From Bradyrhizobium diazoefficiens (GTDB lineage: Bacteria > Pseudomonadota > Alphaproteobacteria > Rhizobiales > Xanthobacteraceae), in assembly GCF_016599855.1 (NCBI RefSeq), contig NZ_CP067041.1:6138001-6202000 (forward strand): DNA of 64,000 nucleotides. Reading direction: 5' to 3'. This document shows, piece by piece, positions 1 to 64,000 of the stretch. Under the pieces are notes generated by a model. It worked only from the letters and a program-made list of their open reading frames with translations, searched no databases and was not told the DNA's origin. Each line of letters opens with the position of its first letter. Positions within the stretch are counted from its first letter, which is position 1. The position numbers and the translations under genes were made by a program.

Positions 1-2004
1 CGCATCCCGGCTCTCCATCAGCGCCCGTCCGATGCCCATCGTCAGCTTGTCTTCATAGACCTTCTCGACCTGCAGGGGCGACATGAACTCACCCAGCACA
101 CTGCGGCACTCCTTCAGCTTGTTGGTGAGGACGATCTGCACGTACTCCTCGACCGTTCCCCGGGTCCGGAAGTTGTAGATGGAGACGTCGCGTTCCTGAC
201 CGACCCTGTCGACTCGGCCGATGCGCTGCTCGACGCGCATCGGATTCCACGGAAAATCGTAGTTCACGATGGTACGCGCGAACTGAAGATTGAGCCCCTG
301 ACCGCCGGCATCCGTCGAGATCAGGCAAGCCTTCTTCTCGCTCATGAACGCGGCGCGCGCTCCGGTCTTCTCGTCCTGATCCTGGGCTCCCCGGTAGCCG
401 ATGACCGCGCAGTCCGGATGTTGCTCTGTCAGAGCCTTCATCAGAAGTTCGTGCGTCTTCAGATAGTTGACGTAGACGATGAATTTCTCGTCGCGCGCGA
501 ACAGCTCCGCCGCCAGATCGAGCAGGCGACAGGATTTGGCGTGATGCGCCGTGTCCCATGGTTGGCCCGTGTAGCGCTCGATGAATCCGTCCAGCTTCAC
601 GAGGTCCAAATCGTCGCGCGTTATCGATGTAAGATCCTCGACGCGCTTGCGCAGGGCCGTGCTCAAGGTGTGGAGGGCCGCAAGCGGATGGCTCGCCATT
701 TCGCGCAGCACCAGCATCGCGATCAGCACGAATTGCGAGACGTGCTGCGCCATGCCGGACGCTCGAGACACTTTGGCCGCGGCACCCATGTGTCGGCTGT
801 AGATTCCCTTCAGGAGCGCGAGTAATTCATCGTAGATGACCTCTTCGGCGGGTTTGAATTCCGCGATCTCGATCAGTTTGAAATTCCGCTTCGCGAACGG
901 AATATCGGTCTCGCGGCGGAGCCTCCTTGTCATCAAGGGCGCCAGACGTTGCTGAAGGAGATCGTTGTCCTTAATGATGCGGTCGCCGGCCATGTGCTTC
1001 TCGGCGAAGAAGCGACGCTGACCAAGATAGCCCGGCTTCAGCAACGTAGCGAGATTGTACATATCGTAGCCGCTGTTGTGGATCGGCGTGGCGGTGAGAA
1101 GTACGCGACGACGAGCCCGCAGCGAGTAGACGAAGCGGAATCGAAGACGATCCGCGTTCCGGCAGTCGTGCGCCTCATCGACGATAAGCAGATCCCACAT
1201 CCGCTTTCGAAGTATCTCGGATACCGCAGAGTCCTTGCCGGTGCCTTTTGCCTGATCGAGCGAGAGCAGGAGGACTGGAACCACTTCGAGTTCGGGGTAC
1301 GACAATTCCCTGATGTCCAGGAGGAGTTCGCGCCCGAAGAACTTCGACAATTCTTCCGCCCACTGCGGCTTGACGTTCGCGGGAACGAGCACGAGCGCCG
1401 TCGCTACCGGATCATCCGCGAGGATTTCCTCGAGGACGAGGGCGGCGATGTTCGTCTTGCCCAGGCCGACCTCGTCGGCGACGATTGCCAGACCCTTCAT
1501 GTCCTCCGCGACATGTCGGGCCGTCGCTACCTGATGGCGAAATGCAACGTGGGCTCCCTGCATTCGGCCGTGGCCGAGCAGGAATAGGTCCGGATTTCCG
1601 ACGGCGACGTCGAACGATAGATTGAGCGCCTGAGCTGCGGCAAGGGCGCTCCCCTTTTCGCGACCAAAGGTGGCCACGTGGCTCTCCGCCGGCGATTGCG
1701 GTATCTTGGCGAGAGTTTCGTCCGCGGTCGGAACGCTCAACGTCGCGCCGTCGTCGATTTCGCGCTGCTCCGCCGCAGGAACGCTCTTGACGATGCTCCA
1801 GTAGGACGCATGGACGTCCAGCGCGGCGCCGGCTCTGACGTCCACTCCAAGCGACTGAAGGTCGCTGCGGACGATTTTCGGCGGGAATTCTTCGACCGCG
1901 TCAACGAAGCTCGGCAACGAGACGAAGTGCTCGCGTTCGCGCAGGCGTTCGAGAACGCGAACGTACGTCAGGATGCGCCCGAGCGGTGGACCTTCGGCAG
2001 TCAT
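1..2004 (-). CDS. SNF2-family DEAH-box helicase/ATPase, 3' end outside window
   Basis: The reading frame is open from an ATG at 2004 leftward past base 1, giving at least 668 residues. Helicase motifs appear in order: motif I DEVGLGKT at about residues 177-184, motif II DEAH at 276-279, motif III LLTATP shortly after, then STDAGGQGLNLQ and QRIGRVDR (about 593-600) in the second RecA lobe. This pattern is that of RapA/SNF2-type double-strand translocases, which remodel protein-DNA complexes and recur in defence islands. The start codon overlaps the stop of the upstream membrane-protein gene by 4 bp (ATGA), so the genes are translationally coupled. The C-terminus is missing, so any fused nuclease cannot be judged. 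The family is clear; the biological role is inference. Confidence 0.9.
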   Translation of the reverse strand, partial: MTAEGPPLGRILTYVRVLERLREREHFVSLPSFVDAVEEFPPKIVRSDLQSLGVDVRAGAALDVHASYWSIVKSVPAAEQREIDDGATLSVPTADETLAKIPQSPAESHVATFGREKGSALAAAQALNLSFDVAVGNPDLFLLGHGRMQGAHVAFRHQVATARHVAEDMKGLAIVADEVGLGKTNIAALVLEEILADDPVATALVLVPANVKPQWAEELSKFFGRELLLDIRELSYPELEVVPVLLLSLDQAKGTGKDSAVSEILRKRMWDLLIVDEAHDCRNADRLRFRFVYSLRARRRVLLTATPIHNSGYDMYNLATLLKPGYLGQRRFFAEKHMAGDRIIKDNDLLQQRLAPLMTRRLRRETDIPFAKRNFKLIEIAEFKPAEEVIYDELLALLKGIYSRHMGAAAKVSRASGMAQHVSQFVLIAMLVLREMASHPLAALHTLSTALRKRVEDLTSITRDDLDLVKLDGFIERYTGQPWDTAHHAKSCRLLDLAAELFARDEKFIVYVNYLKTHELLMKALTEQHPDCAVIGYRGAQDQDEKTGARAAFMSEKKACLISTDAGGQGLNLQFARTIVNYDFPWNPMRVEQRIGRVDRVGQERDVSIYNFRTRGTVEEYVQIVLTNKLKECRSVLGEFMSPLQVEKVYEDKLTMGIGRALMESRDA

Positions 2005-2462
2005 GACTCGGGGGAATCGCTCTTCGGTCGGAACGTCAGGATGGTTCTCCAGGCGCTGAAGTAGCCGGACAGGAGCTGCAGGCTCGAGAGAGCCAGAAAA
2101 ATGAAGAGAACAATGTAGAATGGCGAGACGCCCGGCGCAGGTGCGTTGGCGCCGGCGACGCCCAGTCCGATGAGATGCAGAGCGCCTTCCGCCCCGTAGA
2201 CGATGACAAGCACGACGAACGCCGGCGGCAGGAGGACGAGAAGCAGATAGACGAGCACTCCGTACGACCACAGCGACTTGAACAGTTTCCACTTCTGGTT
2301 CGCGATGAACGTGTCGTCGGAGCGCACGTCTTTGATCGCCTTCTTCAGATCCTTGGCGTCCACCTGAACGGGATCCAGGGCCGACTTGAACAGTCCGACG
2401 CCGTTCGAAGATCCGTAAAGCAGCGCGAGCACCGCGAGCAACGTTTTTGCATCCTCGTCCAT
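2001..2462 (-). CDS. Small predicted inner-membrane protein in helicase operon
   Basis: The product has 153 residues and I do not recognise the family. A soluble N-terminal half of about 65 residues is followed by two long hydrophobic stretches, roughly residues 68-98 and 112-132, so two or three membrane passes are likely. The ATG at 2462 lies 4 bp after the stop of the upstream 248-residue gene, and its own stop overlaps the helicase start by 4 bp. The tight packing says the three products are made together. A membrane protein coupled to a SNF2 helicase suggests a membrane-associated step, such as an effector or an anchoring subunit, but nothing in the sequence names it. Confidence 0.75.
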   Translation of the reverse strand: MDEDAKTLLAVLALLYGSSNGVGLFKSALDPVQVDAKDLKKAIKDVRSDDTFIANQKWKLFKSLWSYGVLVYLLLVLLPPAFVVLVIVYGAEGALHLIGLGVAGANAPAPGVSPFYIVLFIFLALSSLQLLSGYFSAWRTILTFRPKSDSPES

Positions 2463-2466
2463 CGTT

Positions 2467-3213
2467 TCAAGCCGCCGGTATCTTGTACATGTCGTAGAAC
2501 AGCTTCTGCAGTGCCTTGTCGGTCTTGATGACGTCGACGGTCACGGCGTCGATCCACATCCTATGGACCTCCCGATCCCAGAGATATGGACTTGCCATCC
2601 GCTTCGCGGGCAATTGCAATCGGATGTCCTCGACCAGGTACTGCGCGGCGCCGACGAAACGGGCGGAAGGTATGCGATAGATGCTCCCGCTGGCGGGAAG
2701 ACCCTTTGAGTGCTTCTCGCCAGTCTGCTCGGGCTCGACGGTGTTGATGAGGTGGTAGAGCCGCCGCAGGGCGACGGGATAGATGATAGTCTTCCGGAAG
2801 CGCGCGATGAAATCCGAGGCGAGATTGGCGGCCTTGCGCTGCGTCAAGTTGAAGATCATCGCGAGGTCTTCGTCGTCCGCGAGATTCCAGTACCAAATGT
2901 ACTGCACATAGTTCCGCAGCCGCCACAACTGAAGTTCTCGTGGGGTCACGAAAGGCTGCTGTCCGTTTATCCAGGCGCGGTATTCGTAGTCGGCCAGACC
3001 GCCGAGCCGTTCCTCGACGTAGGCCTGGAGGATCACCTGCCGGTCTCCCTTGCCTACGTTCGGAAATTTCTTCGACTTGCAGTATTCGTGACATTCGGGA
3101 GGTATGGCGCGTGCGATAGTTACGAGCACGTTCGGCATGTAGACCAAATCGGTCGGTATTTTCACCTCGAAGTACGCTTCGTAATCGGTAGGAACGGTGA
3201 CTGCCTTCGCCAT
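2467..3213 (-). CDS. Unrecognised 248-residue protein, first gene of the helicase operon
   Basis: The protein starts at the ATG at 3213, preceded by a weak purine-rich stretch (GAGAA); two in-frame TTG codons just upstream are less likely starts. It is soluble, with no signal peptide or membrane segment, and is rich in Trp, Tyr and Arg. A conserved-looking middle (about residues 85-150) has an aromatic segment NYVQYIWYWN and the run NLTQRKAANLASDF, which resembles a helix-turn-helix, so DNA binding or adaptor function is possible. It is followed by the membrane protein and the SNF2 helicase in one operon. I can assign no family. Confidence 0.75.
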   Translation of the reverse strand: MAKAVTVPTDYEAYFEVKIPTDLVYMPNVLVTIARAIPPECHEYCKSKKFPNVGKGDRQVILQAYVEERLGGLADYEYRAWINGQQPFVTPRELQLWRLRNYVQYIWYWNLADDEDLAMIFNLTQRKAANLASDFIARFRKTIIYPVALRRLYHLINTVEPEQTGEKHSKGLPASGSIYRIPSARFVGAAQYLVEDIRLQLPAKRMASPYLWDREVHRMWIDAVTVDVIKTDKALQKLFYDMYKIPAA

Positions 3214-3347
3214 CAACAATTCTCGTGTCCGCTGAGCAATTGGGAGCCGTTGTTAAGCCCGTATAGGATACAATGAGAGTGCAACGCCTGCGAGAGATTT
3301 GAAAATATTTCTCGCTTTAAATGCCTCGATTAGGTCGTACATCGAGA

Positions 3348-3510
3348 GTCACATCGGTTTCGCAAAAAGCCCTCCTCGTGGATGTCGAAGCCACCCTCTC
3401 GGGCACAAGTTGGAGGACCATTCTTCTTCCCAGGCGCGTTCGCAATCGTCAACCCCACGCGACTTCAGAACTTCAGACGCGAGGAGGGCTTTTTGCGACA
3501 CTGATGTGAC
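3348..3510. repeat. 163-bp element with 31-bp terminal inverted repeats (MITE-like)
   Basis: The 31 bases at 3348-3378 are repeated in inverted orientation at 3480-3510 with two mismatches; both arms contain GCAAAAAGCCCTCCTCG read inward. About 100 bp lie between them and no convincing reading frame uses the interior. The element sits in the 471-bp gap between the divergent helicase operon and the phospholipase-D gene, where it also could form a strong cruciform or hairpin. Size and symmetry fit a miniature inverted-repeat element. A long regulatory hairpin is the alternative. I could not identify a clear target-site duplication. Confidence 0.65.
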
Positions 3511-3684
3511 GTTATCCCAGTAACGGGTTGACAGCATCACACATCTGAATGGTGGACGGTTGTGAACCATTTCACATACACTTAGACTGATTCCTGAGAG
3601 GCTTCGCCGGCTGCGCCGGTTCGCTCGACGACCCGGAAACTGTTTTTAGAACGTCATAATTTGATCGATTTGGGGAAGCTCGCT

Positions 3685-5724
3685 ATGAGGACGACTGCGA
3701 CCTCCGACGACGGAAAGCTGCGTGTCACGACAATTGCGGGCACGCGAGCGGTCTTGATCGCCCTTGATATGGACGATGACGAGCGCAAGGGTCTCAAGGG
3801 ATTTGCGATGCGGACAGGCAAAGCCGGTGCGCCCCTGCAATGGCTGACGGGCATGAAGGTATTCAAGTCGCTTGCCCCATCGACCGTACCCGCCGGCAAG
3901 TCGATGCATTTCACGACCGACAAAAATCCGATTCAGAGCTTTCTCTGGTCCGACTATGAAGCGATCCCGGCAACCGAGTACAGCTTCGAAGTCTCCGCCA
4001 TGTTCGGCCAGCCCGGCAACCTGCAACAACGGCACGTTGCGTCGTTCAAGATCAAGACCGAGGCCGAAGATGACGGCCACCACGGCGTCTGGTTCAACAG
4101 GGGCGCGATCGCCAGCCAGGCTTTTGCCGACCATTTCGGCAATAAGTCACTGACCGATGCCGAGTACAACGACCCAGCCAATCAGGAAGTTGCGTGGCTG
4201 TCCCGCGGGCTCGTCGAGGCATGCTTGAAATATATCGACGAAACGCCCAAGGGCGATGCGCTTCGCGTCGTGGCATACGAATTCACCTATCAAAGAGTGA
4301 TCGGCGCCCTGAAGGCAGCCATGAAGCGCGGCGTCGACGTAAAGATCGTGTATCACGACACGTCAGCGAACAATAAGGCCATTACGATTGCGAAGTTGTC
4401 CGAAGAAGAGGATGGCGAGACGATCCTCTTCAAGCGGACCCGTCCTCAGACGCCGCACAACAAGTTCATCGTACGACTGGAAGGCGGAAAGAAGCCGGTG
4501 TCAGTCTGGACCGGTTCGACCAACTTCACGGCTTCAGGATTTCTAGGACAGACCAATGTCGGCCATCTGGTGACCGATCGCGAGATCGCCGCGACCTATT
4601 TTAATCTCTGGGAAGGCCTGAAGGAGAATCCCGACCCGAAGGCCGCCCTCGCCACCGCGATGGCGCTTTCTGCCAATCCACCGAACTTGGTCGAGAAGGG
4701 CGTCACGCCGATCTTTTCCAAGCGGCCCGACGACCATTTGCTCGACTGGTACGGCGACCGAATAAAGGATGCCGCGACTAGCACCATGTTCACCGGCGCA
4801 TTCAGCGTCGATCCGAAGATTCTTGCGCCCATCGCCACCCATGGGCCGTCGATGCGGTTCATATTGCTCGAACGCCCACCGACCGAAGAAATCAATCAGG
4901 CTGTTCACGACAATCCGGCCGATGTTTCCGTCTCGTATGGCGCCATTCTAGGAAAAATGCAGCGCAAGGAACAGGTAGAGCAGAAGACCGGCAAGGGCGC
5001 GGACGGAGAGCCAAAGAAAAAATGGGTTCCGATCCCGAAGTTCGACATCGAGAAGTGGTTCGTGGATGAAGAACTCGAGCGGCAGAGCGGCGATGGCTTC
5101 GTCTTCTTCATCCATACCAAGTTCCTTCTGGTCGATCCTCTGTCGGACGACCCGCTGGTGTGTACCGGCTCCGCCAATTTCTCGGGAGCATCGCTGAAAT
5201 CGAACGACGAAAACATGATCCTCGTTCGCGGCGATACCCGCGTCGCCGACATCTACGCGACGGAATACGACCGGATTTTCCGCCACTTCTATTCGCGAGA
5301 TATCGCCAATTCGATCGCGAAGGAGGGCAAGGTCGTTAACTTCGCGCTGCTCGACGAAACCGACAAATGGAGCGACGAATACTTCGCCGCGGATAGCCCC
5401 AAGAGTCACCGCCGCTTGATGTTCTTCGCCGACCGATCGAAGAGCTGGTCAGACAAGGCGCCCGGCGACGCGAGTCCGTTCTCCGCTACCTCCCCTCGCG
5501 GCGGTGCATCCAAGCCTGGTTCTTCCAAGAAGACAGGGAGAGGCCGCAAAAAGGCCGTCAAGAGCGCTGCGGTGAAGAAGAAAACGAAAGCCGCTCGCAA
5601 GCGCGCAGCCGCGGTGAAAAAGAGCCCAATGAAAAAGAAGAAAAGCGGGGTGAAAAAGAAAAAGACGGGTGCGAAAGCTTCGCGCGTCCGCGAGGTTGCC
5701 AAGCGCAAACGATCAGGCGCTTAG
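3685..5724 (+). CDS. Phospholipase-D-fold protein (likely nuclease) with basic C-terminal tail
   Basis: The ATG at 3685 is preferred because GGGGAAG lies 8 bases upstream; a TTG at 3661 is also in frame. The 679-residue product has two HKD-type motifs: HNKFIV at about 258-263 followed by GSTNFT, and HTKFLLVD at about 477-484 followed by GSANFSG. The second is a complete HxKx4D motif; the first has Leu/Glu where the Asp is expected. The last 90 residues or so are a Lys/Ala/Arg-rich, histone H1-like tail, which suggests nucleic-acid binding. PLD-fold nucleases accompany helicases in several defence systems such as DISARM and Dpd. The gene is divergent from the SNF2 operon, so cooperation between them is inference. 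Confidence 0.85.
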   Translation: MRTTATSDDGKLRVTTIAGTRAVLIALDMDDDERKGLKGFAMRTGKAGAPLQWLTGMKVFKSLAPSTVPAGKSMHFTTDKNPIQSFLWSDYEAIPATEYSFEVSAMFGQPGNLQQRHVASFKIKTEAEDDGHHGVWFNRGAIASQAFADHFGNKSLTDAEYNDPANQEVAWLSRGLVEACLKYIDETPKGDALRVVAYEFTYQRVIGALKAAMKRGVDVKIVYHDTSANNKAITIAKLSEEEDGETILFKRTRPQTPHNKFIVRLEGGKKPVSVWTGSTNFTASGFLGQTNVGHLVTDREIAATYFNLWEGLKENPDPKAALATAMALSANPPNLVEKGVTPIFSKRPDDHLLDWYGDRIKDAATSTMFTGAFSVDPKILAPIATHGPSMRFILLERPPTEEINQAVHDNPADVSVSYGAILGKMQRKEQVEQKTGKGADGEPKKKWVPIPKFDIEKWFVDEELERQSGDGFVFFIHTKFLLVDPLSDDPLVCTGSANFSGASLKSNDENMILVRGDTRVADIYATEYDRIFRHFYSRDIANSIAKEGKVVNFALLDETDKWSDEYFAADSPKSHRRLMFFADRSKSWSDKAPGDASPFSATSPRGGASKPGSSKKTGRGRKKAVKSAAVKKKTKAARKRAAAVKKSPMKKKKSGVKKKKTGAKASRVREVAKRKRSGA

Positions 5725-6092
5725 CCTACATGCGATAGACACCTCCGTCGCAGCCCCGGTCGCGCCAAACCCGGGTCGCGCCGAAACGGCAAATTCGACG
5801 ATACGCCAACGAGGCATGTCACACTCTGAGATGGGACGGCCGTGAGGGCCAGGCGGCGAGCGTCAGACATGCGCGGACTTGAGCTGAACGCAGTTCCCAC
5901 ACAGCGGGTGAAGCGCCAATTTGCCGGCATCGGTGAGAGCGCAGCGGAAAAATGGCATCTTGGCTTTCGCTTTGATCGGCCGCTAAACTGTGACCCCGCG
6001 GAGAACACTGGTTTGACGATGTCGCAACAGAATCCTAGTGGATTGCTTTCATTGGGTCGATGGACGATCAAGGCGTGAACGAGGAGCAGATT
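5725..6092. other. 368-bp region without a supported gene
   Basis: Between the phospholipase-D gene and the YbgC-like gene I see only short overlapping frames with no ribosome site or family resemblance. A minus-strand frame runs through most of it, but its composition looks like chance. It may hold the terminator of the phospholipase-D gene. Confidence 0.4.
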
Positions 6093-6536
6093 TTATCTAA
6101 GCGCTTCCATAGCAAGCCGCAGCGTCTTGGGAATGCGCTGCGCTCTTCCGCCTGCGACAAACGCCACACGCACACGCGCCATAACTAGGAGATCGCTTCC
6201 GCGCCTGCACTCCTGTAGCAAGTCAATTGACGCGCCCCTCACCTCTTGTGGGAGCGTGACGACGTCAAGGACGTCGTCCAAGACCGCCGGCTTTAGAAAA
6301 TCGATTGTCATCGAACGGACGACGAAGGCAAAGCCGGGCGCATCGTTTCGAGCTTCTTCGAGCAGTGCTTGCTGATTGGTTCCGAGCAGGCGCAAGTAAT
6401 TCGTTCTGCCGCGCTCCATGAACCGCAAAAAATTTGCGTGATAAACAATTTGGCCGGAATCTGTATCTTCAAAATAGACCCGGACCTGCATGTGATGGCG
6501 TCCGCCGCGAATTTGACCGTCAAGAGTGGCTGTCAC
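6093..6536 (-). CDS. YbgC-like hotdog-fold acyl-CoA thioesterase
   Basis: YbgC proteins hydrolyse acyl-CoA thioesters and usually belong to the Tol-Pal locus. The product has the diagnostic start of the hotdog domain, VYFEDTDSGQIVYHANF, with the catalytic Asp in EDTD, and the later segment VRSMTIDFLKPAVLDD. The GTG at 6536 is chosen because GAGGA lies 9 bases upstream and it gives 147 residues, close to the family length; an ATG at 6599 adds a 21-residue extension that looks non-coding. No tol or pal gene is adjacent. The canonical Tol-Pal YbgC of this group usually reads AGGIVYHAN at the same place, so this looks like a divergent, possibly transferred paralogue. Confidence 0.85.
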   Translation of the reverse strand: MTATLDGQIRGGRHHMQVRVYFEDTDSGQIVYHANFLRFMERGRTNYLRLLGTNQQALLEEARNDAPGFAFVVRSMTIDFLKPAVLDDVLDVVTLPQEVRGASIDLLQECRRGSDLLVMARVRVAFVAGGRAQRIPKTLRLAMEALR

Positions 6537-6692
6537 GGTGCGGTTCCTCTGCTGCGCTTCCGGAACCATTGTCTTGCACAGAGGCGCTTTTCTGAGCAAG
6601 CGGCAAAAATCTCGAGCTTGGCTCCTGCAGTCGGAAGCTCAGCGCCGCCACATGAATGCCGGCATGCACTGCGCGCGATATCGATGGCGCCG

Positions 6693-6833
6693 CTAGTCGG
6701 GCACGCTGAGGCCAACCTGCTCGTCGACTACTTTTGGCTGCGGCCGGGGCAGCTCGATCTCCACATTCAGCGAATTGGCGAACGCCATTGTTTCAGCGAC
6801 GAGCGCATCGAGTTCGCTCTTCCAGTCATGCAT
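6693..6833 (-). CDS. Small 46-residue protein with strong ribosome-binding site
   Basis: The frame starts at the ATG at 6833, with the run GGGGGGAC ending 4 bases upstream as ribosome-binding site. The product begins MHDWKSELDALVAETMAFA and ends in a Pro-rich segment. This opening resembles longer small hypothetical proteins that I recall from Bradyrhizobium, so this may be a C-terminally shortened member. It is acidic and soluble, with no signal peptide. It lies upstream of the YbgC-like gene on the same strand, 94 bp away. Function unknown. Confidence 0.45.
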   Translation of the reverse strand: MHDWKSELDALVAETMAFANSLNVEIELPRPQPKVVDEQVGLSVPD

Positions 6834-6986
6834 TGACGTCCCCCCGCACGGGTCGGCCACGCTAACCGCTGATTGCTTGCAAGACCCGAGTTCGTTCGAA
6901 GCGATATGGGATTGCCGGAATGCCGGCCACCCTGTAAACGATCCCGGCACGCCGTCCGGCCGCCTTTCAGCGATTGCCCGCGGCGG

Positions 6987-7062
6987 GGGCCTGTAGCTCA
7001 ATGGTTAGAGCCGGCCGCTCATAACGGTCTGGTTCCTGGTTCGAATCCAGGCGGGCCCACCA
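6987..7062 (+). tRNA. ileX: tRNA-Ile(CAT), lysidine-type
   Basis: A full cloverleaf can be drawn by eye: acceptor GGGCCTG pairing with CGGGCCC (one G-U), D-stem GCTC/GAGC, anticodon stem GGCCG/CGGTC with loop CTCATAA (anticodon CAT), T-stem CCTGG/CCAGG and encoded CCA at 7060-7062. A CAT anticodon could mean Met, but the acceptor and anticodon stems match the proteobacterial tRNA-Ile2 pattern, in which TilS converts C34 to lysidine so that AUA is read. The gene lies inside the presumed island, followed directly by an AT-rich palindrome. Confidence 0.92.
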
Positions 7063-7071
7063 GCCTCTGTT

Positions 7072-7095
7072 ATATATATATTATAATATATATAT
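7072..7095. repeat. 24-bp perfect AT-only palindrome after the tRNA
   Basis: The bases from 7072 to 7095 consist only of A and T, centred on TTATAA, and read the same on both strands. In a genome this rich in GC such a run is striking. It begins 10 bp after the tRNA CCA end. It could act as a tRNA terminator hairpin, a recombination or excision site, or a binding site for an AT-specific protein. Confidence 0.7.
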
Positions 7096-7244
7096 GATGC
7101 CGGCGCCGGCGGGGACCGTGCGGACACTTTGGGAACGACTCGATTTTCTTGGATCGGCAAAGCCATCGATCCGGTCAGCCCAATGCTGCATCAGCTTGGT
7201 GCGCAAGCCGATCAGTGCCCGGTGCGCGCTTGAAGATAGTGTCT

Positions 7245-7541
7245 CTAAATGAGAGATGCGAAAACTGCGACGCGGCGCGCCTTATGGGAATTGGCCTCAA
7301 GGTAGCTAGGGCTGCAGGCTCGACCAGGCGTGCGCCAACGGCGCATCGCCTCAATTGAAAATGGCACGCGGAGAGCGTGAGCATAGCGACCCAAAGGGCA
7401 CGCGGGTCCGAGTGCAGCGACGTATTTGGCTTTTTCGACCACGCAAAAAGCCAGGGCAAACACCGGATGGTCTGGGTTGATGTTGGCGAGACCGTAATCG
7501 CCGCTCTCGTCGATGTAGACAATGTATTCGCTGAAATCCAT
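7245..7541 (-). pseudogene. DUF3800 protein, N-terminal fragment
   Basis: The first 44 or so residues from the ATG at 7541 match the start of DUF3800 proteins: YIVYIDESGDYG followed by HPVFALAFCVVEK. DUF3800 is an RNase-H-like fold common in mobile and defence regions. After about 7410 the frame continues into unrelated sequence and stops at 7245, so only a small part of the usual 200-plus residues remains. The downstream DNA toward the tRNA shows no continuation in another frame. I read it as a truncated remnant. Confidence 0.6.
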
Positions 7542-7961
7542 TTGCAGATAGTAGCCCGAGTCGCCGCCGCCGCCAGCTCAAGTGGCTCATAAACGGCCGG
7601 CTTTCACTAAACCGATCATCCACAGCCTGGCCGGGCAATCTCCTCAAATTCGCGCTTCTGGTGTAGTGTAATCTCATGGAATCACTGCAGGCGCAAACGA
7701 GAACCGGGGGTACCGCGGGGCGTGAGCTTCTTTGCAAGTGGACGCGTCCGGTCATTCTGCCGGCAGTCGCGGAGCGACGAATTACCGTTGGCAAGAACCC
7801 TGTTACACAGACCGTTTCCCCCAGACCACGGCATCGGCACAGTTTTTCGATTCGCAGCATCCTGGACACGACCTGGTTAAGCTCGGGCTGTCGCCCCCTT
7901 CAACGAGATGCTCAACGTCCATTTGCAACACCAGTAATGTTTCGAGCATAGAGCCCGCCGC
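7542..7961. other. 420-bp region upstream of the STAND gene, no gene supported
   Basis: Several short overlapping frames cross this stretch on both strands, but none has a credible ribosome site or recognisable product. It must contain the promoter of the large STAND protein gene. No obvious repeat or hairpin stands out. Confidence 0.4.
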
Positions 7962-10900
7962 ATGAAAGGTTCAGTTCAAGCTCCCCTCCCGCCAAAACGC
8001 GCGCCGAACTTATCGTCCGGCGCGGCGGCGCAGACGGGCTACGAGTACCAGCTCAACACGTCGGTTTTAGCGGCGCTGCGTTTGCTGCTGATTACCAAAT
8101 CGGCAACGCGCATCACGTTGGAACCTGCAAACGAGGAGGATCTGGAGGCGGATCTGGCGCCCTCGCAGCTGGGACGAGTGGTACCGAGCGCAACCCTCGC
8201 AAACGGCTCTAGGCTCATTGTACAGGTCAAATTTCGCAGTGGCGAACCATGGTCCATCCAGGATTTCGATAATTTGCTGAATCACGGTGAAGAGCGAACA
8301 CCCGCGAAGCACCACCTCGATGATCCGGATACGCGCTATTTGCTTGTCACCAATGCTGATGCCAAGGGCGCCGCGCGCAAGTTGCTCGTTTCCGATTTTG
8401 AAGAGCAGCCGGACGCTTCCGATTTTCCCCCTTCACTGAGATCGACATTACCGAATAGTCCCGAAGGTCGGGTTGCGATCTGGGGCGGAGCCTCCGAGCG
8501 CCTGATTGAGTTCGAGATTGGCGAGATACTGGCGGATCTACTTCGTGTTCCGTATTCTCGTCAGACCGACTGCCGCAAGCAGCTGCGAGAGGAAGCGCGG
8601 CGTAGAATGCGCGGAAGCGTCCCGGGCGTGTGGACGCGCGATGACCTGCTTGCGACGATCCGTGCTCACGGAGGATATTTGGCAAGCGCAGCGGAGCTTG
8701 TGGCATTCGTCAAGCCGTCGAACTTCGAGCAGATGGCCGCGCTCCTGCAAAATAAAAACGCCATCGTGATCACGGGACCATCCGGGACCGGAAAAACATT
8801 GGCTGCGCTCGCACTTTGCGACCTGATGCGCCAGCGCAACGGGCAGCTTGAAGTCGTATCGATTAATCCCAATGAAGATCCTGCCGTAACCCGGCGTTTT
8901 ATGGACACCGGCCCAACCCTGTTTTACGTCGAGGACCCGTGGGGGCAGTATAGCTTGAGACGCGGGGCCGAGGCATGGACAGAACAGTTACCCCGGCTGC
9001 TGAAGGACGCGCGTCCGGGGCACCAATATGTTGTCACTTCCCGTAGCGATATGCTCGATCATGCCCGCGCCGACGAAGCGCTGAAGCGATGGTCGGTCGA
9101 GCTTAGCGCCGATCAATACAGTGGCGGAGAGCTCGCACAGATCTATGACAAGCGCATGGATTTGCTCGCCACCGATCTTCAGCCCAAAGCGTTGGAATTC
9201 CGGAAAGAGACACTCGAGACCTTGGAGACTCCGCTCGAGCTCGACTTGTTTTTTACGAACCTTGCCGATGGGCCTCAGCTGAAGGAAGCTGATCATGAAT
9301 TTCTTCGACGCTTGCTCGGTTTGGCACATCGGGACGCGGTCGAGGGTGTCGTGGTCAAGTATCTCGATTCGATTGATAAGATCGGCCTGTCTGCAGTGAT
9401 ATGGGCTTTGCTTGTGGCGCGGGGACAAATCGAACGCCTTACGCTGACTGCGTTGCAGCGGCAATTGCGAAAGACGGATGCCCCGTTAGGCGATAGTCTG
9501 GAGAAAGCTTTTGACCGACTGGTTGCAACACGACATCTTCGGCAGCCATCACGAACAGTTTCGTTCGCACATCCGAGCGTCCGTGCCGGATTCGAGGCTT
9601 TTCTGAAGGAAAACTGGCCTCGAAATGAAGCCACCCTGCAGATTCTTGTTACAGCCCTCACTGGAATGACAGGAGGTTATCGCACCTGGGGCGTGGAAAC
9701 GGCCGCGCATGTCCTGGACTCGGTCAACTCGTTGCGCGCGACGATTGAAGGGGCGGAAACGAAATTTGTGCCAAGCAAAGCAGATCAAGCGACGATAGAC
9801 ACCTGGCTCGAGGAATCCCTTCTTGCTCCTGACGCTGAGTTCCAGCCGCTACTGAAACTGGCGGCGGCGGTCGGCAGCGACGTATCAATCCCTTCTGAGC
9901 TTGCCCGATGGTTTTTGAAAGGAGTGCGGCGAGGCGGTGACTTGTTCATGGAGGATTGGAAGCCACCAGAGTTCAGCGATGCCTGGTACGATCGTGTTTC
10001 AGCCGACCCTCGTTCAGCACCGATTGCTGATCGCTTTATTCGCGAGCAACTGCCGCGGGATCATGGCAGGTATGGTCGTGACTTCGTGGTGAAGCTCGAC
10101 CGAGTCGCGACTGGTCTCACGCCCGCCTTCCTTACTGTCGCGCGACAAATGGTCGGAACGGGGTTTGATTCAAATGTCGACGCAGTCGCTGCCGGCGCCA
10201 TTCGAGACCTCGATGGGTATGAAATCGTACTGATGGAGGCACTCGACGACTTGGCAGCGATACAGCGTTCCTACGAACAAAAGAGCAAGGACGAGTGGCG
10301 CGCCATTGAAGATGGAGAGTACGACAAGGCCTACGAGGAACATTATTCCACGAGCAACGACGATGAGGGTTATGCATCCGGGGTTTTCATCGGCACATAT
10401 ATTTCGGTCATACGCGAAGCGGGCCAATGGCGAGAACTGGCGCGCCACGGCCGCTCATCTGAGTTTGCCGCATACTGGGCTCACGACGCAGCGCGATCGG
10501 ACCCTCCTCCAACAGTTGACGAACTACGCGCCATATTAGAGACGTCCCGGACCGGTGGCGATGAGGCAGCCGCTTGGGAGGCAGCACTTAGATGTTGGGA
10601 CAGATCCTGCGACACGATACTCGCTGAGCGGATTCTGGCGCAGCCGAGCGATGACCGACTGCGTCGTGCTCTCATCGGTTGCGCATGCGCTGCCGCCCCG
10701 GCAGTCCTAGTCGCTAGCTTCAAAGCCCTCGAGGTGTCACCGTCAGCATTCGTCCAGTTGCTCGTCGATGTCCATGCCGCGCAGGACAAAAAGGCCCCGG
10801 AACGGACCCGTTCGGTCTTGAAAGACTTATCCTCAAAAGCCATCGAAATCTTCAACGCGTTCGGGTCAGAGACCGATGCGCCAAGCGCCATCGGAAAGAC

Positions 10901-11951
10901 GACCCTCGCCTTCCTGGAGGAAGCTGCTGTTCGAAGTTCTCCAGGCGCGCTTGCCGCGATTATCCCGATCATGATGGCGAGTGGGCTGAGGCCCGCGAGT
11001 GCTATCCGCCGCTGGGTGATCGAGAGCCAGGACCATGATGGCGCGACTGCTGCGACAAAAGCGGCGATTGCCACTGATGATCAGGCGCTGATTCGGTTGG
11101 CGCTCAGGCACAGCCGCGCTGACGCACGCCAAACCGCGCTCGAATATCTCGCATCTCTTGTGCCGGATCCGCTTCCATCCGAGCTACTTAGCCTTGCCGA
11201 CGATCGGGGCAGCCGGGTTCGCCGTTCGTTGGTCGCTGCACTTAGCCAGCGACCACATCCAGATCATCTGCCTGTGCTTATGCAGCTGAGCCACGATCGA
11301 TGGTCTGACGCGGATCCGCACTATGAAGAGCCAGAATCCTATCCGATTGCGCGCGACGCTGTCGCCGCAATTTCGCGATACGGGACGCTTTCAAACGAAA
11401 CAGGCGTCGCCCTCATCAAGTTGGGCAAAGAAACGGCCGACCGGCAACTTCGCCGGGACGCATTTGCTTGCGCAAGCGAACTCTGTGGGCCAGAGATTCG
11501 GGGAGAACTTTGGGCGCTCACCACGAATAGAGAGCTTGGTTGGCCGCGGGTCGACGCCATGGACGCCCTCAGCACGGCCTCAGTGATTGAGGCGGATATA
11601 GTCGGAAAAATCACGGCAGAACGGCTGATGCGGTTTCCCGCCCCCTTGGCGGCCTCGGCCGTGGCGTTGGTGAGCGCACACTTGCCGGTCGGAGACGCGG
11701 TCCGACTCCTTGAGCAGGTCGGCCATTCCTATTCACATCGTGCGCTCCTCCTCGTTGGGGCGGTTGGGCTCGAGAAGCGTGACCGGGGCGCTGCTCTTGG
11801 CCTCCTCAATTTGCTTGACGCCAATCATCCCGCTCGAAGGTTGCTTGAATCCGGGGGGCTTCTGTCGCCTACCGCCTTAGACGATCTCGGCGATGTCCGA
11901 ATTCGCCGATATGTTCGGCAATGGCTGAAAGATCGTATCGCAAAGAAATGA
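7962..11951 (+). CDS. Avs-like protein: Cap4/DUF4297-type nuclease, nSTAND3 NTPase, helical repeats
   Basis: The 1,329-residue product has three parts. Residues 20-200 resemble Cap4 (DUF4297) dsDNA endonucleases, opening with GYEYQLN and carrying IVQVKFRSG at about 86-94, where Q-V-K would be the PD-(D/E)xK core with acidic residues at 55-65. Residues 250-550 form a STAND NTPase: Walker A GPSGTGKT (272-279), Walker B LFYVED (320-325), sensor VVTSRSD (357-363), then a winged-helix segment ending FAHPSVRAGFE. The remaining 780 residues are alpha-helical, with HEAT-like repeats near 1090-1200. Avs proteins use this order to recognise phage proteins with the C-terminal repeats and then cut DNA. 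The start is the ATG at 7962, without a strong ribosome site. Antiphage function is inference from architecture. Confidence 0.85.
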   Translation: MKGSVQAPLPPKRAPNLSSGAAAQTGYEYQLNTSVLAALRLLLITKSATRITLEPANEEDLEADLAPSQLGRVVPSATLANGSRLIVQVKFRSGEPWSIQDFDNLLNHGEERTPAKHHLDDPDTRYLLVTNADAKGAARKLLVSDFEEQPDASDFPPSLRSTLPNSPEGRVAIWGGASERLIEFEIGEILADLLRVPYSRQTDCRKQLREEARRRMRGSVPGVWTRDDLLATIRAHGGYLASAAELVAFVKPSNFEQMAALLQNKNAIVITGPSGTGKTLAALALCDLMRQRNGQLEVVSINPNEDPAVTRRFMDTGPTLFYVEDPWGQYSLRRGAEAWTEQLPRLLKDARPGHQYVVTSRSDMLDHARADEALKRWSVELSADQYSGGELAQIYDKRMDLLATDLQPKALEFRKETLETLETPLELDLFFTNLADGPQLKEADHEFLRRLLGLAHRDAVEGVVVKYLDSIDKIGLSAVIWALLVARGQIERLTLTALQRQLRKTDAPLGDSLEKAFDRLVATRHLRQPSRTVSFAHPSVRAGFEAFLKENWPRNEATLQILVTALTGMTGGYRTWGVETAAHVLDSVNSLRATIEGAETKFVPSKADQATIDTWLEESLLAPDAEFQPLLKLAAAVGSDVSIPSELARWFLKGVRRGGDLFMEDWKPPEFSDAWYDRVSADPRSAPIADRFIREQLPRDHGRYGRDFVVKLDRVATGLTPAFLTVARQMVGTGFDSNVDAVAAGAIRDLDGYEIVLMEALDDLAAIQRSYEQKSKDEWRAIEDGEYDKAYEEHYSTSNDDEGYASGVFIGTYISVIREAGQWRELARHGRSSEFAAYWAHDAARSDPPPTVDELRAILETSRTGGDEAAAWEAALRCWDRSCDTILAERILAQPSDDRLRRALIGCACAAAPAVLVASFKALEVSPSAFVQLLVDVHAAQDKKAPERTRSVLKDLSSKAIEIFNAFGSETDAPSAIGKTTLAFLEEAAVRSSPGALAAIIPIMMASGLRPASAIRRWVIESQDHDGATAATKAAIATDDQALIRLALRHSRADARQTALEYLASLVPDPLPSELLSLADDRGSRVRRSLVAALSQRPHPDHLPVLMQLSHDRWSDADPHYEEPESYPIARDAVAAISRYGTLSNETGVALIKLGKETADRQLRRDAFACASELCGPEIRGELWALTTNRELGWPRVDAMDALSTASVIEADIVGKITAERLMRFPAPLAASAVALVSAHLPVGDAVRLLEQVGHSYSHRALLLVGAVGLEKRDRGAALGLLNLLDANHPARRLLESGGLLSPTALDDLGDVRIRRYVRQWLKDRIAKK

Positions 11952-11972
11952 TCCGCTATTAGGCATCGTTCG

Positions 11973-12149
11973 ATGGCCCGAAGAACCAAACAAATGGCAG
12001 CACTATCGATATCCCGGGCGCTTGTTCATGTAATCTGTTGTGGCCTAGCAGCAATCTTGGGCCGCTACAGCAATGAACTTCAGGACTGGGGAATTGCAGC
12101 GCTTCAAATGAAGACTGAGAACAATGATATTGCAACTTCACGCCGCTAA
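11973..12149 (+). CDS. Possible 58-residue protein between the STAND and 639-residue genes
   Basis: An ATG at 11973, with AGG 9 bases upstream, opens a frame ending at TAA 12147-12149. The product starts MARRTKQMAALSISRAL and has a moderately hydrophobic stretch at about residues 13-30, then a polar tail. It fills most of the 227-bp gap in the same direction as both neighbours. It could be a small partner or an accidental frame; codon use does not settle it. Confidence 0.3.
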   Translation: MARRTKQMAALSISRALVHVICCGLAAILGRYSNELQDWGIAALQMKTENNDIATSRR

Positions 12150-12178
12150 CCGCGAGTTGCTGAACGAGGAGCAAGAGA

Positions 12179-14098
12179 GTGGCCGAACGCAGAGATCAAA
12201 TCACTGAGTCCGCATCGGCTGCTCATGTATTAGACTACACCGGGTGGATCCGCCGAGCGGACGTCTCGCTGCGATCTCACTATCCCAATCTCGTCACGCG
12301 CATTTTTGAAATCGCTCCCTACCAGTTTCGCATCGTATTCGATCGTTCGTTGCAGGATGCGGCGCGGGTGGACTTTGACGAGTTTCGGCCAGCCACTCTT
12401 CAGGCCGCCGTTTCGAATGACATTCCTGCGACGTTTATTCGCGAAATTCCAACGATCCTCGACAACCAACTAGCGCGTAACTTCGAAGGATTTCCGTTCA
12501 ATACCAGTCAGCTCTTCAATTTGGTCGCGGGGCGATTTCCTGACCTTCCGATCGCCGGGATCCGTGACGGCGGCACGCCAATGACAATCACCGTCGAGCT
12601 CCGCTCTACGCTCGAACCGGCCCAGGAACGAGAGGTGCTGGATTTTTGCAATGACATCGGCGCTCCCGCGCCCTTCCGGCTAGAAGTGAGCAGCCGACCC
12701 ACGAGCAACGCGGAAGACTTGCCCCCTCGCCCGCCGATCGGTATGGATGACACCCTTTTCGTGAGAGCGTTTCGGGTACGCACTTCTGCGCCGTCCTTTA
12801 TCCGGGCCGACGAGGCATTTTGGTTTTCCAATTTGGATCGGATTTACGCGGGTGGTCTCTCTGTCGAGCAAATCCCCGGTATTGAAGAGGGAGACAGTCG
12901 GTGTTTCGTGGACGCGACGATCGGCGAACACGTCAATCTTCGCCAACTTTTGACCCTTTACGACACGATCTATATGAGCCCGCCGCTTCGGGAAGGGCAC
13001 GAGGCTTTCCTTGCGAAACAAGGCCTTACGGAAAATGATATCCTGACCCTCATCGAGCGAGGCCGGCTTCGGATCATATCCACGCAAGCCGAAGAACGAC
13101 TTAAGATCTCGTTTCTTTCCGAAGCGGCCGAGCGCGCACCGTCAGCCATTATCGGCCGTCGCACCACGGCCGCGATGTTGATCGCGGACCTGGTACAAAC
13201 AGCGGAGGAATATCGGCTTCGCGACAGCAGTCACTATCCGGCCATTAGTGAACTCAGCAAGCTCTTAAGCAAAACAAGCGGAATTCGCGCCAACGAAATT
13301 CTGGAGTTCATCCTGTGGCCGGTGCAGGTAAGGCGCGCTGCAATTTGGCCTCTGCTTGAGCGTGGGTCGAAGGGTATCCCGCCGATCGGTCTGGGACCAT
13401 TTTTTGCGACCTTCATCGAGAAGATTGGCAAGAAAGATCTCGAATTTGAAGCCCTTATGGTCAGCGAGAGAGTCCACATAGGACACGCGCTGGGGGCGAC
13501 GGTATTTTCACCGCGCGAGGAGCCGGAGGGCCTCCAAGTTCTCGGCAATGCCATGGGTGACGTGCTGAATTTTTTCCGGTCCTTCAACATTCGAGTTGCT
13601 GCCGCATGGGTCGGAAACGTGGAGCGAAAAGAAGCACGCAAGTTGCTTCTCCCGCCGCTTCCCCTATTCGAGTTTGATCCTGAGATTCCCATTGAGGAAA
13701 TACTTGCCGCAACTGATCGACCGGTCATGCGTAACCGAGGCCGGGCGCTGTTTAGCCGGCTTGTGGACATGACCGAAGAACAACAGGCCGACGAAATCCG
13801 CAACTTGAATGCGGCCCTTCGCCGTCATGGTCGTCCCGCCGGCCTCATATCCCTGGACAACCTGGATACGGGAATTTCGCTGGCGTCTCTTGCCTATGGT
13901 TTTATTTACCCGCCGGTTGCTGGATTGCGCACCTTGGGCGGCCAGTTGGTCGAGCTGGGCCGAAAACATCCGGTGATCGACAAGCTCTTTGAAGCGATTC
14001 AGGCTGATTTATTCCCCGCTGGCGTCAGCAAACGCGAACTCGACTTCCTTTCTAGTATCAGCCGCGTCGCTTTTATCAAAACGGTGAAGGTCTCGTAG
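12179..14098 (+). CDS. Unrecognised 639-residue protein downstream of the STAND gene
   Basis: The GTG at 12179 follows GAGGAG with 8 bases between, a strong ribosome site. The protein is soluble and mixed alpha/beta. Residues 1-260 contain strand-rich segments such as EIAPYQFRIVFD; residues 260-400 are helical; residues 400-500 include FFATFIEKIGKK and SERVHIGHALGATVFSP; the last 150 residues are helical with a short hydrophobic patch near 585-600. I see no Walker, nuclease, protease or membrane signature. It lies 227 bp behind the STAND gene in the same direction, so it may belong to the same immune module or be separate cargo. Confidence 0.7.
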   Translation: MAERRDQITESASAAHVLDYTGWIRRADVSLRSHYPNLVTRIFEIAPYQFRIVFDRSLQDAARVDFDEFRPATLQAAVSNDIPATFIREIPTILDNQLARNFEGFPFNTSQLFNLVAGRFPDLPIAGIRDGGTPMTITVELRSTLEPAQEREVLDFCNDIGAPAPFRLEVSSRPTSNAEDLPPRPPIGMDDTLFVRAFRVRTSAPSFIRADEAFWFSNLDRIYAGGLSVEQIPGIEEGDSRCFVDATIGEHVNLRQLLTLYDTIYMSPPLREGHEAFLAKQGLTENDILTLIERGRLRIISTQAEERLKISFLSEAAERAPSAIIGRRTTAAMLIADLVQTAEEYRLRDSSHYPAISELSKLLSKTSGIRANEILEFILWPVQVRRAAIWPLLERGSKGIPPIGLGPFFATFIEKIGKKDLEFEALMVSERVHIGHALGATVFSPREEPEGLQVLGNAMGDVLNFFRSFNIRVAAAWVGNVERKEARKLLLPPLPLFEFDPEIPIEEILAATDRPVMRNRGRALFSRLVDMTEEQQADEIRNLNAALRRHGRPAGLISLDNLDTGISLASLAYGFIYPPVAGLRTLGGQLVELGRKHPVIDKLFEAIQADLFPAGVSKRELDFLSSISRVAFIKTVKVS

Positions 14099-14386
14099 CC
14101 CCGTCGTCCGGACAGGAGGTCATTGTGCGATGGCGCAGGCGCGATGCCTCGCGGTCACGCCAGCAATAACTGGCGTCAGACAGTGCGAGAAGGCGCGGGA
14201 GAGAATGCAACTGAAGAAAACGTCGGGAGAACGGATCGTAAAAAATCGTAGAACGTTCGTGCACAAAAACCGCACGCGACCAACTCGGAGAGGTGGCAAT
14301 TGGAGAGAGCGGCCAGACCATTGGCGGCGTTGCCCACGGGTAAGGCGCCCTCCTACAGTTATCGGAAGGTCACGCAGATCACTGCC

Positions 14387-14406
14387 GAGCTAAGCGCGCT
14401 TAGCTC
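14387..14406. terminator. 20-bp perfect palindrome at convergent gene ends
   Basis: GAGCTAAGCG followed by its exact reverse complement lies at 14387-14406 and includes the stop codon of the Cys-rich E2-like gene. It is at the end of the convergent 301-bp gap that follows the 639-residue gene, so it may act as a transcription barrier for either side. No T-run follows, so a rho-independent terminator is not proven. The rest of 14099-14386 shows nothing recognisable. Confidence 0.4.
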
Positions 14407-15134
14407 GACCGGGCAATTGCTTTGAGCCGGCATTCGAGCATGGTGCCGCAACATTGCAAACCGGACATCGAGCGCCAGAAGCGGTCGACCGCTGCGCGTC
14501 GTTCGAACTCGAGTTCTATCGGGCATCCGAGGCACTGGCACTCCCGTCGGAGGAGCGGTTTGCCGGTCCGGTGCTTGCGGCCGCAAAGGCAGGGACTCCG
14601 ACCGTTCCGCAAGCGTCCGGTCGCCTTGTTGATCCTGGAAAGTCCCGCCGCGATCGGGCCGATATCGAACTCAACGGCGTCGCGATAGGCGGCACTGGCG
14701 CCGGTTTCGGCCGCCGCTTGCTCGGCGAGGAGCTCGATATCGCCCGCATCGCCATGGGAGAGCTGAGCGCCGGAAGGCCAAAGTCCGGCCTCCGCAGCGG
14801 TCTCTTGGCAAAGCAGGAACGCGTGAAGCTTCGTCCACCAGGTCGCCGCGGTCGCCGAGTTGATCCCCTGGCCGGCCCGAAGACCTAGGCAGAAGGAACC
14901 GTCAGCGTTGATGTGGCGCTCAGGACAAAACGTTGGCAGAGTTTTGCCTCTGACCCGTTCGTACACCGTCACCTCAGCAGCGAGATGCAGGACTTCCAGC
15001 TCGAACAACCGGGTGAAAGCCCCGCTGCTTCGCACGAGGACGGCGTCCACTTCGGCTGCGCGAGTGCCGATCCGGCGGAATTCGGCCCAAGGCGGAACAG
15101 TGTCGGCGATCGCGTCGAGGGCCACCGGCGCCAA
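14400..15134 (-). CDS. E2-like, Cys-rich ubiquitin-conjugation-type protein
   Basis: E2 enzymes carry a ubiquitin-like protein or, in CBASS, a cyclase C-terminus on a catalytic Cys. The segment at about residues 70-88 has CPERHIN followed by GSFCLGLRAG, matching the HPN-type motif plus catalytic Cys (Cys82) of prokaryotic E2 proteins. The C-terminal third has eight Cys, including CLCGRKHR (182-189) and CQCLGC (199-204), which may bind zinc. The length is 244 residues. No ATG or GTG is available; the TTG at 15134 lies 8 bp after the cyclase stop and is the best start, implying coupling. The family fits proteins annotated as E2-domain-associated cysteine-rich. Confidence 0.75.
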   Translation of the reverse strand: MAPVALDAIADTVPPWAEFRRIGTRAAEVDAVLVRSSGAFTRLFELEVLHLAAEVTVYERVRGKTLPTFCPERHINADGSFCLGLRAGQGINSATAATWWTKLHAFLLCQETAAEAGLWPSGAQLSHGDAGDIELLAEQAAAETGASAAYRDAVEFDIGPIAAGLSRINKATGRLRNGRSPCLCGRKHRTGKPLLRRECQCLGCPIELEFERRAAVDRFWRSMSGLQCCGTMLECRLKAIARSS

Positions 15135-15142
15135 CCGATCGA

Positions 15143-16624
15143 TCAGCGCTTCGAACGCGCAGCGTGCGACCGAGCGGCCGGCTCGCTGCGCATGATCTGG
15201 ACGGCCGGAGACTGAGAAGCGCCGAGAAGATCCGAAGCGGTGTCGAACGACATTAATCGTCCCGTCGCGATGATCCGTCGGACCGCGGCGTCGGCAACCT
15301 GCTGGGCGACGACGCCCAGCCGGATTCCGCTACCCTCGATGCTCTGTTGCGTCCGCTCGGCATTGATGGTGGCCCGGCTGGCTGCGCACCGGACGCTGTC
15401 GTCGCCGCGATATCCCAGCCGGGTCATCGGCGTCGGACCATATTCCACGCCGATAGCCAGGCCGATCGCCGCATCGGAATCCACCGCGTCGAGGCAAAGG
15501 TCGAACGACGATCGCATGCCGTTGGCGCAAATTACGGCCTGTCGCACGGAGCCGGGACCGTCGTCGGTCCGCTCGCCTTCCGCCACGCAGCCCTGGATGC
15601 AGTCACCCACGAACCTCACGCGCTTACCGCCGAAGTCGTCGTTCAGGACCGAGTTGAGCTCCTCGCGGATGACATGGACCGTTCTCACTGCCTTTGTGAT
15701 TTCGACCGCGCCGCCCTCGATGGCCTGATCAACGAAGTCGGTGAAGCCGTCGATGTCGGCGAAGATCGACGCCATGCCCATGCGCACGGAGTTCGCCGGC
15801 GAGAGATCCGCGAATTTGACGCTGGCGAGCGGCAGCTCCGGTCGCTTGAAGCGAAAGATCGGCTCGACGGCGTCCTGAGCGACCTCATCGACCCTGCGCT
15901 CGAGGCTGTCGAACGCGAAGCTCCCCACCGCGTCGCGGATGTAGGTCTCGTCGAGCACTGTCCGGCCGGCGGACTTGCGGACGGCGCCTGGCCGCGCCCG
16001 CTGCTGCGCGGTCTCGGTCAGGAAGATGCCCGCTTCGTCTTCGGCGGCGGCGAGCTTTGCCGCATGATTGGCGGGACGTCCGAGGAATAGTGTGTCCTTC
16101 TCGTGCGAGCGGCCGGTCGTCATGGCCAGGCACCTGCCATGATCGATTCCAAAGCGGATGCGGGACGGAAAGCCATGCGCTTGGCCGAGCCGTTCGGCGG
16201 CTTCCGAGAGCTTGCCCGCGAGAGCGACAGCTCGGGTGATCTGCGCCGCAGCGTCTCCGGCCGGCGACGTGATAACGGCGTGGAGCCGGGCGCCGTGATA
16301 GTCGACCCGGTCGCCGTCATCATTATCCACGACGGCGTCCCAGACACGATAGTGCATATTGAGGAATCGCAATAGCCTGCGATGCGAGCCCTCCGTTTCG
16401 GAGCCGCCCTCAGCGACAAGACCGTCGAAGTCCAGCAACTGGCCGTAGAGGTGAACGCCCTCGACGAGAAAGGCCTGGCGGATCGGAAGTCGACCGATCA
16501 GGCCGCTCTTGCGGACCGTGGTCTGGGCTTGCGCGGAATCGAGCGCGATGTTGCTGTCGACAGCCGGCACGGTCTTCAGATGCTCCCGGATCCTCGTCTT
16601 AGCCCGGTCCGCATTCCACGACAT
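15143..16624 (-). CDS. Tandem-domain class III nucleotide cyclase (cyclase 1)
   Basis: Two cyclase homology domains lie in one 493-residue soluble chain. The C-terminal domain has both metal-binding aspartates, in IFADIDGFT (Asp290) and RFVGDCIQG (Asp341). The N-terminal domain lacks them (LYGQLLDF) but has the transition-state motif LGRPANHAAK (Asn186, Lys190), which is degenerate in the C-terminal domain (VRCAASRA). Together they could form one active site, like the C1/C2 pair of animal adenylyl cyclases. The ATG at 16624 has GAGGAGG 7 bases upstream. It sits 12 bp behind the cNMP-domain cyclase and just before the E2-like gene. The product nucleotide cannot be read from sequence; a paralogue is at 21505-23055. 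Confidence 0.82.
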   Translation of the reverse strand: MSWNADRAKTRIREHLKTVPAVDSNIALDSAQAQTTVRKSGLIGRLPIRQAFLVEGVHLYGQLLDFDGLVAEGGSETEGSHRRLLRFLNMHYRVWDAVVDNDDGDRVDYHGARLHAVITSPAGDAAAQITRAVALAGKLSEAAERLGQAHGFPSRIRFGIDHGRCLAMTTGRSHEKDTLFLGRPANHAAKLAAAEDEAGIFLTETAQQRARPGAVRKSAGRTVLDETYIRDAVGSFAFDSLERRVDEVAQDAVEPIFRFKRPELPLASVKFADLSPANSVRMGMASIFADIDGFTDFVDQAIEGGAVEITKAVRTVHVIREELNSVLNDDFGGKRVRFVGDCIQGCVAEGERTDDGPGSVRQAVICANGMRSSFDLCLDAVDSDAAIGLAIGVEYGPTPMTRLGYRGDDSVRCAASRATINAERTQQSIEGSGIRLGVVAQQVADAAVRRIIATGRLMSFDTASDLLGASQSPAVQIMRSEPAARSHAARSKR

Positions 16625-16636
16625 GAGATAGCCTCC

Positions 16637-17749
16637 TCAGCACGAATAGACGTCGAGCTCGACGCCATGCTTCACGTTCGCTTTCACAGGACCCCGGAAC
16701 GTTTCAGGGGCGATGCCCGCTTCGACGGCAAGTTCCCGAAGAACCGGGCTAACGCGGACCTGACCCAGATCAGATGACTTCGCCTGTTCGTATCTGGCCG
16801 CCGTGTTGACGGTCGCGCCGAGCACGGTCACGGCGATCCTCTGCTCGGCCCCAAAGTCGCCGAACGCGACATCTCCGGCGTGCAAGCCGATACGGATTCC
16901 GATATCGAGGCCATTCTCCGTGACGTAGCGCCCGACCTCTTCGGCGATCGTCGTCGCGCATCGGATGACGGCGGCGGGCTCGACGCGCTCGCGTTCAGCG
17001 GTGTCGATGAACCAATAGGCCATCACGCCGTCGCCCATGAGCTTGTCGATCTGCCCGCCAGCCTTTCGGATCAGATCGATCTGGAGGGAACAGAGTCGAT
17101 GAAGGTGAGATGCGACTTCACCGGAGTCCTTGCCGGTTGACCAGACGCTGAAGTTGGCGATGTCGCTGAAGAACACGATCGCCTTTCGGGGCTGGATCCG
17201 CGGAGTTTGTCCAGCCGCAGCGACCTTAACGAGGCCAAGCGCGTCATCGTCGGAGAACCGACGCAGAAGATGTTCCTGTTCGGCGACCGAGATGCGCAGC
17301 TCCGACCGCCCCTGAGTCGCCTGCGCCAACTTCATGTTCACGACGTCGGCAAGCGTCAGAACCCAGATGGTTTTCTCGGGATCGGTCAATCGCTCCTGAA
17401 AGGCGGCATCGATGAAGAACAGCCGGACCGGGCCGATGGCCTTGACGTCGGCAGTCCGGGCGCCGTTCTTTCCGGCAAGGACATGCAACAGACCCTGCTC
17501 GCCGAACATCTCGCCTTCGCCACGGAAGGTGACGCTCTGATCGTGGGCCCGGACTTCGACCTGACCACTGAGAACCAGCCAGCAGCCACTCACCCGATCC
17601 CCGCGGCGGCAGATCATGTGGTCGGGGTTATAGTCGTCGACCCGGCAGATTGGCTCGCGCAAGATCGCTGCCCGAATTAGGTCCGGCCTCGGACAATGCT
17701 GCTCGAGAAACCGCTCGAGCACTCGATCGACATTAGCGGCAAAGACCAT
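16637..17749 (-). CDS. cNMP-binding domain fused to class III nucleotide cyclase (cyclase 2)
   Basis: Residues 40-140 form a cyclic-nucleotide-binding domain with a phosphate-cassette-like signature, FGEQGLL followed by ARTADV. Residues 188-360 form a complete class III cyclase domain: metal Asp196 in FFSDIANFS, Lys236 and Asp240 in IDKLMGDGVMAYW, and Asn315/Arg319 in GATVNTAARY. A single such domain would work as a homodimer. The fusion suggests the enzyme reads a cyclic nucleotide, its own product or that of its neighbours, and responds by changing its activity. The 370-residue gene is first in the operon with cyclase 1 and the E2-like gene and is divergent from the XRE regulator. The ribosome site before the ATG at 17749 is weak. 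Confidence 0.85.
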   Translation of the reverse strand: MVFAANVDRVLERFLEQHCPRPDLIRAAILREPICRVDDYNPDHMICRRGDRVSGCWLVLSGQVEVRAHDQSVTFRGEGEMFGEQGLLHVLAGKNGARTADVKAIGPVRLFFIDAAFQERLTDPEKTIWVLTLADVVNMKLAQATQGRSELRISVAEQEHLLRRFSDDDALGLVKVAAAGQTPRIQPRKAIVFFSDIANFSVWSTGKDSGEVASHLHRLCSLQIDLIRKAGGQIDKLMGDGVMAYWFIDTAERERVEPAAVIRCATTIAEEVGRYVTENGLDIGIRIGLHAGDVAFGDFGAEQRIAVTVLGATVNTAARYEQAKSSDLGQVRVSPVLRELAVEAGIAPETFRGPVKANVKHGVELDVYSC

Positions 17750-17898
17750 GCTTGATTACCATTCCCGGCGCGCAGACGAGCCCGTCGGCTGATTCGCTTC
17801 CGCACCATCTGAAATACTGCTACTCCGAACATAGGAACCTGTTGCGGCGAGTCAAGGACGGGATATGCTGCTATACCGAACAAGTAAGGGCGAATTGC
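17750..17898. promoter_or_regulatory. Divergent promoter region between cyclase operon and XRE regulator
   Basis: This 149-bp gap must drive the minus-strand cyclase 2 operon and the plus-strand XRE-ImmA pair. The heptamer CCGAACA occurs twice, near 17824-17830 and 17876-17882, preceded by similar TAC/ATAC bases, and could be a repeated operator. AAGGG about 8 bases before the GTG at 17899 is the ribosome site of the regulator. Binding by the XRE protein is inference. Confidence 0.4.
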
Positions 17899-18207
17899 GT
17901 GGCTGACACCATTCGCGATCGCATTAAGGCGCTGAGAAAAAAGGCGAAATTAACCTTGGACCAGCTCGCCGACCGAGCCGGCTTGAGCAAATCCTATTTA
18001 TGGGAGCTCGAGAACCGGGAGTTGCCCCGCCCGTCCGGGGAGAAATTGGCCGGGTTAGCAAGGGCGCTTGACGTGACCGTCGACTACTTGCTGGGCAACG
18101 AAAATCTCGAATCGGCGGAGGACAAGGCCTTCTTCCGCGAGTACCAGGCGATGTCGCCGGAAGCGCGCGCCCGGCTCCGCAAGCTAGCCAAGGCCCTGGA
18201 CGAATAG
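17899..18207 (+). CDS. XRE-family transcriptional regulator
   Basis: The GTG at 17899 is preferred over an upstream frame start because the conserved domain begins here (ADTIRDRIKALRKKAKLTLD) and AAGGG precedes it. The helix-turn-helix spans about residues 10-60, with the segment LDQLADRAGLSKSYLWELE typical of Cro/CI-type repressors, followed by an acidic-basic helical tail. The length is 102 residues. The next gene, 7 bp downstream, is an ImmA/IrrE-type peptidase, a classical pair in which the peptidase cleaves or inactivates the repressor. Lying divergent to cyclase 2 and between the two halves of the cyclase/E1-E2 locus, it is the likely switch of that locus. Confidence 0.88.
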   Translation: MADTIRDRIKALRKKAKLTLDQLADRAGLSKSYLWELENRELPRPSGEKLAGLARALDVTVDYLLGNENLESAEDKAFFREYQAMSPEARARLRKLAKALDE

Positions 18208-18214
18208 GCCGCTC

Positions 18215-19063
18215 ATGGACTTCGAGGGTTGGGGACCTCGGCGTTGGGCGAGCCATTTCAACCAGATGCTGAATCTGGCGAACCCGCCTGATCGATACCG
18301 TTTCGACATCGGTGCGCTCGCCATGGAGACGTCGCGCTCCCTCTTCCCGGAAGATCCCATCACCAAGGTCGGTAACGAAGAGCTCGATGGATTCGCAGGC
18401 GCATTAGTGCCGTCCGCGTCGAGGACCAGGTGGGGGATCGTGTACGGCGCCGGCCAGTCGAGGGGCCGTCGCAGGTTCACCATCGCGCACGAATTCGGCC
18501 ATTACCTCCTGCACCGGAAGAAGTACCCCGACGGGATCCACTCCAGCGAAGCCGGCATCGACGGGCGGACCAGGCTGCAAATCGAAAGAGAAGCCAACGA
18601 GTTTGCCTCCTGGCTTCTGATGCCTCTCGACGATTTCAGACGGCAGGTGCCGCCGATGGGCAAGCCGGACTTTGACGTGTTGGGGGATTGCGCCGAGCGG
18701 TATGATGTGTCGCTAGTCGCTGCCATCCTTCAGTGGCTACGCTATACGGAACGAAGGGCTCTGCTCGTCGTCTCCGTAGACGGTTTCGTCAAGTGGTCGT
18801 GGTCGAGCGAGCGGGCGTTGACGACCGGGGCCTTCATCCGCACCAGCCGTGGCCCAATGGAGTTACCGCCGGCATCGGCGGCCGGTCGGGAACTGTTCAC
18901 GCCAGAGGCCCGGACCGGCGTCGATCACCCGACCGGCGTCTGGTTTGACGAGCCGGCGCGCGAACTCTCGTTCAAAAGCGAGCGCTACGACGCGGCATAC
19001 ACCCTTCTCTACTTGGGAGACGATCCCGGCTGGAACCGCGTTGCGCGTCGGCACTCACTCTGA
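18215..19063 (+). CDS. ImmA/IrrE-type zinc metallopeptidase (Peptidase_M78)
   Basis: The 282-residue product has the gluzincin motif HEFGHYLLH at about residues 92-100 and a downstream Glu in EREANEFASWLLMP, the standard ImmA/IrrE arrangement. The C-terminal 120 residues are not part of the catalytic core and may sense a ligand. ImmA cleaves its partner repressor during induction of ICEBs1, and IrrE/DdrO work likewise in Deinococcus. The start at 18235 is excluded because the ATG at 18215 lies 7 bp after the XRE stop. It is expected to relieve repression by the upstream XRE protein, thus activating the divergent cyclase operon; that link is inferred from position. Confidence 0.87.
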   Translation: MDFEGWGPRRWASHFNQMLNLANPPDRYRFDIGALAMETSRSLFPEDPITKVGNEELDGFAGALVPSASRTRWGIVYGAGQSRGRRRFTIAHEFGHYLLHRKKYPDGIHSSEAGIDGRTRLQIEREANEFASWLLMPLDDFRRQVPPMGKPDFDVLGDCAERYDVSLVAAILQWLRYTERRALLVVSVDGFVKWSWSSERALTTGAFIRTSRGPMELPPASAAGRELFTPEARTGVDHPTGVWFDEPARELSFKSERYDAAYTLLYLGDDPGWNRVARRHSL

Positions 19064-19299
19064 ACAGAAGCTCGACATGCACTGCGGTCGAACGGTGGAT
19101 CCAGGACAATGTCTTGTTCGAGCTCGGGCCGTTGATGGGAAAGCTGACCAGACATCGGTCGATCGTGGTCCATCCCAAGGTGAAGTAGATCCCGTCCGAT
19201 CTTCAGGCACTCATCCTCATCCAATTCGACTTGTCGATCGGCTAAAACCGGCGTGCGATCAGCTCTGCCAGATCATCAAGATGCGGGGCGCAAGGATGT

Positions 19300-19806
19300 T
19301 TACTTTTTGAATAGAATTCGCAGGCGGGAAAACAATCCTGGTGTTTTCCGTTCGAGCAAGACCACGACACGCTCCGGAGGTAGACCGGCCCGGAACAACG
19401 TCGCCGACATCTTCAATGATCTGCGAAAAAACAACCGCACAATGATGAGGACGGCAAAGTTCGCGCCTACTTCTGGATCTTCGACGATCTGGTACATCGC
19501 CTGGATATCGTTTCGGCTGGGCACGGGCTCGAACGTTGGATGCGAATGCCACTCTCCGATGTAGTTGAAGCGACGATAGTTGCCGCCCGTTCTAGCAAAG
19601 AAATCCGACAAGAAAGCTTTGCTCTGCTCCGGATCCCTGATGAAATGCAACGTCGTACCGCCCGACCTCTGCACTGAAAGTTCGACTATCCGGAAAGTCT
19701 CGCCGCCCACGTGCTCGGCGACCATCACGCCGCCGATCTCGTTGCGTCGCCCCCGCAGCTCGCGGCGCAGAAGGTCAGTTATCTTGCGCGGTAGGATCAG
19801 TTCCAC
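19300..19806 (-). CDS. JAMM/JAB-domain metallopeptidase (Cap3-like deconjugase)
   Basis: The 168-residue protein has the complete JAMM zinc site: Glu23 in NEIGGVMVA, then HSHPTFEPVPSRND with His87, His89, Ser97 and Asp100. JAMM peptidases remove ubiquitin-like modifiers; Cap3 of type II CBASS releases the cyclase from targets. It begins with GTG at 19806, overlapping the E2-E1 gene by 32 bp, and is last in the operon cyclase 3, E2-E1, JAB. A Lys/Arg-rich hydrophobic tail follows residue 118. The 236 bp between its stop and the convergent ImmA gene show nothing recognisable. Confidence 0.87.
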   Translation of the reverse strand: MELILPRKITDLLRRELRGRRNEIGGVMVAEHVGGETFRIVELSVQRSGGTTLHFIRDPEQSKAFLSDFFARTGGNYRRFNYIGEWHSHPTFEPVPSRNDIQAMYQIVEDPEVGANFAVLIIVRLFFRRSLKMSATLFRAGLPPERVVVLLERKTPGLFSRLRILFKK

Positions 19807-21508
19807 CGATCTTGTCCTTCAGCAACTCGAGCAACGTGGCGATCTCCGTGACCTTTTCCTGGTCCGACAGCTCGACGACTTCAGGCTCCGGCGGCGGCGG
19901 TCCGACATCGATCGGATAGGTATCGAACGACTGAGAAAACACCGAATCCGCGCCAAGGCCGATCGCATAGACCGAGTTGGGAAATCGAGACAGGTCACGA
20001 TCGACCAACAGATCGATGGCGAACCGGGCAGCGTGGGCCGCGATCACGGAAACGTCCGCGTCGTCGGCGGTCATGGGTACGTCAATGCCGGTGCCAATCG
20101 CTTCGTACGGCCGATGCGATCTTCTCGGCGACGATCCCTTTTCGCCGAACCAGTTCTCGATGGCGCGCCGCATGAATGGCGGTGGTGGCTCGATCCCCGG
20201 TCGATACCTGGCGATCAGGCCGCCGAACCCGCCGCCGAATACTTCCGCCCAGATTACGAGCTTCTTCGCGGACGCAGCCACTACCGAGAGCAGATTCAGC
20301 ACATTGGGATCCGCCGTCGCATCCAGCACGAGGTCGCATTCAGATATTTGTTTCAACATGGCATCGGCACTCTCGTTGGCCTCCTGCCCGCCAAGAGGCA
20401 CGCGCCATTGCAAGACGTCGACCGACGGGTTCACGAACTGCAGACGTCGAGCGAGCGCCGGCACCTTGTGCACTCCGGCGTCCCGCCAATCGAGGTCGTT
20501 CCGGACCAGGTTATCGGGAAGCAGAATATCGTCATCGACGAGCACGAAACCGCCTACACCGGATCTCGCAAGCATGGTCGCCGCCTTGCTGCCGAGCGAC
20601 CCGCACCCGATGATCGCGACCTTCTTTGCCGCGAGCACCGAATGAGCGGTGTCGAGACGCCTCGCTTCGGGCGGAGGCGATATGACAGCGACGTCCACGA
20701 CCGTGCTCTTTTTTCTGTCGAGGAAATAGACCGACAGCTCGGAGCCCTGCACGATGAGACCATACCTTGCTTCGAGCGTGTTTCCGACGGCAGCAAACCC
20801 GCTGTCGAACTCGTCCAGGCTTTCCGTCGAAGGTGGCGTATCGGTCTCATCCCATCGGCATATCGGCACGCGGCGTTCGGTGTATTCGGGCCCCAACTGC
20901 GACGGGACGGTGGGATCCGTCCATTGCGTGCCGTCGGCCAGCGTCACCTTGTCGACCACATGCACGACGGATTCCTTGTGATAGAGGGACACAAGGTTGG
21001 CTTCGAGCGGAGCGCGCAAGGGAAGCTCGCCAAGCAGCGCGCGAAAGGCGCGCGTCAGAAGATATCGGTTATATCGGATGCGGAGGCTTTGTCCGAGGCT
21101 TACGACGTGACGCGAGGGCGCGTCGCCTAACTCGTCGCCTCCCGGATTCTCGGTCACGAGCAGCTTATGACAGCTCTCTATCAGATCTCTGCCGGTGTTG
21201 TTGGCGGTCCATGTGTCCGGACCGTATTCAAGGCAGAGCTCGCCTCCGGCACCGAATTGATGCTCCGACCATCTGGCGGTATCCCGGCGCGGAAACACTG
21301 ACGGCGGGGTATGCGGAAACATGTCCGGATATTGGAGGTAGATCGGGTAAACCCGGCCTCCGGCTCCGATCTCGGCGTCGAGCACTAGACGAAGGCGATC
21401 GTCCAGCCGCCAGGCCGTTACGGCGAACCAGTCGACCTCCTGAGCTAGAATTTCGATTCCTTGCCGCTCCGTGCGGAACCGAGCGACGTCCGTTAGATAC
21501 CAGCTCAC
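19775..21508 (-). CDS. E2-E1 fusion (ThiF-fold), Cap2-like ubiquitin-type conjugation enzyme
   Basis: Residues 1-125 form an E2 domain: YLQYPDMFPHTPPSVFPR, then HQFGAGGELCLEYGPDTW with candidate catalytic Cys92. Residues 290-510 form the adenylating E1/ThiF domain, with KKVAIIGCGSLGS (295-307), the acidic end LVDDDIL and the later LDATADPNV. This order is that of Cap2 in type II CBASS, which activates the cyclase C-terminus and joins it to a target. No cysteine is present after residue 391, so the canonical E1 catalytic Cys is not evident; the segment EAIGTGIDVPMT has Ile where a Cys might be expected. The GTG start overlaps the cyclase 3 stop by 4 bp. It has 577 residues. Confidence 0.88.
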   Translation of the reverse strand: MSWYLTDVARFRTERQGIEILAQEVDWFAVTAWRLDDRLRLVLDAEIGAGGRVYPIYLQYPDMFPHTPPSVFPRRDTARWSEHQFGAGGELCLEYGPDTWTANNTGRDLIESCHKLLVTENPGGDELGDAPSRHVVSLGQSLRIRYNRYLLTRAFRALLGELPLRAPLEANLVSLYHKESVVHVVDKVTLADGTQWTDPTVPSQLGPEYTERRVPICRWDETDTPPSTESLDEFDSGFAAVGNTLEARYGLIVQGSELSVYFLDRKKSTVVDVAVISPPPEARRLDTAHSVLAAKKVAIIGCGSLGSKAATMLARSGVGGFVLVDDDILLPDNLVRNDLDWRDAGVHKVPALARRLQFVNPSVDVLQWRVPLGGQEANESADAMLKQISECDLVLDATADPNVLNLLSVVAASAKKLVIWAEVFGGGFGGLIARYRPGIEPPPPFMRRAIENWFGEKGSSPRRSHRPYEAIGTGIDVPMTADDADVSVIAAHAARFAIDLLVDRDLSRFPNSVYAIGLGADSVFSQSFDTYPIDVGPPPPEPEVVELSDQEKVTEIATLLELLKDKIGGTDPTAQDN

Positions 21509-23055
21509 GCAAAGCCGCCCGGCTTCGTCGGACCTGCCGGCCGGTCGGGGAAGCTCAGCGGCGCGGCGGCCGAGGATGCCGGCTTCAGAAGGCTTGCTCC
21601 CGCAGCGGTCTTAATGGCGCGCGCGACCGTGTCGTTCTTTCCGGCCATCCCGTTGAGCGCCGTTTCGTAGTCCAGGTCGCCGCGAATGCGCATCTCGCCG
21701 AAGAGCGCATGCACACCGTGACTCGATTTCGAGTAGGCGCTCGCCCCTATGGCGGTTTGATTGCCCTTGCAGCGGCCCTGCTCCTGCTCGGAGTTCAGGA
21801 TTCCGCGACTGACAGCACAACGGACGAGCCCGCCCTTCATGCCGAGGCGCGTCACCGTGATCGGCCCGTACTCGAAACCAATCTGAAGCCCGAGACTGGA
21901 GGCGTCGGTGCCCATGTCCTTGAGACGCTTCAGCGCGATCTTGAAGCTGCTCCGCATCGCGGCTGCGCATAAGGTCATGCTGCTGATGGTCTCAACCGCG
22001 TCGGTCGTCTGCGCGGTCCCTTCGGCCAACACGCCGTGAATGCAATCCCCGATGAATCTGATTTTTCGGCCCTGGAAGTCCTCGTGCAGCACTGCATCCA
22101 GTTCCGATCGCAGGACGTGCAGTGCGCGCACGACATGTTTCGCGCCCGCGTCGGTTCCCATGTTGGCTCCGACATAGACAGTGAAGCCATCCAGGTCGCC
22201 GTAGATCGAGGCGGCATCCTGCCGCCGCGAATTCTTCACCGACAGAGTCTCGATATCCAGGGTGGAGAATGGAGGCGTATGGCCTGAAAATACGAAATCA
22301 CCGATGGGATTGTTCTTCAGATCCTCAGTCCAGTCCTTGACGATACCGTCGACCGTCACGTCGAGGCGGGCGGCCTGCTGGCTCTTCGCAATTTCTTCGG
22401 CGTTCAGCGGCGTCTTGTCGACGTCCTGCGCTTCGGCAAGGCCGATCGCCTTCCGCGCTTCGTTGGTCAAGAAGATGCCCTGCGCGGAACCGCCGCCCGC
22501 GCGCTTGGCGGCATGGTTGGCCGGCCGTCCGAGAAAGAGCGGCTCGCGGTGACCTCTCCTTCCGTTGTTGACTGCGAGCGCCTTGCCCGTGTCGATACCG
22601 ACCCGGACCTTGGCCGCCGGATGATCGGCGTCCTCGCCGGTGCGCGCCAGGACGTCGATGATCAACTGTGCGGTCGCCACGGCACGACGAACGCGCTTCG
22701 CCTCGTCGTCGTATGGCTTAGTGAAAACGGTGTGAAGCCGCTGATTGTGGAAGTCGACGAATATCGATTCGACGGCGCCGATGATACGGTGCGCCGCGCG
22801 ATAGTGCATGTTCAGGAAGCGGAGCGTGCGCTTATGGCAGGTCTCTCCCTCGACCGTTGTGACGTTCAAAATGTCCTTCAGGTTCAGGATATCGGCATAC
22901 AGATGGACGCCATCGACGCGGTACGCCGTGTTGCCTGACAGCCCCGACAGGTCGGTTTCGCGGACGTATTCCTTGATCTCGATATCCTTGAGAGGCAACG
23001 AATCGATCTTCGCGTCGATCCGTTTGGTCGCGCGGCCACTATTCCAAGTACCCAT
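21505..23055 (-). CDS. Tandem-domain class III nucleotide cyclase (cyclase 3) with GGFA tail
   Basis: The ATG at 23055 is chosen because its product MGTWNSGRATKRID aligns with the start of cyclase 1 and AGGGG lies upstream; a longer frame to 23208 adds an unlikely leader. The 516-residue protein has an N-terminal cyclase-like domain with LGRPANHAAK (Asn180, Lys184) and a C-terminal domain with IYGDLDGFT (Asp287) and RFIGDCIHG (Asp337). As in cyclase 1, active-site residues are split between halves. The last 30 residues form a Ser/Pro/Ala tail ending PTKPGGFA. It directly precedes and overlaps the E2-E1 gene, so it is the best candidate for C-terminal conjugation. Confidence 0.83.
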   Translation of the reverse strand: MGTWNSGRATKRIDAKIDSLPLKDIEIKEYVRETDLSGLSGNTAYRVDGVHLYADILNLKDILNVTTVEGETCHKRTLRFLNMHYRAAHRIIGAVESIFVDFHNQRLHTVFTKPYDDEAKRVRRAVATAQLIIDVLARTGEDADHPAAKVRVGIDTGKALAVNNGRRGHREPLFLGRPANHAAKRAGGGSAQGIFLTNEARKAIGLAEAQDVDKTPLNAEEIAKSQQAARLDVTVDGIVKDWTEDLKNNPIGDFVFSGHTPPFSTLDIETLSVKNSRRQDAASIYGDLDGFTVYVGANMGTDAGAKHVVRALHVLRSELDAVLHEDFQGRKIRFIGDCIHGVLAEGTAQTTDAVETISSMTLCAAAMRSSFKIALKRLKDMGTDASSLGLQIGFEYGPITVTRLGMKGGLVRCAVSRGILNSEQEQGRCKGNQTAIGASAYSKSSHGVHALFGEMRIRGDLDYETALNGMAGKNDTVARAIKTAAGASLLKPASSAAAPLSFPDRPAGPTKPGGFA

Positions 23056-23458
23056 GGCTATTCGGTATCCCCTGAAAATATCACCCGCACCCGAAGCCGG
23101 TGCGAAACGGTCAATTCCGATCATGTAGGTGTCGCTCGGCGAATTGCCAAGGACACCGCGGAGGCAAGATGCGCTGTTGCGCGCTCTCGGCCACGGCCTC
23201 ATGTGCAAGGCTTGATGCCGCGCATTCGCTTGATCTGCGCGGGTCGGTGGGCGACGAGACTACCCGCCGTTCGTCCGATTCGTACGCCACGGTACCCAGC
23301 AGCCACACCTGCGCTCTAGATTTCTTTTTTGCTGGAGAGACTTGCGATCCTATTGCCCAAGAGGGATCGAGGTTCGGTGCGGAGGCATGGGCGGCAAGGA
23401 CGAAAGGACTCGGATCGAGGCGTTGGGATCGCCAGATCGCACGGAAACGCCGCGGGAC
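23056..23458. other. 403-bp intergenic region upstream of cyclase 3
   Basis: This stretch separates cyclase 3 (minus strand) from the excisionase-like gene (plus strand) and must carry both promoters. Only overlapping chance frames cross it. I see no strong repeat or hairpin. Confidence 0.4.
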
Positions 23459-23755
23459 ATGAAGCGCCGTCGCAAGAACCGTGGCATACCGCCGCCCGCG
23501 CCGTTCGATATCGATACGCTGCCGGGCAGCTCTAATTTGACGGCATTGGAGGCGGCTGCCGTTATCCGGCGCACGCCCGGAGCGCTGGAGCAGTGGCGGC
23601 GCGATCCGAACCACCCGCTGAAATGGCGCCACGTCGATGGCCGTCCGCTCTATCGTGTCGATGCGGTGCGCGCCTACCTCGCCGGATGCGACAAGGCCAC
23701 TAAGCGGTCCCAGCCGCATAATGCTCGCGGAGACGGCCGAGCAGCTCAGCCTTGA
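23459..23755 (+). CDS. Excisionase/AlpA-like helix-turn-helix protein
   Basis: The ATG at 23459 begins MKRRRKNRGIPPPAPF, a basic leader, followed by a compact winged-helix segment: LTALEAAAVIRRTPGALEQW, then WRHVDGRPLYRVDAVRAYLAG. The second part is the usual end of MerR/AlpA-type excisionase domains, which bind attachment-site arms and steer recombination direction. The product has 98 residues. It converges with and overlaps the 3' end of the integrase gene by 56 bp, a common layout for recombination modules. Without a search, a simple regulator remains possible. Confidence 0.6.
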   Translation: MKRRRKNRGIPPPAPFDIDTLPGSSNLTALEAAAVIRRTPGALEQWRRDPNHPLKWRHVDGRPLYRVDAVRAYLAGCDKATKRSQPHNARGDGRAAQP

Positions 23756-25031
23756 TGGGGTCGAGCGGATTCGTCCGCTGCAGGCGCACGACCTTGCCGA
23801 TCCGAGTCGCGCCGACCAACTCCGCGATGTAATCATGGGCTGCTTCGAACGCCATCTTGCGGATGATCCACTGTTCGTCGTGATTGTAGACCTGATCGAT
23901 TCCGCTTGGCTTTTGCCCAACACACAGCCGCTGGATTTCGTTGTCGTAGCCACACCGTGACATGATGGTACGCAAGCTGCGCCTTAAGTCATGCATGGTG
24001 AACTTGGCGACGCTGGCTTCCTTGACCAGGCGGTTGACCATCTTGGTGAAGCCGGACATCTGGCCGCCGGTCTTCGGTGACGGGAAGACATAGTCGGAGG
24101 TTGCCCGCCGGAAATATTTCGCGGCCGTGAGCACCTCGTCAACCAAGTGAGTCCGCGGCACATCGTGGTGAAGCCCCATCTTGGTCCACGCCGCGTCGAA
24201 GGTGATCCGGTCGTCCATGATGTGCTTGCGCCACTCGATCATGGTAGGCTCGCTGCGGCGCGGGCCGCCCAGCAGGCACATGCGTGCCAGGAGACCGAAA
24301 GCGCCGAGCTTGCCGGATGCATCCCAAACCTTGATGATTTCCTCATCGGTTAGCGCGCGGCCCTTCGTTCGGCGTCCGACCCTTTGCGCACGGGTTTCCT
24401 TTGGCGCGCGATAGCCTGCGAGCACGTTGTGCTCGACGTAACCTTCGCCGACGCACCATTCGAGGAAGGTATGCACGTGCTTGCGCAAGTCCTTGGCTGC
24501 ACCGCGCTTGCCGGTTTTGGCAATCTTGTCGACCGCAGCCATGATCTGCCGTCGCGTCAGGTCCCCCACGCCGCTCTCGACGTGATCCTTGAGCCCGCGC
24601 CGCAGCGCCGACATTGCAGGCTTCCAGTTGACGACTTGACGTTCGGTCAAGGACGTCTGGTAGGGACCATCTTCAACAATTAGAATCGCCAGCGTGGTGC
24701 GCTGCTTCTCGGCTGCCTGCTGCCGCCGCGCCTCGCGCTTCGCGTCGTTCGGGTCCAAACCTTTGACGACCTCGCCTGCGGCGATCGTGGCGGCCTTGCG
24801 TGCGGCCTTCTCATTATATTTGGGCCACGCGCCCAGGGTCTTGCGCTGGGTCCCCCGCACACCCGGCTTGGTGAAGAGGTAGACCCAAGTCCGGCCGCCG
24901 GTGGCGCGCATGCGCAAGGCGAGGCCGGGCAGCTTATCGTCGTGGAGATAATGCTGCGCCTTACCCGGCGGCAGCGTTGCGTTGCGGATCACCGCATCGG
25001 TGAGTGTCAGCTGGTTGGCCGGCTCTGTCAT
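23700..25031 (-). CDS. P4-type tyrosine integrase
   Basis: Tyrosine recombinases of this group insert islands at tRNA 3' ends. The 443-residue product has the DUF4102-like N-terminal arm-binding part (LPGLALRMRATGGRTWVY), a core-binding helical region around 130-210 and the catalytic domain after about 225. Catalytic residues visible are the Arg in GGPRRSEP, HDLRRS for the His-x-x-Arg box, and the Tyr in VYNHDEQ. The ATG at 25031 has GAGAG-type purines upstream. A tRNA-like fragment lies 257 bp upstream, at 25288-25332, so the gene is next to the right attachment site. It looks intact, so the island may still be mobile. Confidence 0.93.
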   Translation of the reverse strand: MTEPANQLTLTDAVIRNATLPPGKAQHYLHDDKLPGLALRMRATGGRTWVYLFTKPGVRGTQRKTLGAWPKYNEKAARKAATIAAGEVVKGLDPNDAKREARRQQAAEKQRTTLAILIVEDGPYQTSLTERQVVNWKPAMSALRRGLKDHVESGVGDLTRRQIMAAVDKIAKTGKRGAAKDLRKHVHTFLEWCVGEGYVEHNVLAGYRAPKETRAQRVGRRTKGRALTDEEIIKVWDASGKLGAFGLLARMCLLGGPRRSEPTMIEWRKHIMDDRITFDAAWTKMGLHHDVPRTHLVDEVLTAAKYFRRATSDYVFPSPKTGGQMSGFTKMVNRLVKEASVAKFTMHDLRRSLRTIMSRCGYDNEIQRLCVGQKPSGIDQVYNHDEQWIIRKMAFEAAHDYIAELVGATRIGKVVRLQRTNPLDPIKAELLGRLREHYAAGTA

Positions 25032-25287
25032 GATTCATTCCTCTCTCTTTGCCCCGGTGTGCCCCGCAAGAATGGCGATCAGCCTCGAACAGAACCGGGT
25101 CTCAGACCTGCCCCGTTTTTGTGCCCCAAGGGAAAACTCGCTGCGGGCACAACGGGGGCATACAAAATGTAGTAAAGGCCAGCTATGGCCGCCTATGGTC
25201 TCACAATACCTTAACAGCCGACAAGCTCGAGGTTTTATACCTCACAACTATGGTTGGATTTGGTTGGCTAAGGTCTACAGATTGTGG

Positions 25288-25332
25288 TTCACACGGGAGA
25301 GGTCCAAGGTTCGATCCCTTGTGCGCCCACCA
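25288..25332 (+). other. tRNA-Val(CAC) 3' fragment, probable right attachment site
   Basis: Reading back from the encoded CCA at 25330-25332: acceptor strand TGCGCCC, T-arm CAAGG/TTCGATC/CCTTG, variable loop AGGTC, anticodon-stem strand GGGAG and loop TTCACAC with anticodon CAC. Upstream bases cannot pair to complete the anticodon stem, D-arm or acceptor, so only the 3' half is present. This is the footprint left when an island integrates into a tRNA gene from the anticodon loop onward. The intact tRNA-Val should lie at the other end of the island, left of the window. The rest of 25032-25536 shows no gene. Confidence 0.75.
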
Positions 25333-25536
25333 TCCATCATCCTGAAGCCTGCCGGTTGCGGACGATCCCTGATGCGGGGCGGCGTGTGTCGCCCGTCCCA
25401 CCGAAATGTCGAAAACAACCCCATGCACAGTAGCCAACGTCAGTCGGAGCAATTTGTTGCGCATTTTCCGAAATTGACTTGCGCCGTCGGGCAAAACAGT
25501 AGCATGATATCATCATACGAAGAGCCCCGGTGGAAG

Positions 25537-25869
25537 ATGAGCTGGAACGAAACCGAGATTCTCGCCGCACGCCGCAAGATAATCAAAGCTGCGCAAGACA
25601 TGCTGGTTGGAAATATCTCCTACCTCGAGGGCGCGCGTAAAATTGTTGCAGCTGGACCGACAGCACGCATCGATGAGTGGGACATCGACCTGCTACCCTT
25701 TGTCGGCATCATTTCCGAGACGGACGCGCTACCGTTCGGTGAGGCGAGAAAGCATTGGCAGGCGGCTGCGCTCAAGGCTCTTCAGCCGGAGATCGACCGA
25801 AAAGAAGCCTGGGCTCGGAGTTTCGGCGAAGGTCATTGCAAAAACCTGATCGAGCGCTTTTCGGCATGA
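25537..25869 (+). CDS. DUF2489-like protein
   Basis: The 110-residue soluble protein begins MSWNETEILAARRKIIKAAQ and continues with MLVGNISYLEGARKIVAAG, the pattern I associate with DUF2489 proteins of unknown function. A weak GGTGGAAG precedes the ATG at 25537; an ATG at 25504 would add 11 residues. It is the first gene to the right of the presumed attachment site. Function unknown. Confidence 0.65.
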   Translation: MSWNETEILAARRKIIKAAQDMLVGNISYLEGARKIVAAGPTARIDEWDIDLLPFVGIISETDALPFGEARKHWQAAALKALQPEIDRKEAWARSFGEGHCKNLIERFSA

Positions 25870-25962
25870 AGGCAATGGAAGCCGTCTAACGCCTCGGCAA
25901 GCTACAGGACGATTTCCGCTTCGCCGACGACACGCCCTTCTGCCGTTACGGACCAACGCATC

Positions 25963-26445
25963 CTACCCGATCGACAAAATCTCGATCTCCTGCGCGCCCG
26001 CCCCGACGACGTCACCGACGGCCTTTCCCATCAGCAGCTTCGCGATCGGCGATACGAATGAAATCGACCCGGCCTTCGGCTCGGCTTCGTCCTCTCCAAC
26101 GATACGGTATGTCTGCACGCGGCCGTCGGCGCGGCTGAAGGTCACAGTGCTGCCAAAGGCCACCGCCTCATTCGACGCCGGTTCGGGAAGGAGTTGCGCC
26201 GTGCGCAGCCGTCCGGCGAAGTAGCGGACGTCGCGCAAGGGTACCGCCGACTGCCGGCGCTTTTCGTTGACGTCATCGATGGTTTGTGCGGCTTCATAAG
26301 CCTCGCGCGCGGCTTGAAGCTGCGCCTGCAGCGCTTTCAAGCCTGTCTCCGTCACGAGGTTCGGATGCGGCGAGATCGGGCGATCCGGCAACAGCGTTTC
26401 GGCAGCCGTCTCGGCGCTCTCTTCTTTGGTAAAGGCGACGCTCAA
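25963..26445 (-). CDS. GreA/GreB-family transcription elongation factor
   Basis: Gre factors enter the RNA polymerase secondary channel and stimulate transcript cleavage. The product has the N-terminal coiled-coil (LVTETGLKALQAQLQAARE to VNEKRRQ) and the C-terminal FKBP-like domain with VAFGSTVTFSRADG, YRIVGEDEAEPKAGSISFVSPIAKLLMG. The start is probably the TTG at 26445 giving LSVAFTKEES, with AGGA about 9 bases upstream; an ATG at 26466 would add seven residues. The length is about 160 residues, normal for the family. The leader before the coiled-coil is longer than in E. coli GreA, as seen in rhizobial GreA/B-like paralogues. Confidence 0.9.
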   Translation of the reverse strand: MSVAFTKEESAETAAETLLPDRPISPHPNLVTETGLKALQAQLQAAREAYEAAQTIDDVNEKRRQSAVPLRDVRYFAGRLRTAQLLPEPASNEAVAFGSTVTFSRADGRVQTYRIVGEDEAEPKAGSISFVSPIAKLLMGKAVGDVVGAGAQEIEILSIG

Positions 26446-26528
26446 TTCGAAAATCCTGTCGAACATTTGGCGGGATTGTAGCAGGCTTGGAGCATGATGG
26501 AGTTAGGTTCGATCGATTGCCCAGGGGA

Positions 26529-26661
26529 CACCTCTCCCCGGCGGGGAGAGGTCGGATTGCGGAGCAATCCGGGTGAGGGGGCGCGGCGTGCAGTGAGACT
26601 GTTACCCCTCACCCGGATCGCATCTTTCGATGCGATCCGACCTCTCCCTACGGGAGAGGTG
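26529..26661. repeat. Palindromic intergenic repeat, CCTCTCCC family
   Basis: Two arms of the CACCTCTCCC/GGGAGAGGTG type flank an inner palindrome with GGTGAGGGG. The same family recurs at 36529, 46158 and 61803. The element lies between the Gre factor and the next minus-strand gene and could fold into a long hairpin. Confidence 0.85.
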
Positions 26662-26707
26662 TTCGGAGATCTTGGCTCGCATCGATTCAACCAAATCTCA
26701 CTGAGCT

Positions 26708-27178
26708 TTATATCTCAAGTTCGACGAAACGGCGCAGCTTGAAGACGAGGTCGGGGAGGGCCTGCCGGAACCGGGTCGCGTTCTGGAACGTGGTCGAAAA
26801 CGGCGCGAAGGTGATCATCGCGTTCCAATGCCGATAGCCGTAAACCGTCACCGAGACGCCGGATGCCGGAAAATCCTCGATCTTGCGCAGCTCGCCGAGC
26901 ACGAGATCGGCAATCGCCTCCGCCGGCAGACGTCGCTTGCCATCCGGCGTCAGCGATTGACCGGCAGGCGCGACCGGCTTCGGAGCCGCCACCGCTTCGT
27001 CGGATGCATCCTGCAGCTTCGGAGACTCCGCTTCCGGGATTTGCGCCACATCTCGGATCGGTGCGGCCGGCATCAAGTCAGCAAGCGGCGGCGGGCTGGC
27101 GGCCTCGGCGCGCTTGTGGCCGCCCAGGATGCTGCTGATCATGGCAACTAGGCCAGCATCCTTTGCATCGTCACTCAT
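26708..27178 (-). CDS. Hypothetical 156-residue protein
   Basis: The ATG at 27178, with GGGGGGAA 7 bases upstream, starts MSDDAKDAGLVAMISSILGG. The N-terminal half is a Pro/Ala-rich linker (about residues 20-75). The C-terminal half is compact and begins LPAEAIADLVLGELRKIEDFPASGVSVTVYGYRHWNAMITFAP. There is no signal peptide. I recognise no family; it looks like a chromosomal alphaproteobacterial orphan. Confidence 0.65.
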   Translation of the reverse strand: MSDDAKDAGLVAMISSILGGHKRAEAASPPPLADLMPAAPIRDVAQIPEAESPKLQDASDEAVAAPKPVAPAGQSLTPDGKRRLPAEAIADLVLGELRKIEDFPASGVSVTVYGYRHWNAMITFAPFSTTFQNATRFRQALPDLVFKLRRFVELEI

Positions 27179-27331
27179 GACAAATTCCCCCCGGCGTTGG
27201 CCCAGTCTAGCACCGGCGCCGTAGACCGCCACGGGGTCAGCGGATCAGATCGAGCCATCGCTGCTGCATGGCTCAAAACCCAATCCACCGCGGCGCAAGA
27301 CGGCGAGCACCTCGTGCCGCGGTAGGCTCGG

Positions 27332-27664
27332 TCACTGCTTCTCGAATGGAATATATTGCTGGTACTGCTTCGGCACGGAGCTGCGATAGCGCGCCGGCAC
27401 CGTGCCGGTGTCGATCGAATGATCGATCTCCTGCTGCCGCGTCATCTTCTTCCTTACCGGCTTCTTCGCGGCGCTCTTCTTCGTGCTGGCCGGCGGGGTC
27501 GAAGTGTCGGTGGTCGCGGCGGGGGTAGTCGTCGCCGCAGGCGCCGTGGTGGCGGCAGCCGACGGCGTGACACCTGCGGCCGGCGCGCTCTGCGCCAGCG
27601 CGAGCGGTGTTTGGATGACGAGCACCAGTGCCACAGTCGCGGCCAGCAAATATGATTTTTGCAT
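27332..27664 (-). CDS. Small secreted Ala/Thr/Pro-rich protein
   Basis: The ATG at 27664 has GGAGG 5 bases upstream. The 110-residue product starts with a signal peptide, MQKSYLLAATVALVLVIQTP to ALAQ, followed by an Ala/Thr/Pro low-complexity linker, a Lys/Arg-rich patch KKSAAKKPVRKK and a conserved-looking end GTVPARYRSSVPKQYQQYIP. It is likely periplasmic or loosely envelope-associated. The basic patch could bind anionic surface polymers. Function unknown. Confidence 0.7.
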   Translation of the reverse strand: MQKSYLLAATVALVLVIQTPLALAQSAPAAGVTPSAAATTAPAATTTPAATTDTSTPPASTKKSAAKKPVRKKMTRQQEIDHSIDTGTVPARYRSSVPKQYQQYIPFEKQ

Positions 27665-28066
27665 CAGAACCTCCAAAATGCCTGATCCCCAATGACGGAA
27701 GCGTAGTCCCGCGGGATCGACACGTGCAACTAGCGCCGAAGGTAGACGGGACCCGGGCCGCAAACTGTGGCGGGGATCACATTGCCCATGACGAACGCTT
27801 CGCCGTTAGGTCGGCGAAGCTGACATTGCTTCAAGCCGCCGACGTCGATGACGAGAACGTTATCGCGTACCAGCGCGGGAAAGATTTGCAAAGCGCATCC
27901 GCAGCTTGATCGCAACGCTCGCTCACGGAACCGCATCGATGCCGCGTGATGTGTGAAGCAGCTCATTGCGACGCCGAATTCCGCACTCTAGCCTCACCTG
28001 CATATTTCATGACGAACAACTTTAGCTTTAGTTGCTTTCCATCGTCACTTTTGATGGAGGTACTTT
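27665..28066. other. 402-bp region without a firmly supported gene
   Basis: A minus-strand frame at 27730-27966 encodes 78 residues ending VIPATVCGPGPVYLRR and could be a small secreted protein, but it lacks a clear start signal. The right end must carry the promoter of the peroxidase gene; GGAGG at 28054-28058 is its ribosome site. Confidence 0.35.
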
Positions 28067-29597
28067 ATGAGCAGTCGTCACGCTATTACGCCCCGCGGTC
28101 TGAATGCCACCCGCTCGCCGCTGTCACAAGGCCGCTTCGGCCGCATGTTCCGCAATCTGACGCCGGCGAAATTCGATCCGAACGAATCCGACAACATCGG
28201 AAATCTCGCAGCACTCGCCGACAACATGGTCGGCGATTTCGACGCCCCCAAGGACAGCCCCGATGCCGAGGAGAGCGGAATTCCCGCGCTCTACACTTAT
28301 TTCGGCCAGTTCATCGATCACGACATCACCTTCGATCCGGTGAGCTCACTGACCAAGCAGCAGGACCCGGACGGGCTCGCCGATTTCCGCACGCCGGCGC
28401 TCGATCTCTACGGACGCGGGCCGAACGACCAGCCATACATGTACGACAACAGCGGCAAGTTCCTGCTCGGCGAAAGCTTGACCGGCACCGGTGTATCGAA
28501 CGCCTTCGACCTGCCGCGCTTTAAGGGCCGCGCGCTCATCGGCGATCCCCGCAACGACGAGAACAGCATTGTCTCGCAGTTCCACGGGCTGATGCTGCGC
28601 TTCCACAACCGCATGGTCGACGACAATGAAGGGCTGTCCTTCGAGGACGTGCAGCAGCGTGTCCGCTTCCACTATCAATACGTCGTGCTGAACGACTTCC
28701 TGCCGCGCATCGTCAATGCCGGCGTGCTGAACGATCTCAGGACCGGCGGCCATTACGATCGCAGCAAGCTCGCCTACTATCACTGGAAGAACTTTCCATT
28801 CATGCCGGTCGAATTTTCGGTCGCGGCCTACCGGCTCGGGCATTCCATGATCCGGCCCGGCTATCGGCTGAATGATGCCGACAACATGCTGCTGCAGATC
28901 TTCCCGACCCCAACAATCCCGACAACAACGCGCTGACCGGCTTCCGCGCCATGGGTCCGGGACGCGCCATTGACTGGGGGCGCTTCATCGACATCGACAC
29001 GCGTGCCTATGGCGTCGATGGCGACAGCACCAATGTGGACAACAAGCGGCGGCTCCAGTTCGCCTATCGCATCGACACCTCGCTGGTCGATCCGCTGCGC
29101 AAGCTGCCGCCGGAGGTCGCCTCCAATCCGTCATCGCTGGCGCTTCGCAATCTCGAACGCGGCTGGCGGCTTGGGCTGCCTTCGGTTCAGGCGGTCGCCA
29201 GGGCGATGCACCTGACGCCGCTGACCGACGAGCAGATCATCATCGGCCGGGCCGTCGACACCCCCGGCGCAGGCGATCCGCAAGTCCCGATCGCGTCGAT
29301 CGCCAACGGTGCGTTCAGGGGCAACTGCCCGCTCTGGTCTATATCCTGGCGGAAGCGCGCCAATTCCAGACCGCCGTCACGATCCCGGCCACCGGTGCAC
29401 CGGCGAGCGGCATCAACACGCCGCAGCTCGGTCCGGTCGGTGGACGCATCGTCGCCGAAGTCTTCCTCGGCATGATGTTCGGCGACACCTCCTCGGTGCT
29501 GTCGCTCGACCCGAACTGGGCGCCGGTGACCGGTCCCGATTTCAAGCTGAGGGATCTCGTGACCTATGCGCTCGGCCAGGGCGCTCCGCTGCATTGA
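28067..29597 (+). pseudogene. Animal-type haem peroxidase gene with two frameshifts
   Basis: The first frame (28067 onward) reads as a haem peroxidase, with the distal-His motif YFGQFIDHDITFDP, then LPRFKGRALIGDPRNDEN, FHGLMLRFHNRMVD and a segment EFSVAAYRLGHSMIRPGYR that carries the proximal His. Near 28904 one base is missing: homology continues in the next frame as DPNNPDNNALTGFRAMGPG. Near 29336 a second base is missing, after which the third frame reads YILAEARQFQTA to the stop TGA at 29595-29597. Repaired, the product would be about 510 residues. Either the gene is decaying or both sites are sequencing errors. The ATG at 28067 has GGAGG upstream. Confidence 0.85.
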
Positions 29598-29798
29598 GCT
29601 TGAGGCCGCCCGCATCGCGCCGGCGGCTTTGTGATCGACCTCTCGCCGATGGGGAGAGGTCGGAGGGCTCGTCATGATGCTCGCCAGGCCTCACAACCGG
29701 ATGCGTCCACGATCATCGGCGTTGCATGCACCGCCCGAAGTGAAGAGACGACGCCGTGGCCACCGCGGCCCGGGAGCAAGGTGTCGCGGTCCCAATCA

Positions 29799-32700
29799 TC
29801 ATCTTTCCAGCTGTCCCAGCAACGCCTTTGCGTGCACCAGCAACGGCGCCTCAAGGCCTTCGGCAAACCAGCCATATTTGGCGGCAAGCAGATCGTGGGC
29901 TTCGGCGTAGTTCTCTCGATCGCGCCAAAGTCGAGCGAGGTCCAGTGCGGTTCGCAGCTCCCACAACTTCGCGCTCTGACCTTGGGCAACACGAAGCGCT
30001 CGATCGTAGCTGGCTTGGGCCCCCGTATCGTCGCCGGTCGCGCGCAACAGGTTGCCCTGCAATCGATGGATCTCGGCTTCCGCCCAACGCTCTCCTGTCG
30101 CGTCGATAATGGTGAGGGCATGAGCCAGTTGATCAAGCCCTTTTTCCGGCTGTCCGGCTCTTCCGTAGGTTTCCGCCATGGCTGCGAGGTAGGCCGGGAG
30201 ACCCAACCGCGAGCCAATGCCGGTGCATAGGTCCACCCCCTCCTGGATAAGCGCCACACCCTCCGTTGCCTTTCCAGCACCGCCGAGGCACCAACCGCGC
30301 ATGATTTTTCCAGCTGCCAGCCACAGAGGAAAGCCTTGTTCATTTGATATCGCGATCACCTCATCTGCAGATCCCAACATTGCTGATGTCGGCCGTTGTA
30401 TGGGCATGTCGATGAACCAGTTCAGGTATAAGGCCATAGCCTGCGTAAACGGCGACAGCGAGCGCGCCTCCATCAATCCGTTATCGCGGTGCTCACGAGC
30501 CTGATCAATATGGCCAAGGCACAACAACGTCCTCGCGAGCTTTAACGAAACGAGAACAAAGGTGTCTTCAGGAACTGGCAGAAGTTCGCGAAATGACGAG
30601 TCCCATAAAGCCAGAGCTTGTTCGTGCAAGGGACGCGCATCAGTAAAGCGCCCTTGCCAGCAATACACGTTCCCGCACGTGGTCAAGCCGCCCACTCTTG
30701 GAAGCGGCTGGTCTTGCATCTCGGCCACGCGACGAATCTCGTATGCGATCTGTTCCGCTTGCTCGAGCTCTGCGCGAACAAAGCGAAACACGAACTGCCC
30801 AATCAGTACTGACCACAATTGCAAGGGAGGGGTCGACGGATGACACAGCTCGCGTGCGCGCGCGTACGCCTCGCCGGACTCCGGGGCAGCATATCCCTTT
30901 GTCGCCTGGAGGGCCTGACCCAGTGCGATTTGCAGACTTAGTTCGTGCTCAGCGCGCTCACTCGCCTCCCTTACCTGCGGGAGGAGAGCCAGGCCCTTCC
31001 GCAACTGTGCGGCAGCCTCTGTCATCGCCCAGCGCGCCATGGAGTTCTGGCCGGCCTTTAAGTAGTAGGTGATGGCTTTTGCAGTCAGACCGGCCTCTGC
31101 GCAATGCCGCGCTATGAGATCCGGCTGTACTACGACGATGTCTGGAAATTGCGTTTCAAGCGCGTCAGCGATCCTGCCATGCAATTGTTGGCGTCGACTA
31201 CGCAGAAGCGTATCGTAGGCCGCCTCCTGAACGAGGGCATGCTTGAAAGTATATTCAGCGTCGGGAGGCTCGCCACGACAAAGGATCAATTCAGCGGAAA
31301 CTAGCTGCGACAGTGCGTCTTCGAGCTTCGATCGAGGGATCGAGGCAACAGCACTGATCAGTTCGTACGAGAATTGACGACCGAGGGCAGCTCCGAGCTG
31401 CGCTACCTCACGTGTGGGCGAAAGGCGATCGAGCCGTGCTAGTAGCGAGCCACGCAGTGTAGTCGGGATCCCCCAGCCAGTTGTCTTGTTTCCGTACCTG
31501 CCGGGTTCCGAAAACACGCCACTCTCGAGAATCGTCTTCGTTAGCTCCTCGACGAATAGCGGCACACCGTCGGTGCGCTGGACAATTTCTTCGCAGATCT
31601 CCCGGGGCAACATTCGGCCCCCATTCATGCCGACCATCATTTCGACATCATCGCGCCCGAGGCGGTCCAGGGTGATCAGCGTTACGCCCGGAATGTCGAT
31701 CCACGGCGGCACGAACTCTGGCCGGAACGTAATGATTGCCAGACCCCGGAGTGCAGTAATGCGCTCGACAAGTAAGTTGAGCAATTCGCGCGTCGTAGGA
31801 TCGCTCCAGTGGACGTCTTCAACGACCATCAACACGGGCCGTCGTGCGGCTAGGCCTTCAACCTGTCCTAAAAGGACCTCAAGCGTTTTCTCCTTGCGCT
31901 TTTGCGGGGTGAGCGTCAGCCGCGCATAGCGGTCGCCCATGGGGATGGCGAGCAAGTCGGCCATGAGTGGAATGGCCGCATTCAGGTCGCTCGTAGCGTA
32001 ACCTATCAGTGCTTCGAGCTTACCTAGTCTCTCCTCGTCGCTATCGTCTCGCCGGAGCCCCGCGGCTCGTTCGATCTGGGTGATCGTAGGATACAGGGCG
32101 CTATCCTGATGAAGAGGCGAACAGAAAAAGCGCAGATTCGTATGAGGCCCACTGCCGGTCCACTCCAATAGGAACTGCGCGATACGCGATTTTCCGATGC
32201 CGGACTCACCCGACATGAGGACGACGCAACCGTCGCCGCGCTTGGCCTGTTCCCACCGGCGCTGTAGCAGTGCGATCTCTTGCTCGCGACCAACGAGCGG
32301 AGTCGTGGCCGCGTGCATTGCCTCGAAACGGCTTTCAATCGAACTCGGCCGCACCACGCGGTAGGCGTCAACCGGCGCACCAAATCCCTTCACTTCGACG
32401 CCGCCCAATTGCTCGTACTCAAAGAGGCCTGCGAGCAGGTGGCGCGTCTGCGAACCAATGACGATTGTGCCCGGGGCGGCTACCGCTTGGAGGCGCGCCG
32501 CAAGGTTCGGCGTCGCGCCAACAACAGCGCGCTCTTGGGCTTCCCCGGCTCCGATGAGGTCGCCGACCACGACTAGGCCGCTTGCAATTCCGACCCGCAC
32601 TTGTAGCGGCTCATCCGAGGGCAACCGAGCAACCGCCTCCAAGAGCGCCAGACCAGTTCGGACCGCGCGCTCGGCATCATCCTCATGCGCCTGAGGATAC

Positions 32701-33077
32701 CCAAAATAAGCGAGGACTCCATCGCCCATGTACTTGGCGACAAAGCCATCGAACCGGCCCACGACATCGGCAACGCACCTCTGGTAGGCACTCATGATTG
32801 AGCGCAACTCTTCAGGATCGACGCGCGTCGAGAGCGCTGTCGAGCCGACCAGATCCGTAAACATCACGGTCAGGAGCCGACGTTGGGCATCATCCTGCTT
32901 TGGCGCCGCGGCAATGGCCGCCAACATCTTGCGCCGATGCCCCAGAGACACGCCCATCTTATCGAGATCGGCATCGGTGAGATACCGAAGCATGGAAAGA
33001 TCAACATCATTCTCGCCAAATCGCTGGACGTACTGTTCTAGTCCAATATCCGCCAGCCACTCTGCAACAGACTGCAT
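29799..33077 (-). CDS. SAM domain, class III cyclase, AAA/STAND ATPase and TPR multidomain protein
   Basis: The 1,092-residue protein has a SAM domain (about 1-58, starting SVAEWLADIGLEQYVQRF), a class III cyclase (70-240; metal Asp75 in FTDLVGST and Asp119 in YMGDGVLAYFG; ATPNLAARLQ), a predicted ATPase starting LVGREQEIALL with Walker A GESGIGKS (290-297), and helical TPR-like repeats over the last 450 residues. This architecture is frequent in Bradyrhizobium and is taken to be a signalling adenylate cyclase controlled by a STAND-like sensor, with unknown ligand. The gene stands alone. A CTCGCC/GGGGAGAGG half-repeat lies downstream at about 29639-29662. Confidence 0.92.
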   Translation of the reverse strand: MQSVAEWLADIGLEQYVQRFGENDVDLSMLRYLTDADLDKMGVSLGHRRKMLAAIAAAPKQDDAQRRLLTVMFTDLVGSTALSTRVDPEELRSIMSAYQRCVADVVGRFDGFVAKYMGDGVLAYFGYPQAHEDDAERAVRTGLALLEAVARLPSDEPLQVRVGIASGLVVVGDLIGAGEAQERAVVGATPNLAARLQAVAAPGTIVIGSQTRHLLAGLFEYEQLGGVEVKGFGAPVDAYRVVRPSSIESRFEAMHAATTPLVGREQEIALLQRRWEQAKRGDGCVVLMSGESGIGKSRIAQFLLEWTGSGPHTNLRFFCSPLHQDSALYPTITQIERAAGLRRDDSDEERLGKLEALIGYATSDLNAAIPLMADLLAIPMGDRYARLTLTPQKRKEKTLEVLLGQVEGLAARRPVLMVVEDVHWSDPTTRELLNLLVERITALRGLAIITFRPEFVPPWIDIPGVTLITLDRLGRDDVEMMVGMNGGRMLPREICEEIVQRTDGVPLFVEELTKTILESGVFSEPGRYGNKTTGWGIPTTLRGSLLARLDRLSPTREVAQLGAALGRQFSYELISAVASIPRSKLEDALSQLVSAELILCRGEPPDAEYTFKHALVQEAAYDTLLRSRRQQLHGRIADALETQFPDIVVVQPDLIARHCAEAGLTAKAITYYLKAGQNSMARWAMTEAAAQLRKGLALLPQVREASERAEHELSLQIALGQALQATKGYAAPESGEAYARARELCHPSTPPLQLWSVLIGQFVFRFVRAELEQAEQIAYEIRRVAEMQDQPLPRVGGLTTCGNVYCWQGRFTDARPLHEQALALWDSSFRELLPVPEDTFVLVSLKLARTLLCLGHIDQAREHRDNGLMEARSLSPFTQAMALYLNWFIDMPIQRPTSAMLGSADEVIAISNEQGFPLWLAAGKIMRGWCLGGAGKATEGVALIQEGVDLCTGIGSRLGLPAYLAAMAETYGRAGQPEKGLDQLAHALTIIDATGERWAEAEIHRLQGNLLRATGDDTGAQASYDRALRVAQGQSAKLWELRTALDLARLWRDRENYAEAHDLLAAKYGWFAEGLEAPLLVHAKALLGQLER

Positions 33078-33557
33078 GCGGGACCGGCCTCCTCCTCCGA
33101 CATTTTGAAATTATTTTTCCCTTGATCTTATGCCAGTTTGGCAGAGCGGGCCAGCTTCAATCGAAAGTCCAGCGCAGCGCGAACTTTGGAACCGAGCAAA
33201 CAGAGCTCTTCTGCGGGTTCACCGCGCGGATCTCTACCGTTCGCGACCAAGCGAGTTCGGCTTACATATGGTTGCAACAGAAGTTCGCGCGTCATTCAAC
33301 GTTGCGCTGGCGCGGCATTGTTCCCGATCCCGGAGTCCCTCAGGCTCAGAACTGCCCCTCGAAATAGCCGCGCCTCATGCGGCGGGCCACTTGCGGTATC
33401 GGCCATCCGTCAATCTTTGTTAGACCGGCAGGCGTTGGTCGCATCAGAACAAGCGAGCGTCTTTCTAAAGTCTGCAACGGGTCTTGAGCAATCGATCCCC
33501 GCGAGGCGGGGCGACTTCCGCTTCGTCCTCGAAATCTGACGTTTATGAGTACACACC
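33078..33557. other. 480-bp region without a supported gene
   Basis: Only overlapping frames without ribosome sites occur on either strand. The region separates two minus-strand genes and must contain the promoter of the multidomain cyclase. No repeat family member is present. Confidence 0.4.
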
Positions 33558-34076
33558 TTAATGCGCGGCCTCGAAACCGCTTTCCTTCAACCGCTCCGCG
33601 AACCACAGCGACAGCGTCTGGTCCATAACGCCGCTGACATAGACTTCCGACATCGTCACATGCTGCCGGTCCAGGACCAGCAGCACGCCGATCCAATAGG
33701 CGAACCAGATATGGGGATCGGTCATTGCCTTCAGCTTGTGCTGATCGTGCTCCAGGGGCGTGTGGTTGCTCGCCTTGCGGATCTCGATGGTGAGCAGATT
33801 GTTCGGGATTTCGCGCTGATGCACGACGACGTCGGGGTAGATCGACTTGCCGAAATGATCGTCGGTCGAGATGATTGTGCCGTGCGGCAGGTGCAGCGTG
33901 CGCTCGCCGAGCCTGTCGTAGTTGCAGTCGACTGACCAGCCGGAGAACTGTCGCTCGAGATGGACGGCGAAGCGGTGCGTGATCGCACGCTCGCCGATGT
34001 CCTTCTCGAACAGGAATCCCTCGTGGTCGTAGAAGTCACGGAGCGCCGCGATCAACTTGTTCAGCTCGGTCTGCAT
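33558..34076 (-). CDS. Hypothetical protein with PD-(D/E)xK-like core
   Basis: The 172-residue soluble product has SIYPDVVVHQR followed 10 residues later by LLTIEIRKAS, an arrangement like the Asp...Glu-x-Lys core of restriction-endonuclease folds (here E-I-R-K). Before it lies an N-terminal helix pair starting MQTELNKLIAALRDFYDHEG. No helicase or methylase is adjacent. A role in DNA or RNA cleavage is possible but the motif is weak and the fold unproven. Confidence 0.6.
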   Translation of the reverse strand: MQTELNKLIAALRDFYDHEGFLFEKDIGERAITHRFAVHLERQFSGWSVDCNYDRLGERTLHLPHGTIISTDDHFGKSIYPDVVVHQREIPNNLLTIEIRKASNHTPLEHDQHKLKAMTDPHIWFAYWIGVLLVLDRQHVTMSEVYVSGVMDQTLSLWFAERLKESGFEAAH

Positions 34077-34115
34077 CGTGCCTCCGGGCTTTTGACGCTC
34101 CGTGTTGCTTGCGCC

Positions 34116-35663
34116 CTACATCTGGACTTCGATCAGCCGCGGCCCCGGCTCGGCGACGGCTTCCGCCAGCGCCTTGTTGAACTCATCGGCGTTGGTGACG
34201 GCGCGGCCGGGCACGCCCATGCCCTTTGCCAGTGCGACGAAATCGAGTGTCGGACGGTCGAGCCTCAGCATGTCGTTGGCGCGCTGGCCGGGCTCGCCGG
34301 CGCCGACATTGTCGAACTCGCCGCGCAGGATCTGGTAGATGCGGTTGGCGAACACGATGGTGACGATGTCGAGGTTCTCGCGCGCCTGCGTCCACAACGA
34401 CTGGATCGTGTACATGGCGCTGCCGTCGCCGACCATGGTGATCACCTTGCGGTCCGGGCAGGCAATCGCGGCACCGATCGACAGCGGCGTGGAGAAGCCG
34501 ATCGAGCCGCCCATGTTCTGGAGCCAATCGTGCGGCGCGGCCGCTGCCGTCGGCGGGAAGAAACCGCGGCCGGTGGTGAGGGATTCGTCGACCATGATCG
34601 CGTTCTCGGGGATCGCGCATGCGATCGCCTGCGCGATCGAGGCGAAGGTCAGCGCTCCGGTCGGCTTCACCAGCTCCTGCAACGCCTGCGGCTTGACGTC
34701 CTTAGCGCTCGCCTTCACGGCGCCGGCCAGCGCCTCCAGCGCTGCGACCGAATTCTCGCCCCAGGAAGTCATGCGATGGACGTCGCAGCCTTCGGGCTTG
34801 AGCATGCTCGGCTTGTTCGGATAGGCGAAGAAGGCGACGGGGTCGTCGGACTCGACCAGCACGATGTGACGGAATTTGGCCAGCATCGGCAGCGCGTTCT
34901 CGATCACGTAGTGAATCCGGTCGATCGAGAAGCGGCCGCGGCCGCGCGCCATCTTCGGACGGAAGGTCGGGCCCATCACGGTACAGCCGGTCTTTGCGGC
35001 GATACGCTCGGCCAGCGCCAGGCCCTTTTCGCTGAGCGCGCTGCCGGTCATCAGCAGCAGCGTGCCCTCGCCGTCGCCGTGCAGGATTTTTGCGGCCTGC
35101 TCGACCGCCTGCGGCGAGTAGCTCGCGCGCTGCTGCTCGGCCGGCACTTCGGCGATGCCGTCGGCCGCGTTCCAGGCGGTGTCCGCGGGCAGGATCAGGG
35201 TTGCGATCTGCGGCGGCGCGCTTTTGGCGGCGGCGATCGCCGCGGCGCCGTCAGCGGCGACCGATTTTGAATCCGGCGAGGTGCGGACCCAGGACGACAT
35301 CGGCCGGGCCAGGCCTTCGATGTCGGAGGTCAGCGGCGCGTTGTAGCCGATGTGGTAGACCGCGTGCTGGCCGACGATGTTGACGATGCCGGAATTGGCC
35401 TTCTTGGCGTTGTGCAAATTGGCAAGACCGTTGGCGAGGCCGGGACCGAGATGCAGCAGCGTCGAGGCAGGCAGGCCCTTCATGCGGAAATAGCCGTCGG
35501 CCGCGCCCGTCACCACGCCCTCGAACAGGCCAAGCACGCAGCGCATGCCGGGCACGCGGTCGAGCGCTGCGACAAAATGCATCTCGGAAGTGCCGGGGTT
35601 GGTGAAGCAGACGTCCACCCCGCCCTTGACCATCGTCCGCACCAGGCTTTCCGCACCGTTCAT
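34116..35663 (-). CDS. Acetolactate-synthase-like thiamine-diphosphate enzyme
   Basis: Members of this family decarboxylate 2-oxo acids using ThDP and Mg. The ATG at 35663 is chosen over the upstream frame start since MNGAESLVRTMVKGGVDVCF is the family's N-terminus and GGGAG lies upstream. The 515-residue protein has the ThDP-activating Glu in LGLFEGVVTGAADGYFRM and the ThDP motif GDGSAMYTIQSLW followed by IVFANRIYQIL. The sequence is that of the acetolactate synthase large-subunit-like group rather than true IlvB; no small subunit is adjacent. The substrate cannot be named. A second ThDP enzyme is at 52167. Confidence 0.88.
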   Translation of the reverse strand: MNGAESLVRTMVKGGVDVCFTNPGTSEMHFVAALDRVPGMRCVLGLFEGVVTGAADGYFRMKGLPASTLLHLGPGLANGLANLHNAKKANSGIVNIVGQHAVYHIGYNAPLTSDIEGLARPMSSWVRTSPDSKSVAADGAAAIAAAKSAPPQIATLILPADTAWNAADGIAEVPAEQQRASYSPQAVEQAAKILHGDGEGTLLLMTGSALSEKGLALAERIAAKTGCTVMGPTFRPKMARGRGRFSIDRIHYVIENALPMLAKFRHIVLVESDDPVAFFAYPNKPSMLKPEGCDVHRMTSWGENSVAALEALAGAVKASAKDVKPQALQELVKPTGALTFASIAQAIACAIPENAIMVDESLTTGRGFFPPTAAAAPHDWLQNMGGSIGFSTPLSIGAAIACPDRKVITMVGDGSAMYTIQSLWTQARENLDIVTIVFANRIYQILRGEFDNVGAGEPGQRANDMLRLDRPTLDFVALAKGMGVPGRAVTNADEFNKALAEAVAEPGPRLIEVQM

Positions 35664-35923
35664 CCCAAGGCTCCCACAGGCAATTTCGATCCATCCGATC
35701 AATCATTGTTCGCTCGGCCCGTCAAAGCAATAGCGGGCATTGCGGCCCTGCCCCGCGCGACGTTGCGACGGTTTGGCTAATCCTTTTCGGCAAATTGACG
35801 CGGTTGCCGATTTGGTAACGCCAAACGCCGGGAATGATGGGCCTCACGGCGGCGTGGCTTGCGAAATGCGCACAAATATGGACACTTGGTTTTCGTTGAA
35901 TCGAATATTTGCTGGGGAAAACA

Positions 35924-36499
35924 ATGATCCGGTTTTTTGCCGCGCCGATTGCCGCGATGGGGCTGCTGCTGGCGGGGGCAGCCGACGCATCCGCGGCAGG
36001 GCTGATAGACTTCACGGGCACCAGCTCCACCGGCTATCTCGGCGGCGGCGCGAGCCCGATTCCGCGCACCACCGTGATGTATCCGACCCATTACGCGCCG
36101 GGCACGGTCGTGGTGAACACGGCCGAGCGCCGGCTCTATCTGGTGCTCCCGGACGGCCAGGCGCTGCGCTACGGCATCGGCGTCGGCCGCGACGGCTTCC
36201 GCTGGGGCGGGGTGCACAGGATCACCGCCAAGAAGGAATGGCCGGAGTGGACGCCGCCGTCGCAGATGATCGCGCGCCGGCCGGACCTGCCGCGCCACAT
36301 GAAGGGCGGCATCGAGAACCCGCTCGGCGCACGCGCGATGTATCTGGGCTCGACGCTGTACCGCATCCACGGCTCGAACGAGCCGGAGACGATCGGCCAG
36401 GCGGTCTCCTCGGGTTGCTTCCGCATGACCAATGAGGACGTCACCGACCTCTACGGCCGCGTCGGGGTCGGCACCACCGTGGTCGTGCTGAATAACTAG
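35924..36499 (+). CDS. L,D-transpeptidase (YkuD domain), exported
   Basis: L,D-transpeptidases make 3-3 peptidoglycan cross-links or attach outer-membrane proteins to the wall. The ATG at 35924, with GGGG 7 bases upstream, opens a signal peptide (MIRFFAAPIAAMGLLLAG to ASA). The catalytic domain starts at VVVNTAERRLYLVLPDGQ and ends with the active site IHGSNEP (His149) and SSGCFRM (Cys165). The 191-residue length fits the short periplasmic type. It stands alone, with a repeat element downstream. Confidence 0.93.
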   Translation: MIRFFAAPIAAMGLLLAGAADASAAGLIDFTGTSSTGYLGGGASPIPRTTVMYPTHYAPGTVVVNTAERRLYLVLPDGQALRYGIGVGRDGFRWGGVHRITAKKEWPEWTPPSQMIARRPDLPRHMKGGIENPLGARAMYLGSTLYRIHGSNEPETIGQAVSSGCFRMTNEDVTDLYGRVGVGTTVVVLNN

Positions 36500-36528
36500 A
36501 GGGCAACTGCCTCCACGCTCGAGGGGCG

Positions 36529-36650
36529 CTCCCTCTCCCGCTTGCGGGAGAGGGTTGGGGAGAGGATCTCTCCGCAACGGGACAATCCCCCAGAGGAAAG
36601 AACCCTCACCCGCGCCTTCGGCGCGACCTCTCCCGCAAGCGGGAGAGGTT
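36529..36650. repeat. Palindromic intergenic repeat, CCTCTCCC family
   Basis: The arms CTCTCCCGCTTGCGGGAGAG and its relative near 36627-36650 flank TCCGCAACGGGACAATCCCC. The unit is closely similar to those at 46158-46276 and 61803-61921 and lies between the transpeptidase and DUF2927 genes. Confidence 0.88.
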
Positions 36651-36740
36651 GAGCGGAGCACGACGCACTATGGGAACCCGCAAGGCGCCCGAATTTGCGG
36701 ACTTGTGCACGCCTCGCGGATACGGCAGCGTTGCGCGACG

Positions 36741-37556
36741 ATGAGCGCATTGGTCCCGCCCTCGACTGCCCTTCGCTTCGCCCTGCTGTCATTTGCGGCG
36801 CTCGCATCTGTGCCTGACACCGCGACGATGGCGACCGCCGGCGAATTGCCCGCGATCGCCTCGCGCCAGCGTGCCGAGAAGAAGAGCTTTACCGACGCCG
36901 AGATCGTGGACGGTTTTTTCAAGACCGCGTTCGGCGCCGAGTATCACCTCGCCGGCCGCGTCGACCGGATCCGCAAGTTCGACGGGCCGGTGCGCGTATT
37001 CGCCGAGACCGACCGTGCCGACCGCAAGGCGCAGCTCGCGAAGGTCGTCGCCGATATCGGCAAGCACGTGCAGCATCTCGACATCGCCATGACGGACGCC
37101 AGCGAGGCGGCGAATGTGCGGGTGAAGCTCGTGCGCGACCGCGACCTCTACCGCGCCATCGCGAGCTTCTACGGCGCCGAGAAGGCCCGCGAGATCCGCA
37201 CCTCGCTCGATCCGCAATGCCTGTCCGGCTTCCGCAAGAACGAGCAATTCGAGATCGAGCATTCCGACGTCATTCTCACCGTCGACAACGGCGACTTTAC
37301 CTTCCTCGACTGCGCCTATGAGGAGGTGCTGCAGTCGCTTGGGCCCATCAACGACACCGCGAGCGTGCCGTGGACGATGTTCAACGACAATGTGTCGATG
37401 GGCTATTTCGACGTCTACGACCAGTACATCCTCAACCTGCTTTACGATCCGCGCATCAAGGCAGGCATGACCGTGCTGGAAGTGAGGTCGGTGCTGCCCG
37501 AGGTGCTCGCGGACGTGCGGGCATGGGTGAAGCGCGTGAATGATCTGAACGAATAG
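36741..37556 (+). CDS. DUF2927 exported protein
   Basis: The ATG at 36741 gives MSALVPPSTALRFALLSFAA, a likely signal peptide; the longer frame begins inside the repeat and is rejected. The 271-residue product continues with the DUF2927 pattern: ADIGKHVQHLDIAMTDA, a Cys pair around LDPQCLSGF and TFLDCAYEEVLQSLGP, and a C-terminal DQYILNLLYDPRIKAGM. The family resembles secreted metalloprotease-like domains but the function is unknown. Confidence 0.8.
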   Translation: MSALVPPSTALRFALLSFAALASVPDTATMATAGELPAIASRQRAEKKSFTDAEIVDGFFKTAFGAEYHLAGRVDRIRKFDGPVRVFAETDRADRKAQLAKVVADIGKHVQHLDIAMTDASEAANVRVKLVRDRDLYRAIASFYGAEKAREIRTSLDPQCLSGFRKNEQFEIEHSDVILTVDNGDFTFLDCAYEEVLQSLGPINDTASVPWTMFNDNVSMGYFDVYDQYILNLLYDPRIKAGMTVLEVRSVLPEVLADVRAWVKRVNDLNE

Positions 37557-37574
37557 TTCGCCCAACCTCTGCCG

Positions 37575-37654
37575 CGTCATTGCGAGCGCAGCGAAGCAAT
37601 CCAGGCTGCCTGTGCGGAAAGATTCTGGATTGCTTCGCTTCGCTCGCAATGACG
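37575..37654. repeat. Palindromic intergenic repeat, CGTCATTGCGAGC family
   Basis: CGTCATTGCGAGCGCAGCGA on the left is mirrored by its reverse complement on the right, enclosing about 30 bp. Copies recur at 47600 and 52043. It lies between convergent DUF2927 and threonine synthase genes, where it may stop transcription. Confidence 0.9.
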
Positions 37655-37671
37655 GAGGAAAGCGCATCGCC

Positions 37672-38799
37672 CTACTGCACCAGATCGGCGACCGTGGTCG
37701 CGGCCTTCAGCCCGGTGCCGGTGAGCACGGCCACCGTGGTCTCATTGGCCTTGATCGCGCCGGTGGCGGAGAGCTTCTCCAGCGCGGCGGCTGCGCTGGC
37801 GCTGGTGGGCTCGGCAAACAGGCCCTGCCGTGCGAGGCGGCGCAGAGCGGCCACGATCTCGTCCTCGGTGAGCGCAACCGTGCCGCCGCCGTTTTCGCGC
37901 AGAGCGCCGATGATCTCACGCAGCCGCAGCGGATGCTTGATCGCGGTGCCCTCCGCGATGGTCTTGCTGACCTCGCGCGCGACGGGCGTATCGACGCCGG
38001 CCTTGAAGCTGGCATCGATCGGCGAGCAGTTGAGCGGCTGGGCCGCGAACAGGCGCGGCAGCTTTGCAATCTGCCCCGCCTTCAACAACTCGCGGAAGCC
38101 GAAGGCGCAGCCGAGCAGGCTGCTGCCGGCACCGACGGGCACGATGACGTTGTCGGGCGCGCGAAAACCGAGGTCTTCCCAGATCTCGTAGGCCAGCGAC
38201 TTGGTGCCTTCGAGAAAGAACGGCTGCCAATTGTGGCTGGCGTAAAAAGTCTGCTGCGACTGCCTGATGGCCTCGGCCTCCGACTCCTCGCGCGGCCCCT
38301 CAACGAGCTGCACCTCGGCGCCGTAGGCGCGCACCTGTGCGATCTTGGCCGGCGACGTCGACGTCGGCGCCAGGATCTTCACGCGCATGCCGCCGGCAGC
38401 GCCAAGCCCGGCCATGGACGAGCCGCCATTGCCGGAGGAGTCCTCCAGAATGGCGTCGACGCCGATCTGCCGGAGGAAGGACAGCATGACCGCAGAGCCG
38501 CGATCCTTGAAGCTGCCGGTCGGATTGAACCATTCGAGCTTGAACAACGGACGCAGGTCGCCCCATGCCTGCTGCACGAGCGGCGTGCAGCCCTCGCCGA
38601 GCGTGATCGGATCCTTGATCTCCACCGGCAGCGCCGCACGGTACCGCCAGAGCGACCGCGTGCCGCTGTCGATATCGCCGCGCGAGATCCCCGCCCCCGA
38701 CGTCACCAGCAGCGGCGTGCGCTCGTCCGAGCACCAGCGCGGCTCGCTGAGCGGATAGAGCTTTCCATTGCGGGGATCGATATAGCCGGCGGTGGGCAT
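37672..38799 (-). CDS. thrC: Threonine synthase-like PLP enzyme
   Basis: Threonine synthase converts O-phosphohomoserine to threonine. The ATG at 38799 (MPTAGYIDPRNGKLYPL) has CGGAGAA upstream. The PLP-lysine is in NPTGSFKDRGS; the phosphate loop appears as SSGNGGSSMAGLGAAGG, and VPVGAGSSLLG follows. The N-terminus contains a Cys-bearing segment SEPRWCSDE, typical of class I/II threonine synthases with a short zinc-ribbon-like lead. With 375 residues it is shorter than the 420-460-residue proteobacterial ThrC, so it may be a paralogue acting on a related substrate. Confidence 0.82.
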   Translation of the reverse strand: MPTAGYIDPRNGKLYPLSEPRWCSDERTPLLVTSGAGISRGDIDSGTRSLWRYRAALPVEIKDPITLGEGCTPLVQQAWGDLRPLFKLEWFNPTGSFKDRGSAVMLSFLRQIGVDAILEDSSGNGGSSMAGLGAAGGMRVKILAPTSTSPAKIAQVRAYGAEVQLVEGPREESEAEAIRQSQQTFYASHNWQPFFLEGTKSLAYEIWEDLGFRAPDNVIVPVGAGSSLLGCAFGFRELLKAGQIAKLPRLFAAQPLNCSPIDASFKAGVDTPVAREVSKTIAEGTAIKHPLRLREIIGALRENGGGTVALTEDEIVAALRRLARQGLFAEPTSASAAAALEKLSATGAIKANETTVAVLTGTGLKAATTVADLVQ

Positions 38800-39105
38800 G
38801 ACATTCTCCGGGGACAGAGCCGATCCGGTCGATATGTCTGAATATGACGGTTTTATCCAGTCGCCCGTTTGGACGGGCGCAGACCCTCCCCTTTCAAAAT
38901 TTGAATGATTACATAGATATAAGGCGGATACCGGCGTGGTTCGGGGCGAGCGCGCGAACGGTTGCTGGCCGCACCACACGATTAACTTGTCTGTCGTGGC
39001 TGGCCGCTACAATATGTTGGATTGCATCGCCGGCATCCGCGCCGGCAACGCCACCGAGCCAGGCCCGTCCGAGCGGCGGGCCGTTGGCTTTTTGGGAGTT
39101 TGGCC
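38800..39105. promoter_or_regulatory. 306-bp divergent promoter region
   Basis: This gap separates threonine synthase (minus) from the uracil catabolism operon (plus) and must carry both promoters. An AT-richer island around 38895-38925 (TTGAATGATTACATAGATAT) is the likeliest promoter area. GGGAG 8 bases before 39106 serves URC1. No operator could be recognised. Confidence 0.4.
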
Positions 39106-40362
39106 ATGAGCCGCGCGAACCGTACCGACCACATCCGCCTCACCTCGCACCCCGAGCCGGGCCGCAAGGCCGCCTTTCCGATTCACTGGGGCGCAGCCGA
39201 TGCACGCGCCCGCGGGCCGATCATCGGCACGGTGTCGCGCGCCGGGGATCGCAACGTGATCGGCAGCCATGGCGGCTCCTACGCGATGTATCGCGCGCTC
39301 GCCGTCTCCGCCGGCGCGCTCGATCCGATTCGTAGGCCCGATCTCACCAACACGTTTCCGGCCGCGACCATCGGGCCGTTCGAGCAATGGCGCGATCCCG
39401 CCAAAATCGTCGCGCTCGATCCCTGGGGGCATCTGGTCGCCGAGAATTTCGGCAAGGACATCGCCGAGGGCGTCGATATCCGCCCGAGCATCGCGGTGAC
39501 ACGTGCGCGGCTCGACCTGCCTGAAATTCGCGAGGCGCTCGCGGCCAAGCGACTGCGCGCCGACGGCGAGGTCGTGCATGCCAATGGCAGCGTCTCGGTG
39601 GTGAAGGTCGCGATCGATCCGGTCTGGTATCTGCCTGGCCTTGCCGAGCGCTTCAAGACCAACGAGACCGAGCTCCGCCGCACGCTGTTCGAGCAGACCG
39701 CCGGCATGTTCCCCGAGCTCGTCACGCGCCCGGACCTGAAGGTGTTCCTGCCACCCATCGGCGGCACCACAATTTACATGTTCGGCGATGTGACAAAACT
39801 GCCGGACCATCGCACCAAGATCACCTGCCGCGTGCATGACGAGTGCAACGGCTCCGACGTGTTCGGCTCCGACATCTGCACCTGTCGGCCCTATCTCATC
39901 CACGGCATCGAGGAATCTGCGCGCGGCGCGCAGGAGGGCGGGCTCGGGCTCGTCGTCTACAACCGCAAGGAAGGCCGCGCGCTTGGCGAGGTCACCAAAT
40001 TCCTGGTCTACAACGCGCGCAAGCGCCAGGAGGACGGCGACGCGGCCGCCGCCTATTTCGAGCGCACCGAATGCGTCGCCGGCGTGCAGGACGCGCGCTT
40101 CCAGCAATTGATGCCCGATACCATCCACTGGCTCGGCCTCAAGCGCATCGACCGCTTCCTGTCGATGAGCGACATGAAATACGACGCGCTGACCTCGCAG
40201 GGCATCGACATTGTCGAGCGCGTGCCGATTCCGCCGGAGCTGATCCCCGCCGACGCCTATGTCGAGATCGCCGCGAAGAAGGCCGCCGGCTATTACTCGA
40301 CCGACATCGCGCCGGAGAAGGACGTCGATGGCGTGGTCGGCCGTTCGCTGGAAAAATATTGA
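39106..40362 (+). CDS. URC1: GTP cyclohydrolase II-like protein of uracil catabolism
   Basis: The 418-residue product has a GTP cyclohydrolase II C-terminal half: CRVHDECNGSDVFGSDICTC carries the three zinc Cys, followed by GGLGLVVYNRKEGRALGE. Unlike RibA, it has a long N-terminal part (about 220 residues) and is followed by DUF1688 and upp genes, which defines the URC pathway of pyrimidine degradation first worked out in Lachancea. There URC1 acts on a uracil-derived ribonucleotide rather than for riboflavin. The ATG at 39106 is preferred because GGGAG lies upstream; a longer frame from 39022 is unlikely. It is the first gene of the operon. Confidence 0.85.
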   Translation: MSRANRTDHIRLTSHPEPGRKAAFPIHWGAADARARGPIIGTVSRAGDRNVIGSHGGSYAMYRALAVSAGALDPIRRPDLTNTFPAATIGPFEQWRDPAKIVALDPWGHLVAENFGKDIAEGVDIRPSIAVTRARLDLPEIREALAAKRLRADGEVVHANGSVSVVKVAIDPVWYLPGLAERFKTNETELRRTLFEQTAGMFPELVTRPDLKVFLPPIGGTTIYMFGDVTKLPDHRTKITCRVHDECNGSDVFGSDICTCRPYLIHGIEESARGAQEGGLGLVVYNRKEGRALGEVTKFLVYNARKRQEDGDAAAAYFERTECVAGVQDARFQQLMPDTIHWLGLKRIDRFLSMSDMKYDALTSQGIDIVERVPIPPELIPADAYVEIAAKKAAGYYSTDIAPEKDVDGVVGRSLEKY

Positions 40363-40369
40363 TCTGGTG

Positions 40370-41608
40370 ATGGCGGACGTTTCAGAACAAGAGGCACGCG
40401 CGCTGCTCACCGCAAAGGCGGTGCGCGCACGCGGCGGACAAATGCTCGAGCTGGCCTTGAGCGACCGGCTCGCGCATTTCACCATCGATCTCGACCGGAT
40501 GGATGGCGTTGCGGAGGCCGTGCTGGCTGTCACGCGAAAAGCCTATCCGGGGCTCGACATTCCCTTCCACGCGCGGTGGCGCCATTTTGTGTTCGGCGGC
40601 GTCGACCGTTGGGCGCAATTGGCCGATGCGGCATCTTGGCCTGATCGCGCGGCACGGGCGCGTGCGGAGTTCGACCTCGCCATCGTCAGCGTGCTGCTCG
40701 ACGCCGGCGCGGGCGCGACATGGCGATATCGCGACGCTGTGACGGGACAAGGCATCGGCCGCTCCGAGGGGCTGGCAATCGCAAGCCTCGACATGTTTGC
40801 CGGCGGCCTCCTTTCCCGCGATGCGCGCGCGCCGTTCAGGGCCGATGCGGACGTGCTGGCAAAGCTGCCGCTGGTCGCGCTCACATCTGCTTTCCAAATA
40901 AGAGATAGCAACCTGCTGCTCGGTCTCGAGGGGCGCACAGATCTGCTGCAGCGGCTCGGCCGACTGATGAAGGATCGCGCGGACGTGTTCGGCATGCACG
41001 ACACGCCGCGGCCGGGCGGCCTGTTCGATCACATCGCCGCGCAGGCGACGGGCGGCACCATTCCCGCACCCGCGATCCTGTCCGCGGTGCTGAATCAGCT
41101 CGGACCGATCTGGCCGTCGCGGCTCGAGCTCGCGGGTGTCCCGCTCGGCGATTGCTGGCATCATCTGGCGATCAGGGCTGATGATGCGACCGCCGGCCTC
41201 GTGCCGCTGCACAAGCTGTCGCAATGGCTGAGCTATTCGCTGATCGAGCCGCTTCAGCGCGCCGGGTTCGAGGTCATCGACATCGACGGCCTCACCGGAC
41301 TTGCCGAATATCGCAATGGCGGCCTGTTCGTCGATCACGAGGTGCTGCGCCTGCGCGATGCCACGGACGCCGATCGCGCGCACGCGGTGGATTCGCTGCT
41401 CGTCGTGGAGTGGCGTGCGCTTACCGTTGCGCTGCTCGATCGGCTTGCCGACCTGATTCGCGCAAAGCTCGGCCGCACGCCTGAATCATTACCACTCGCC
41501 AGCATTCTGGAGGGCGGCACCTGGGCGGCCGGCCGGGCCATCGCCTTCGCACGCCGTCCCGACGGTTCGCCGCCGCTCAAGGTGATCAGCGACGGCACGG
41601 TTTTCTAA
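40370..41608 (+). CDS. URC4/DUF1688 protein of uracil catabolism
   Basis: The 412-residue product is typical of DUF1688, the URC4 family: SDRLAHFTIDLDRMDGVA, then FHARWRHFVFGGVDRW, and a late FEVIDIDGLTGLAEYRNGGL. The family is essential for growth on uracil by the URC pathway in yeast, where its step after URC1 is not fully defined. The ATG at 40370 lies 7 bp past the URC1 stop, so the genes are co-transcribed. It is soluble with no signal peptide. Confidence 0.87.
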   Translation: MADVSEQEARALLTAKAVRARGGQMLELALSDRLAHFTIDLDRMDGVAEAVLAVTRKAYPGLDIPFHARWRHFVFGGVDRWAQLADAASWPDRAARARAEFDLAIVSVLLDAGAGATWRYRDAVTGQGIGRSEGLAIASLDMFAGGLLSRDARAPFRADADVLAKLPLVALTSAFQIRDSNLLLGLEGRTDLLQRLGRLMKDRADVFGMHDTPRPGGLFDHIAAQATGGTIPAPAILSAVLNQLGPIWPSRLELAGVPLGDCWHHLAIRADDATAGLVPLHKLSQWLSYSLIEPLQRAGFEVIDIDGLTGLAEYRNGGLFVDHEVLRLRDATDADRAHAVDSLLVVEWRALTVALLDRLADLIRAKLGRTPESLPLASILEGGTWAAGRAIAFARRPDGSPPLKVISDGTVF

Positions 41609-41662
41609 CCCCCCATTGTTGCACCACCGCACTGACTTGATGAATTTTTGGAGCATCCGATC

Positions 41663-42292
41663 ATGGAAGGCGTCACGATCGTCGATCATCCGCTGGTGCA
41701 GCACAAGCTGACCCTGGTGCGGGACAAATCGATCTCGACAAAGTCGTTCCGGGAGCTGATCAAGGAGATCGGCATGCTGCTCTGCTACGAGGTGACGCGC
41801 GACCTGCCGCTCACTGATATCGTGATCGACACGCCGCTGGCGACGATGCACTCGGCCAAGATCGCCGGCAAGAAGCTGGTGTTCGTGCCGGTGCTGCGCG
41901 CCGGCACGACCTTCGTCGACGGCATGATGGACCTGGTACCGACCGCGCGCGTCGCCCATATCGGCCTCTACCGCGAGCCGCAGAGCTTTGCCGCGGTCGA
42001 ATATTTCTTCAAATCGCCGTCGGATCTGAGCGAGCGCCTCGCGATCGTGGTGACGCCTGTGGTCGCGACTGCCAATACGGCCGTGGCCGCGATCGATCGG
42101 CTGAAGGAGCGCGGCGCCAAGGATATCCGCCTCGCGTGCCTGATCGCGGCGCCGGAAGGTCTCGAGCGCCTGCGCGGCTTGCATCCGGACGTGCATATCT
42201 GGGCGGCTGCGGTGGATGAGGGCCTCGACGAGAACGGCTTTATCCTGCCGGGGCTCGGCGATGCCGGCGACCGCGCCTACGGGACGAGATAA
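41663..42292 (+). CDS. upp: Uracil phosphoribosyltransferase
   Basis: Upp converts uracil and PRPP to UMP. The 209-residue product has the expected start [19 protein letters not shown], the PRPP segment [19 protein letters not shown] and [15 protein letters not shown], and the C-terminal uracil-binding segment [18 protein letters not shown]. The ATG at 41663 has GGAG about 10 bases upstream. It is third in the URC operon, where Upp feeds uracil in as UMP; it also serves normal salvage. Confidence 0.95.
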
Positions 42293-42301
42293 GCGGAAAA
42301 C

Positions 42302-43408
42302 TCAGATCTTCCCGCTGCCGCAAATGCCCTTCAACGCGTGCCACTCCTTGTCCGTCAGAAGCGGCGGGCCGCTGGCGGGGCGGTCTTCTCTGGTCATGCG
42401 CGCGAGGCGATCCTCGGTCAGCGGATGGCTGGCGAGGATCGTGAATCCGCTGCCGCCTTCCTTGCCGGTGATACGGAACATCAGCTCGGCCGCGGGCTTC
42501 GGCGAGCGGCCGAGCTTATGCATGATCTCGATTGCAAAGCTGTCGGCGGCGGTCTCGGCCTCGCGCGAGTAGGAGGCTTCGACCACGCTGCGCGAGGCAA
42601 AGATCACCGCGGACGAGCCGGTGAGGTCGCCGAACAACAGGCCGATCAGGAACGAGGTGCCGCCGTTGTAGATCAGGCCGCGCATGTTGTCGTGATGCTT
42701 GAGATGGCCGAGCTCGTGGGCGAGAATGCCGGCAAGCTCGTCGGGGCTTTCGGCCTTATCGAGCAGCCCGTTCAGCACGTAGACCTTGCCGCCCGGTAGT
42801 GCGAACGCATTCGGCACCGCGGTCGGCAGCACGGCCGCCGTCATGGCATCGTCGTCGAGGCCGGCAGCATCGCGCAGGCGGTTGACCAATTTTGTGAATG
42901 CAGCCTTACCTGCGGTATCTTCGCATACGTTGCGGCCGAAGATGGTTTTCACCTGAACTTCCGAGGCATCGCCGATGCGCCGCTCGATCGGTTTCGGCAC
43001 CAGCGGCGCGAGACGATCGGCAGCGAGCGGCACGCCGAACAGCATGACGCAGACGATGGAGACGGCGGCCGCCATCGACCAGCCGACGATCTTTGCAACA
43101 CCCCGGCGCGTGGTCTGATGCTCGTCGAGACGCACGCAGCGGGAGGCCACGTCCGCCGCCAGCGCAAGGTCGCGGATTTCAAGCCGCGCCAGCGGTGGCG
43201 CAGTGGTACAGGCGAGCCGCAGGACACCGGCCGGACTGTCGGCGCGGCGGATATCGTCATAGGCCCAGAGCACCGGCGTTCCACCCTCCTCGACGATCCC
43301 AAGCGCATCGCCGAGGGCCAGCGAAACCTGGCGCCTGCGGCTTGACACGCCGTCGAAGAAGATCGTCGGCTTTGCGGGCTGTGCCGCCTCAGCGGATGTG
43401 TCGGTCAC
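42302..43408 (-). CDS. M48-family zinc metalloprotease, membrane-anchored
   Basis: The catalytic motif HELGHLKHHDN and the downstream Glu in SREAETAADSFAIE identify an M48 (HtpX/BepA-like) peptidase. A transmembrane segment at about residues 105-128 follows a 100-residue cytoplasmic-looking N-terminus, so the catalytic domain is likely periplasmic, as in quality-control proteases of the envelope. The length is 368 residues. It is 3 bp behind the DUF898 membrane-protein gene, a common pairing in Bradyrhizobium. The N-terminal part has DUF7092-like features (TIFFDGVSSRRRQVSLAL). Confidence 0.92.
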   Translation of the reverse strand: MTDTSAEAAQPAKPTIFFDGVSSRRRQVSLALGDALGIVEEGGTPVLWAYDDIRRADSPAGVLRLACTTAPPLARLEIRDLALAADVASRCVRLDEHQTTRRGVAKIVGWSMAAAVSIVCVMLFGVPLAADRLAPLVPKPIERRIGDASEVQVKTIFGRNVCEDTAGKAAFTKLVNRLRDAAGLDDDAMTAAVLPTAVPNAFALPGGKVYVLNGLLDKAESPDELAGILAHELGHLKHHDNMRGLIYNGGTSFLIGLLFGDLTGSSAVIFASRSVVEASYSREAETAADSFAIEIMHKLGRSPKPAAELMFRITGKEGGSGFTILASHPLTEDRLARMTREDRPASGPPLLTDKEWHALKGICGSGKI

Positions 43409-43411
43409 GAG

Positions 43412-44554
43412 CTAGAATCCTGCGACGTCGAGCCCATCGGCAAAGCCTTCGCCAAGTGCGCTGGCGAGATCGCCGCGCCCCTGCACATCCGCCGCCGCGC
43501 CGATGTCATGCACCTCGAGCGTTTCGAGCGCCTTCAACCAGATATCGTGCTGGAGATACATGCGCATGACGACGTTCAGCGCAAGCGCCAGGGCAAGATA
43601 GCCGATCACCGTCGTCACCAGAAGCGGAATGCTCCGCGCGATCGCGTTGGGGCCTGTGGCCGGCACGCCGGCCGCAGCGAGCAGTCCGGCAGCACCGGCA
43701 ACGTAGAGGCCAAACAGGACGCTCAGCAGCAGCCACCAGCCGATCACCTTCCAGTAGAGGCCGTAGAACGCGTTGTGCGGCAGATCCGAGGACAGGCTGA
43801 CGCCGCCGACGCGGATGCCGTCGAGCCACCAGCGCCATTCACGCGCCTTGAACTCGGCATAGAAGAACGGGGCGAGCGGAAAGATCACGACCGCGATCGG
43901 GCTCAGGAGCCACAGCCACCAGCCGCGCTTGAAGAACTCCCAGCCGTTGCCCTCGAAGTCGCCTTGCAGATCACCGTAATGGGTGTGCTGCATCTTGTAG
44001 CGCTCAAGCGACGCTTCGCGCCATGGCAGCGCCAAGCCAAGAGTGAGGAATACCAGCAAGCCCCACGCCATTGCGCGGAATGAATACGCCCAGCCGGAGC
44101 CGTCCATCCAGAACCGCACGCCGCGCCAGACCGTGCGGGTCAGCCGGTAACGTCGCGCGCGAAAAATCGCGAACTGGCCGAAAGCGTAGAAGGAGATGAA
44201 CAGCGGTGTCGAGGCAAAGCCCTTCCAGCGCTCGAACTCGATGCCGACCAGGAAATAGGCAAGATAGATCGGCACCAGGATCGCGAGCGCGACCAGGAAG
44301 CCGATCAAGAGCTCCTTGCCCCGTCCGGTATATTCGGCGGCGTCGCCGTCGATCACGGTGTTCGACCACAGATGCCGCCGGATGTCGGTGACCAGCCAGA
44401 ACCGGTAGAAGCCGAAAGTGACCAGCTCCAGCATGGCACCCTTGGTGACCATTTTGCGAAACACGGAGCGGTCGCCGGTGAAATCAACCCGCGTCGGCGG
44501 CAGCGGCGGCGGGACCGGTTCGGAGCCGATGGGGGTCCATTGCATGTCGTTCAC
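43412..44554 (-). CDS. YjgN/DUF898 multi-pass membrane protein
   Basis: The GTG at 44554 (VNDMQWTPIG) is chosen because GAGG lies about 8 bases upstream; an ATG three codons later is also possible. The product of about 380 residues has repeated membrane segments and the DUF898 hallmarks FGFYRFWLVTDIRRHLWSNT and RARRYRLTRTVWRGVRFW. Six to eight hydrophobic helices can be seen. The function of YjgN proteins is unknown. It is co-transcribed with the M48 protease, which suggests an envelope-protein quality role. Confidence 0.88.
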   Translation of the reverse strand: MNDMQWTPIGSEPVPPPLPPTRVDFTGDRSVFRKMVTKGAMLELVTFGFYRFWLVTDIRRHLWSNTVIDGDAAEYTGRGKELLIGFLVALAILVPIYLAYFLVGIEFERWKGFASTPLFISFYAFGQFAIFRARRYRLTRTVWRGVRFWMDGSGWAYSFRAMAWGLLVFLTLGLALPWREASLERYKMQHTHYGDLQGDFEGNGWEFFKRGWWLWLLSPIAVVIFPLAPFFYAEFKAREWRWWLDGIRVGGVSLSSDLPHNAFYGLYWKVIGWWLLLSVLFGLYVAGAAGLLAAAGVPATGPNAIARSIPLLVTTVIGYLALALALNVVMRMYLQHDIWLKALETLEVHDIGAAADVQGRGDLASALGEGFADGLDVAGF

Positions 44555-44859
44555 GTCCGCAACCTCAGGATGCTGAAATGATACGATCAAACTATAGATT
44601 AAACGGTTAGTCGATCCCCAAGATCGCCGGGTCGATTTACCTCGATTCCCGTCGATTTCTTGCACCATTCCGCAAACCAACGGCGTGCGGGAGATCACAT
44701 TGACACATCCGCGTGACGGCCGCCCGTCCCCTCTCGCAAAGGTTGGATGTGACAAAACTCTCCCTTGCTCCGGCGCAGACAACCGGCTGTAATTACAAAT
44801 CAAATCCCGCAGCGCAGAATTCATAAAAACGCGCCGGGAGAACGCGAGGGAGAACGGTC
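44555..44859. promoter_or_regulatory. 305-bp divergent promoter region upstream of the first CYP153
   Basis: The region lies between the DUF898 gene (minus) and the first P450 (plus). TGTAATTACA at 44789-44798 is a perfect 10-bp palindrome and may be an operator. GGGAGAA before 44860 is the ribosome site. Confidence 0.4.
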
Positions 44860-46125
44860 ATGCATGGGACCATCGAGAACGCAGCCAAGCTCGACGCTTT
44901 GCGCGAGCGCGCGACGTCGCTGCCGCTGGAGCAGTTCGATCCGGGCGATCCCGAATTGTTCAGGACCGATACGTTCTGGCCCTATTTCGACCGGCTGCGC
45001 CGGGAAGATCCCGTGCACTATTGCAGGGACTCGATGTTCGGGCCGTACTGGTCGGTGACGCGCTACAACGACATCATGGAGATCGAGACGAACCATTCGG
45101 TGTTCTCGTCGGCCTCCTCGCTCGGCGGCATCACCATCCGCGACATCGATCCGGATCTGCGTCGCGAGAGCTTCATCTCGATGGACCCGCCGCGCCATGC
45201 GGCACAGCGCAAGACCGTCGCACCGATGTTCACACCGACGCATCTGGACAATCTCGCGCTCAATATCCGCAAGCGCTCGGCCGAATGCCTTGACCATCTG
45301 CCGCGTGGCGAAGTGTTCGACTGGGTCGACCAGGTCTCGATCGAGCTCACCACGCAGATGCTCGCAGTGCTGTTCGACTTTCCCTGGGAGGACCGCCGCA
45401 AGCTGACGCGCTGGTCGGACATCGCCACCACCATTCCCGGTCCCGGCGGCCTGGTCGCGACTGAAGATGAGCGGCAGATCGAGCTGACGGAATGCGCGCA
45501 GTATTTTGCGCGGCTGTGGAAGGAGCGCATCGAGCAGCCGCCGAAGAGCGATCTGCTCTCGATGATGGCGCATGGCGCCGCCACCCGCGACATGGATGCC
45601 AAGAACTTCCTCGGCAATCTCGTTCTGTTGATCGTCGGCGGCAACGACACCACGCGCAACACCATGTCGGGCTCCCTTCTTGCGCTGAGCCAGCATCCCG
45701 AGCAGTACCGCAAGCTGCGCGAGAACCCCGCGCTGCTCGACAGCTTCGTGCCCGAGGTGATCCGCTGGCAGACGCCGCTGGCGCATATGCGCCGCACCGC
45801 GCTCGCCGATTTCGAGTTCCGCGGCAAGCAGATCAAGAAAGGTGACAAGGTCGTGATGTGGTACGTCTCGGGTAACCGCGACGAGGAGGCGATCGACAAG
45901 CCCTACGACTTCATCATCGACCGTGCCCGCCCGCGCACGCATCTCTCCTTCGGCTTCGGCATCCACCGCTGCGTCGGCTTGCGGCTTGCCGAACTCCAGC
46001 TCAAGATCATCTGGGAAGAGATCCTGAAGCGGTTCGACCATATCGACGTGGTCGGCGAACCGAGGCGGGTGTATTCGAGCTTTGTAAAGGGTTTGGAAAC
46101 GTTGCCGGTCAAGATTGCAGCGTGA
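44860..46125 (+). CDS. CYP153-type cytochrome P450 (first copy)
   Basis: CYP153 enzymes hydroxylate the terminal carbon of alkanes and fatty acids. The 421-residue sequence carries typical motifs: VHYCRDSMFGPYWSV near the start, I-helix VGGNDTTRNTMSG, ExxR in VPEVIRWQTPL and the haem-Cys loop LSFGFGIHRCVGLRLAE at about residue 370. These match CYP153A-type sequences that I recall. No ferredoxin or ferredoxin reductase gene is adjacent, so electron partners are encoded elsewhere. A close relative follows after a repeat element. Confidence 0.93.
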   Translation: MHGTIENAAKLDALRERATSLPLEQFDPGDPELFRTDTFWPYFDRLRREDPVHYCRDSMFGPYWSVTRYNDIMEIETNHSVFSSASSLGGITIRDIDPDLRRESFISMDPPRHAAQRKTVAPMFTPTHLDNLALNIRKRSAECLDHLPRGEVFDWVDQVSIELTTQMLAVLFDFPWEDRRKLTRWSDIATTIPGPGGLVATEDERQIELTECAQYFARLWKERIEQPPKSDLLSMMAHGAATRDMDAKNFLGNLVLLIVGGNDTTRNTMSGSLLALSQHPEQYRKLRENPALLDSFVPEVIRWQTPLAHMRRTALADFEFRGKQIKKGDKVVMWYVSGNRDEEAIDKPYDFIIDRARPRTHLSFGFGIHRCVGLRLAELQLKIIWEEILKRFDHIDVVGEPRRVYSSFVKGLETLPVKIAA

Positions 46126-46157
46126 GATCCGAGCTACACCCACGAGGGCGCTGCGCC

Positions 46158-46276
46158 CCCTCTCCCGCCTGCGGGAGAGGGTTGGGGAGAGGGTATCTCC
46201 GCAACGGGACAATCCCCCAGAGGAGAAAACCCTCACCCGGCGCTACGCGCCGACCTCTCCCGCAAGCGGGAGAGGT
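46158..46276. repeat. Palindromic intergenic repeat between the two P450 genes
   Basis: The same CTCTCCCGCxxGCGGGAGAG arms and the inner TCCGCAACGGGACAATCCCC as at 36529 and 61803. Located between the tandem CYP153 genes, it may attenuate transcription or stabilise mRNA ends. Confidence 0.88.
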
Positions 46277-46302
46277 GATACCGAAACACTGGAGTCACCA
46301 GC

Positions 46303-47577
46303 ATGAACATCCAAGCGCCGGTTAAAGTGGACAAGGCCGAACGCATGCGCAGGGCCCGTGAGGAAGCCTATGCGACGCCGCTGGCGCAATTCCACCCCGG
46401 TGCGCCCAGGCTGTTCCAGGACGATGCGCTGTGGCCGTGGTTCGAGCGGCTGCGCAAGGAAGAGCCGGTGCATTACTGCACCAACGCGCCGATCGAGCCG
46501 TATTGGTCGGTGGTGAAATACAACGACATCATGCATGTCGACACCAATCACGGCCTGTTCTCCTCGGACTCGACGCTCGGCGGCATCTCGATCCGCGACG
46601 TGCCGGAGGGCTACGATTGGCCGAGCTTCATTGCGATGGACCAGCCGCAGCATTCGGCCCAGCGCAAGACCGTGTCGCCGATGTTCACCCCTCAGCATCT
46701 GGACGAGCTCGCAAAGCTGATTCGCCAGCGTTCGCAGACCGTGCTCGACAATTTGCCGCGCAACGAGACCTTCAACTTCGTCGAGCGCGTCTCGATCGAG
46801 CTGACGACGCAGATGCTGGCGACCCTGTTCGACTTCCCCTGGGAAGAGCGGCGCAAGCTGACGCGCTGGTCCGATGTCTCGACCGCGCTGCCCAAGAGCG
46901 GCATCGTGGCATCCGCCGAGCAGCGCCGCCGCGAGATGGACGAGTGCTACGCCTATATGTCGAAGCTGTGGAACGAGCGCGTCAACTCCGCGCCGCGCAA
47001 CGATTTGCTGTCGCTGATGGCCCACAATGACGCCACGCGGCACATGGACCCCGACAACCTCATGGGCAACATCATCCTGCTCATCGTCGGCGGCAACGAC
47101 ACCACACGCAACACCATGACCGGCTCCGTGCTGGCGCTGAACGAGAATCCCGAGCAGTACGACAAGCTCCGCGCCAATCCGGAATTGATCGACAGCATGG
47201 TGCCGGAGGTGATCCGCTGGCAGACCCCTCTGGCGCATATGCGGCGCACCGCGCTTGCCGACACCGAGATCGGCGGCAAACACATTAAGAAGGGCGACCG
47301 CGTCGTGATGTGGTACGTCTCGGGCAACCGCGACGAGGAGATGTTCGAGAAGCCCAACGAGTTCATTATCGACCGCCCGCGGCCGCGCACGCATCTCTCC
47401 TTCGGCTTCGGCATCCACCGCTGCGTCGGCATGCGGCTCGCCGAGCTCCAGCTCAAGATCGTCTGGGAGGAGATGCTGAAGCGCTTCGACCGCATCGAGG
47501 TGGTCGGGGAACCCAAGCGGATCTATTCGAGCTTCATCAAGGGATATGAGTCGCTGCCGGTCAGGATTCCTGGGTAG
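46303..47577 (+). CDS. CYP153-type cytochrome P450 (second copy)
   Basis: The 424-residue product is a paralogue of the preceding P450: VHYCTNAPIEPYWSVVKY, VGGNDTTRNTMTG in the I-helix, VIRWQTPLAHMRRTAL and LSFGFGIHRCVGMRLAE. Residues differ most at the N-terminus and in the loop after DFPWEERRKLTRWSDVS, which may change substrate range. The ATG at 46303 follows directly on the repeat. Tandem CYP153 genes usually give broader chain-length coverage; that is inference here. Confidence 0.93.
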   Translation: MNIQAPVKVDKAERMRRAREEAYATPLAQFHPGAPRLFQDDALWPWFERLRKEEPVHYCTNAPIEPYWSVVKYNDIMHVDTNHGLFSSDSTLGGISIRDVPEGYDWPSFIAMDQPQHSAQRKTVSPMFTPQHLDELAKLIRQRSQTVLDNLPRNETFNFVERVSIELTTQMLATLFDFPWEERRKLTRWSDVSTALPKSGIVASAEQRRREMDECYAYMSKLWNERVNSAPRNDLLSLMAHNDATRHMDPDNLMGNIILLIVGGNDTTRNTMTGSVLALNENPEQYDKLRANPELIDSMVPEVIRWQTPLAHMRRTALADTEIGGKHIKKGDRVVMWYVSGNRDEEMFEKPNEFIIDRPRPRTHLSFGFGIHRCVGMRLAELQLKIVWEEMLKRFDRIEVVGEPKRIYSSFIKGYESLPVRIPG

Positions 47578-47599
47578 GCCGCGCTGCCGCGACATACTC

Positions 47600-47681
47600 C
47601 GTCATTGCGAGCGCAGCGAAGCAATCCAGACTGCCACCGCGGAAGGATTCCTGGATTTGCTTCGCTGCGCTCGCAATGACG
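47600..47681. repeat. Palindromic intergenic repeat, CGTCATTGCGAGC family
   Basis: CGTCATTGCGAGCGCAGCGA and its mirrored arm enclose about 35 bp, as at 37575 and 52043. It lies between the end of the second P450 and the convergent LysR gene. Confidence 0.9.
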
Positions 47682-47829
47682 AGGTCTTGGACGCAGCTGC
47701 CGATTGCACTCGCATTGGCCGGGCGTTGGCACCCCAGATATAAAATTCCGGCATGACAGCTCGCTCAATATGCGAAGGGCCGGCAGCGGGCTTGTGTCCT
47801 AAGTCCCTCTGGGAATTCAGCGCTGGCTA

Positions 47830-48750
47830 TCAAGCCAGCCGGATGTCCCACACGCCTTCCTTGCGGCAGGCGGCGACTTCGTCGCGCAGGAGCGCGGTGA
47901 TGGCGAGCGAGGCTGTCGAGGCCGGGCGGTCGATCGGAGAGGCGAAAATGAGCTCGCGCGTCATCGGCTTGGAGACGAACGCGGTTTCCAGCCGCCCGTC
48001 GGCGACCTCGCCATGGACAGACGATGGCGGCAGCAGCGCAAAGCCGAGGCCCTCCTCGACCAGGCTCGTCAGCACGCGGAACGAATCTGCTTCCAGCTGG
48101 ACGTCGAGCTTGATCTTGCGCTGGGCGGCCGCATGCTCGATCAGCGCGCGGAGGCCGTGCGAATGACTGGGCAGCACCAGCCGCTGCCGCAACAGCCAGC
48201 CGACATCGACACTCTTCTTGCGCGCAAGACCGCAGCCGCGCGGGCCGACCGCGACGATGTTGTCGCGGCCGAGGCTCTCGACGTTGAGATGCAGATCGGC
48301 CGAGCGGCCATAGAGAATGGCGAGATCCATCTCGCCGCGATGCAGCCATTCGACCAGATGCCCGCTGTAGCTTTCGACGATGCGCAGCGAGATGCCGGGA
48401 AACTTTTCGACGCAGCGCCGCGCAAAGCGCGCCGACAGCACGCAGCTCACGGTCGGAACCAGGCCGAGCACGACCTGGCCCGACGGCGGCCCCTTGGCCG
48501 ACTGGATGTCGTCGCGGATCTGGTCAATCTGCCGTACGATGCCGGAGGTGCGCGCGAGCAACAGGCGCCCTGCTTCGGTCAGCACCATGCCGCGGCCGTT
48601 GCGGGTGAACAGCTCGGTGCGCAGCTCGTGTTCCAGCAGCTTGATTTGCCGGCTCAGCGCGGGCTGCGCCACGCGCAACGTGTCGGACGCCTTGGAGAGG
48701 CTGCCGAGCTCCGCCACGCAACTGAAGGTCCTGAGCTGCCGGAAATCCAT
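47830..48750 (-). CDS. LysR-family transcriptional regulator
   Basis: The ATG at 48750 begins MDFRQLRTFSCVAELGSLSK with the winged HTH continuing VAQPALSRQIKLLEHELRTELF, the canonical LysR start; AGGA lies upstream. The effector domain follows to residue 306. The gene is divergent from the acyl-CoA dehydrogenase/CoA-transferase operon, with 125 bp between the starts, so it most likely controls that operon in response to a pathway intermediate. Confidence 0.93.
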   Translation of the reverse strand: MDFRQLRTFSCVAELGSLSKASDTLRVAQPALSRQIKLLEHELRTELFTRNGRGMVLTEAGRLLLARTSGIVRQIDQIRDDIQSAKGPPSGQVVLGLVPTVSCVLSARFARRCVEKFPGISLRIVESYSGHLVEWLHRGEMDLAILYGRSADLHLNVESLGRDNIVAVGPRGCGLARKKSVDVGWLLRQRLVLPSHSHGLRALIEHAAAQRKIKLDVQLEADSFRVLTSLVEEGLGFALLPPSSVHGEVADGRLETAFVSKPMTRELIFASPIDRPASTASLAITALLRDEVAACRKEGVWDIRLA

Positions 48751-48875
48751 GCTTGCCAATCCTGGAAGGCTACTCCATACGCTATAGCAAACGAGCATAG
48801 GGGGCTGGCGATGTTTTCACAACGCCAGAGGATCGGCCGGCGTTATCTTGACTGCCGCACTAAACGGAAAACGCC

Positions 48876-50045
48876 ATGAGTGAAGATCACCACACCGAAG
48901 ATTACGCCGACATCCGCGAAGCCGTCGCAAAGCTCTGCGCACAGTTTCCCGGCGAATACTGGCGCAAGCTCGATCGCGAGATGGCCTACCCCAAAGCTTT
49001 CGTCGACGCGCTGACTGAGGCCGGTTACCTCTCCGTGCTGATCCCCGAGGAATATGGCGGCGCCGGCCTGAAGCTTTCGGCGGCCGCTGCAATCCTGGAA
49101 GAGATCCAGCGTGCGGGATGCAATGGCGGCGGCTGCCACGCCCAGATGTACACGATGGGCACCGTGCTGCGGCACGGCAATGCCGAGCAGAAAGCAAAGT
49201 ACTTGCCGAAGATCGCGAGCGGCGAGTTGCGGCTGCAGGCCTTCGGCGTCACCGAGCCGACCAGCGGCACCGATACCTCCTCGCTGAAGACCTTTGCGCG
49301 CAAGGACGGCAATGACAGCTACATCGTCAACGGCCAGAAGATCTGGACCAGCCGCGCCGAGCATTCCGACCTGATGGTGCTGCTGGCGCGCACCACGCCG
49401 AAGGAGCAAGCCAAGAAGCGCACGGATGGCCTCTCCGTCTTCATCGTCGACATGCGCGAAGCCAAGAACAATGGCCTCGAGATCCGCCCGATCCGCACCA
49501 TGATGAACCACGCCACCACCGAAGTGTTCTTTACCGACATGAAGGTGCCGGCAGAGAATCTGATCGGCGAGGAAGGCAAGGGTTTTCGCTACATCCTCTC
49601 CGGCATGAATGCCGAGCGCATCCTGATCGCCGCCGAATGCGTCGGCGACGCCAAATGGTTCATCGCCAAGGCGACGAACTATGCCAAGGAGCGCAGCGTT
49701 TTCGGCCGGCCGATCGGCCAAAATCAAGGCATCCAGTTCCCGATCGCGAAAGCCTACGCCTCGATGCGCGCGGCCGAACTAATGGTGAAGGAAGCCACGC
49801 GCAAATACGAGGCCGGGCTCGACTGCGGCGCGGAGGCCAACATGGCCAAGATGCTCGCGGCCGATGCGTCCTGGGAGGCAGCGAACGCCTGCATCCAGAC
49901 CCATGGCGGCTTCGGCTTCGCCGAGGAATACGACGTCGAGCGCAAATTCCGCGAGACGCGGCTCTATCAGGTCGCGCCGATCTCGACCAACCTCGTGCTC
50001 TCCTTCGTCGCCGAGCACGTGCTCGGCATGCCCCGCTCGTACTGA
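48876..50045 (+). CDS. Acyl-CoA dehydrogenase
   Basis: FAD enzymes of this family introduce an alpha-beta double bond in acyl-CoA. The 389-residue product has AFGVTEPTSGTDTSSLKTFA (FAD/substrate signature), the middle-domain VNGQKIWTSRAEHSD and the C-terminal SIQTHGGFGFAEEYDVERKFRE-like end, here QTHGGFGFAEEYDVER. It heads an operon with a CoA-transferase, a hotdog dehydratase and, further on, a ThDP decarboxylase. The natural acyl chain is not evident. Confidence 0.93.
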   Translation: MSEDHHTEDYADIREAVAKLCAQFPGEYWRKLDREMAYPKAFVDALTEAGYLSVLIPEEYGGAGLKLSAAAAILEEIQRAGCNGGGCHAQMYTMGTVLRHGNAEQKAKYLPKIASGELRLQAFGVTEPTSGTDTSSLKTFARKDGNDSYIVNGQKIWTSRAEHSDLMVLLARTTPKEQAKKRTDGLSVFIVDMREAKNNGLEIRPIRTMMNHATTEVFFTDMKVPAENLIGEEGKGFRYILSGMNAERILIAAECVGDAKWFIAKATNYAKERSVFGRPIGQNQGIQFPIAKAYASMRAAELMVKEATRKYEAGLDCGAEANMAKMLAADASWEAANACIQTHGGFGFAEEYDVERKFRETRLYQVAPISTNLVLSFVAEHVLGMPRSY

Positions 50046-50055
50046 GGCCGCGATC

Positions 50056-51159
50056 ATGGGAGCATTGGACGGGATCAGGGTGATTGCGGTCGAGCAGGCG
50101 GTGGCGGCGCCGTTCTGCTCCTCGCGGTTGGCGGACGCCGGCGCGGAGGTGATCAAGATCGAGCGGCCCGAAGGCGATTTCGCCCGCGGCTATGACGCGG
50201 CGGCCAAGGGCCAGAGCAGCTACTTTGTGTGGCTCAATCGCGGCAAGCAATCGGCGGTGGTCGATCTCACGACGAAAGAAGGCCGCGCCGAGCTGGAAAG
50301 GCTGATCGCCAGCGCCGACGTGCTTATTCAAAATCTCAAGCCGGGCTCGATGGACAAGCTTGGCTTCTCCCGCGAACGGCTGTTGAAGGACTATCCAAAG
50401 CTGATCTCCTGCACGATCACCGGCTATGGCGACGAGGGCCCCTACGCGCACCGCAAGGCCTATGATCTGCTGATCCAGGCCGAGAGCGGGCTCGCGTCGA
50501 TCACCGGCAATCCCGACGGGGCCTCGCGCGTCGGCATGTCGATCGTCGATGTCGCGACCGGCGCGACCGCGCATGCGGCGATCCTGGAGGCGCTGATCGC
50601 GCGCGGACGCACCGGCAAGGGCGCCGATATCCGCATCTCCATGTTCGACGTGATGGCGGACTGGTGCACCGTGCCGCTGCTCAACGCCGAGGCCGGCAAT
50701 CCGCCGAAGCGGATGGGCCTGCGGCATCCCTCGATCGCCCCCTACGGCGTGTTCACCTCGAAAGACGGCAAGGACATCCTGATCTCGATCCAGAGCGAGC
50801 GCGAGTGGAAGACGCTATGCGCCGAAGTGCTGGACCAGCCGAACCTGCCGGCCGATCCCCGCGTCGCCAACATGGTGGAGCGCGTGCGCAACCGCGATTT
50901 CACCGACAAGACGGTGGCGGACATCTTCGGCAGGATGACGCGCGACGAGCTGCTGAAACGGCTCTCCGATGCCGACATCGCCTTCGCCGAGGTCAATACC
51001 ATGACCGACCTCACCAACCATCCGCATCTGCGCCGCATTGAAGTGGATACGCCGAACGGCCGCGTCAGCTATCCCGCGCCGGCGCCGATCATCGTCGGCG
51101 AGACGCGCAGCTATGGTGCCGTTCCCGGCATCGGCGAAAATCCAAACTCCAAGAAATAA
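50056..51159 (+). CDS. CaiB/BaiF family III CoA-transferase
   Basis: Family III CoA-transferases move CoA between acids. The 367-residue product starts MGALDGIRVIAVEQAVAAPF with the usual FCSSRLADAGAEVIKIERP, the catalytic Asp in AYDLLIQAESGL and the repeated GMSIVDVATG. The ATG at 50056 lies 10 bp after the dehydrogenase stop. With the dehydratase and dehydrogenase it could activate and process a branched or dicarboxylic acid; the exact substrate is unknown. Confidence 0.92.
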   Translation: MGALDGIRVIAVEQAVAAPFCSSRLADAGAEVIKIERPEGDFARGYDAAAKGQSSYFVWLNRGKQSAVVDLTTKEGRAELERLIASADVLIQNLKPGSMDKLGFSRERLLKDYPKLISCTITGYGDEGPYAHRKAYDLLIQAESGLASITGNPDGASRVGMSIVDVATGATAHAAILEALIARGRTGKGADIRISMFDVMADWCTVPLLNAEAGNPPKRMGLRHPSIAPYGVFTSKDGKDILISIQSEREWKTLCAEVLDQPNLPADPRVANMVERVRNRDFTDKTVADIFGRMTRDELLKRLSDADIAFAEVNTMTDLTNHPHLRRIEVDTPNGRVSYPAPAPIIVGETRSYGAVPGIGENPNSKK

Positions 51160-51174
51160 GAAAACCGAGGCGTC

Positions 51175-52023
51175 ATGACCGAGAAGCTCGACATTGATCA
51201 CCTCAGGCTGTGGATCGGCCGCAGCACGGAGGCCACCGACATCGTCACCGCACAGCTCGTCAAAGGCCTGCGCGCGACGCTTTTCCAGGAGATTGGCGAG
51301 CCCAAGACGGGCGACACCGCGCCGTTCACGGTGCACTGGTGTCTGGCGCAGCCAGTGTTTCCGATGTCGATGCTGGGGGCCGACGGCCACCCGACCCGCG
51401 GCGGCTTCCTGCCGCCGGTGCCCTTGCCGCGCCGGATGTGGGCCGGCGGTGAGATCGAATTCCTGCAGCCGCTGCGCGTCGGCGATGAATCGACCCGAAC
51501 CTCGCGCATTGCCGACGTGCAGGTGAAATCAGGATCGACCGGCACGCTGTGCTTCGTCTCGGTCGAGCACACTATCTCCTGCCCACGCGGCGTCGCCATC
51601 CGCGAGCGGCAGGACATCGTCTATCGCGAGATGACGAGCGCGCAGGCGACTGCCAAGCCCCCGCCTCCGCCGCCCAAAGCGCAGCACCGCGAGACGCACG
51701 TGTCCGATCCCGTGCTATTGTTCCGCTATTCCGCACTGACCTTCAACGGCCACCGCATCCATTACGACCGCGACTACGTCACCAAGGTCGAAGGCTATCC
51801 GGGCCTGATCTTCCACGGACCATTACAGGCGGCTTTGATCATCGAGATGGCGGCGAAGCTGCACGGCGGCAAGGCGCCGAAGAAGTTTTCGTATCGCGGC
51901 GTGCAGCCGCTGTTCGAGGGAAGCGAGTTCTCCATCAACGCTAACGAGACCGCTCGTGGCATGGAGCTGTGGACCGCGAATGCGGAGGGGCAGCCGACGA
52001 TGAAGGGGACGGCGGTGTGGTGA
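51175..52023 (+). CDS. MaoC/HTD2-type hotdog acyl-CoA dehydratase
   Basis: The 282-residue protein has a double hotdog layout: an N-terminal FAS1-like dehydratase part (LPPVPLPRRMWAGGEIEFLQ) and a C-terminal MaoC part with RYSALTFNGHRIHYDRDYV and YPGLIFHGPLQAALI, carrying the catalytic Asn-x-x-His-like pair. Relatives include mesaconyl-C4-CoA hydratases. It lies 15 bp after the CoA-transferase, so the three genes form one operon for hydration/dehydration of an acyl-CoA. Confidence 0.87.
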   Translation: MTEKLDIDHLRLWIGRSTEATDIVTAQLVKGLRATLFQEIGEPKTGDTAPFTVHWCLAQPVFPMSMLGADGHPTRGGFLPPVPLPRRMWAGGEIEFLQPLRVGDESTRTSRIADVQVKSGSTGTLCFVSVEHTISCPRGVAIRERQDIVYREMTSAQATAKPPPPPPKAQHRETHVSDPVLLFRYSALTFNGHRIHYDRDYVTKVEGYPGLIFHGPLQAALIIEMAAKLHGGKAPKKFSYRGVQPLFEGSEFSINANETARGMELWTANAEGQPTMKGTAVW

Positions 52024-52042
52024 GCCACCGCTCTCTCCTCAT

Positions 52043-52123
52043 CGTCATTGCGAGCGCAGCGAAGCAATCCAGAATCCCTCCGCGGATAGCAGTCTGGATT
52101 GCTTCGCTGCGCTCGCAATGACG
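52043..52123. repeat. Palindromic intergenic repeat, CGTCATTGCGAGC family
   Basis: CGTCATTGCGAGCGCAGCGA at the left and the mirrored copy at the right, about 30 bp apart. It separates the dehydratase gene from the downstream ThDP decarboxylase, so it may weaken read-through between them. Confidence 0.9.
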
Positions 52124-52166
52124 GAGGTTGGTGCAACAGCCTCAATCAACAACAGGGACGGAAACC

Positions 52167-53789
52167 ATGTCCAAGAACGGCAAGACCGGCAGCAAGTCCG
52201 TCACCGTCAAGCAAGCGACGCTCGACCTGCTGCGCGCCTTCGGCATCAGACGCGTCTTCGGCAATCCCGGCTCGACCGAGCTGCCGTTCCTCAGCGACTG
52301 GCCCGACGACATCGACTATGTGCTGGCGCTGCAGGAAGCCTCCGCCGTCGGCATGGCCGATGGCTATGCGCAGGCGACGCGCAATGCCGGGTTCGTCAAT
52401 CTGCATTCGGCGGCCGGCGTCGGCAATGCGCTCGGCAACATCTATACCGCGCATCGCAACCAGACCCCGCTCGTGATCACCGCGGGCCAGCAGGCGCGCT
52501 CGATCCTGCCGCTGCAGGCATTCCTCTATGCCGAGCGCGCCTCGGAATTTCCGCGGCCGTATGTGAAATACAGCGTCGAGCCGGCCCGGCCCGAGGACGT
52601 GCCGGCCGCGATCGCGCGGGCCTATTACACCGCGATGCAGCCGCCCTGTGGGCCGACCTTCGTCTCGATCCCGATCGACGACTGGGCCCATGCCTGTGCG
52701 CCCGTTGAGGCGCGCAGGGTCAGCCGGGAAATGGGTCCCGAGCCGGAGGCGATGAAGGCGCTGGTCGCGGCGCTCGGCTCCGCAAAACACCCTGCCCTCG
52801 TCGTCGGCCCCGGCGTCGACCGCGCCGGCGCGGTGGATCTGATGGTGCGCGTCGCCGAGAAGGCGAAGGCGAGCGTATGGGTCAGCCCGTTCTCGGCGCG
52901 CTGCTCGTTCCCCGAACGTCATCCGCAATTCGCGGGCTTTCTGCATGCTTCACCGGCACAGCTCTCCGACGCCTTGCGCGAGCACGACCTTGTCATCGTG
53001 ATCGGCGCGCCGGTGTTCACCTTCCATGTCGAGGGCCACGCCGCGATCTTCGACGGCGGCGCGACGATCTTCCAGATCACCGATGATGCGGATGCCGCAG
53101 CGGTGACGCCTGTCGGCACCAGCATCATCGCCACCATGAAGCCGGCGCTAAGCCTGCTGCTCGGCCTCCTGCCAGAGAGCAAACGCGCCGCCCCAAAAGT
53201 CCGCACGCTGCCGCCGGCACCGCAAGCCGCCGATCCGCTGCCGGTCGAATTCCTGCTGCGCGCGCTGTCGCAGGCGATGCCGGATGGCGCCTCACTCGTC
53301 GAGGAAGTGCCCTCGCATAGGCCGGCGATACAAAAGTTCATGCCGATGCCCGGCCAGGACAGTTTTTACACCATGGCGAGCGGCGGGCTCGGCTACTCGC
53401 TGCCCGCCGCAGTCGGCATGGCGCTGGGCAAGCCGAACAGCCGCACGGTCTGCCTGATCGGCGACGGATCGGCGATGTATTCGATCCAGGCACTGTGGAC
53501 CGCGGCACAACGCAAGCTGCCGCTGACCATCGTCGTCATCAACAATTCCGGCTACGGCGCGATGCGCTCGTTCAGCCAGGTGATGCAGGTGCGGAACGTG
53601 CCCGGACTGGAGCTGCCGGGGATCGATTTCGTGAAGCTTGCGGAAGGCATGGGCTGCCACGCGGTGCGGGTGAGCAAGGCGGCGGAGCTGGGCGAGGCGC
53701 TGAAGAGCGGCTTGGCGTTTGAGGGCACGAGCCTCGTCGAGGTCGTCGTGGATTCTGCGGTGCCGGTGTTGTACGGGCAGAAGCATTAG
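52167..53789 (+). CDS. Benzoylformate decarboxylase-like ThDP enzyme
   Basis: Benzoylformate decarboxylase removes CO2 from phenylglyoxylate in mandelate degradation. The 540-residue product has the family start TLDLLRAFGIRRVFGNPGSTE, the activating Glu in ALQEASAVGMADGYAQ, and the ThDP motif GDGSAMYSIQALWTAAQRKLP, followed by VVINNSGYGAM. AGGGA precedes the ATG at 52167; a start at 52128 lies at the edge of the repeat. No mandelate dehydrogenase is adjacent, so the physiological 2-oxo acid is uncertain. Confidence 0.85.
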   Translation: MSKNGKTGSKSVTVKQATLDLLRAFGIRRVFGNPGSTELPFLSDWPDDIDYVLALQEASAVGMADGYAQATRNAGFVNLHSAAGVGNALGNIYTAHRNQTPLVITAGQQARSILPLQAFLYAERASEFPRPYVKYSVEPARPEDVPAAIARAYYTAMQPPCGPTFVSIPIDDWAHACAPVEARRVSREMGPEPEAMKALVAALGSAKHPALVVGPGVDRAGAVDLMVRVAEKAKASVWVSPFSARCSFPERHPQFAGFLHASPAQLSDALREHDLVIVIGAPVFTFHVEGHAAIFDGGATIFQITDDADAAAVTPVGTSIIATMKPALSLLLGLLPESKRAAPKVRTLPPAPQAADPLPVEFLLRALSQAMPDGASLVEEVPSHRPAIQKFMPMPGQDSFYTMASGGLGYSLPAAVGMALGKPNSRTVCLIGDGSAMYSIQALWTAAQRKLPLTIVVINNSGYGAMRSFSQVMQVRNVPGLELPGIDFVKLAEGMGCHAVRVSKAAELGEALKSGLAFEGTSLVEVVVDSAVPVLYGQKH

Positions 53790-53808
53790 GGGCGCGCTGT
53801 CTCCCATC

Positions 53809-53929
53809 GTCGTCCTGGCGAAAGCCAGGACCCATTACCACCGCAGCCAATTTGGCGAACGTTGGTAATGACGATCTCGCGCTACAACTGCTCCTTGGGG
53901 TAATGGGTCCTGGCTTTCGCCAGGACGAC
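53809..53929. repeat. Intergenic inverted repeat, GTCGTCCTGGCGAAAGCC type
   Basis: GTCGTCCTGGCGAAAGCCAG at 53809 is matched in reverse complement ending at 53929, with about 60 bp between; each arm also contains an inner hairpin CCTGGC/GCCAGG. It lies between convergent ThDP decarboxylase and SDR genes. Confidence 0.9.
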
Positions 53930-53969
53930 ATCGAGAGTTTGGCGACAGCGTTGCCAAACTACCTAACGG

Positions 53970-54764
53970 TCACCTCCCGAACTCTTCCCGCATCCTGGCC
54001 TGGATCTTGGCCATGCCGCCGATCCAGCGGTCGTAATTCTCGGTCTTCTTCCGCATGTAGCCGAGCACCTGGCGGTGCGGCAGGATCAGGAAGGTTTCCT
54101 GCTCGAGGCCGGCGAGCACGTCTTTCGCAACCTGCTCGGGCGTGAGATCGCCGTCGCCGGATTGCGGGCCCTTCGGGATCGAACGCAGCATGTTGGTGTC
54201 GACGCCCTGCGGGCAGAGGATCGAGACCTTGATGTTGTCGGCCTTGTGCGAGATCGCGAGGTTTTCGGCGAAGCCCACTGCGGCGTGCTTGGTGGTGGAG
54301 TAAGCGGGACTGCCGACCTGCGAGAGCAGACCCGCGGCCGAGATGGTGTTGAGGAAATAGCCGCCGCCGCGCGCCTTCATGCGCGGGATCAAATGCCGTG
54401 CCGCGTAAACATGGGCCATGACGTGGATCGCCCAGCTCCGCTGCCACGGCTCGTCGGAGGCGCCGCCGGCATTGACCGACATCGGATCGAAGCCGCCGCC
54501 GATGCCGGCATTGGAGCAGAACAGATCGATCGGTCCGAACTGCCGCTCGGTCTCCTCGATGAGGTGCGAAATGTCCTTTTCCTGCGCGACGTCGCATTTG
54601 AAGGCCGCGCCATCGACCGTCGCCGCGACCGTCCTCGCATTGGCGGCATCCATATCCGCGACGGCGATTTTGGCCGCGCCCGCTTGATGAAAGGCCTCGC
54701 ATAGCGCCTTGCCGATGCCGTTGGCGCCGCCCGTGACGACCACGACCTTGCCGGTCACCTGCAT
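53970..54764 (-). CDS. Short-chain dehydrogenase/reductase
   Basis: The 264-residue protein has the SDR cofactor motif VVTGGANGIGK, the NAG of CSNAGIGGG, and the catalytic Tyr-x-x-x-Lys in SPAYSTTKHAAVG with the preceding Ser in TISAAGLL. GAGGAG lies 7 bases before the ATG at 54764. SDRs of this length oxidise hydroxy groups or reduce ketones using NAD(P); the substrate is not evident. It may serve the neighbouring catabolic cluster, but is on the opposite strand. Confidence 0.92.
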   Translation of the reverse strand: MQVTGKVVVVTGGANGIGKALCEAFHQAGAAKIAVADMDAANARTVAATVDGAAFKCDVAQEKDISHLIEETERQFGPIDLFCSNAGIGGGFDPMSVNAGGASDEPWQRSWAIHVMAHVYAARHLIPRMKARGGGYFLNTISAAGLLSQVGSPAYSTTKHAAVGFAENLAISHKADNIKVSILCPQGVDTNMLRSIPKGPQSGDGDLTPEQVAKDVLAGLEQETFLILPHRQVLGYMRKKTENYDRWIGGMAKIQARMREEFGR

Positions 54765-54815
54765 GCGACGTCTCCTCTATTCTTGATTTGTCTTGTCCCG
54801 CTTGGCGGGACTCGC

Positions 54816-55511
54816 TCAGCTCAACACGAGGTCGAGTACCGCGGTATAATGGCATGCCGCGCCGGCCAGGACAAAGCCATGCCAGATCGCATTCTGGAAG
54901 CGCAGCCGCCGCCAGGCGTGGAAGATCACGCCGAGACTGTAGAGCACGCCGCCCGCGAGCACGAAGCCCAGCGCCAGCGCAGGCAGCGCCTTGACCACGG
55001 CGTCATAGAGCATCATCCCGCTCCAGCCCATGGCGAGATAGATGCCAACCGCGACGCGGTCGAACCGGCCGGGATAGCGCAGCTTCAGCACGATGCCCGC
55101 AATCGCAACGCACCAGACGCAGATCAGCAGCGCCAGCGCGAACACGCTGTCCTTCAGCTCCAGGATGAATGGCGTGTAGGTCGCAGCGATCAGGAGATAG
55201 ATCGCGGAATGGTCGAACCTTCGCAGCAGCCATTTGGCCGGGGACACGGGCCAGAGATTATAGGTCGCCGACAGCACCAGCATCGAGAGCAGGCCTGCGA
55301 CATAGATCGAGACGCCGACGACATTGATGGTGTCGGCATAGACCGCCGCAAGCACCACGAGGACGGTCGCGGCGATGATGCCACAGAGCACGCCAATCGC
55401 GTGGACGATACCATCGGCAATCAGCTCGGCGCGATCGTAATTCCAGCCGATCGCGTCGGCCGCGGCGTGGACGGAGTTGGATGCGAGCTGTTTCAGTTGG
55501 AAGACGGTCAT
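54816..55511 (-). CDS. Haemolysin III (YqfA/AdipoR-like) membrane protein
   Basis: The 231-residue product has seven hydrophobic helices and the family's metal-site residues: ADGIVHAIGV with the first His, DHSAIYLLIAATYTP with Asp-His, and the last helix IFHAWRR to WHGFVLAGAACHY with His residues. Members are related to adiponectin receptors and may act as lipid-linked hydrolases; the haemolysin name is historical. The ATG at 55511 is preferred over a longer leader to 55595. Confidence 0.9.
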   Translation of the reverse strand: MTVFQLKQLASNSVHAAADAIGWNYDRAELIADGIVHAIGVLCGIIAATVLVVLAAVYADTINVVGVSIYVAGLLSMLVLSATYNLWPVSPAKWLLRRFDHSAIYLLIAATYTPFILELKDSVFALALLICVWCVAIAGIVLKLRYPGRFDRVAVGIYLAMGWSGMMLYDAVVKALPALALGFVLAGGVLYSLGVIFHAWRRLRFQNAIWHGFVLAGAACHYTAVLDLVLS

Positions 55512-55691
55512 GGCAATCCGAATGACGAAGGCAGTACTCTTCTCTATGGGTGTTTCGAGGCCGGCGCGTCGTTCAAACGGCTGATTTGCCGACAAACGCG
55601 GTGGAAGTATGAAGCTTGATTTTCCTCACGCAATTGCCACTTTTGTGAACGGCTTCACCGTTCCGCCCGCCCCGAGGTCAATCACGTTCAT

Positions 55692-57161
55692 ATGGCATTC
55701 AGTTTACAGGATATGGTCGAGGAGGCGCGCCTGTCGGCCCGGGCGCTGATCGACTATGGCGAGCACTTCTTCAATCCCACGGTACGGCTTGGTGTCACCG
55801 GTCTGTCGCGAGCCGGTAAGACCGTATTCATCACCGCGCTGATCCACGGGCTGACGCGCGGCGGCCGGTTTCCGGTGTTCGAAGCCTATGCCTCGGGCCG
55901 GATCGCGCGGGCGCGTCTGGCGCCGCAGCCCGACGATGCCGTACCGCGCTTTTCCTATGAGAGCCATCTGCGCGCACTGATCGAGGAGCGGCGCTGGCCG
56001 AGCTCGACGGTCGACATCAGCGAGCTACGCCTCGTCATCGACTACCAGCGCCCCAATGGCGCGGACCGCACCCTGACGCTCGACATCGTCGACTATCCCG
56101 GCGAGTGGTTGCTCGATTTGCCGCTACTTCAGAAGAGCTTTGAGCAATGGTCGGCAGAGAGCCTGGCGCTGTCGCGCGAAGCGCCGCGCGCGCATCTTGC
56201 GGCGGAGTGGCACGCGCATCTCGCGACGCTCAAGCCCGAAGCACGCGAGGACGAGCAGGCGACGCTGACGGCCGCAAAGCTATTCACCAGCTATCTGCGC
56301 GCGTGCCGCGACGAACGATTTGCCATGAGCCTGTTGCCGCCCGGCCGCTTCCTGATGCCCGGCAGTCTCGCCGACACGCCCGCGCTGACCTTCGCGCCGC
56401 TCGACATTCCCGTCGGCGGCCAGGCCCCAGACGGATCGCTCTGGGCAATGATGGTGCGCCGGTTTGAGGCCTACAAGGACGTCGTGGTGCGGCCGTTCTT
56501 CCGCGATCATTTTGCCAGGCTCGATCGTCAGATCGTGCTGGCGGATGCGCTCGCTGCATTCAATTCGGGCCCCGAGGCGCTGCACGATCTCGAAGCGGCG
56601 CTATCAGGCATTCTCGATTGCTTCAACATCGGCCGCAGCACGTTCCTCTCCGCCCTGTTCAGGCCGCGCATCGACCGCATCCTGTTCGCAGCGACGAAAG
56701 CGGATCATCTGCATCATTCCAGCCACGACCGGCTAGAGGCCGTGCTGCGCCGCGCGGTCGCCCGCGCCGTAGCGCGGGCCGAAGATACTGGCGCGCAGAT
56801 CGACGTCATCGCGCTTGCCGCCGTCCGCGCCACGCGTGAGGCGCAGGTTGCGCACGGCCGAGACAAATTGCCCTCGATCCTGGGCACGCCGGCCGCGGGC
56901 GAAAGCGCTAACGGCGAGTTCTTTGACGGCAACACGGAAGTTGCGACCTTTCCGGGCGATCTTCCGCTCGATCCCGAACCGCTGTTCAATGGCGCCGATA
57001 CGTTCTGCGGATTGTCGACGGAAGCTGCCGAAAAAAGCGATTTCCGCTTCCTGCGCTTCCGCCCGCCAAAGCTCGAACGCGAAGGGACGGACGAGCCCGT
57101 GCTACCGCATATCCGCCTCGACCGCGCCTTGCAGTTCCTGATCGGAGACAAGCTCGCATGA
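55692..57161 (+). CDS. ycjX: YcjX-family (DUF463) GTP-binding protein
   Basis: The 489-residue product contains Walker A GLSRAGKTVFITALIHGL near residue 36, a later DIVDYPGEWLLDLP (G3-like), and FAATKADHLHHSSHDRL (G4-like TKAD), matching YcjX. In gammaproteobacteria ycjX and ycjF belong to stress regulons and associate with the envelope. The stop overlaps the next gene, ycjF, by 4 bp (ATGA), so they are translationally coupled. Confidence 0.94.
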   Translation: MAFSLQDMVEEARLSARALIDYGEHFFNPTVRLGVTGLSRAGKTVFITALIHGLTRGGRFPVFEAYASGRIARARLAPQPDDAVPRFSYESHLRALIEERRWPSSTVDISELRLVIDYQRPNGADRTLTLDIVDYPGEWLLDLPLLQKSFEQWSAESLALSREAPRAHLAAEWHAHLATLKPEAREDEQATLTAAKLFTSYLRACRDERFAMSLLPPGRFLMPGSLADTPALTFAPLDIPVGGQAPDGSLWAMMVRRFEAYKDVVVRPFFRDHFARLDRQIVLADALAAFNSGPEALHDLEAALSGILDCFNIGRSTFLSALFRPRIDRILFAATKADHLHHSSHDRLEAVLRRAVARAVARAEDTGAQIDVIALAAVRATREAQVAHGRDKLPSILGTPAAGESANGEFFDGNTEVATFPGDLPLDPEPLFNGADTFCGLSTEAAEKSDFRFLRFRPPKLEREGTDEPVLPHIRLDRALQFLIGDKLA

Positions 57162-58186
57162 ACGATCGATCGAAGCCACGGCGGCCGGCCACGTTCCGGC
57201 TCGACGACCCCGGTGTCGTCGTGACCGAAGCCGACGAGACGAGCCGCATCGGTCGCGCCACCATTCAGATCACGCCGGAGCCGGATCCGTCGACGCTGCC
57301 GGTACCGGTGCAAGGCGCACTTCCGGTGCGGCGCAGCTTTCCCTGGGGCGCGCTGTTCTGGTCCGGCGTCGCCGGGCTGACGCTGCTCGGCACCGGGCTT
57401 GGCGTCGTGCATCTGGTCGAGGATCTGTTTACGCGCAGCGAGAGTCTCGGCTTCGTCGGGCTCGCTCTTGCATTCGTGACCACGCTCGCGCTCGCGGTCG
57501 TGGTCGGTCGCGAGGCGGTCGGGCTCGCGCGGCTCGCCACGATCGAAAAGCTGCATCAGCGCGCCGCCGAGGTGCTTGCCAGCGACGATCGCAAGGAGAG
57601 CCGCGCCATCGTGCGGGACCTGATCGCCATCGCGCACCAGAACCCGCAGCTCGCGCGCGCCCGCGCCGCGCTGGAAAGCCACGCCGGCGAGATCATCGAC
57701 GGCGCGGACATGATCCGGCTCGCCGAGCGCGAGTTGATGTCGCCGCTGGATGCGGAGGCACGACGGCTGGTGTCGTCGGCGGCGCAGCGGGTCTCGATCG
57801 TCACGGCGGTGTCGCCGCGCGCGCTGTTCGACGTGCTGTTCGTGTTGGTGGCCTCGCTGCGCCTGATCCGCCAGCTCGCCCGCCTCTATGGCGGCCGGCC
57901 CGGTGCGCTCGGCATGATCCGCCTGCTCCGCCACGTCATCGCCCATCTCGCCATCACCGGCGGTCTCGCCGCCAGCGACAGCCTGGTGCAGCAGATGCTC
58001 GGCCATGGGATCGCAGCAAAACTGTCGCAGCGGCTCGGTGAAGGCATGCTGAACGGGCTATTGACGGCGCGGCTCGGTCTCGCCGCGATCGACATTACAA
58101 GGCCGCTGCCGTTCGCCGCGCTGCCCCCGCCAAAACTGTCGGATCTCGCGACGGATTTGCTGCGGAAGAAGGAGGACGAGGAGTAG
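57158..58186 (+). CDS. ycjF: YcjF-family (DUF697) membrane protein
   Basis: The 342-residue product has two transmembrane segments around residues 65-85 and 105-120 and the family segment VSPRALFDVLFVLVASLRLI, RQLARLYGGRPGALGMIRLL in its C-terminal half. It is coupled to ycjX by a 4-bp overlap. Its last 92 bp overlap the 3' end of the convergent glycosyltransferase gene. The function is unknown beyond envelope association. Confidence 0.92.
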   Translation: MNDRSKPRRPATFRLDDPGVVVTEADETSRIGRATIQITPEPDPSTLPVPVQGALPVRRSFPWGALFWSGVAGLTLLGTGLGVVHLVEDLFTRSESLGFVGLALAFVTTLALAVVVGREAVGLARLATIEKLHQRAAEVLASDDRKESRAIVRDLIAIAHQNPQLARARAALESHAGEIIDGADMIRLAERELMSPLDAEARRLVSSAAQRVSIVTAVSPRALFDVLFVLVASLRLIRQLARLYGGRPGALGMIRLLRHVIAHLAITGGLAASDSLVQQMLGHGIAAKLSQRLGEGMLNGLLTARLGLAAIDITRPLPFAALPPPKLSDLATDLLRKKEDEE

Positions 58187-59753
58187 CTCGCAGGGCCAGC
58201 ATGCGCCACTGGAACAGCGGCGAGTCCTTCGGCGGCGAAAGCTCCGGGGTCCAGCCGGTGAGCTTGTCGAGTGTGTAGGTGTCGATCAGGACGCCGCGCC
58301 AACGCCGCTCGACTTGCGCCAGCGGCTCGCGCGTCGCGGGGATCGAGTCCCACAGAGGCGAATGATCGTCGGGCTGGCGGCCGATATAAAGTCCCGCATG
58401 TCCCTTGATCCGGTCCATGCCGGGATCGCGAAAGTCCTGGAAGCGGCCGCGCTCGTTGATCTCGACCACGGGTACGCGGCCGCGGAACAGCCAGCGCATC
58501 ATGGCATAGGTGCGGTAATCCGTGGTCGCGATCCAAGTCGCGCCGGTCTCATCCAACGCGGCCTGCGCGCGCGCAGCGACCTGCTCGTAACCGGCCTCGG
58601 CGCCGATCGGATCCATCTTGCCGAGCAAATTCCAGGGTGCAGCGACGTAATAGAGGAACACGATCACGACGAAGGCGATGCCCGAAATCAGCGCCGTTTT
58701 CACCCAGAAGATGCTGGACCGGACCATCCGCGCCGACCAGCCTTCTTTCGGCAACATCGCAAGGTTTACCGCGGCAGCCACAAAGCCTGTCGGCCACATG
58801 AACATCGGCCAAGTGTCGCCCACCCTGAGCGTCAGCGACTTGGAGAAGAAATAAACGAACGGCACCAGCACTGCCGTCGACAACAGGATCGCCACGGGCT
58901 CGCGGCTCCGATAGCCGCGCCAGGCCGTCATCGCGAGGCCCGAGAGCACCACCGGCAGCATCACGAACCCGACGAGGCCAAATTGCAGGCCGACATAATC
59001 GCCGATGGTGCGGAGCGAGATGCCGTAATTGGCGGTGGCGCGCACGCCTTGGAAGCGGAACGAGGCCCAGTCGTGCTCTGCGTTCCAGATCAGCACCGGC
59101 GAGAACAATGCGATCGCAATTAGCACCGCGAGATAGGGATAGGGACTGCGCAGCCAGCGCCAGCGCCAATCCGGCACCAGCAGAAAGGCGGCAACCGCAG
59201 GCGCGAACATGATCGCGGTGAACTTCGACAGCAGCGACAAGCCGGCGAACAGGCCGGCGGCAAGCCACCAGCGTCCGTCGCCGCCTTGCGCAAGCCGCAC
59301 CAGCGACCACATCATCGCCACCGCAAACGGGATCATGGCGACGTCGGGCGCGACCTTGGCCATCAACAGCCCGTAATAGAGCGCGGCCTCCGGCATCAGC
59401 ACGGCGAACATGACCGCGCGTGCATCATGGGTGAGGCGGCGGACGATGCCGGCGAGCAGGAGCTGCGTCACCAGCATCGCGACGATGCCACCGAAGCGAA
59501 CGCCGAGCACGGTGTCGCCGAAGATGGCGGTGCCGAAGCGGATGAACCAGGCAATCATTGGCGGATGATCGAGGAAGCTTAGCGCTCCCTCCTTCGACCA
59601 GGTCCAGTAATAGGCCTCGTCGGTGCGCAGCTCGATCGCGGAGGCGTAAACGAAGCGCAGCACCGTCATTGCGGCGATCATCAGCGCGGCCATGACGAGC
59701 AGCCGGCGCGACGCGCCGTCGGGCTTCACGGTGATGTCGGGAGCGATCGTCAC
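58095..59753 (-). CDS. GT39-type membrane glycosyltransferase (ArnT-like)
   Basis: GT39 enzymes transfer sugars from lipid carriers at the periplasmic side. The 552-residue product has about eleven hydrophobic helices and the family's first-loop motif IELRTDEAYYWTWSKEG, with the acidic pair needed for catalysis, then SFLDHPPMIAWFIRFG. The GTG at 59753 is chosen because GGGGA lies upstream; an ATG at 59822 adds a doubtful leader. The last 92 bp overlap ycjF on the other strand. Lipid A or hopanoid modification is possible but not shown. Confidence 0.88.
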   Translation of the reverse strand: MTIAPDITVKPDGASRRLLVMAALMIAAMTVLRFVYASAIELRTDEAYYWTWSKEGALSFLDHPPMIAWFIRFGTAIFGDTVLGVRFGGIVAMLVTQLLLAGIVRRLTHDARAVMFAVLMPEAALYYGLLMAKVAPDVAMIPFAVAMMWSLVRLAQGGDGRWWLAAGLFAGLSLLSKFTAIMFAPAVAAFLLVPDWRWRWLRSPYPYLAVLIAIALFSPVLIWNAEHDWASFRFQGVRATANYGISLRTIGDYVGLQFGLVGFVMLPVVLSGLAMTAWRGYRSREPVAILLSTAVLVPFVYFFSKSLTLRVGDTWPMFMWPTGFVAAAVNLAMLPKEGWSARMVRSSIFWVKTALISGIAFVVIVFLYYVAAPWNLLGKMDPIGAEAGYEQVAARAQAALDETGATWIATTDYRTYAMMRWLFRGRVPVVEINERGRFQDFRDPGMDRIKGHAGLYIGRQPDDHSPLWDSIPATREPLAQVERRWRGVLIDTYTLDKLTGWTPELSPPKDSPLFQWRMLALRATPRPPSSAANPSRDPTVLAGAARRTAAAL

Positions 59754-59850
59754 GGCCGCGCTTTTCCCCGACTTGGGACGGGGAGTCAATGTGAACACCG
59801 TCGTCCCGGGCAAGCGAAACACGACCGGGGATCCATAGCCACAGTTTTCC

Positions 59851-59936
59851 TAGGGTGGGCAAAGCGAAGCGTGCCCACCGTCCCACGATGCCGCGGAATG
59901 GTGGGCACGGCGCAAGAGCGCCTTTGCCCACCCTAC
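59851..59936. repeat. Intergenic inverted repeat, AGGGTGGGCAAAG type
   Basis: TAGGGTGGGCAAAGCGAAGC at the left pairs with GCGCCTTTGCCCACCCTA at the right; inner copies of GTGCCCACC/GGTGGGCAC also face each other. This is a further family of short repeats, sitting upstream of the glycosyltransferase and cyclase genes. Confidence 0.9.
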
Positions 59937-60046
59937 GAGACTTAGGATTGCGTAACCTTGTCGGTTATGTGATCCGGCCGTTCGTTCACAGGTGGAATTT
60001 AACTCTGCGCTGGCTGTTCTCCTCAGTGAACTGATACAACCGAATC

Positions 60047-61777
60047 ATGGCCGCCACCGTCCTTTCACGCTTGCCCGAACTCGTCCGCTCGACTAGCGCG
60101 CGGCAGGTGCGGCTGGTCTGCGGCGTGATCCTGTTCTCTTACGTGGTCAGCCATTTCCTCAACCATGCGCTCGGCAATATCTCGGTCGATGCGATGCAGA
60201 TCGGCGTCTATTACCACACCTCGTTCTGGCAATTCCTTCCCGTGGCGATCGTGTTCTACACCGCAGCCCTCGCCCATATGGGGCTCGGGGTCTATGCACT
60301 GTATCAGCGCCGTCAGTTCCGCTGGCGGACGATCGAGCCGCTGCAGCTCGTGCTGGGGCTGAGCATCCCGGCGCTGGTGATGGCGCATGTGATCGGCGTG
60401 CGGCTCGGCCACACGCTGTACGGGCACGAGAAGCTGTATCCGCAGGAACTCTATCTGTTCTTCGTGGCGTCATCCAACCGGCTCTGGACGATGACGATCC
60501 TGCTCATCGTCGCCTGGGTGCACGGCTGCATCGGCATCTATTTCTGGCTCCGGCTGAAGCCGTTCTTCGTCCGCGCGGCCCCGTTCCTGCTGGCGGCCGC
60601 GGTGCTGATCCCGACATTGGCGCTGCTCGGCATCTACCAGGGTGGCCGCAGTGTCGCCGCCGACAGCGATGACGGGGAGTGGCGCACGCATAATTACACG
60701 CAGCGCCAGGTCGGCACGATCGCAGAGGCCGATACGCTCGACCGCATCACCGGCGGCCTCACCATCGGCTACTTTGGCCTGCTTGGGTTGGTGCTGCTCG
60801 GCCGCGGGGTGCGCGGCTGGCGCGAACGTCGCGGCGGCATGATCGCGCTGTCCTATGGCAACGGCAAGACGGTGCGCGTGCCCAAGGGGCTCTCCGTGCT
60901 GGAAGCGAGCCTGCGCCACAACGTGCCGCATGCCAGCGTCTGCGGCGGCCGCGCCCGCTGCTCGACATGCCGCATCCGCATCATCGGCGACCACGACGCC
61001 TTGCCCGAGCCATCGCAGCGCGAGGCTTTCGTGCTGGCCCGCGTCGGCACCGCCGATCCCTCGATCCGGCTTGCCTGCCAGTTGCGACCGAATTCCGATC
61101 TCTCCTTCTTCCAGCTGTTCACGCCGCACATGCTGTCGATGAACGCATCGTCGCCGGCGCGGATTGGCCAGGAGCGCTATCTCGTCAGCCTGTTCGTGGA
61201 CATGCGCGGCTCGACCCAGCTTGCCGAGAAGCGGCTGCCGTTCGACACCGTCTTCATCGTCAACCGTTTCCTCGGCGCAGTGTCGCAGGCCGTGATCGAG
61301 AACGGCGGCCAGCCTAACCAGTTCGTCGGCGACGGCATGCTGGCGCTGTTCGGCCTCACCAGCGATCCGCAAACTGCCTGCCGGCAGGCGCTGAAGGCGG
61401 TGGCCGGCATCGCGACCCATGTCGACGTGCTCAACGAGCTCCTGAGCCACGATCTGCGCCAGCCGATCCGCTTCGGCATCGGCGTCCATGGCGGCGAGGT
61501 CATCATCGGCGACATCGGCTACCGCGACCACATCGTCTTCACTGCGCTTGGCGATGCCGTGAACGTCGCGGCCCGGCTCCAGGACATGACCAAGGCACTC
61601 GCCTGCGAGGCGATCGTCTCCGAAGAGGTCCGCCGTACCGCCGGCCTTCACGATGACGCGCTGCCCAAGCAGGAGGTCGCGATCCGCGGTCGCGACGAGC
61701 CGATGGTCGTGCGCGTGGTTGCGGATACGAGGACACTGTCCGCCCTTGTCGCCAACGGCGAGCGCGCTGCGGCGTGA
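60047..61777 (+). CDS. Membrane adenylate cyclase with 2Fe-2S ferredoxin domain
   Basis: The 576-residue protein combines six or so N-terminal helices with haem-binding-like His residues (VSHFLNHALG, VMAHVIGVRLGHTLYGHE), a 2Fe-2S ferredoxin domain (about 265-350) with Cys299, Cys305, Cys308 and Cys344 in SVCGGRARCSTCRIR and LACQL, and a class III cyclase domain with Asp385 (LFVDMRGST), Asp429 (FVGDGMLALFG) and DAVNVAARLQD. The layout suggests a redox- or electron-flow-sensing cyclase making cAMP. This type is known among Bradyrhizobium cyclases. The gene is divergent from the glycosyltransferase. Confidence 0.92.
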   Translation: MAATVLSRLPELVRSTSARQVRLVCGVILFSYVVSHFLNHALGNISVDAMQIGVYYHTSFWQFLPVAIVFYTAALAHMGLGVYALYQRRQFRWRTIEPLQLVLGLSIPALVMAHVIGVRLGHTLYGHEKLYPQELYLFFVASSNRLWTMTILLIVAWVHGCIGIYFWLRLKPFFVRAAPFLLAAAVLIPTLALLGIYQGGRSVAADSDDGEWRTHNYTQRQVGTIAEADTLDRITGGLTIGYFGLLGLVLLGRGVRGWRERRGGMIALSYGNGKTVRVPKGLSVLEASLRHNVPHASVCGGRARCSTCRIRIIGDHDALPEPSQREAFVLARVGTADPSIRLACQLRPNSDLSFFQLFTPHMLSMNASSPARIGQERYLVSLFVDMRGSTQLAEKRLPFDTVFIVNRFLGAVSQAVIENGGQPNQFVGDGMLALFGLTSDPQTACRQALKAVAGIATHVDVLNELLSHDLRQPIRFGIGVHGGEVIIGDIGYRDHIVFTALGDAVNVAARLQDMTKALACEAIVSEEVRRTAGLHDDALPKQEVAIRGRDEPMVVRVVADTRTLSALVANGERAAA

Positions 61778-61802
61778 GCTGCAAGCCACCCGGAAGGCGC
61801 GC

Positions 61803-61921
61803 TCCCTCTCCCGCAAGCGGGAGAGGGTCGGGGAGAGGGTGTCTCCGCAACGGGACAATCCCCCAGAGGAGAAAGCCCTCACCCGGCGCTGTGCGCCGAC
61901 CTCTCCCGCAAGCGGGAGAGG
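61803..61921. repeat. Palindromic intergenic repeat, CCTCTCCC family
   Basis: CTCTCCCGCAAGCGGGAGAG on the left, TCCGCAACGGGACAATCCCC inside and CTCTCCCGCAAGCGGGAGAG on the right. It is the cleanest copy in the window and lies between the cyclase gene and sorA. The remaining gap to 62103 shows the sorA ribosome site and no gene. Confidence 0.9.
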
Positions 61922-62103
61922 TGCACCTTCACTGCCGCTGCAGCTAGACGTCATCTCACCGGCGTAACACCGGCGTGTTGCAACGCAGCGACATGGGCCG
62001 GCTGCGAAAGCACGAATTGACTTTCGCCTGAGTCGTCCCGACAGATGGGCGCAGGATCGCGGTGATGACCGTGAGCCAACGAAAAGCTCCGGGAGGAGAT
62101 TCT

Positions 62104-63303
62104 ATGTTCGATCGACGCGACCTGCTCAAAGGAGCGGGCCTTGCCGCACTTGCGGCCACGCTGAATTCCACCAAAGCGCTGGCGCTGGACACCGTTACGC
62201 TGCCCTTCGGCAACGGCGAACGGCCGCTGGTGAACTATCCGCAGAAGCGGCCGATGATCGGGCTCACCAGCCGGCCGCCGCAGCTCGAGACGCCGTTTGC
62301 AATCTTCAACGATGGCCCGATCACGCCGAATAACGCGTTCTTCGTGCGGTATCACCTCGCCGACCTCCCCTACAATCTCGATCCCGACAAGTTCACGCTC
62401 GAGGTCAAGGGCAAGGTCGACAAGCCGCTCAACCTGTCGCTGAAGGATATCAGGAAGATGAGGGCGACCGAGATCGTCGCCGTCAACCAGTGCTCCGGCA
62501 ACAGCCGCGGCTTCTTCGAACCGCGCGTCGCCGGCGGCCAGCTCGCCAATGGCGCGATGGGCAATGCGCGCTGGCGCGGTGTGCCGCTGAAGGCGGTGCT
62601 CGAGATGGCCGGCGTGCAGGCCGGCGCCAAGCAGGTCGTATTCGGCGGTATGGACGGGCCGGTCAGCGACAAGACGCCCGACTTCGCCAAGGCGCTCGAC
62701 CTTGCTCACGCCATCGACGGCGAGGTGATGCTGGCCTATGGCATGAACGGCGAGGATTTGCCGTTCCTCAACGGCTTCCCACTCCGCCTGGTCGTGCCCG
62801 GCTATTACGGTACCTACTGGGTCAAGCACCTCAACGAGATCACCGTCGTCGACACGATCTACGACGGCTTCTGGATGAAGTCGGCCTATCGCATTCCGGA
62901 CACGCCGGACAATTCGGTCGAGCCCGGCACCGCGCCGAAGGCGACGATCCCGATCAACCGCTTCACCATCCGCTCCTTCATCACCAACGTCGCCGACGGC
63001 GCCAAGCTGAAGGCGGGACGCACGACGCTGCGCGGCATCGCTTTCGACGGCGGCAAAGGCATCAAGGACGTCTCGGTCTCCACCGACGGTGGCAAGAGCT
63101 GGGCTTCCGCCAAGCTCGGCAAGGATCTGGGCAATTACTCGTTCCGCGAATGGAAGCTGCCGGTGAAGCTTGCGGCAGGCCAAGTCGACCTCAGGGTGCG
63201 CGCCACCAGCAATTCCGGTGAGACGCAGCCGGACACGCCGCGCTGGAACCCGGCGGGTTATTTGCGCAACGTCGTCGAAACCGTCCGCGTCAGCGTGGCC
63301 TGA
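62104..63303 (+). CDS. sorA: Sulfite:cytochrome c oxidoreductase, molybdopterin subunit
   Basis: SorA oxidises sulfite to sulfate in the periplasm. The ATG at 62104, with GGGAGGAG upstream, opens a Tat signal (FDRRDLLKGAGLAALAATL). The Mo ligand is Cys130 in NQCSGNSRGFFEPRV, and the molybdopterin-dependent domain continues with YGMNGEDLPFLNGFPLRL. The C-terminal dimerisation domain includes VSTDGGKSWASAKLG. The length is 399 residues. The following gene, sorB, is the haem c subunit, 12 bp downstream, and forms the SorAB complex. Confidence 0.95.
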   Translation: MFDRRDLLKGAGLAALAATLNSTKALALDTVTLPFGNGERPLVNYPQKRPMIGLTSRPPQLETPFAIFNDGPITPNNAFFVRYHLADLPYNLDPDKFTLEVKGKVDKPLNLSLKDIRKMRATEIVAVNQCSGNSRGFFEPRVAGGQLANGAMGNARWRGVPLKAVLEMAGVQAGAKQVVFGGMDGPVSDKTPDFAKALDLAHAIDGEVMLAYGMNGEDLPFLNGFPLRLVVPGYYGTYWVKHLNEITVVDTIYDGFWMKSAYRIPDTPDNSVEPGTAPKATIPINRFTIRSFITNVADGAKLKAGRTTLRGIAFDGGKGIKDVSVSTDGGKSWASAKLGKDLGNYSFREWKLPVKLAAGQVDLRVRATSNSGETQPDTPRWNPAGYLRNVVETVRVSVA

Positions 63304-63315
63304 GGGGGAATGATC

Positions 63316-63624
63316 ATGCAACGCACCCTTCTCCCCACCATCATACTCGCCGTCGCCGCCGCAGTTGGGTCGGCCCTTGCCGCGCCGGTCAATTACAAGA
63401 CCCCCGATGAGGTCGCTGCCTTCAAGCCCGGGCCTAATCTCGAGGTGGTGCAGGGCAATTGCACCGCCTGCCACTCCTCCGACTACGTCGCCACGCAGCC
63501 GCCAATGAAGGACAAGAAAGGGTTCTGGCGGGCCGAGGTGACCAAGATGATCAAGGTCTATGGCGCACCGATCGACGATGCCGACGTCGGCAAGATCGTG
63601 GACTATCTGGCCGCGACTTATTGA
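63316..63624 (+). CDS. sorB: Sulfite:cytochrome c oxidoreductase, cytochrome c subunit
   Basis: The ATG at 63316 is preferred because GGGGG lies 8 bases upstream; an ATG at 63310 is too close to it. The 102-residue product has a signal peptide (QRTLLPTIILAVAAAVGSAL) and one haem c motif, GNCTACHSSDY, with a later Met ligand candidate in TQPPMKDKKGFW. SorB accepts electrons from SorA and passes them to soluble cytochrome c. Confidence 0.93.
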   Translation: MQRTLLPTIILAVAAAVGSALAAPVNYKTPDEVAAFKPGPNLEVVQGNCTACHSSDYVATQPPMKDKKGFWRAEVTKMIKVYGAPIDDADVGKIVDYLAATY

Positions 63625-63822
63625 CGGTGAGCGAGCCAATTGACCGCGAAACGGGCAAAACCGGCAAAAACGCCGCGAAGTTGAGCGAATTTCGGCAAAA
63701 TGCGGATGTGGTTTTGATCTACCAAGCCCGCCACATTCCGCGTATCCTGTTAGGACCGAACCGGCCGGTTGGCGGGGACTGGCGGTTCGTGATCTCGGAG
63801 GAAGACCCGCGGAGAAGTCGTG

Positions 63823-64000
63823 ATGGCTAAAGGTACGGTCAAGTGGTTCAACCCGACGAAGGGTTATGGATTTATCCAGCCTGCGTCGGGCGGCAAGGAC
63901 GTGTTCGTGCATATCTCGGCAGTGCAGAAAGCCGGCCTGTCCTCGCTCAACGAGGGACAGACGGTGGAATATGAAGAGATCGCAAACCGGGGCAAGACGT
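63823..64000 (+). CDS. Cold-shock protein (CSD family), 3' end outside window
   Basis: The ATG at 63823, with GGAG 8 bases upstream, encodes [20 protein letters not shown] followed by [10 protein letters not shown], which contain the RNP1 (KGYGFI) and RNP2 (VFVHIS) nucleic-acid-binding motifs. At least 59 of about 70 residues are in the window. The 198-bp stretch after sorB could serve as a long, structured 5' leader, as in other cold-shock genes; this is inference. Confidence 0.96.

Follow-up and report, generated by a model that had tools for sequence, protein, structure and literature searches.

Gene organization of the locus

The window, i.e. the whole stretch of 64,000 nucleotides of Bradyrhizobium diazoefficiens DNA that was analyzed, contains a locus of eight genes (positions 14400–23055) that are arranged as two tight minus-strand operons with the plus-strand genes of CapH and CapP between them. 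The long module comprises PycA, a Pycsar cyclase with two class III domains (21505–23055; PADLOC PycC, 1.7e-211; 6YII, 4.3e-169), followed by an E2-E1 fusion of Cap2 family PDLC00855 (19775–21508; PADLOC, 3e-189) and a Cap3-like JAMM/JAB isopeptidase (19300–19806; Pfam Prok-JAB, 1e-12; PADLOC JAB, 2e-57). The reading frames of PycA and E2-E1 overlap by 4 bp and those of E2-E1 and JAMM by 32 bp. The short module is composed of a CNBD-cyclase fusion (16637–17749; Pfam cNMP_binding, 2.6e-13, and Guanylate_cyc, 3.6e-11; PADLOC PDLC00734, 2.5e-137), PycB, a second tandem-domain Pycsar cyclase (15143–16624; PADLOC PycC, 1.5e-157), and a stand-alone E2 with a Cys-rich C-terminal domain (14400–15134; Pfam E2-ntca, 1.4e-19, and E2-Crich, 6.4e-9; PADLOC E2, 4.3e-56), with gaps of 12 bp between CNBD-cyclase and PycB and 8 bp between PycB and E2. 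The locus consists of two neighboring Pycsar-type modules whose cyclases belong to clade A, with the divergent CapH-CapP regulator between them. All eight genes that the sequence-only reading had placed in two minus-strand operons flanking a regulator were recovered, based on PADLOC and Pfam E-values and catalytic residues. Its three class III cyclases hold for PycA and PycB, both tandem-domain enzymes, while the third is the CNBD-cyclase fusion. The locus is carried by an island with a tyrosine integrase (23700–25031, minus strand; Pfam Arm-DNA-bind_3, 2.8e-13, and Phage_integrase, 9.4e-8), which is also present in genomes G631 and G669.

The regulator consists of CapH, an XRE-type repressor (17899–18207, plus strand, with a likely GTG start; PADLOC capH, 1.8e-27), and CapP, an ImmA/IrrE-type protease (18215–19063, plus strand; Pfam M78, 4.5e-22; PADLOC capP, 9e-64), so an HTH repressor and an ImmA protease adjoin an immune operon, as is typical of CapH-CapP. 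In the CapP family, single-stranded DNA activates CapP, which then cleaves CapH. CapH-CapP pairs are stated, in the portion of the source available, to control neighboring immune operons, including Pycsar and CBASS (PMC13373217). The reading frames of CNBD-cyclase and CapH delimit a divergent control region of 149 bp (17750–17898), and a promoter scan over 9.6 kb gave one promoter-like site in this region, on the minus strand (1.8 expected by chance in the full 9.6 kb).

A decayed remnant of a PycTIR effector with a broken frame and an internal stop, absent from the sequence-only reading, is located at about 19090–19289 on the plus strand (tblastn, 56% over 45 aa, E 1.3e-8). An intact PycTIR occupies the equivalent position in L149/L040, which are one genome, and the same remnant is carried by L147 and L148, with at most a trace in L150 (read by eye). 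The best match to a TM effector at the locus had an E-value of only 0.23, and the locus showed no whole effector of the TIR, TM or phospholipase type, i.e. the adjacent cyclic-pyrimidine effector of Pycsar (TIR or TM) is missing here. Because TIR is present only as a decayed remnant and TM is absent, the locus is Pycsar-derived rather than a complete classical Pycsar system. The loss of the effector could mean that the locus is dying and that the remaining genes are functionless, and the E2-E1 gene shows the highest dN/dS value, 0.46 against L148. However, all eight genes are open and stop-free in the window and in the four further carriers L147–L150, their dN/dS values between the window and these carriers are 0.03–0.46 and mostly <0.25, which indicates purifying selection, and the active sites of the enzymes are intact. 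The eight genes are thus whole even where TIR is broken (the window, L147, L148 and seemingly L150), and we regard a dying locus as very improbable.

The sequence-only reading had treated six core genes as one unit, but the two modules are separable: the short one occurs alone in L160, L161 and L168, and the long one alone in many loci. They might therefore be independent defense modules that are neighbors only through a common integration hotspot and regulator. This is doubtful, as the double-module order is retained in the window and L147–L150, two of which are at just 64–88% protein identity, and a single CapH-CapP pair lies between both modules.

Cyclases and conjugation enzymes

PycA superimposes on the solved structure of PaPycC (6YII) with an rmsd of 1.2 Å at 56% sequence identity and has the same two-domain cyclase fold, a feature expected of PycC of Pycsar clade A. 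The active site of PycC is complete: D287, D337 and N180 are invariant in 48 aligned rows and R417 is invariant in 31, with D287/D337 forming the metal-binding Asp pair of PycA and N180 being the Asn of the partner domain. The corresponding residues of PycB are D290, D341, N186 and R417. The product of PaPycC is reported, in the part of the source at hand, to be cUMP (PMC12489823). The proposal of a wholly new system was not borne out, since the cyclases belong to clade A of Pycsar, a known defense family, and the locus is best described as a Pycsar variant. CNBD-cyclase also has a full active site (D196, D240, K236, T308, N315 and R319). Its gene is the sole intact one seen at this locus that encodes a cyclic-nucleotide receptor, and its CNBD is devoid of the Arg/Asn pair used by PycTIR to read cUMP.

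Similar to type II CBASS, the long module contains a Cap2 E2-E1 fusion and a Cap3-like JAMM isopeptidase. The catalytic E2 residue of E2-E1, Cys92, is conserved in 38/38 aligned sequences (the window included), and the candidate E1 residue, Cys391, is absent in 7 of 33 homologs. The best Foldseek match of the E2-E1 model was Cap2-CdnD02 (614 columns, E 6e-19, with a TM-score of just 0.31), and a single Cap2 model fits E2-E1 proteins linked to both PycC and CBASS (629 bits for the window, 583 and 664 for two further PycC-linked proteins, and 632–722 for five CBASS proteins). The JAMM motif (E23, H87, H89, S97 and D100) is kept in 34/34 aligned sequences; the score of the window protein with the NCBIfam Cap3 equivalog was 33.7 bits, far under the cut-off of 200. 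In the stand-alone E2, the catalytic Cys82 is conserved in all 55 aligned sequences.

A C-terminal tail shared by PycC and CD-NTases

In 93 of 95 distinct near-full-length cyclase copies, the very next gene encodes either E2-E1 (38 copies) or a lone E2 (55 copies), and the remaining two copies lie at contig ends. The sequence-only reading had asked whether cyclase homologs rarely neighbor E2-E1/JAMM genes, and for clade A the opposite was observed. The tag at the C-terminus of PycA ends ...SFPDRPAGPTKPGGFA, with Ala516 as the last residue, so PycA, like messenger enzymes of type II CBASS, ends with Ala or Gly; the tail (residues 488–516) is predicted to be disordered in the AF2 model (pLDDT <50). 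A GFA or GFS tail is present in 37/38 E2-E1-linked cyclases, five of the 38 ending with Ser and the one exception with RHA, and in the best 120 PycA homologs listed every tail is GFA, GYA or GFS. GF[AS] was found in 0/55 lone-E2-linked cyclases, only 13 of which end with A, G or S, and PycB likewise has a different tail without the GFA tag. The association between tail and partner has a Fisher p of 3e-25, which overstates the case: partner type switches just twice on the PycC tree (quick method), so the counts are not independent.

An almost identical tail, F-P-D-R-P-x-x-P-x-K-P-x-G-F-A, is carried by CD-NTases whose CBASS operons encode a Cap2 of the family found in the window, and 94 of 99 distinct CD-NTase tails score above all 1115 background tails. 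In L211, L212 and L216 the CD-NTases extend 3–5 residues beyond the tag. A second Cap2 type follows the same pattern with another tail, GG[GT]RHA, so both tags, each with its own Cap2 type, are found on two unrelated enzymes, CD-NTases and class III cyclases. The near identity of the PycA and CD-NTase tails suggests a mobile conjugation tag that is common to different bacterial immune systems. Burroughs and Aravind in 2020 and Tal in 2021 may already have listed E2/E1/JAB genes next to cyclases of this kind; we found no earlier report of a shared tag in the part of the literature that was available. In the available portions of the sources, the C-terminal Gly/Ala of cGAS is conserved only with Cap2 and Cap3 and a Gly-to-Ser change abolished conjugation in one CBASS (Jenson 2023; PMC10097602), and a cyclase is conjugated via Ala331, with immunity lost in the A331E variant (Krueger 2024; PMC11153139). 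The Bacillus CD-NTases P0149/P0150 have 331 aa and the C-terminus FPDRP[VI]EPKKPGGFA, and the CD-NTase proven in PMC11153139, as far as that source was available, to be conjugated via its last Ala probably belongs to the same Cap2-linked family.

E2-E1, E2 and JAMM could instead act on an effector or a phage protein, with the cyclase tail binding another partner non-covalently. For PycA, conjugation is a prediction, five of the 38 long-type tails end with Ser, and cyclases next to a lone E2 have no conserved terminal residue, so at least the E2 of the short module may make no equivalent use of the cyclase C-terminus. We consider a non-cyclase target unlikely, as the conserved part is the extreme C-terminus, the tail is flexible in the model and it matches the tails of CD-NTases served by Cap2 proteins of the same family, one of these CD-NTases probably being the enzyme with demonstrated conjugation. 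At the sequence level, gene linkage and the conserved tag give good support to the earlier idea of a class III cyclase under the control of an E2-E1/JAMM module of the CBASS type.

Proposed mechanism

We therefore favor, with good though not full confidence, conjugation of the cyclase via its tail by E2-E1 and its reversal by JAMM, as in type II CBASS, in two modules under one CapH-CapP switch; for the locus, we infer conjugation, its target, the nucleotides and defense. Both modules would descend from clade A Pycsar and share the switch, in which CapP activated by single-stranded DNA would cleave CapH, so that one or both operons should turn on. The Cap2-family E2-E1 would adenylate Ala516 at the flexible GFA tail of PycA and hand PycA to Cys92 of its own E2 domain for attachment to lysines of cell proteins, and the JAMM enzyme would take it off again. 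Conjugation may tune the readiness of the cyclase to respond to infection by making a cyclic nucleotide, probably cUMP. For PycB, which has a different tail, the lone E2 of the short module may play a similar part. Relatives have a CNBD-TIR effector, and in the window CNBD-cyclase is probably both receptor and relay. We lean slightly toward a broader reading, in which each Cap2 family owns a private tag, the tag and not the fold decides the client, and CNBD-cyclase may add a second signaling step as an adenylyl cyclase gated by a cyclic nucleotide.

Studies of Cap2 conjugation have dealt with CD-NTases. Should the same family of ligases also conjugate a class III cyclase via the same tail, ubiquitin-like priming would be a level of control common to immune messengers that are unrelated, the tag could be used to predict further conjugation clients, and Pycsar would have a testable control step upstream of the cyclase. 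If private tags exist, they would constitute a portable ubiquitin-like conjugation code, with which immune systems swap messenger chemistry and retain control. On the favored mechanism, the soil bacterium possesses two antiphage alarm enzymes tied to enzymes of predicted ubiquitin-like tagging.

Comparison with known systems

The closest known system is Pycsar clade A (PaPycC/PycTIR of P. aeruginosa; 6YII), with which PycA shares the two-domain cyclase fold and whose model PycB also matches. Pycsar is described, in the part of the source available, as a cyclase and a receptor (PMC11224242), and the usual neighbor in relatives of clade A cyclases is PycTIR or PycTM. In contrast, the window operons include E2-E1/JAMM or E2, CNBD-cyclase is found where the receptor would be expected, and two modules are joined. 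In the P. aeruginosa plasmid operon itself, an E2 reading frame that is missing from its gene table follows pycC (L113, 8722–9297).

Type II CBASS (CD-NTase, Cap2 and Cap3) resembles the locus in its Cap2, its JAMM/Cap3-like enzyme and its C-terminal tag, but the messenger enzyme in the window is a class III cyclase and not a CD-NTase. Among the ten window proteins scanned there was no CD-NTase (SMODS/DncV) and no SAVED, patatin or nuclease effector. Short CBASS with only E2, reportedly described by Yan in 2024, also has a lone E2 adjoining the messenger enzyme, whereas the window E2 has a Cys-rich domain and a class III cyclase as its partner. As for other CapH-CapP regulators, the HTH protein and ImmA protease diverge from an immune operon, but in the window the pair sits between two modules. 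Bub/Bil systems likewise combine E2 and E1 folds, and BubCD was the next Foldseek match of the E2-E1 model after Cap2. A Pfam scan of ten window proteins gave no counterpart of their ubiquitin-like protein, though a small unlisted gene might have been missed, and in the window its role would fall to the cyclase tail.

Organization of the locus and identity of its cyclases

The locus of cyclase, E2-E1, JAMM, E2 and regulator genes claimed by the sequence-only reading was borne out: eight genes at 14400–23055 form two tight minus-strand operons that flank a divergent regulator (CapH, XRE; CapP, ImmA). The long module comprises PycA, an E2-E1 of the Cap2 family (PADLOC PDLC00855) and a JAMM/JAB protein, and the short module a CNBD-cyclase, PycB and a lone E2 with a Cys-rich domain (E2-Crich). 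The host genome is a single 7.1-Mb contig, with the window at 6138001–6202000. Both PycA and PycB match the Pycsar cyclase model over its full length, and PycA shares 56% identity with PaPycC (6YII), which is classed as a clade A PycC in the sections consulted of Hou et al. 2024 (PMC11224242), where two consecutive cyclase domains are a feature of clade A. In PycA, the metal-binding Asp pair (D287 and D337) is contributed by domain 2 and an Asn (N180) by domain 1, so we read the fold as one composite active site. None of the eight reading frames is interrupted in the four relatives that carry them (L147–L150), where dN/dS values are 0.03–0.46; the top value, reached twice and both times against L148, reflects 3 silent and 4 replacing changes in E2-Crich and 21 silent and 29 replacing changes in E2-E1.

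Gene linkage across genomes

A cyclase-only alignment (seven sequences ending in GFA or GYA plus one PycB, which reaches clade A only) was searched in one genome per species, and the 84,980 species yielded 105 pattern matches at 74 loci. To these were added 20 loci from further genomes, ten plasmid loci and the window. Rows with less than 75% of a cyclase query (e.g. L110–L112 and L170) were excluded, and each set of copies sharing identical ends contributed a single count (L149 duplicates L040, and L150 duplicates L039). Of the 95 distinct cyclases (108 copies), 38 have an E2-E1 as the next same-strand gene within 700 bp, and 55 have a lone E2 there; the remaining two lie at contig ends (L050, 0 bp left; L079, 424 bp left). 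A JAB gene is found within 4.5 kb of 35 of the 38 E2-E1-linked cyclases. Within the genus, E2-E1 occurs in 17/265 genomes, in 15 of them co-located with a cyclase, and the CNBD-cyclase in 11/265, always with a PycB-type cyclase no more than 20 bp away. The cyclase itself is present in 25/265 genomes of the genus and 4/398 across the phylum (the window's own included in both) and is therefore sporadic, like defence genes.

In a P. aeruginosa plasmid operon annotated pycTIR-pycC (L113), an E2-Cys-rich reading frame that is absent from the record's incomplete gene table lies downstream of pycC (8722–9297). In an Acinetobacter locus (L116, 7502–8259), the E2 domain and its Cys-rich domain are encoded separately, next to the genes for a clade A cyclase and a TIR effector.

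The cyclase tail and its ligase partner

The conserved cyclase C-terminus is a predicted conjugation site, or tag. It is GFA or GFS in 37 of the 38 E2-E1-linked cyclases (GFS in five); the sole exception, L117, ends in RHA and has an E2-E1 from another PADLOC family, PDLC00836. None of the 55 lone-E2-linked cyclases ends in GF[AS], and the last residue is A, G or S in 13. The best 120 of 1437 PycA homologues end in GFA (117), GYA (2) or GFS (1). The AlphaFold2 model of PycA is well folded (mean pLDDT 89.6) except for its disordered tail, residues 488–516. In cGAS-like enzymes, according to the consulted parts of Jenson et al. (PMC10097602), a last Gly or Ala was confined to operons that also encode Cap2 and Cap3, and Ser at this position abolished conjugation in the system studied there; the five Ser-ending PycC tails therefore count against the tag reading. 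In addition, the partner type switches only twice in the PycC tree (a quick method, with long branches noted), so 37/38 versus 0/55 does not represent many independent events.

The same tag on CD-NTases

Eight plasmid relatives of the window's E2-E1 were examined, among 30 matches listed of 126. In seven, a CD-NTase adjoins the E2-E1, and the eighth (L210) is a PycC locus cut at the record end; all six of the seven CD-NTases that were scanned have SMODS or DncV-like domains. The PycA tail (SFPDRPAGPTKPGGFA) is closely matched by those of the CD-NTases of L207 (SFPDRPVKPNKPGGFA), L205 (TFPNRPLIPKKPGGFA) and L206 (SFADTPRTPKKPDGFA). Nine genes preceding an E2-E1 were scored with a matrix derived solely from 30 distinct PycC tails: the seven CD-NTases from plasmids plus one unscanned ORF each from L213 and L214 (a similar L212 ORF was left unscored). 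As background, 1115 tails were taken from six-frame ORFs in the loci that reach 250 aa or more, with GFA/GFS ends removed; some of these ORFs are non-genes. Seven of the nine genes outscore every background tail; L214 merely ties the background best, which is probably L214 itself, and L211 fails because of extra residues after the tag. Among the best 120 of 865 homologues of one CD-NTase, 106 end in GFA, and 94 of their 99 distinct tails score higher than any background tail; with the last three residues dropped, 94/99 still exceed the background 99th percentile. The same scoring gave 0/55 for lone-E2 PycC tails. A tree of 41 E2-E1 proteins places the PycC-linked and CD-NTase-linked members close together, the PycC group requiring two changes.

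As described in the consulted parts of Krueger et al. (PMC11153139), a B. cereus CD-NTase is conjugated via Ala331 to PspA, and immunity is lost with A331E, E2 C91R or E1 C403R. This enzyme probably belongs to the L207 CD-NTase family, since the Bacillus homologues of the latter are 331 aa long and end in FPDRP[VI]EPKKPGGFA. The CD-NTases of L211, L212 and L216 carry 3–5 extra residues after the tag (KPQGFGG[AT]E, GGRYAGSALP), which could be processed before conjugation, as with ubiquitin precursors.

Six plasmid relatives of the PDLC00836-type E2-E1 of L117 (34–46% identical, family unscanned) all sit with DncV-like CD-NTases. Four of these end in GGGRHA (L215, a split gene, L217, L218 and L220), and the others in GGGRYG (L219) and GGRYAGSALP (L216); the class III cyclase of L117 ends in GGTRHA. 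With both Cap2 types, the tail thus tracks the ligase rather than the cyclase fold, the second type resting on one class III cyclase. The main strength of the tag case is that two unrelated enzymes have two tags in common, and not the PycC partner counts. The tail may have been passed on by gene fusion or have arisen in parallel.

Effectors and the CNBD-cyclase

Within 4.5 kb of the cyclase, PycTIR-like matches were found near 29/38 long (E2-E1-linked) and 43/55 short (lone-E2) cyclases, figures that are slightly high as remnants above 38 bits were scored as TIR. The corresponding counts are 5/38 and 15/55 for TM effectors, 6/38 and 11/55 for CNBD-cyclases, and 0/38 and 4/55 for DUF2235 phospholipases. 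None of these four types was found within this distance of 4/38 long (two on short contigs) and 3/55 short cyclases. Five loci viewed over 10 kb on each side (L088, L104, L105, L055 and L056) have a clade A cyclase with E2 or E2-E1 and none of the four types within 4.5 kb; they possibly have effectors of a kind not yet known. The window contains a broken PycTIR fragment at 19090–19289 (plus strand; 56% over 45 aa, E 1.3e-8, internal stop). The same remnant is present in L148 (tblastn) and L147 (reading frames) and at most a trace, by eye, in L150, and a whole PycTIR occupies the corresponding place in L149/L040. Despite the remnant, the eight genes stay open in the relatives.

In PsPycTIR, uracil is read by Asn143 and Arg138 (PMC11224242, consulted in part); across PycTIR sequences, the nucleotide-reading positions hold Asn in 67/67 and Arg in 59/67. 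The CNBD-cyclase retains Glu84 and Arg98 of the phosphate cassette and has Thr145 (13/14 rows, which include one gene twice) and Lys140 (14/14) at the matching places, which were paired by their spacing of five, the automatic alignment being gapped there. K236 and T308 are present in its cyclase half (13/13). Lys at the K236 position marks adenylyl cyclases and Glu guanylyl cyclases; in the alignment, Glu occupies this place in Cya2 (2W01), a guanylyl cyclase. With Thr and Lys instead of Asn and Arg, and with K236 and T308, the protein is most likely an adenylyl cyclase whose gating cyclic nucleotide would differ from that of PycTIR, either in identity or in how it is bound. No TIR, TM or DUF2235 match lies beside the CNBD-cyclase in L049, L102, L117 and L160; in these loci it may stand in for the effector.

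Mobility and surroundings

The eight genes and an integrase gene (23700–25031) are common to two compared genomes (G631 and G669) at 92–97% DNA identity, with little else in common on the left side. Beside the integrase gene, at ~25300, lies a tRNA-like 3′ end with CCA, not called by ARAGORN, which is possibly the integration site. Just left of the island, a 1329-aa nSTAND3 protein (7962–11951, plus strand; Pfam 1.7e-16) and a 639-aa protein (12179–14098, plus strand; unmatched in Pfam, PADLOC and NCBIfam at E 0.1) are possibly a further defence gene pair; only the end of the latter gene is common to G669.

Comparison with known systems

Among open-access full texts, a search that left the primary Pycsar paper and the Burroughs surveys (2015; J Bact 2020) outside, no paper joining Pycsar with Cap2-type conjugation was found, and the consulted parts of PMC12657218, PMC10952713, PMC10286901, PMC13424991 and PMC13373217 contain no such link. 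The gene linkage may well already stand in the tables of those earlier works, and the E2 family is already known, as the Pfam families E2-ntca and E2-Crich show. The putative portable tag, of which no mention was found in the consulted parts of these open-access texts, is the most novel element of the locus. In terms of known systems, the locus consists of Pycsar-type cyclases under predicted type II CBASS-like conjugation control, doubled.
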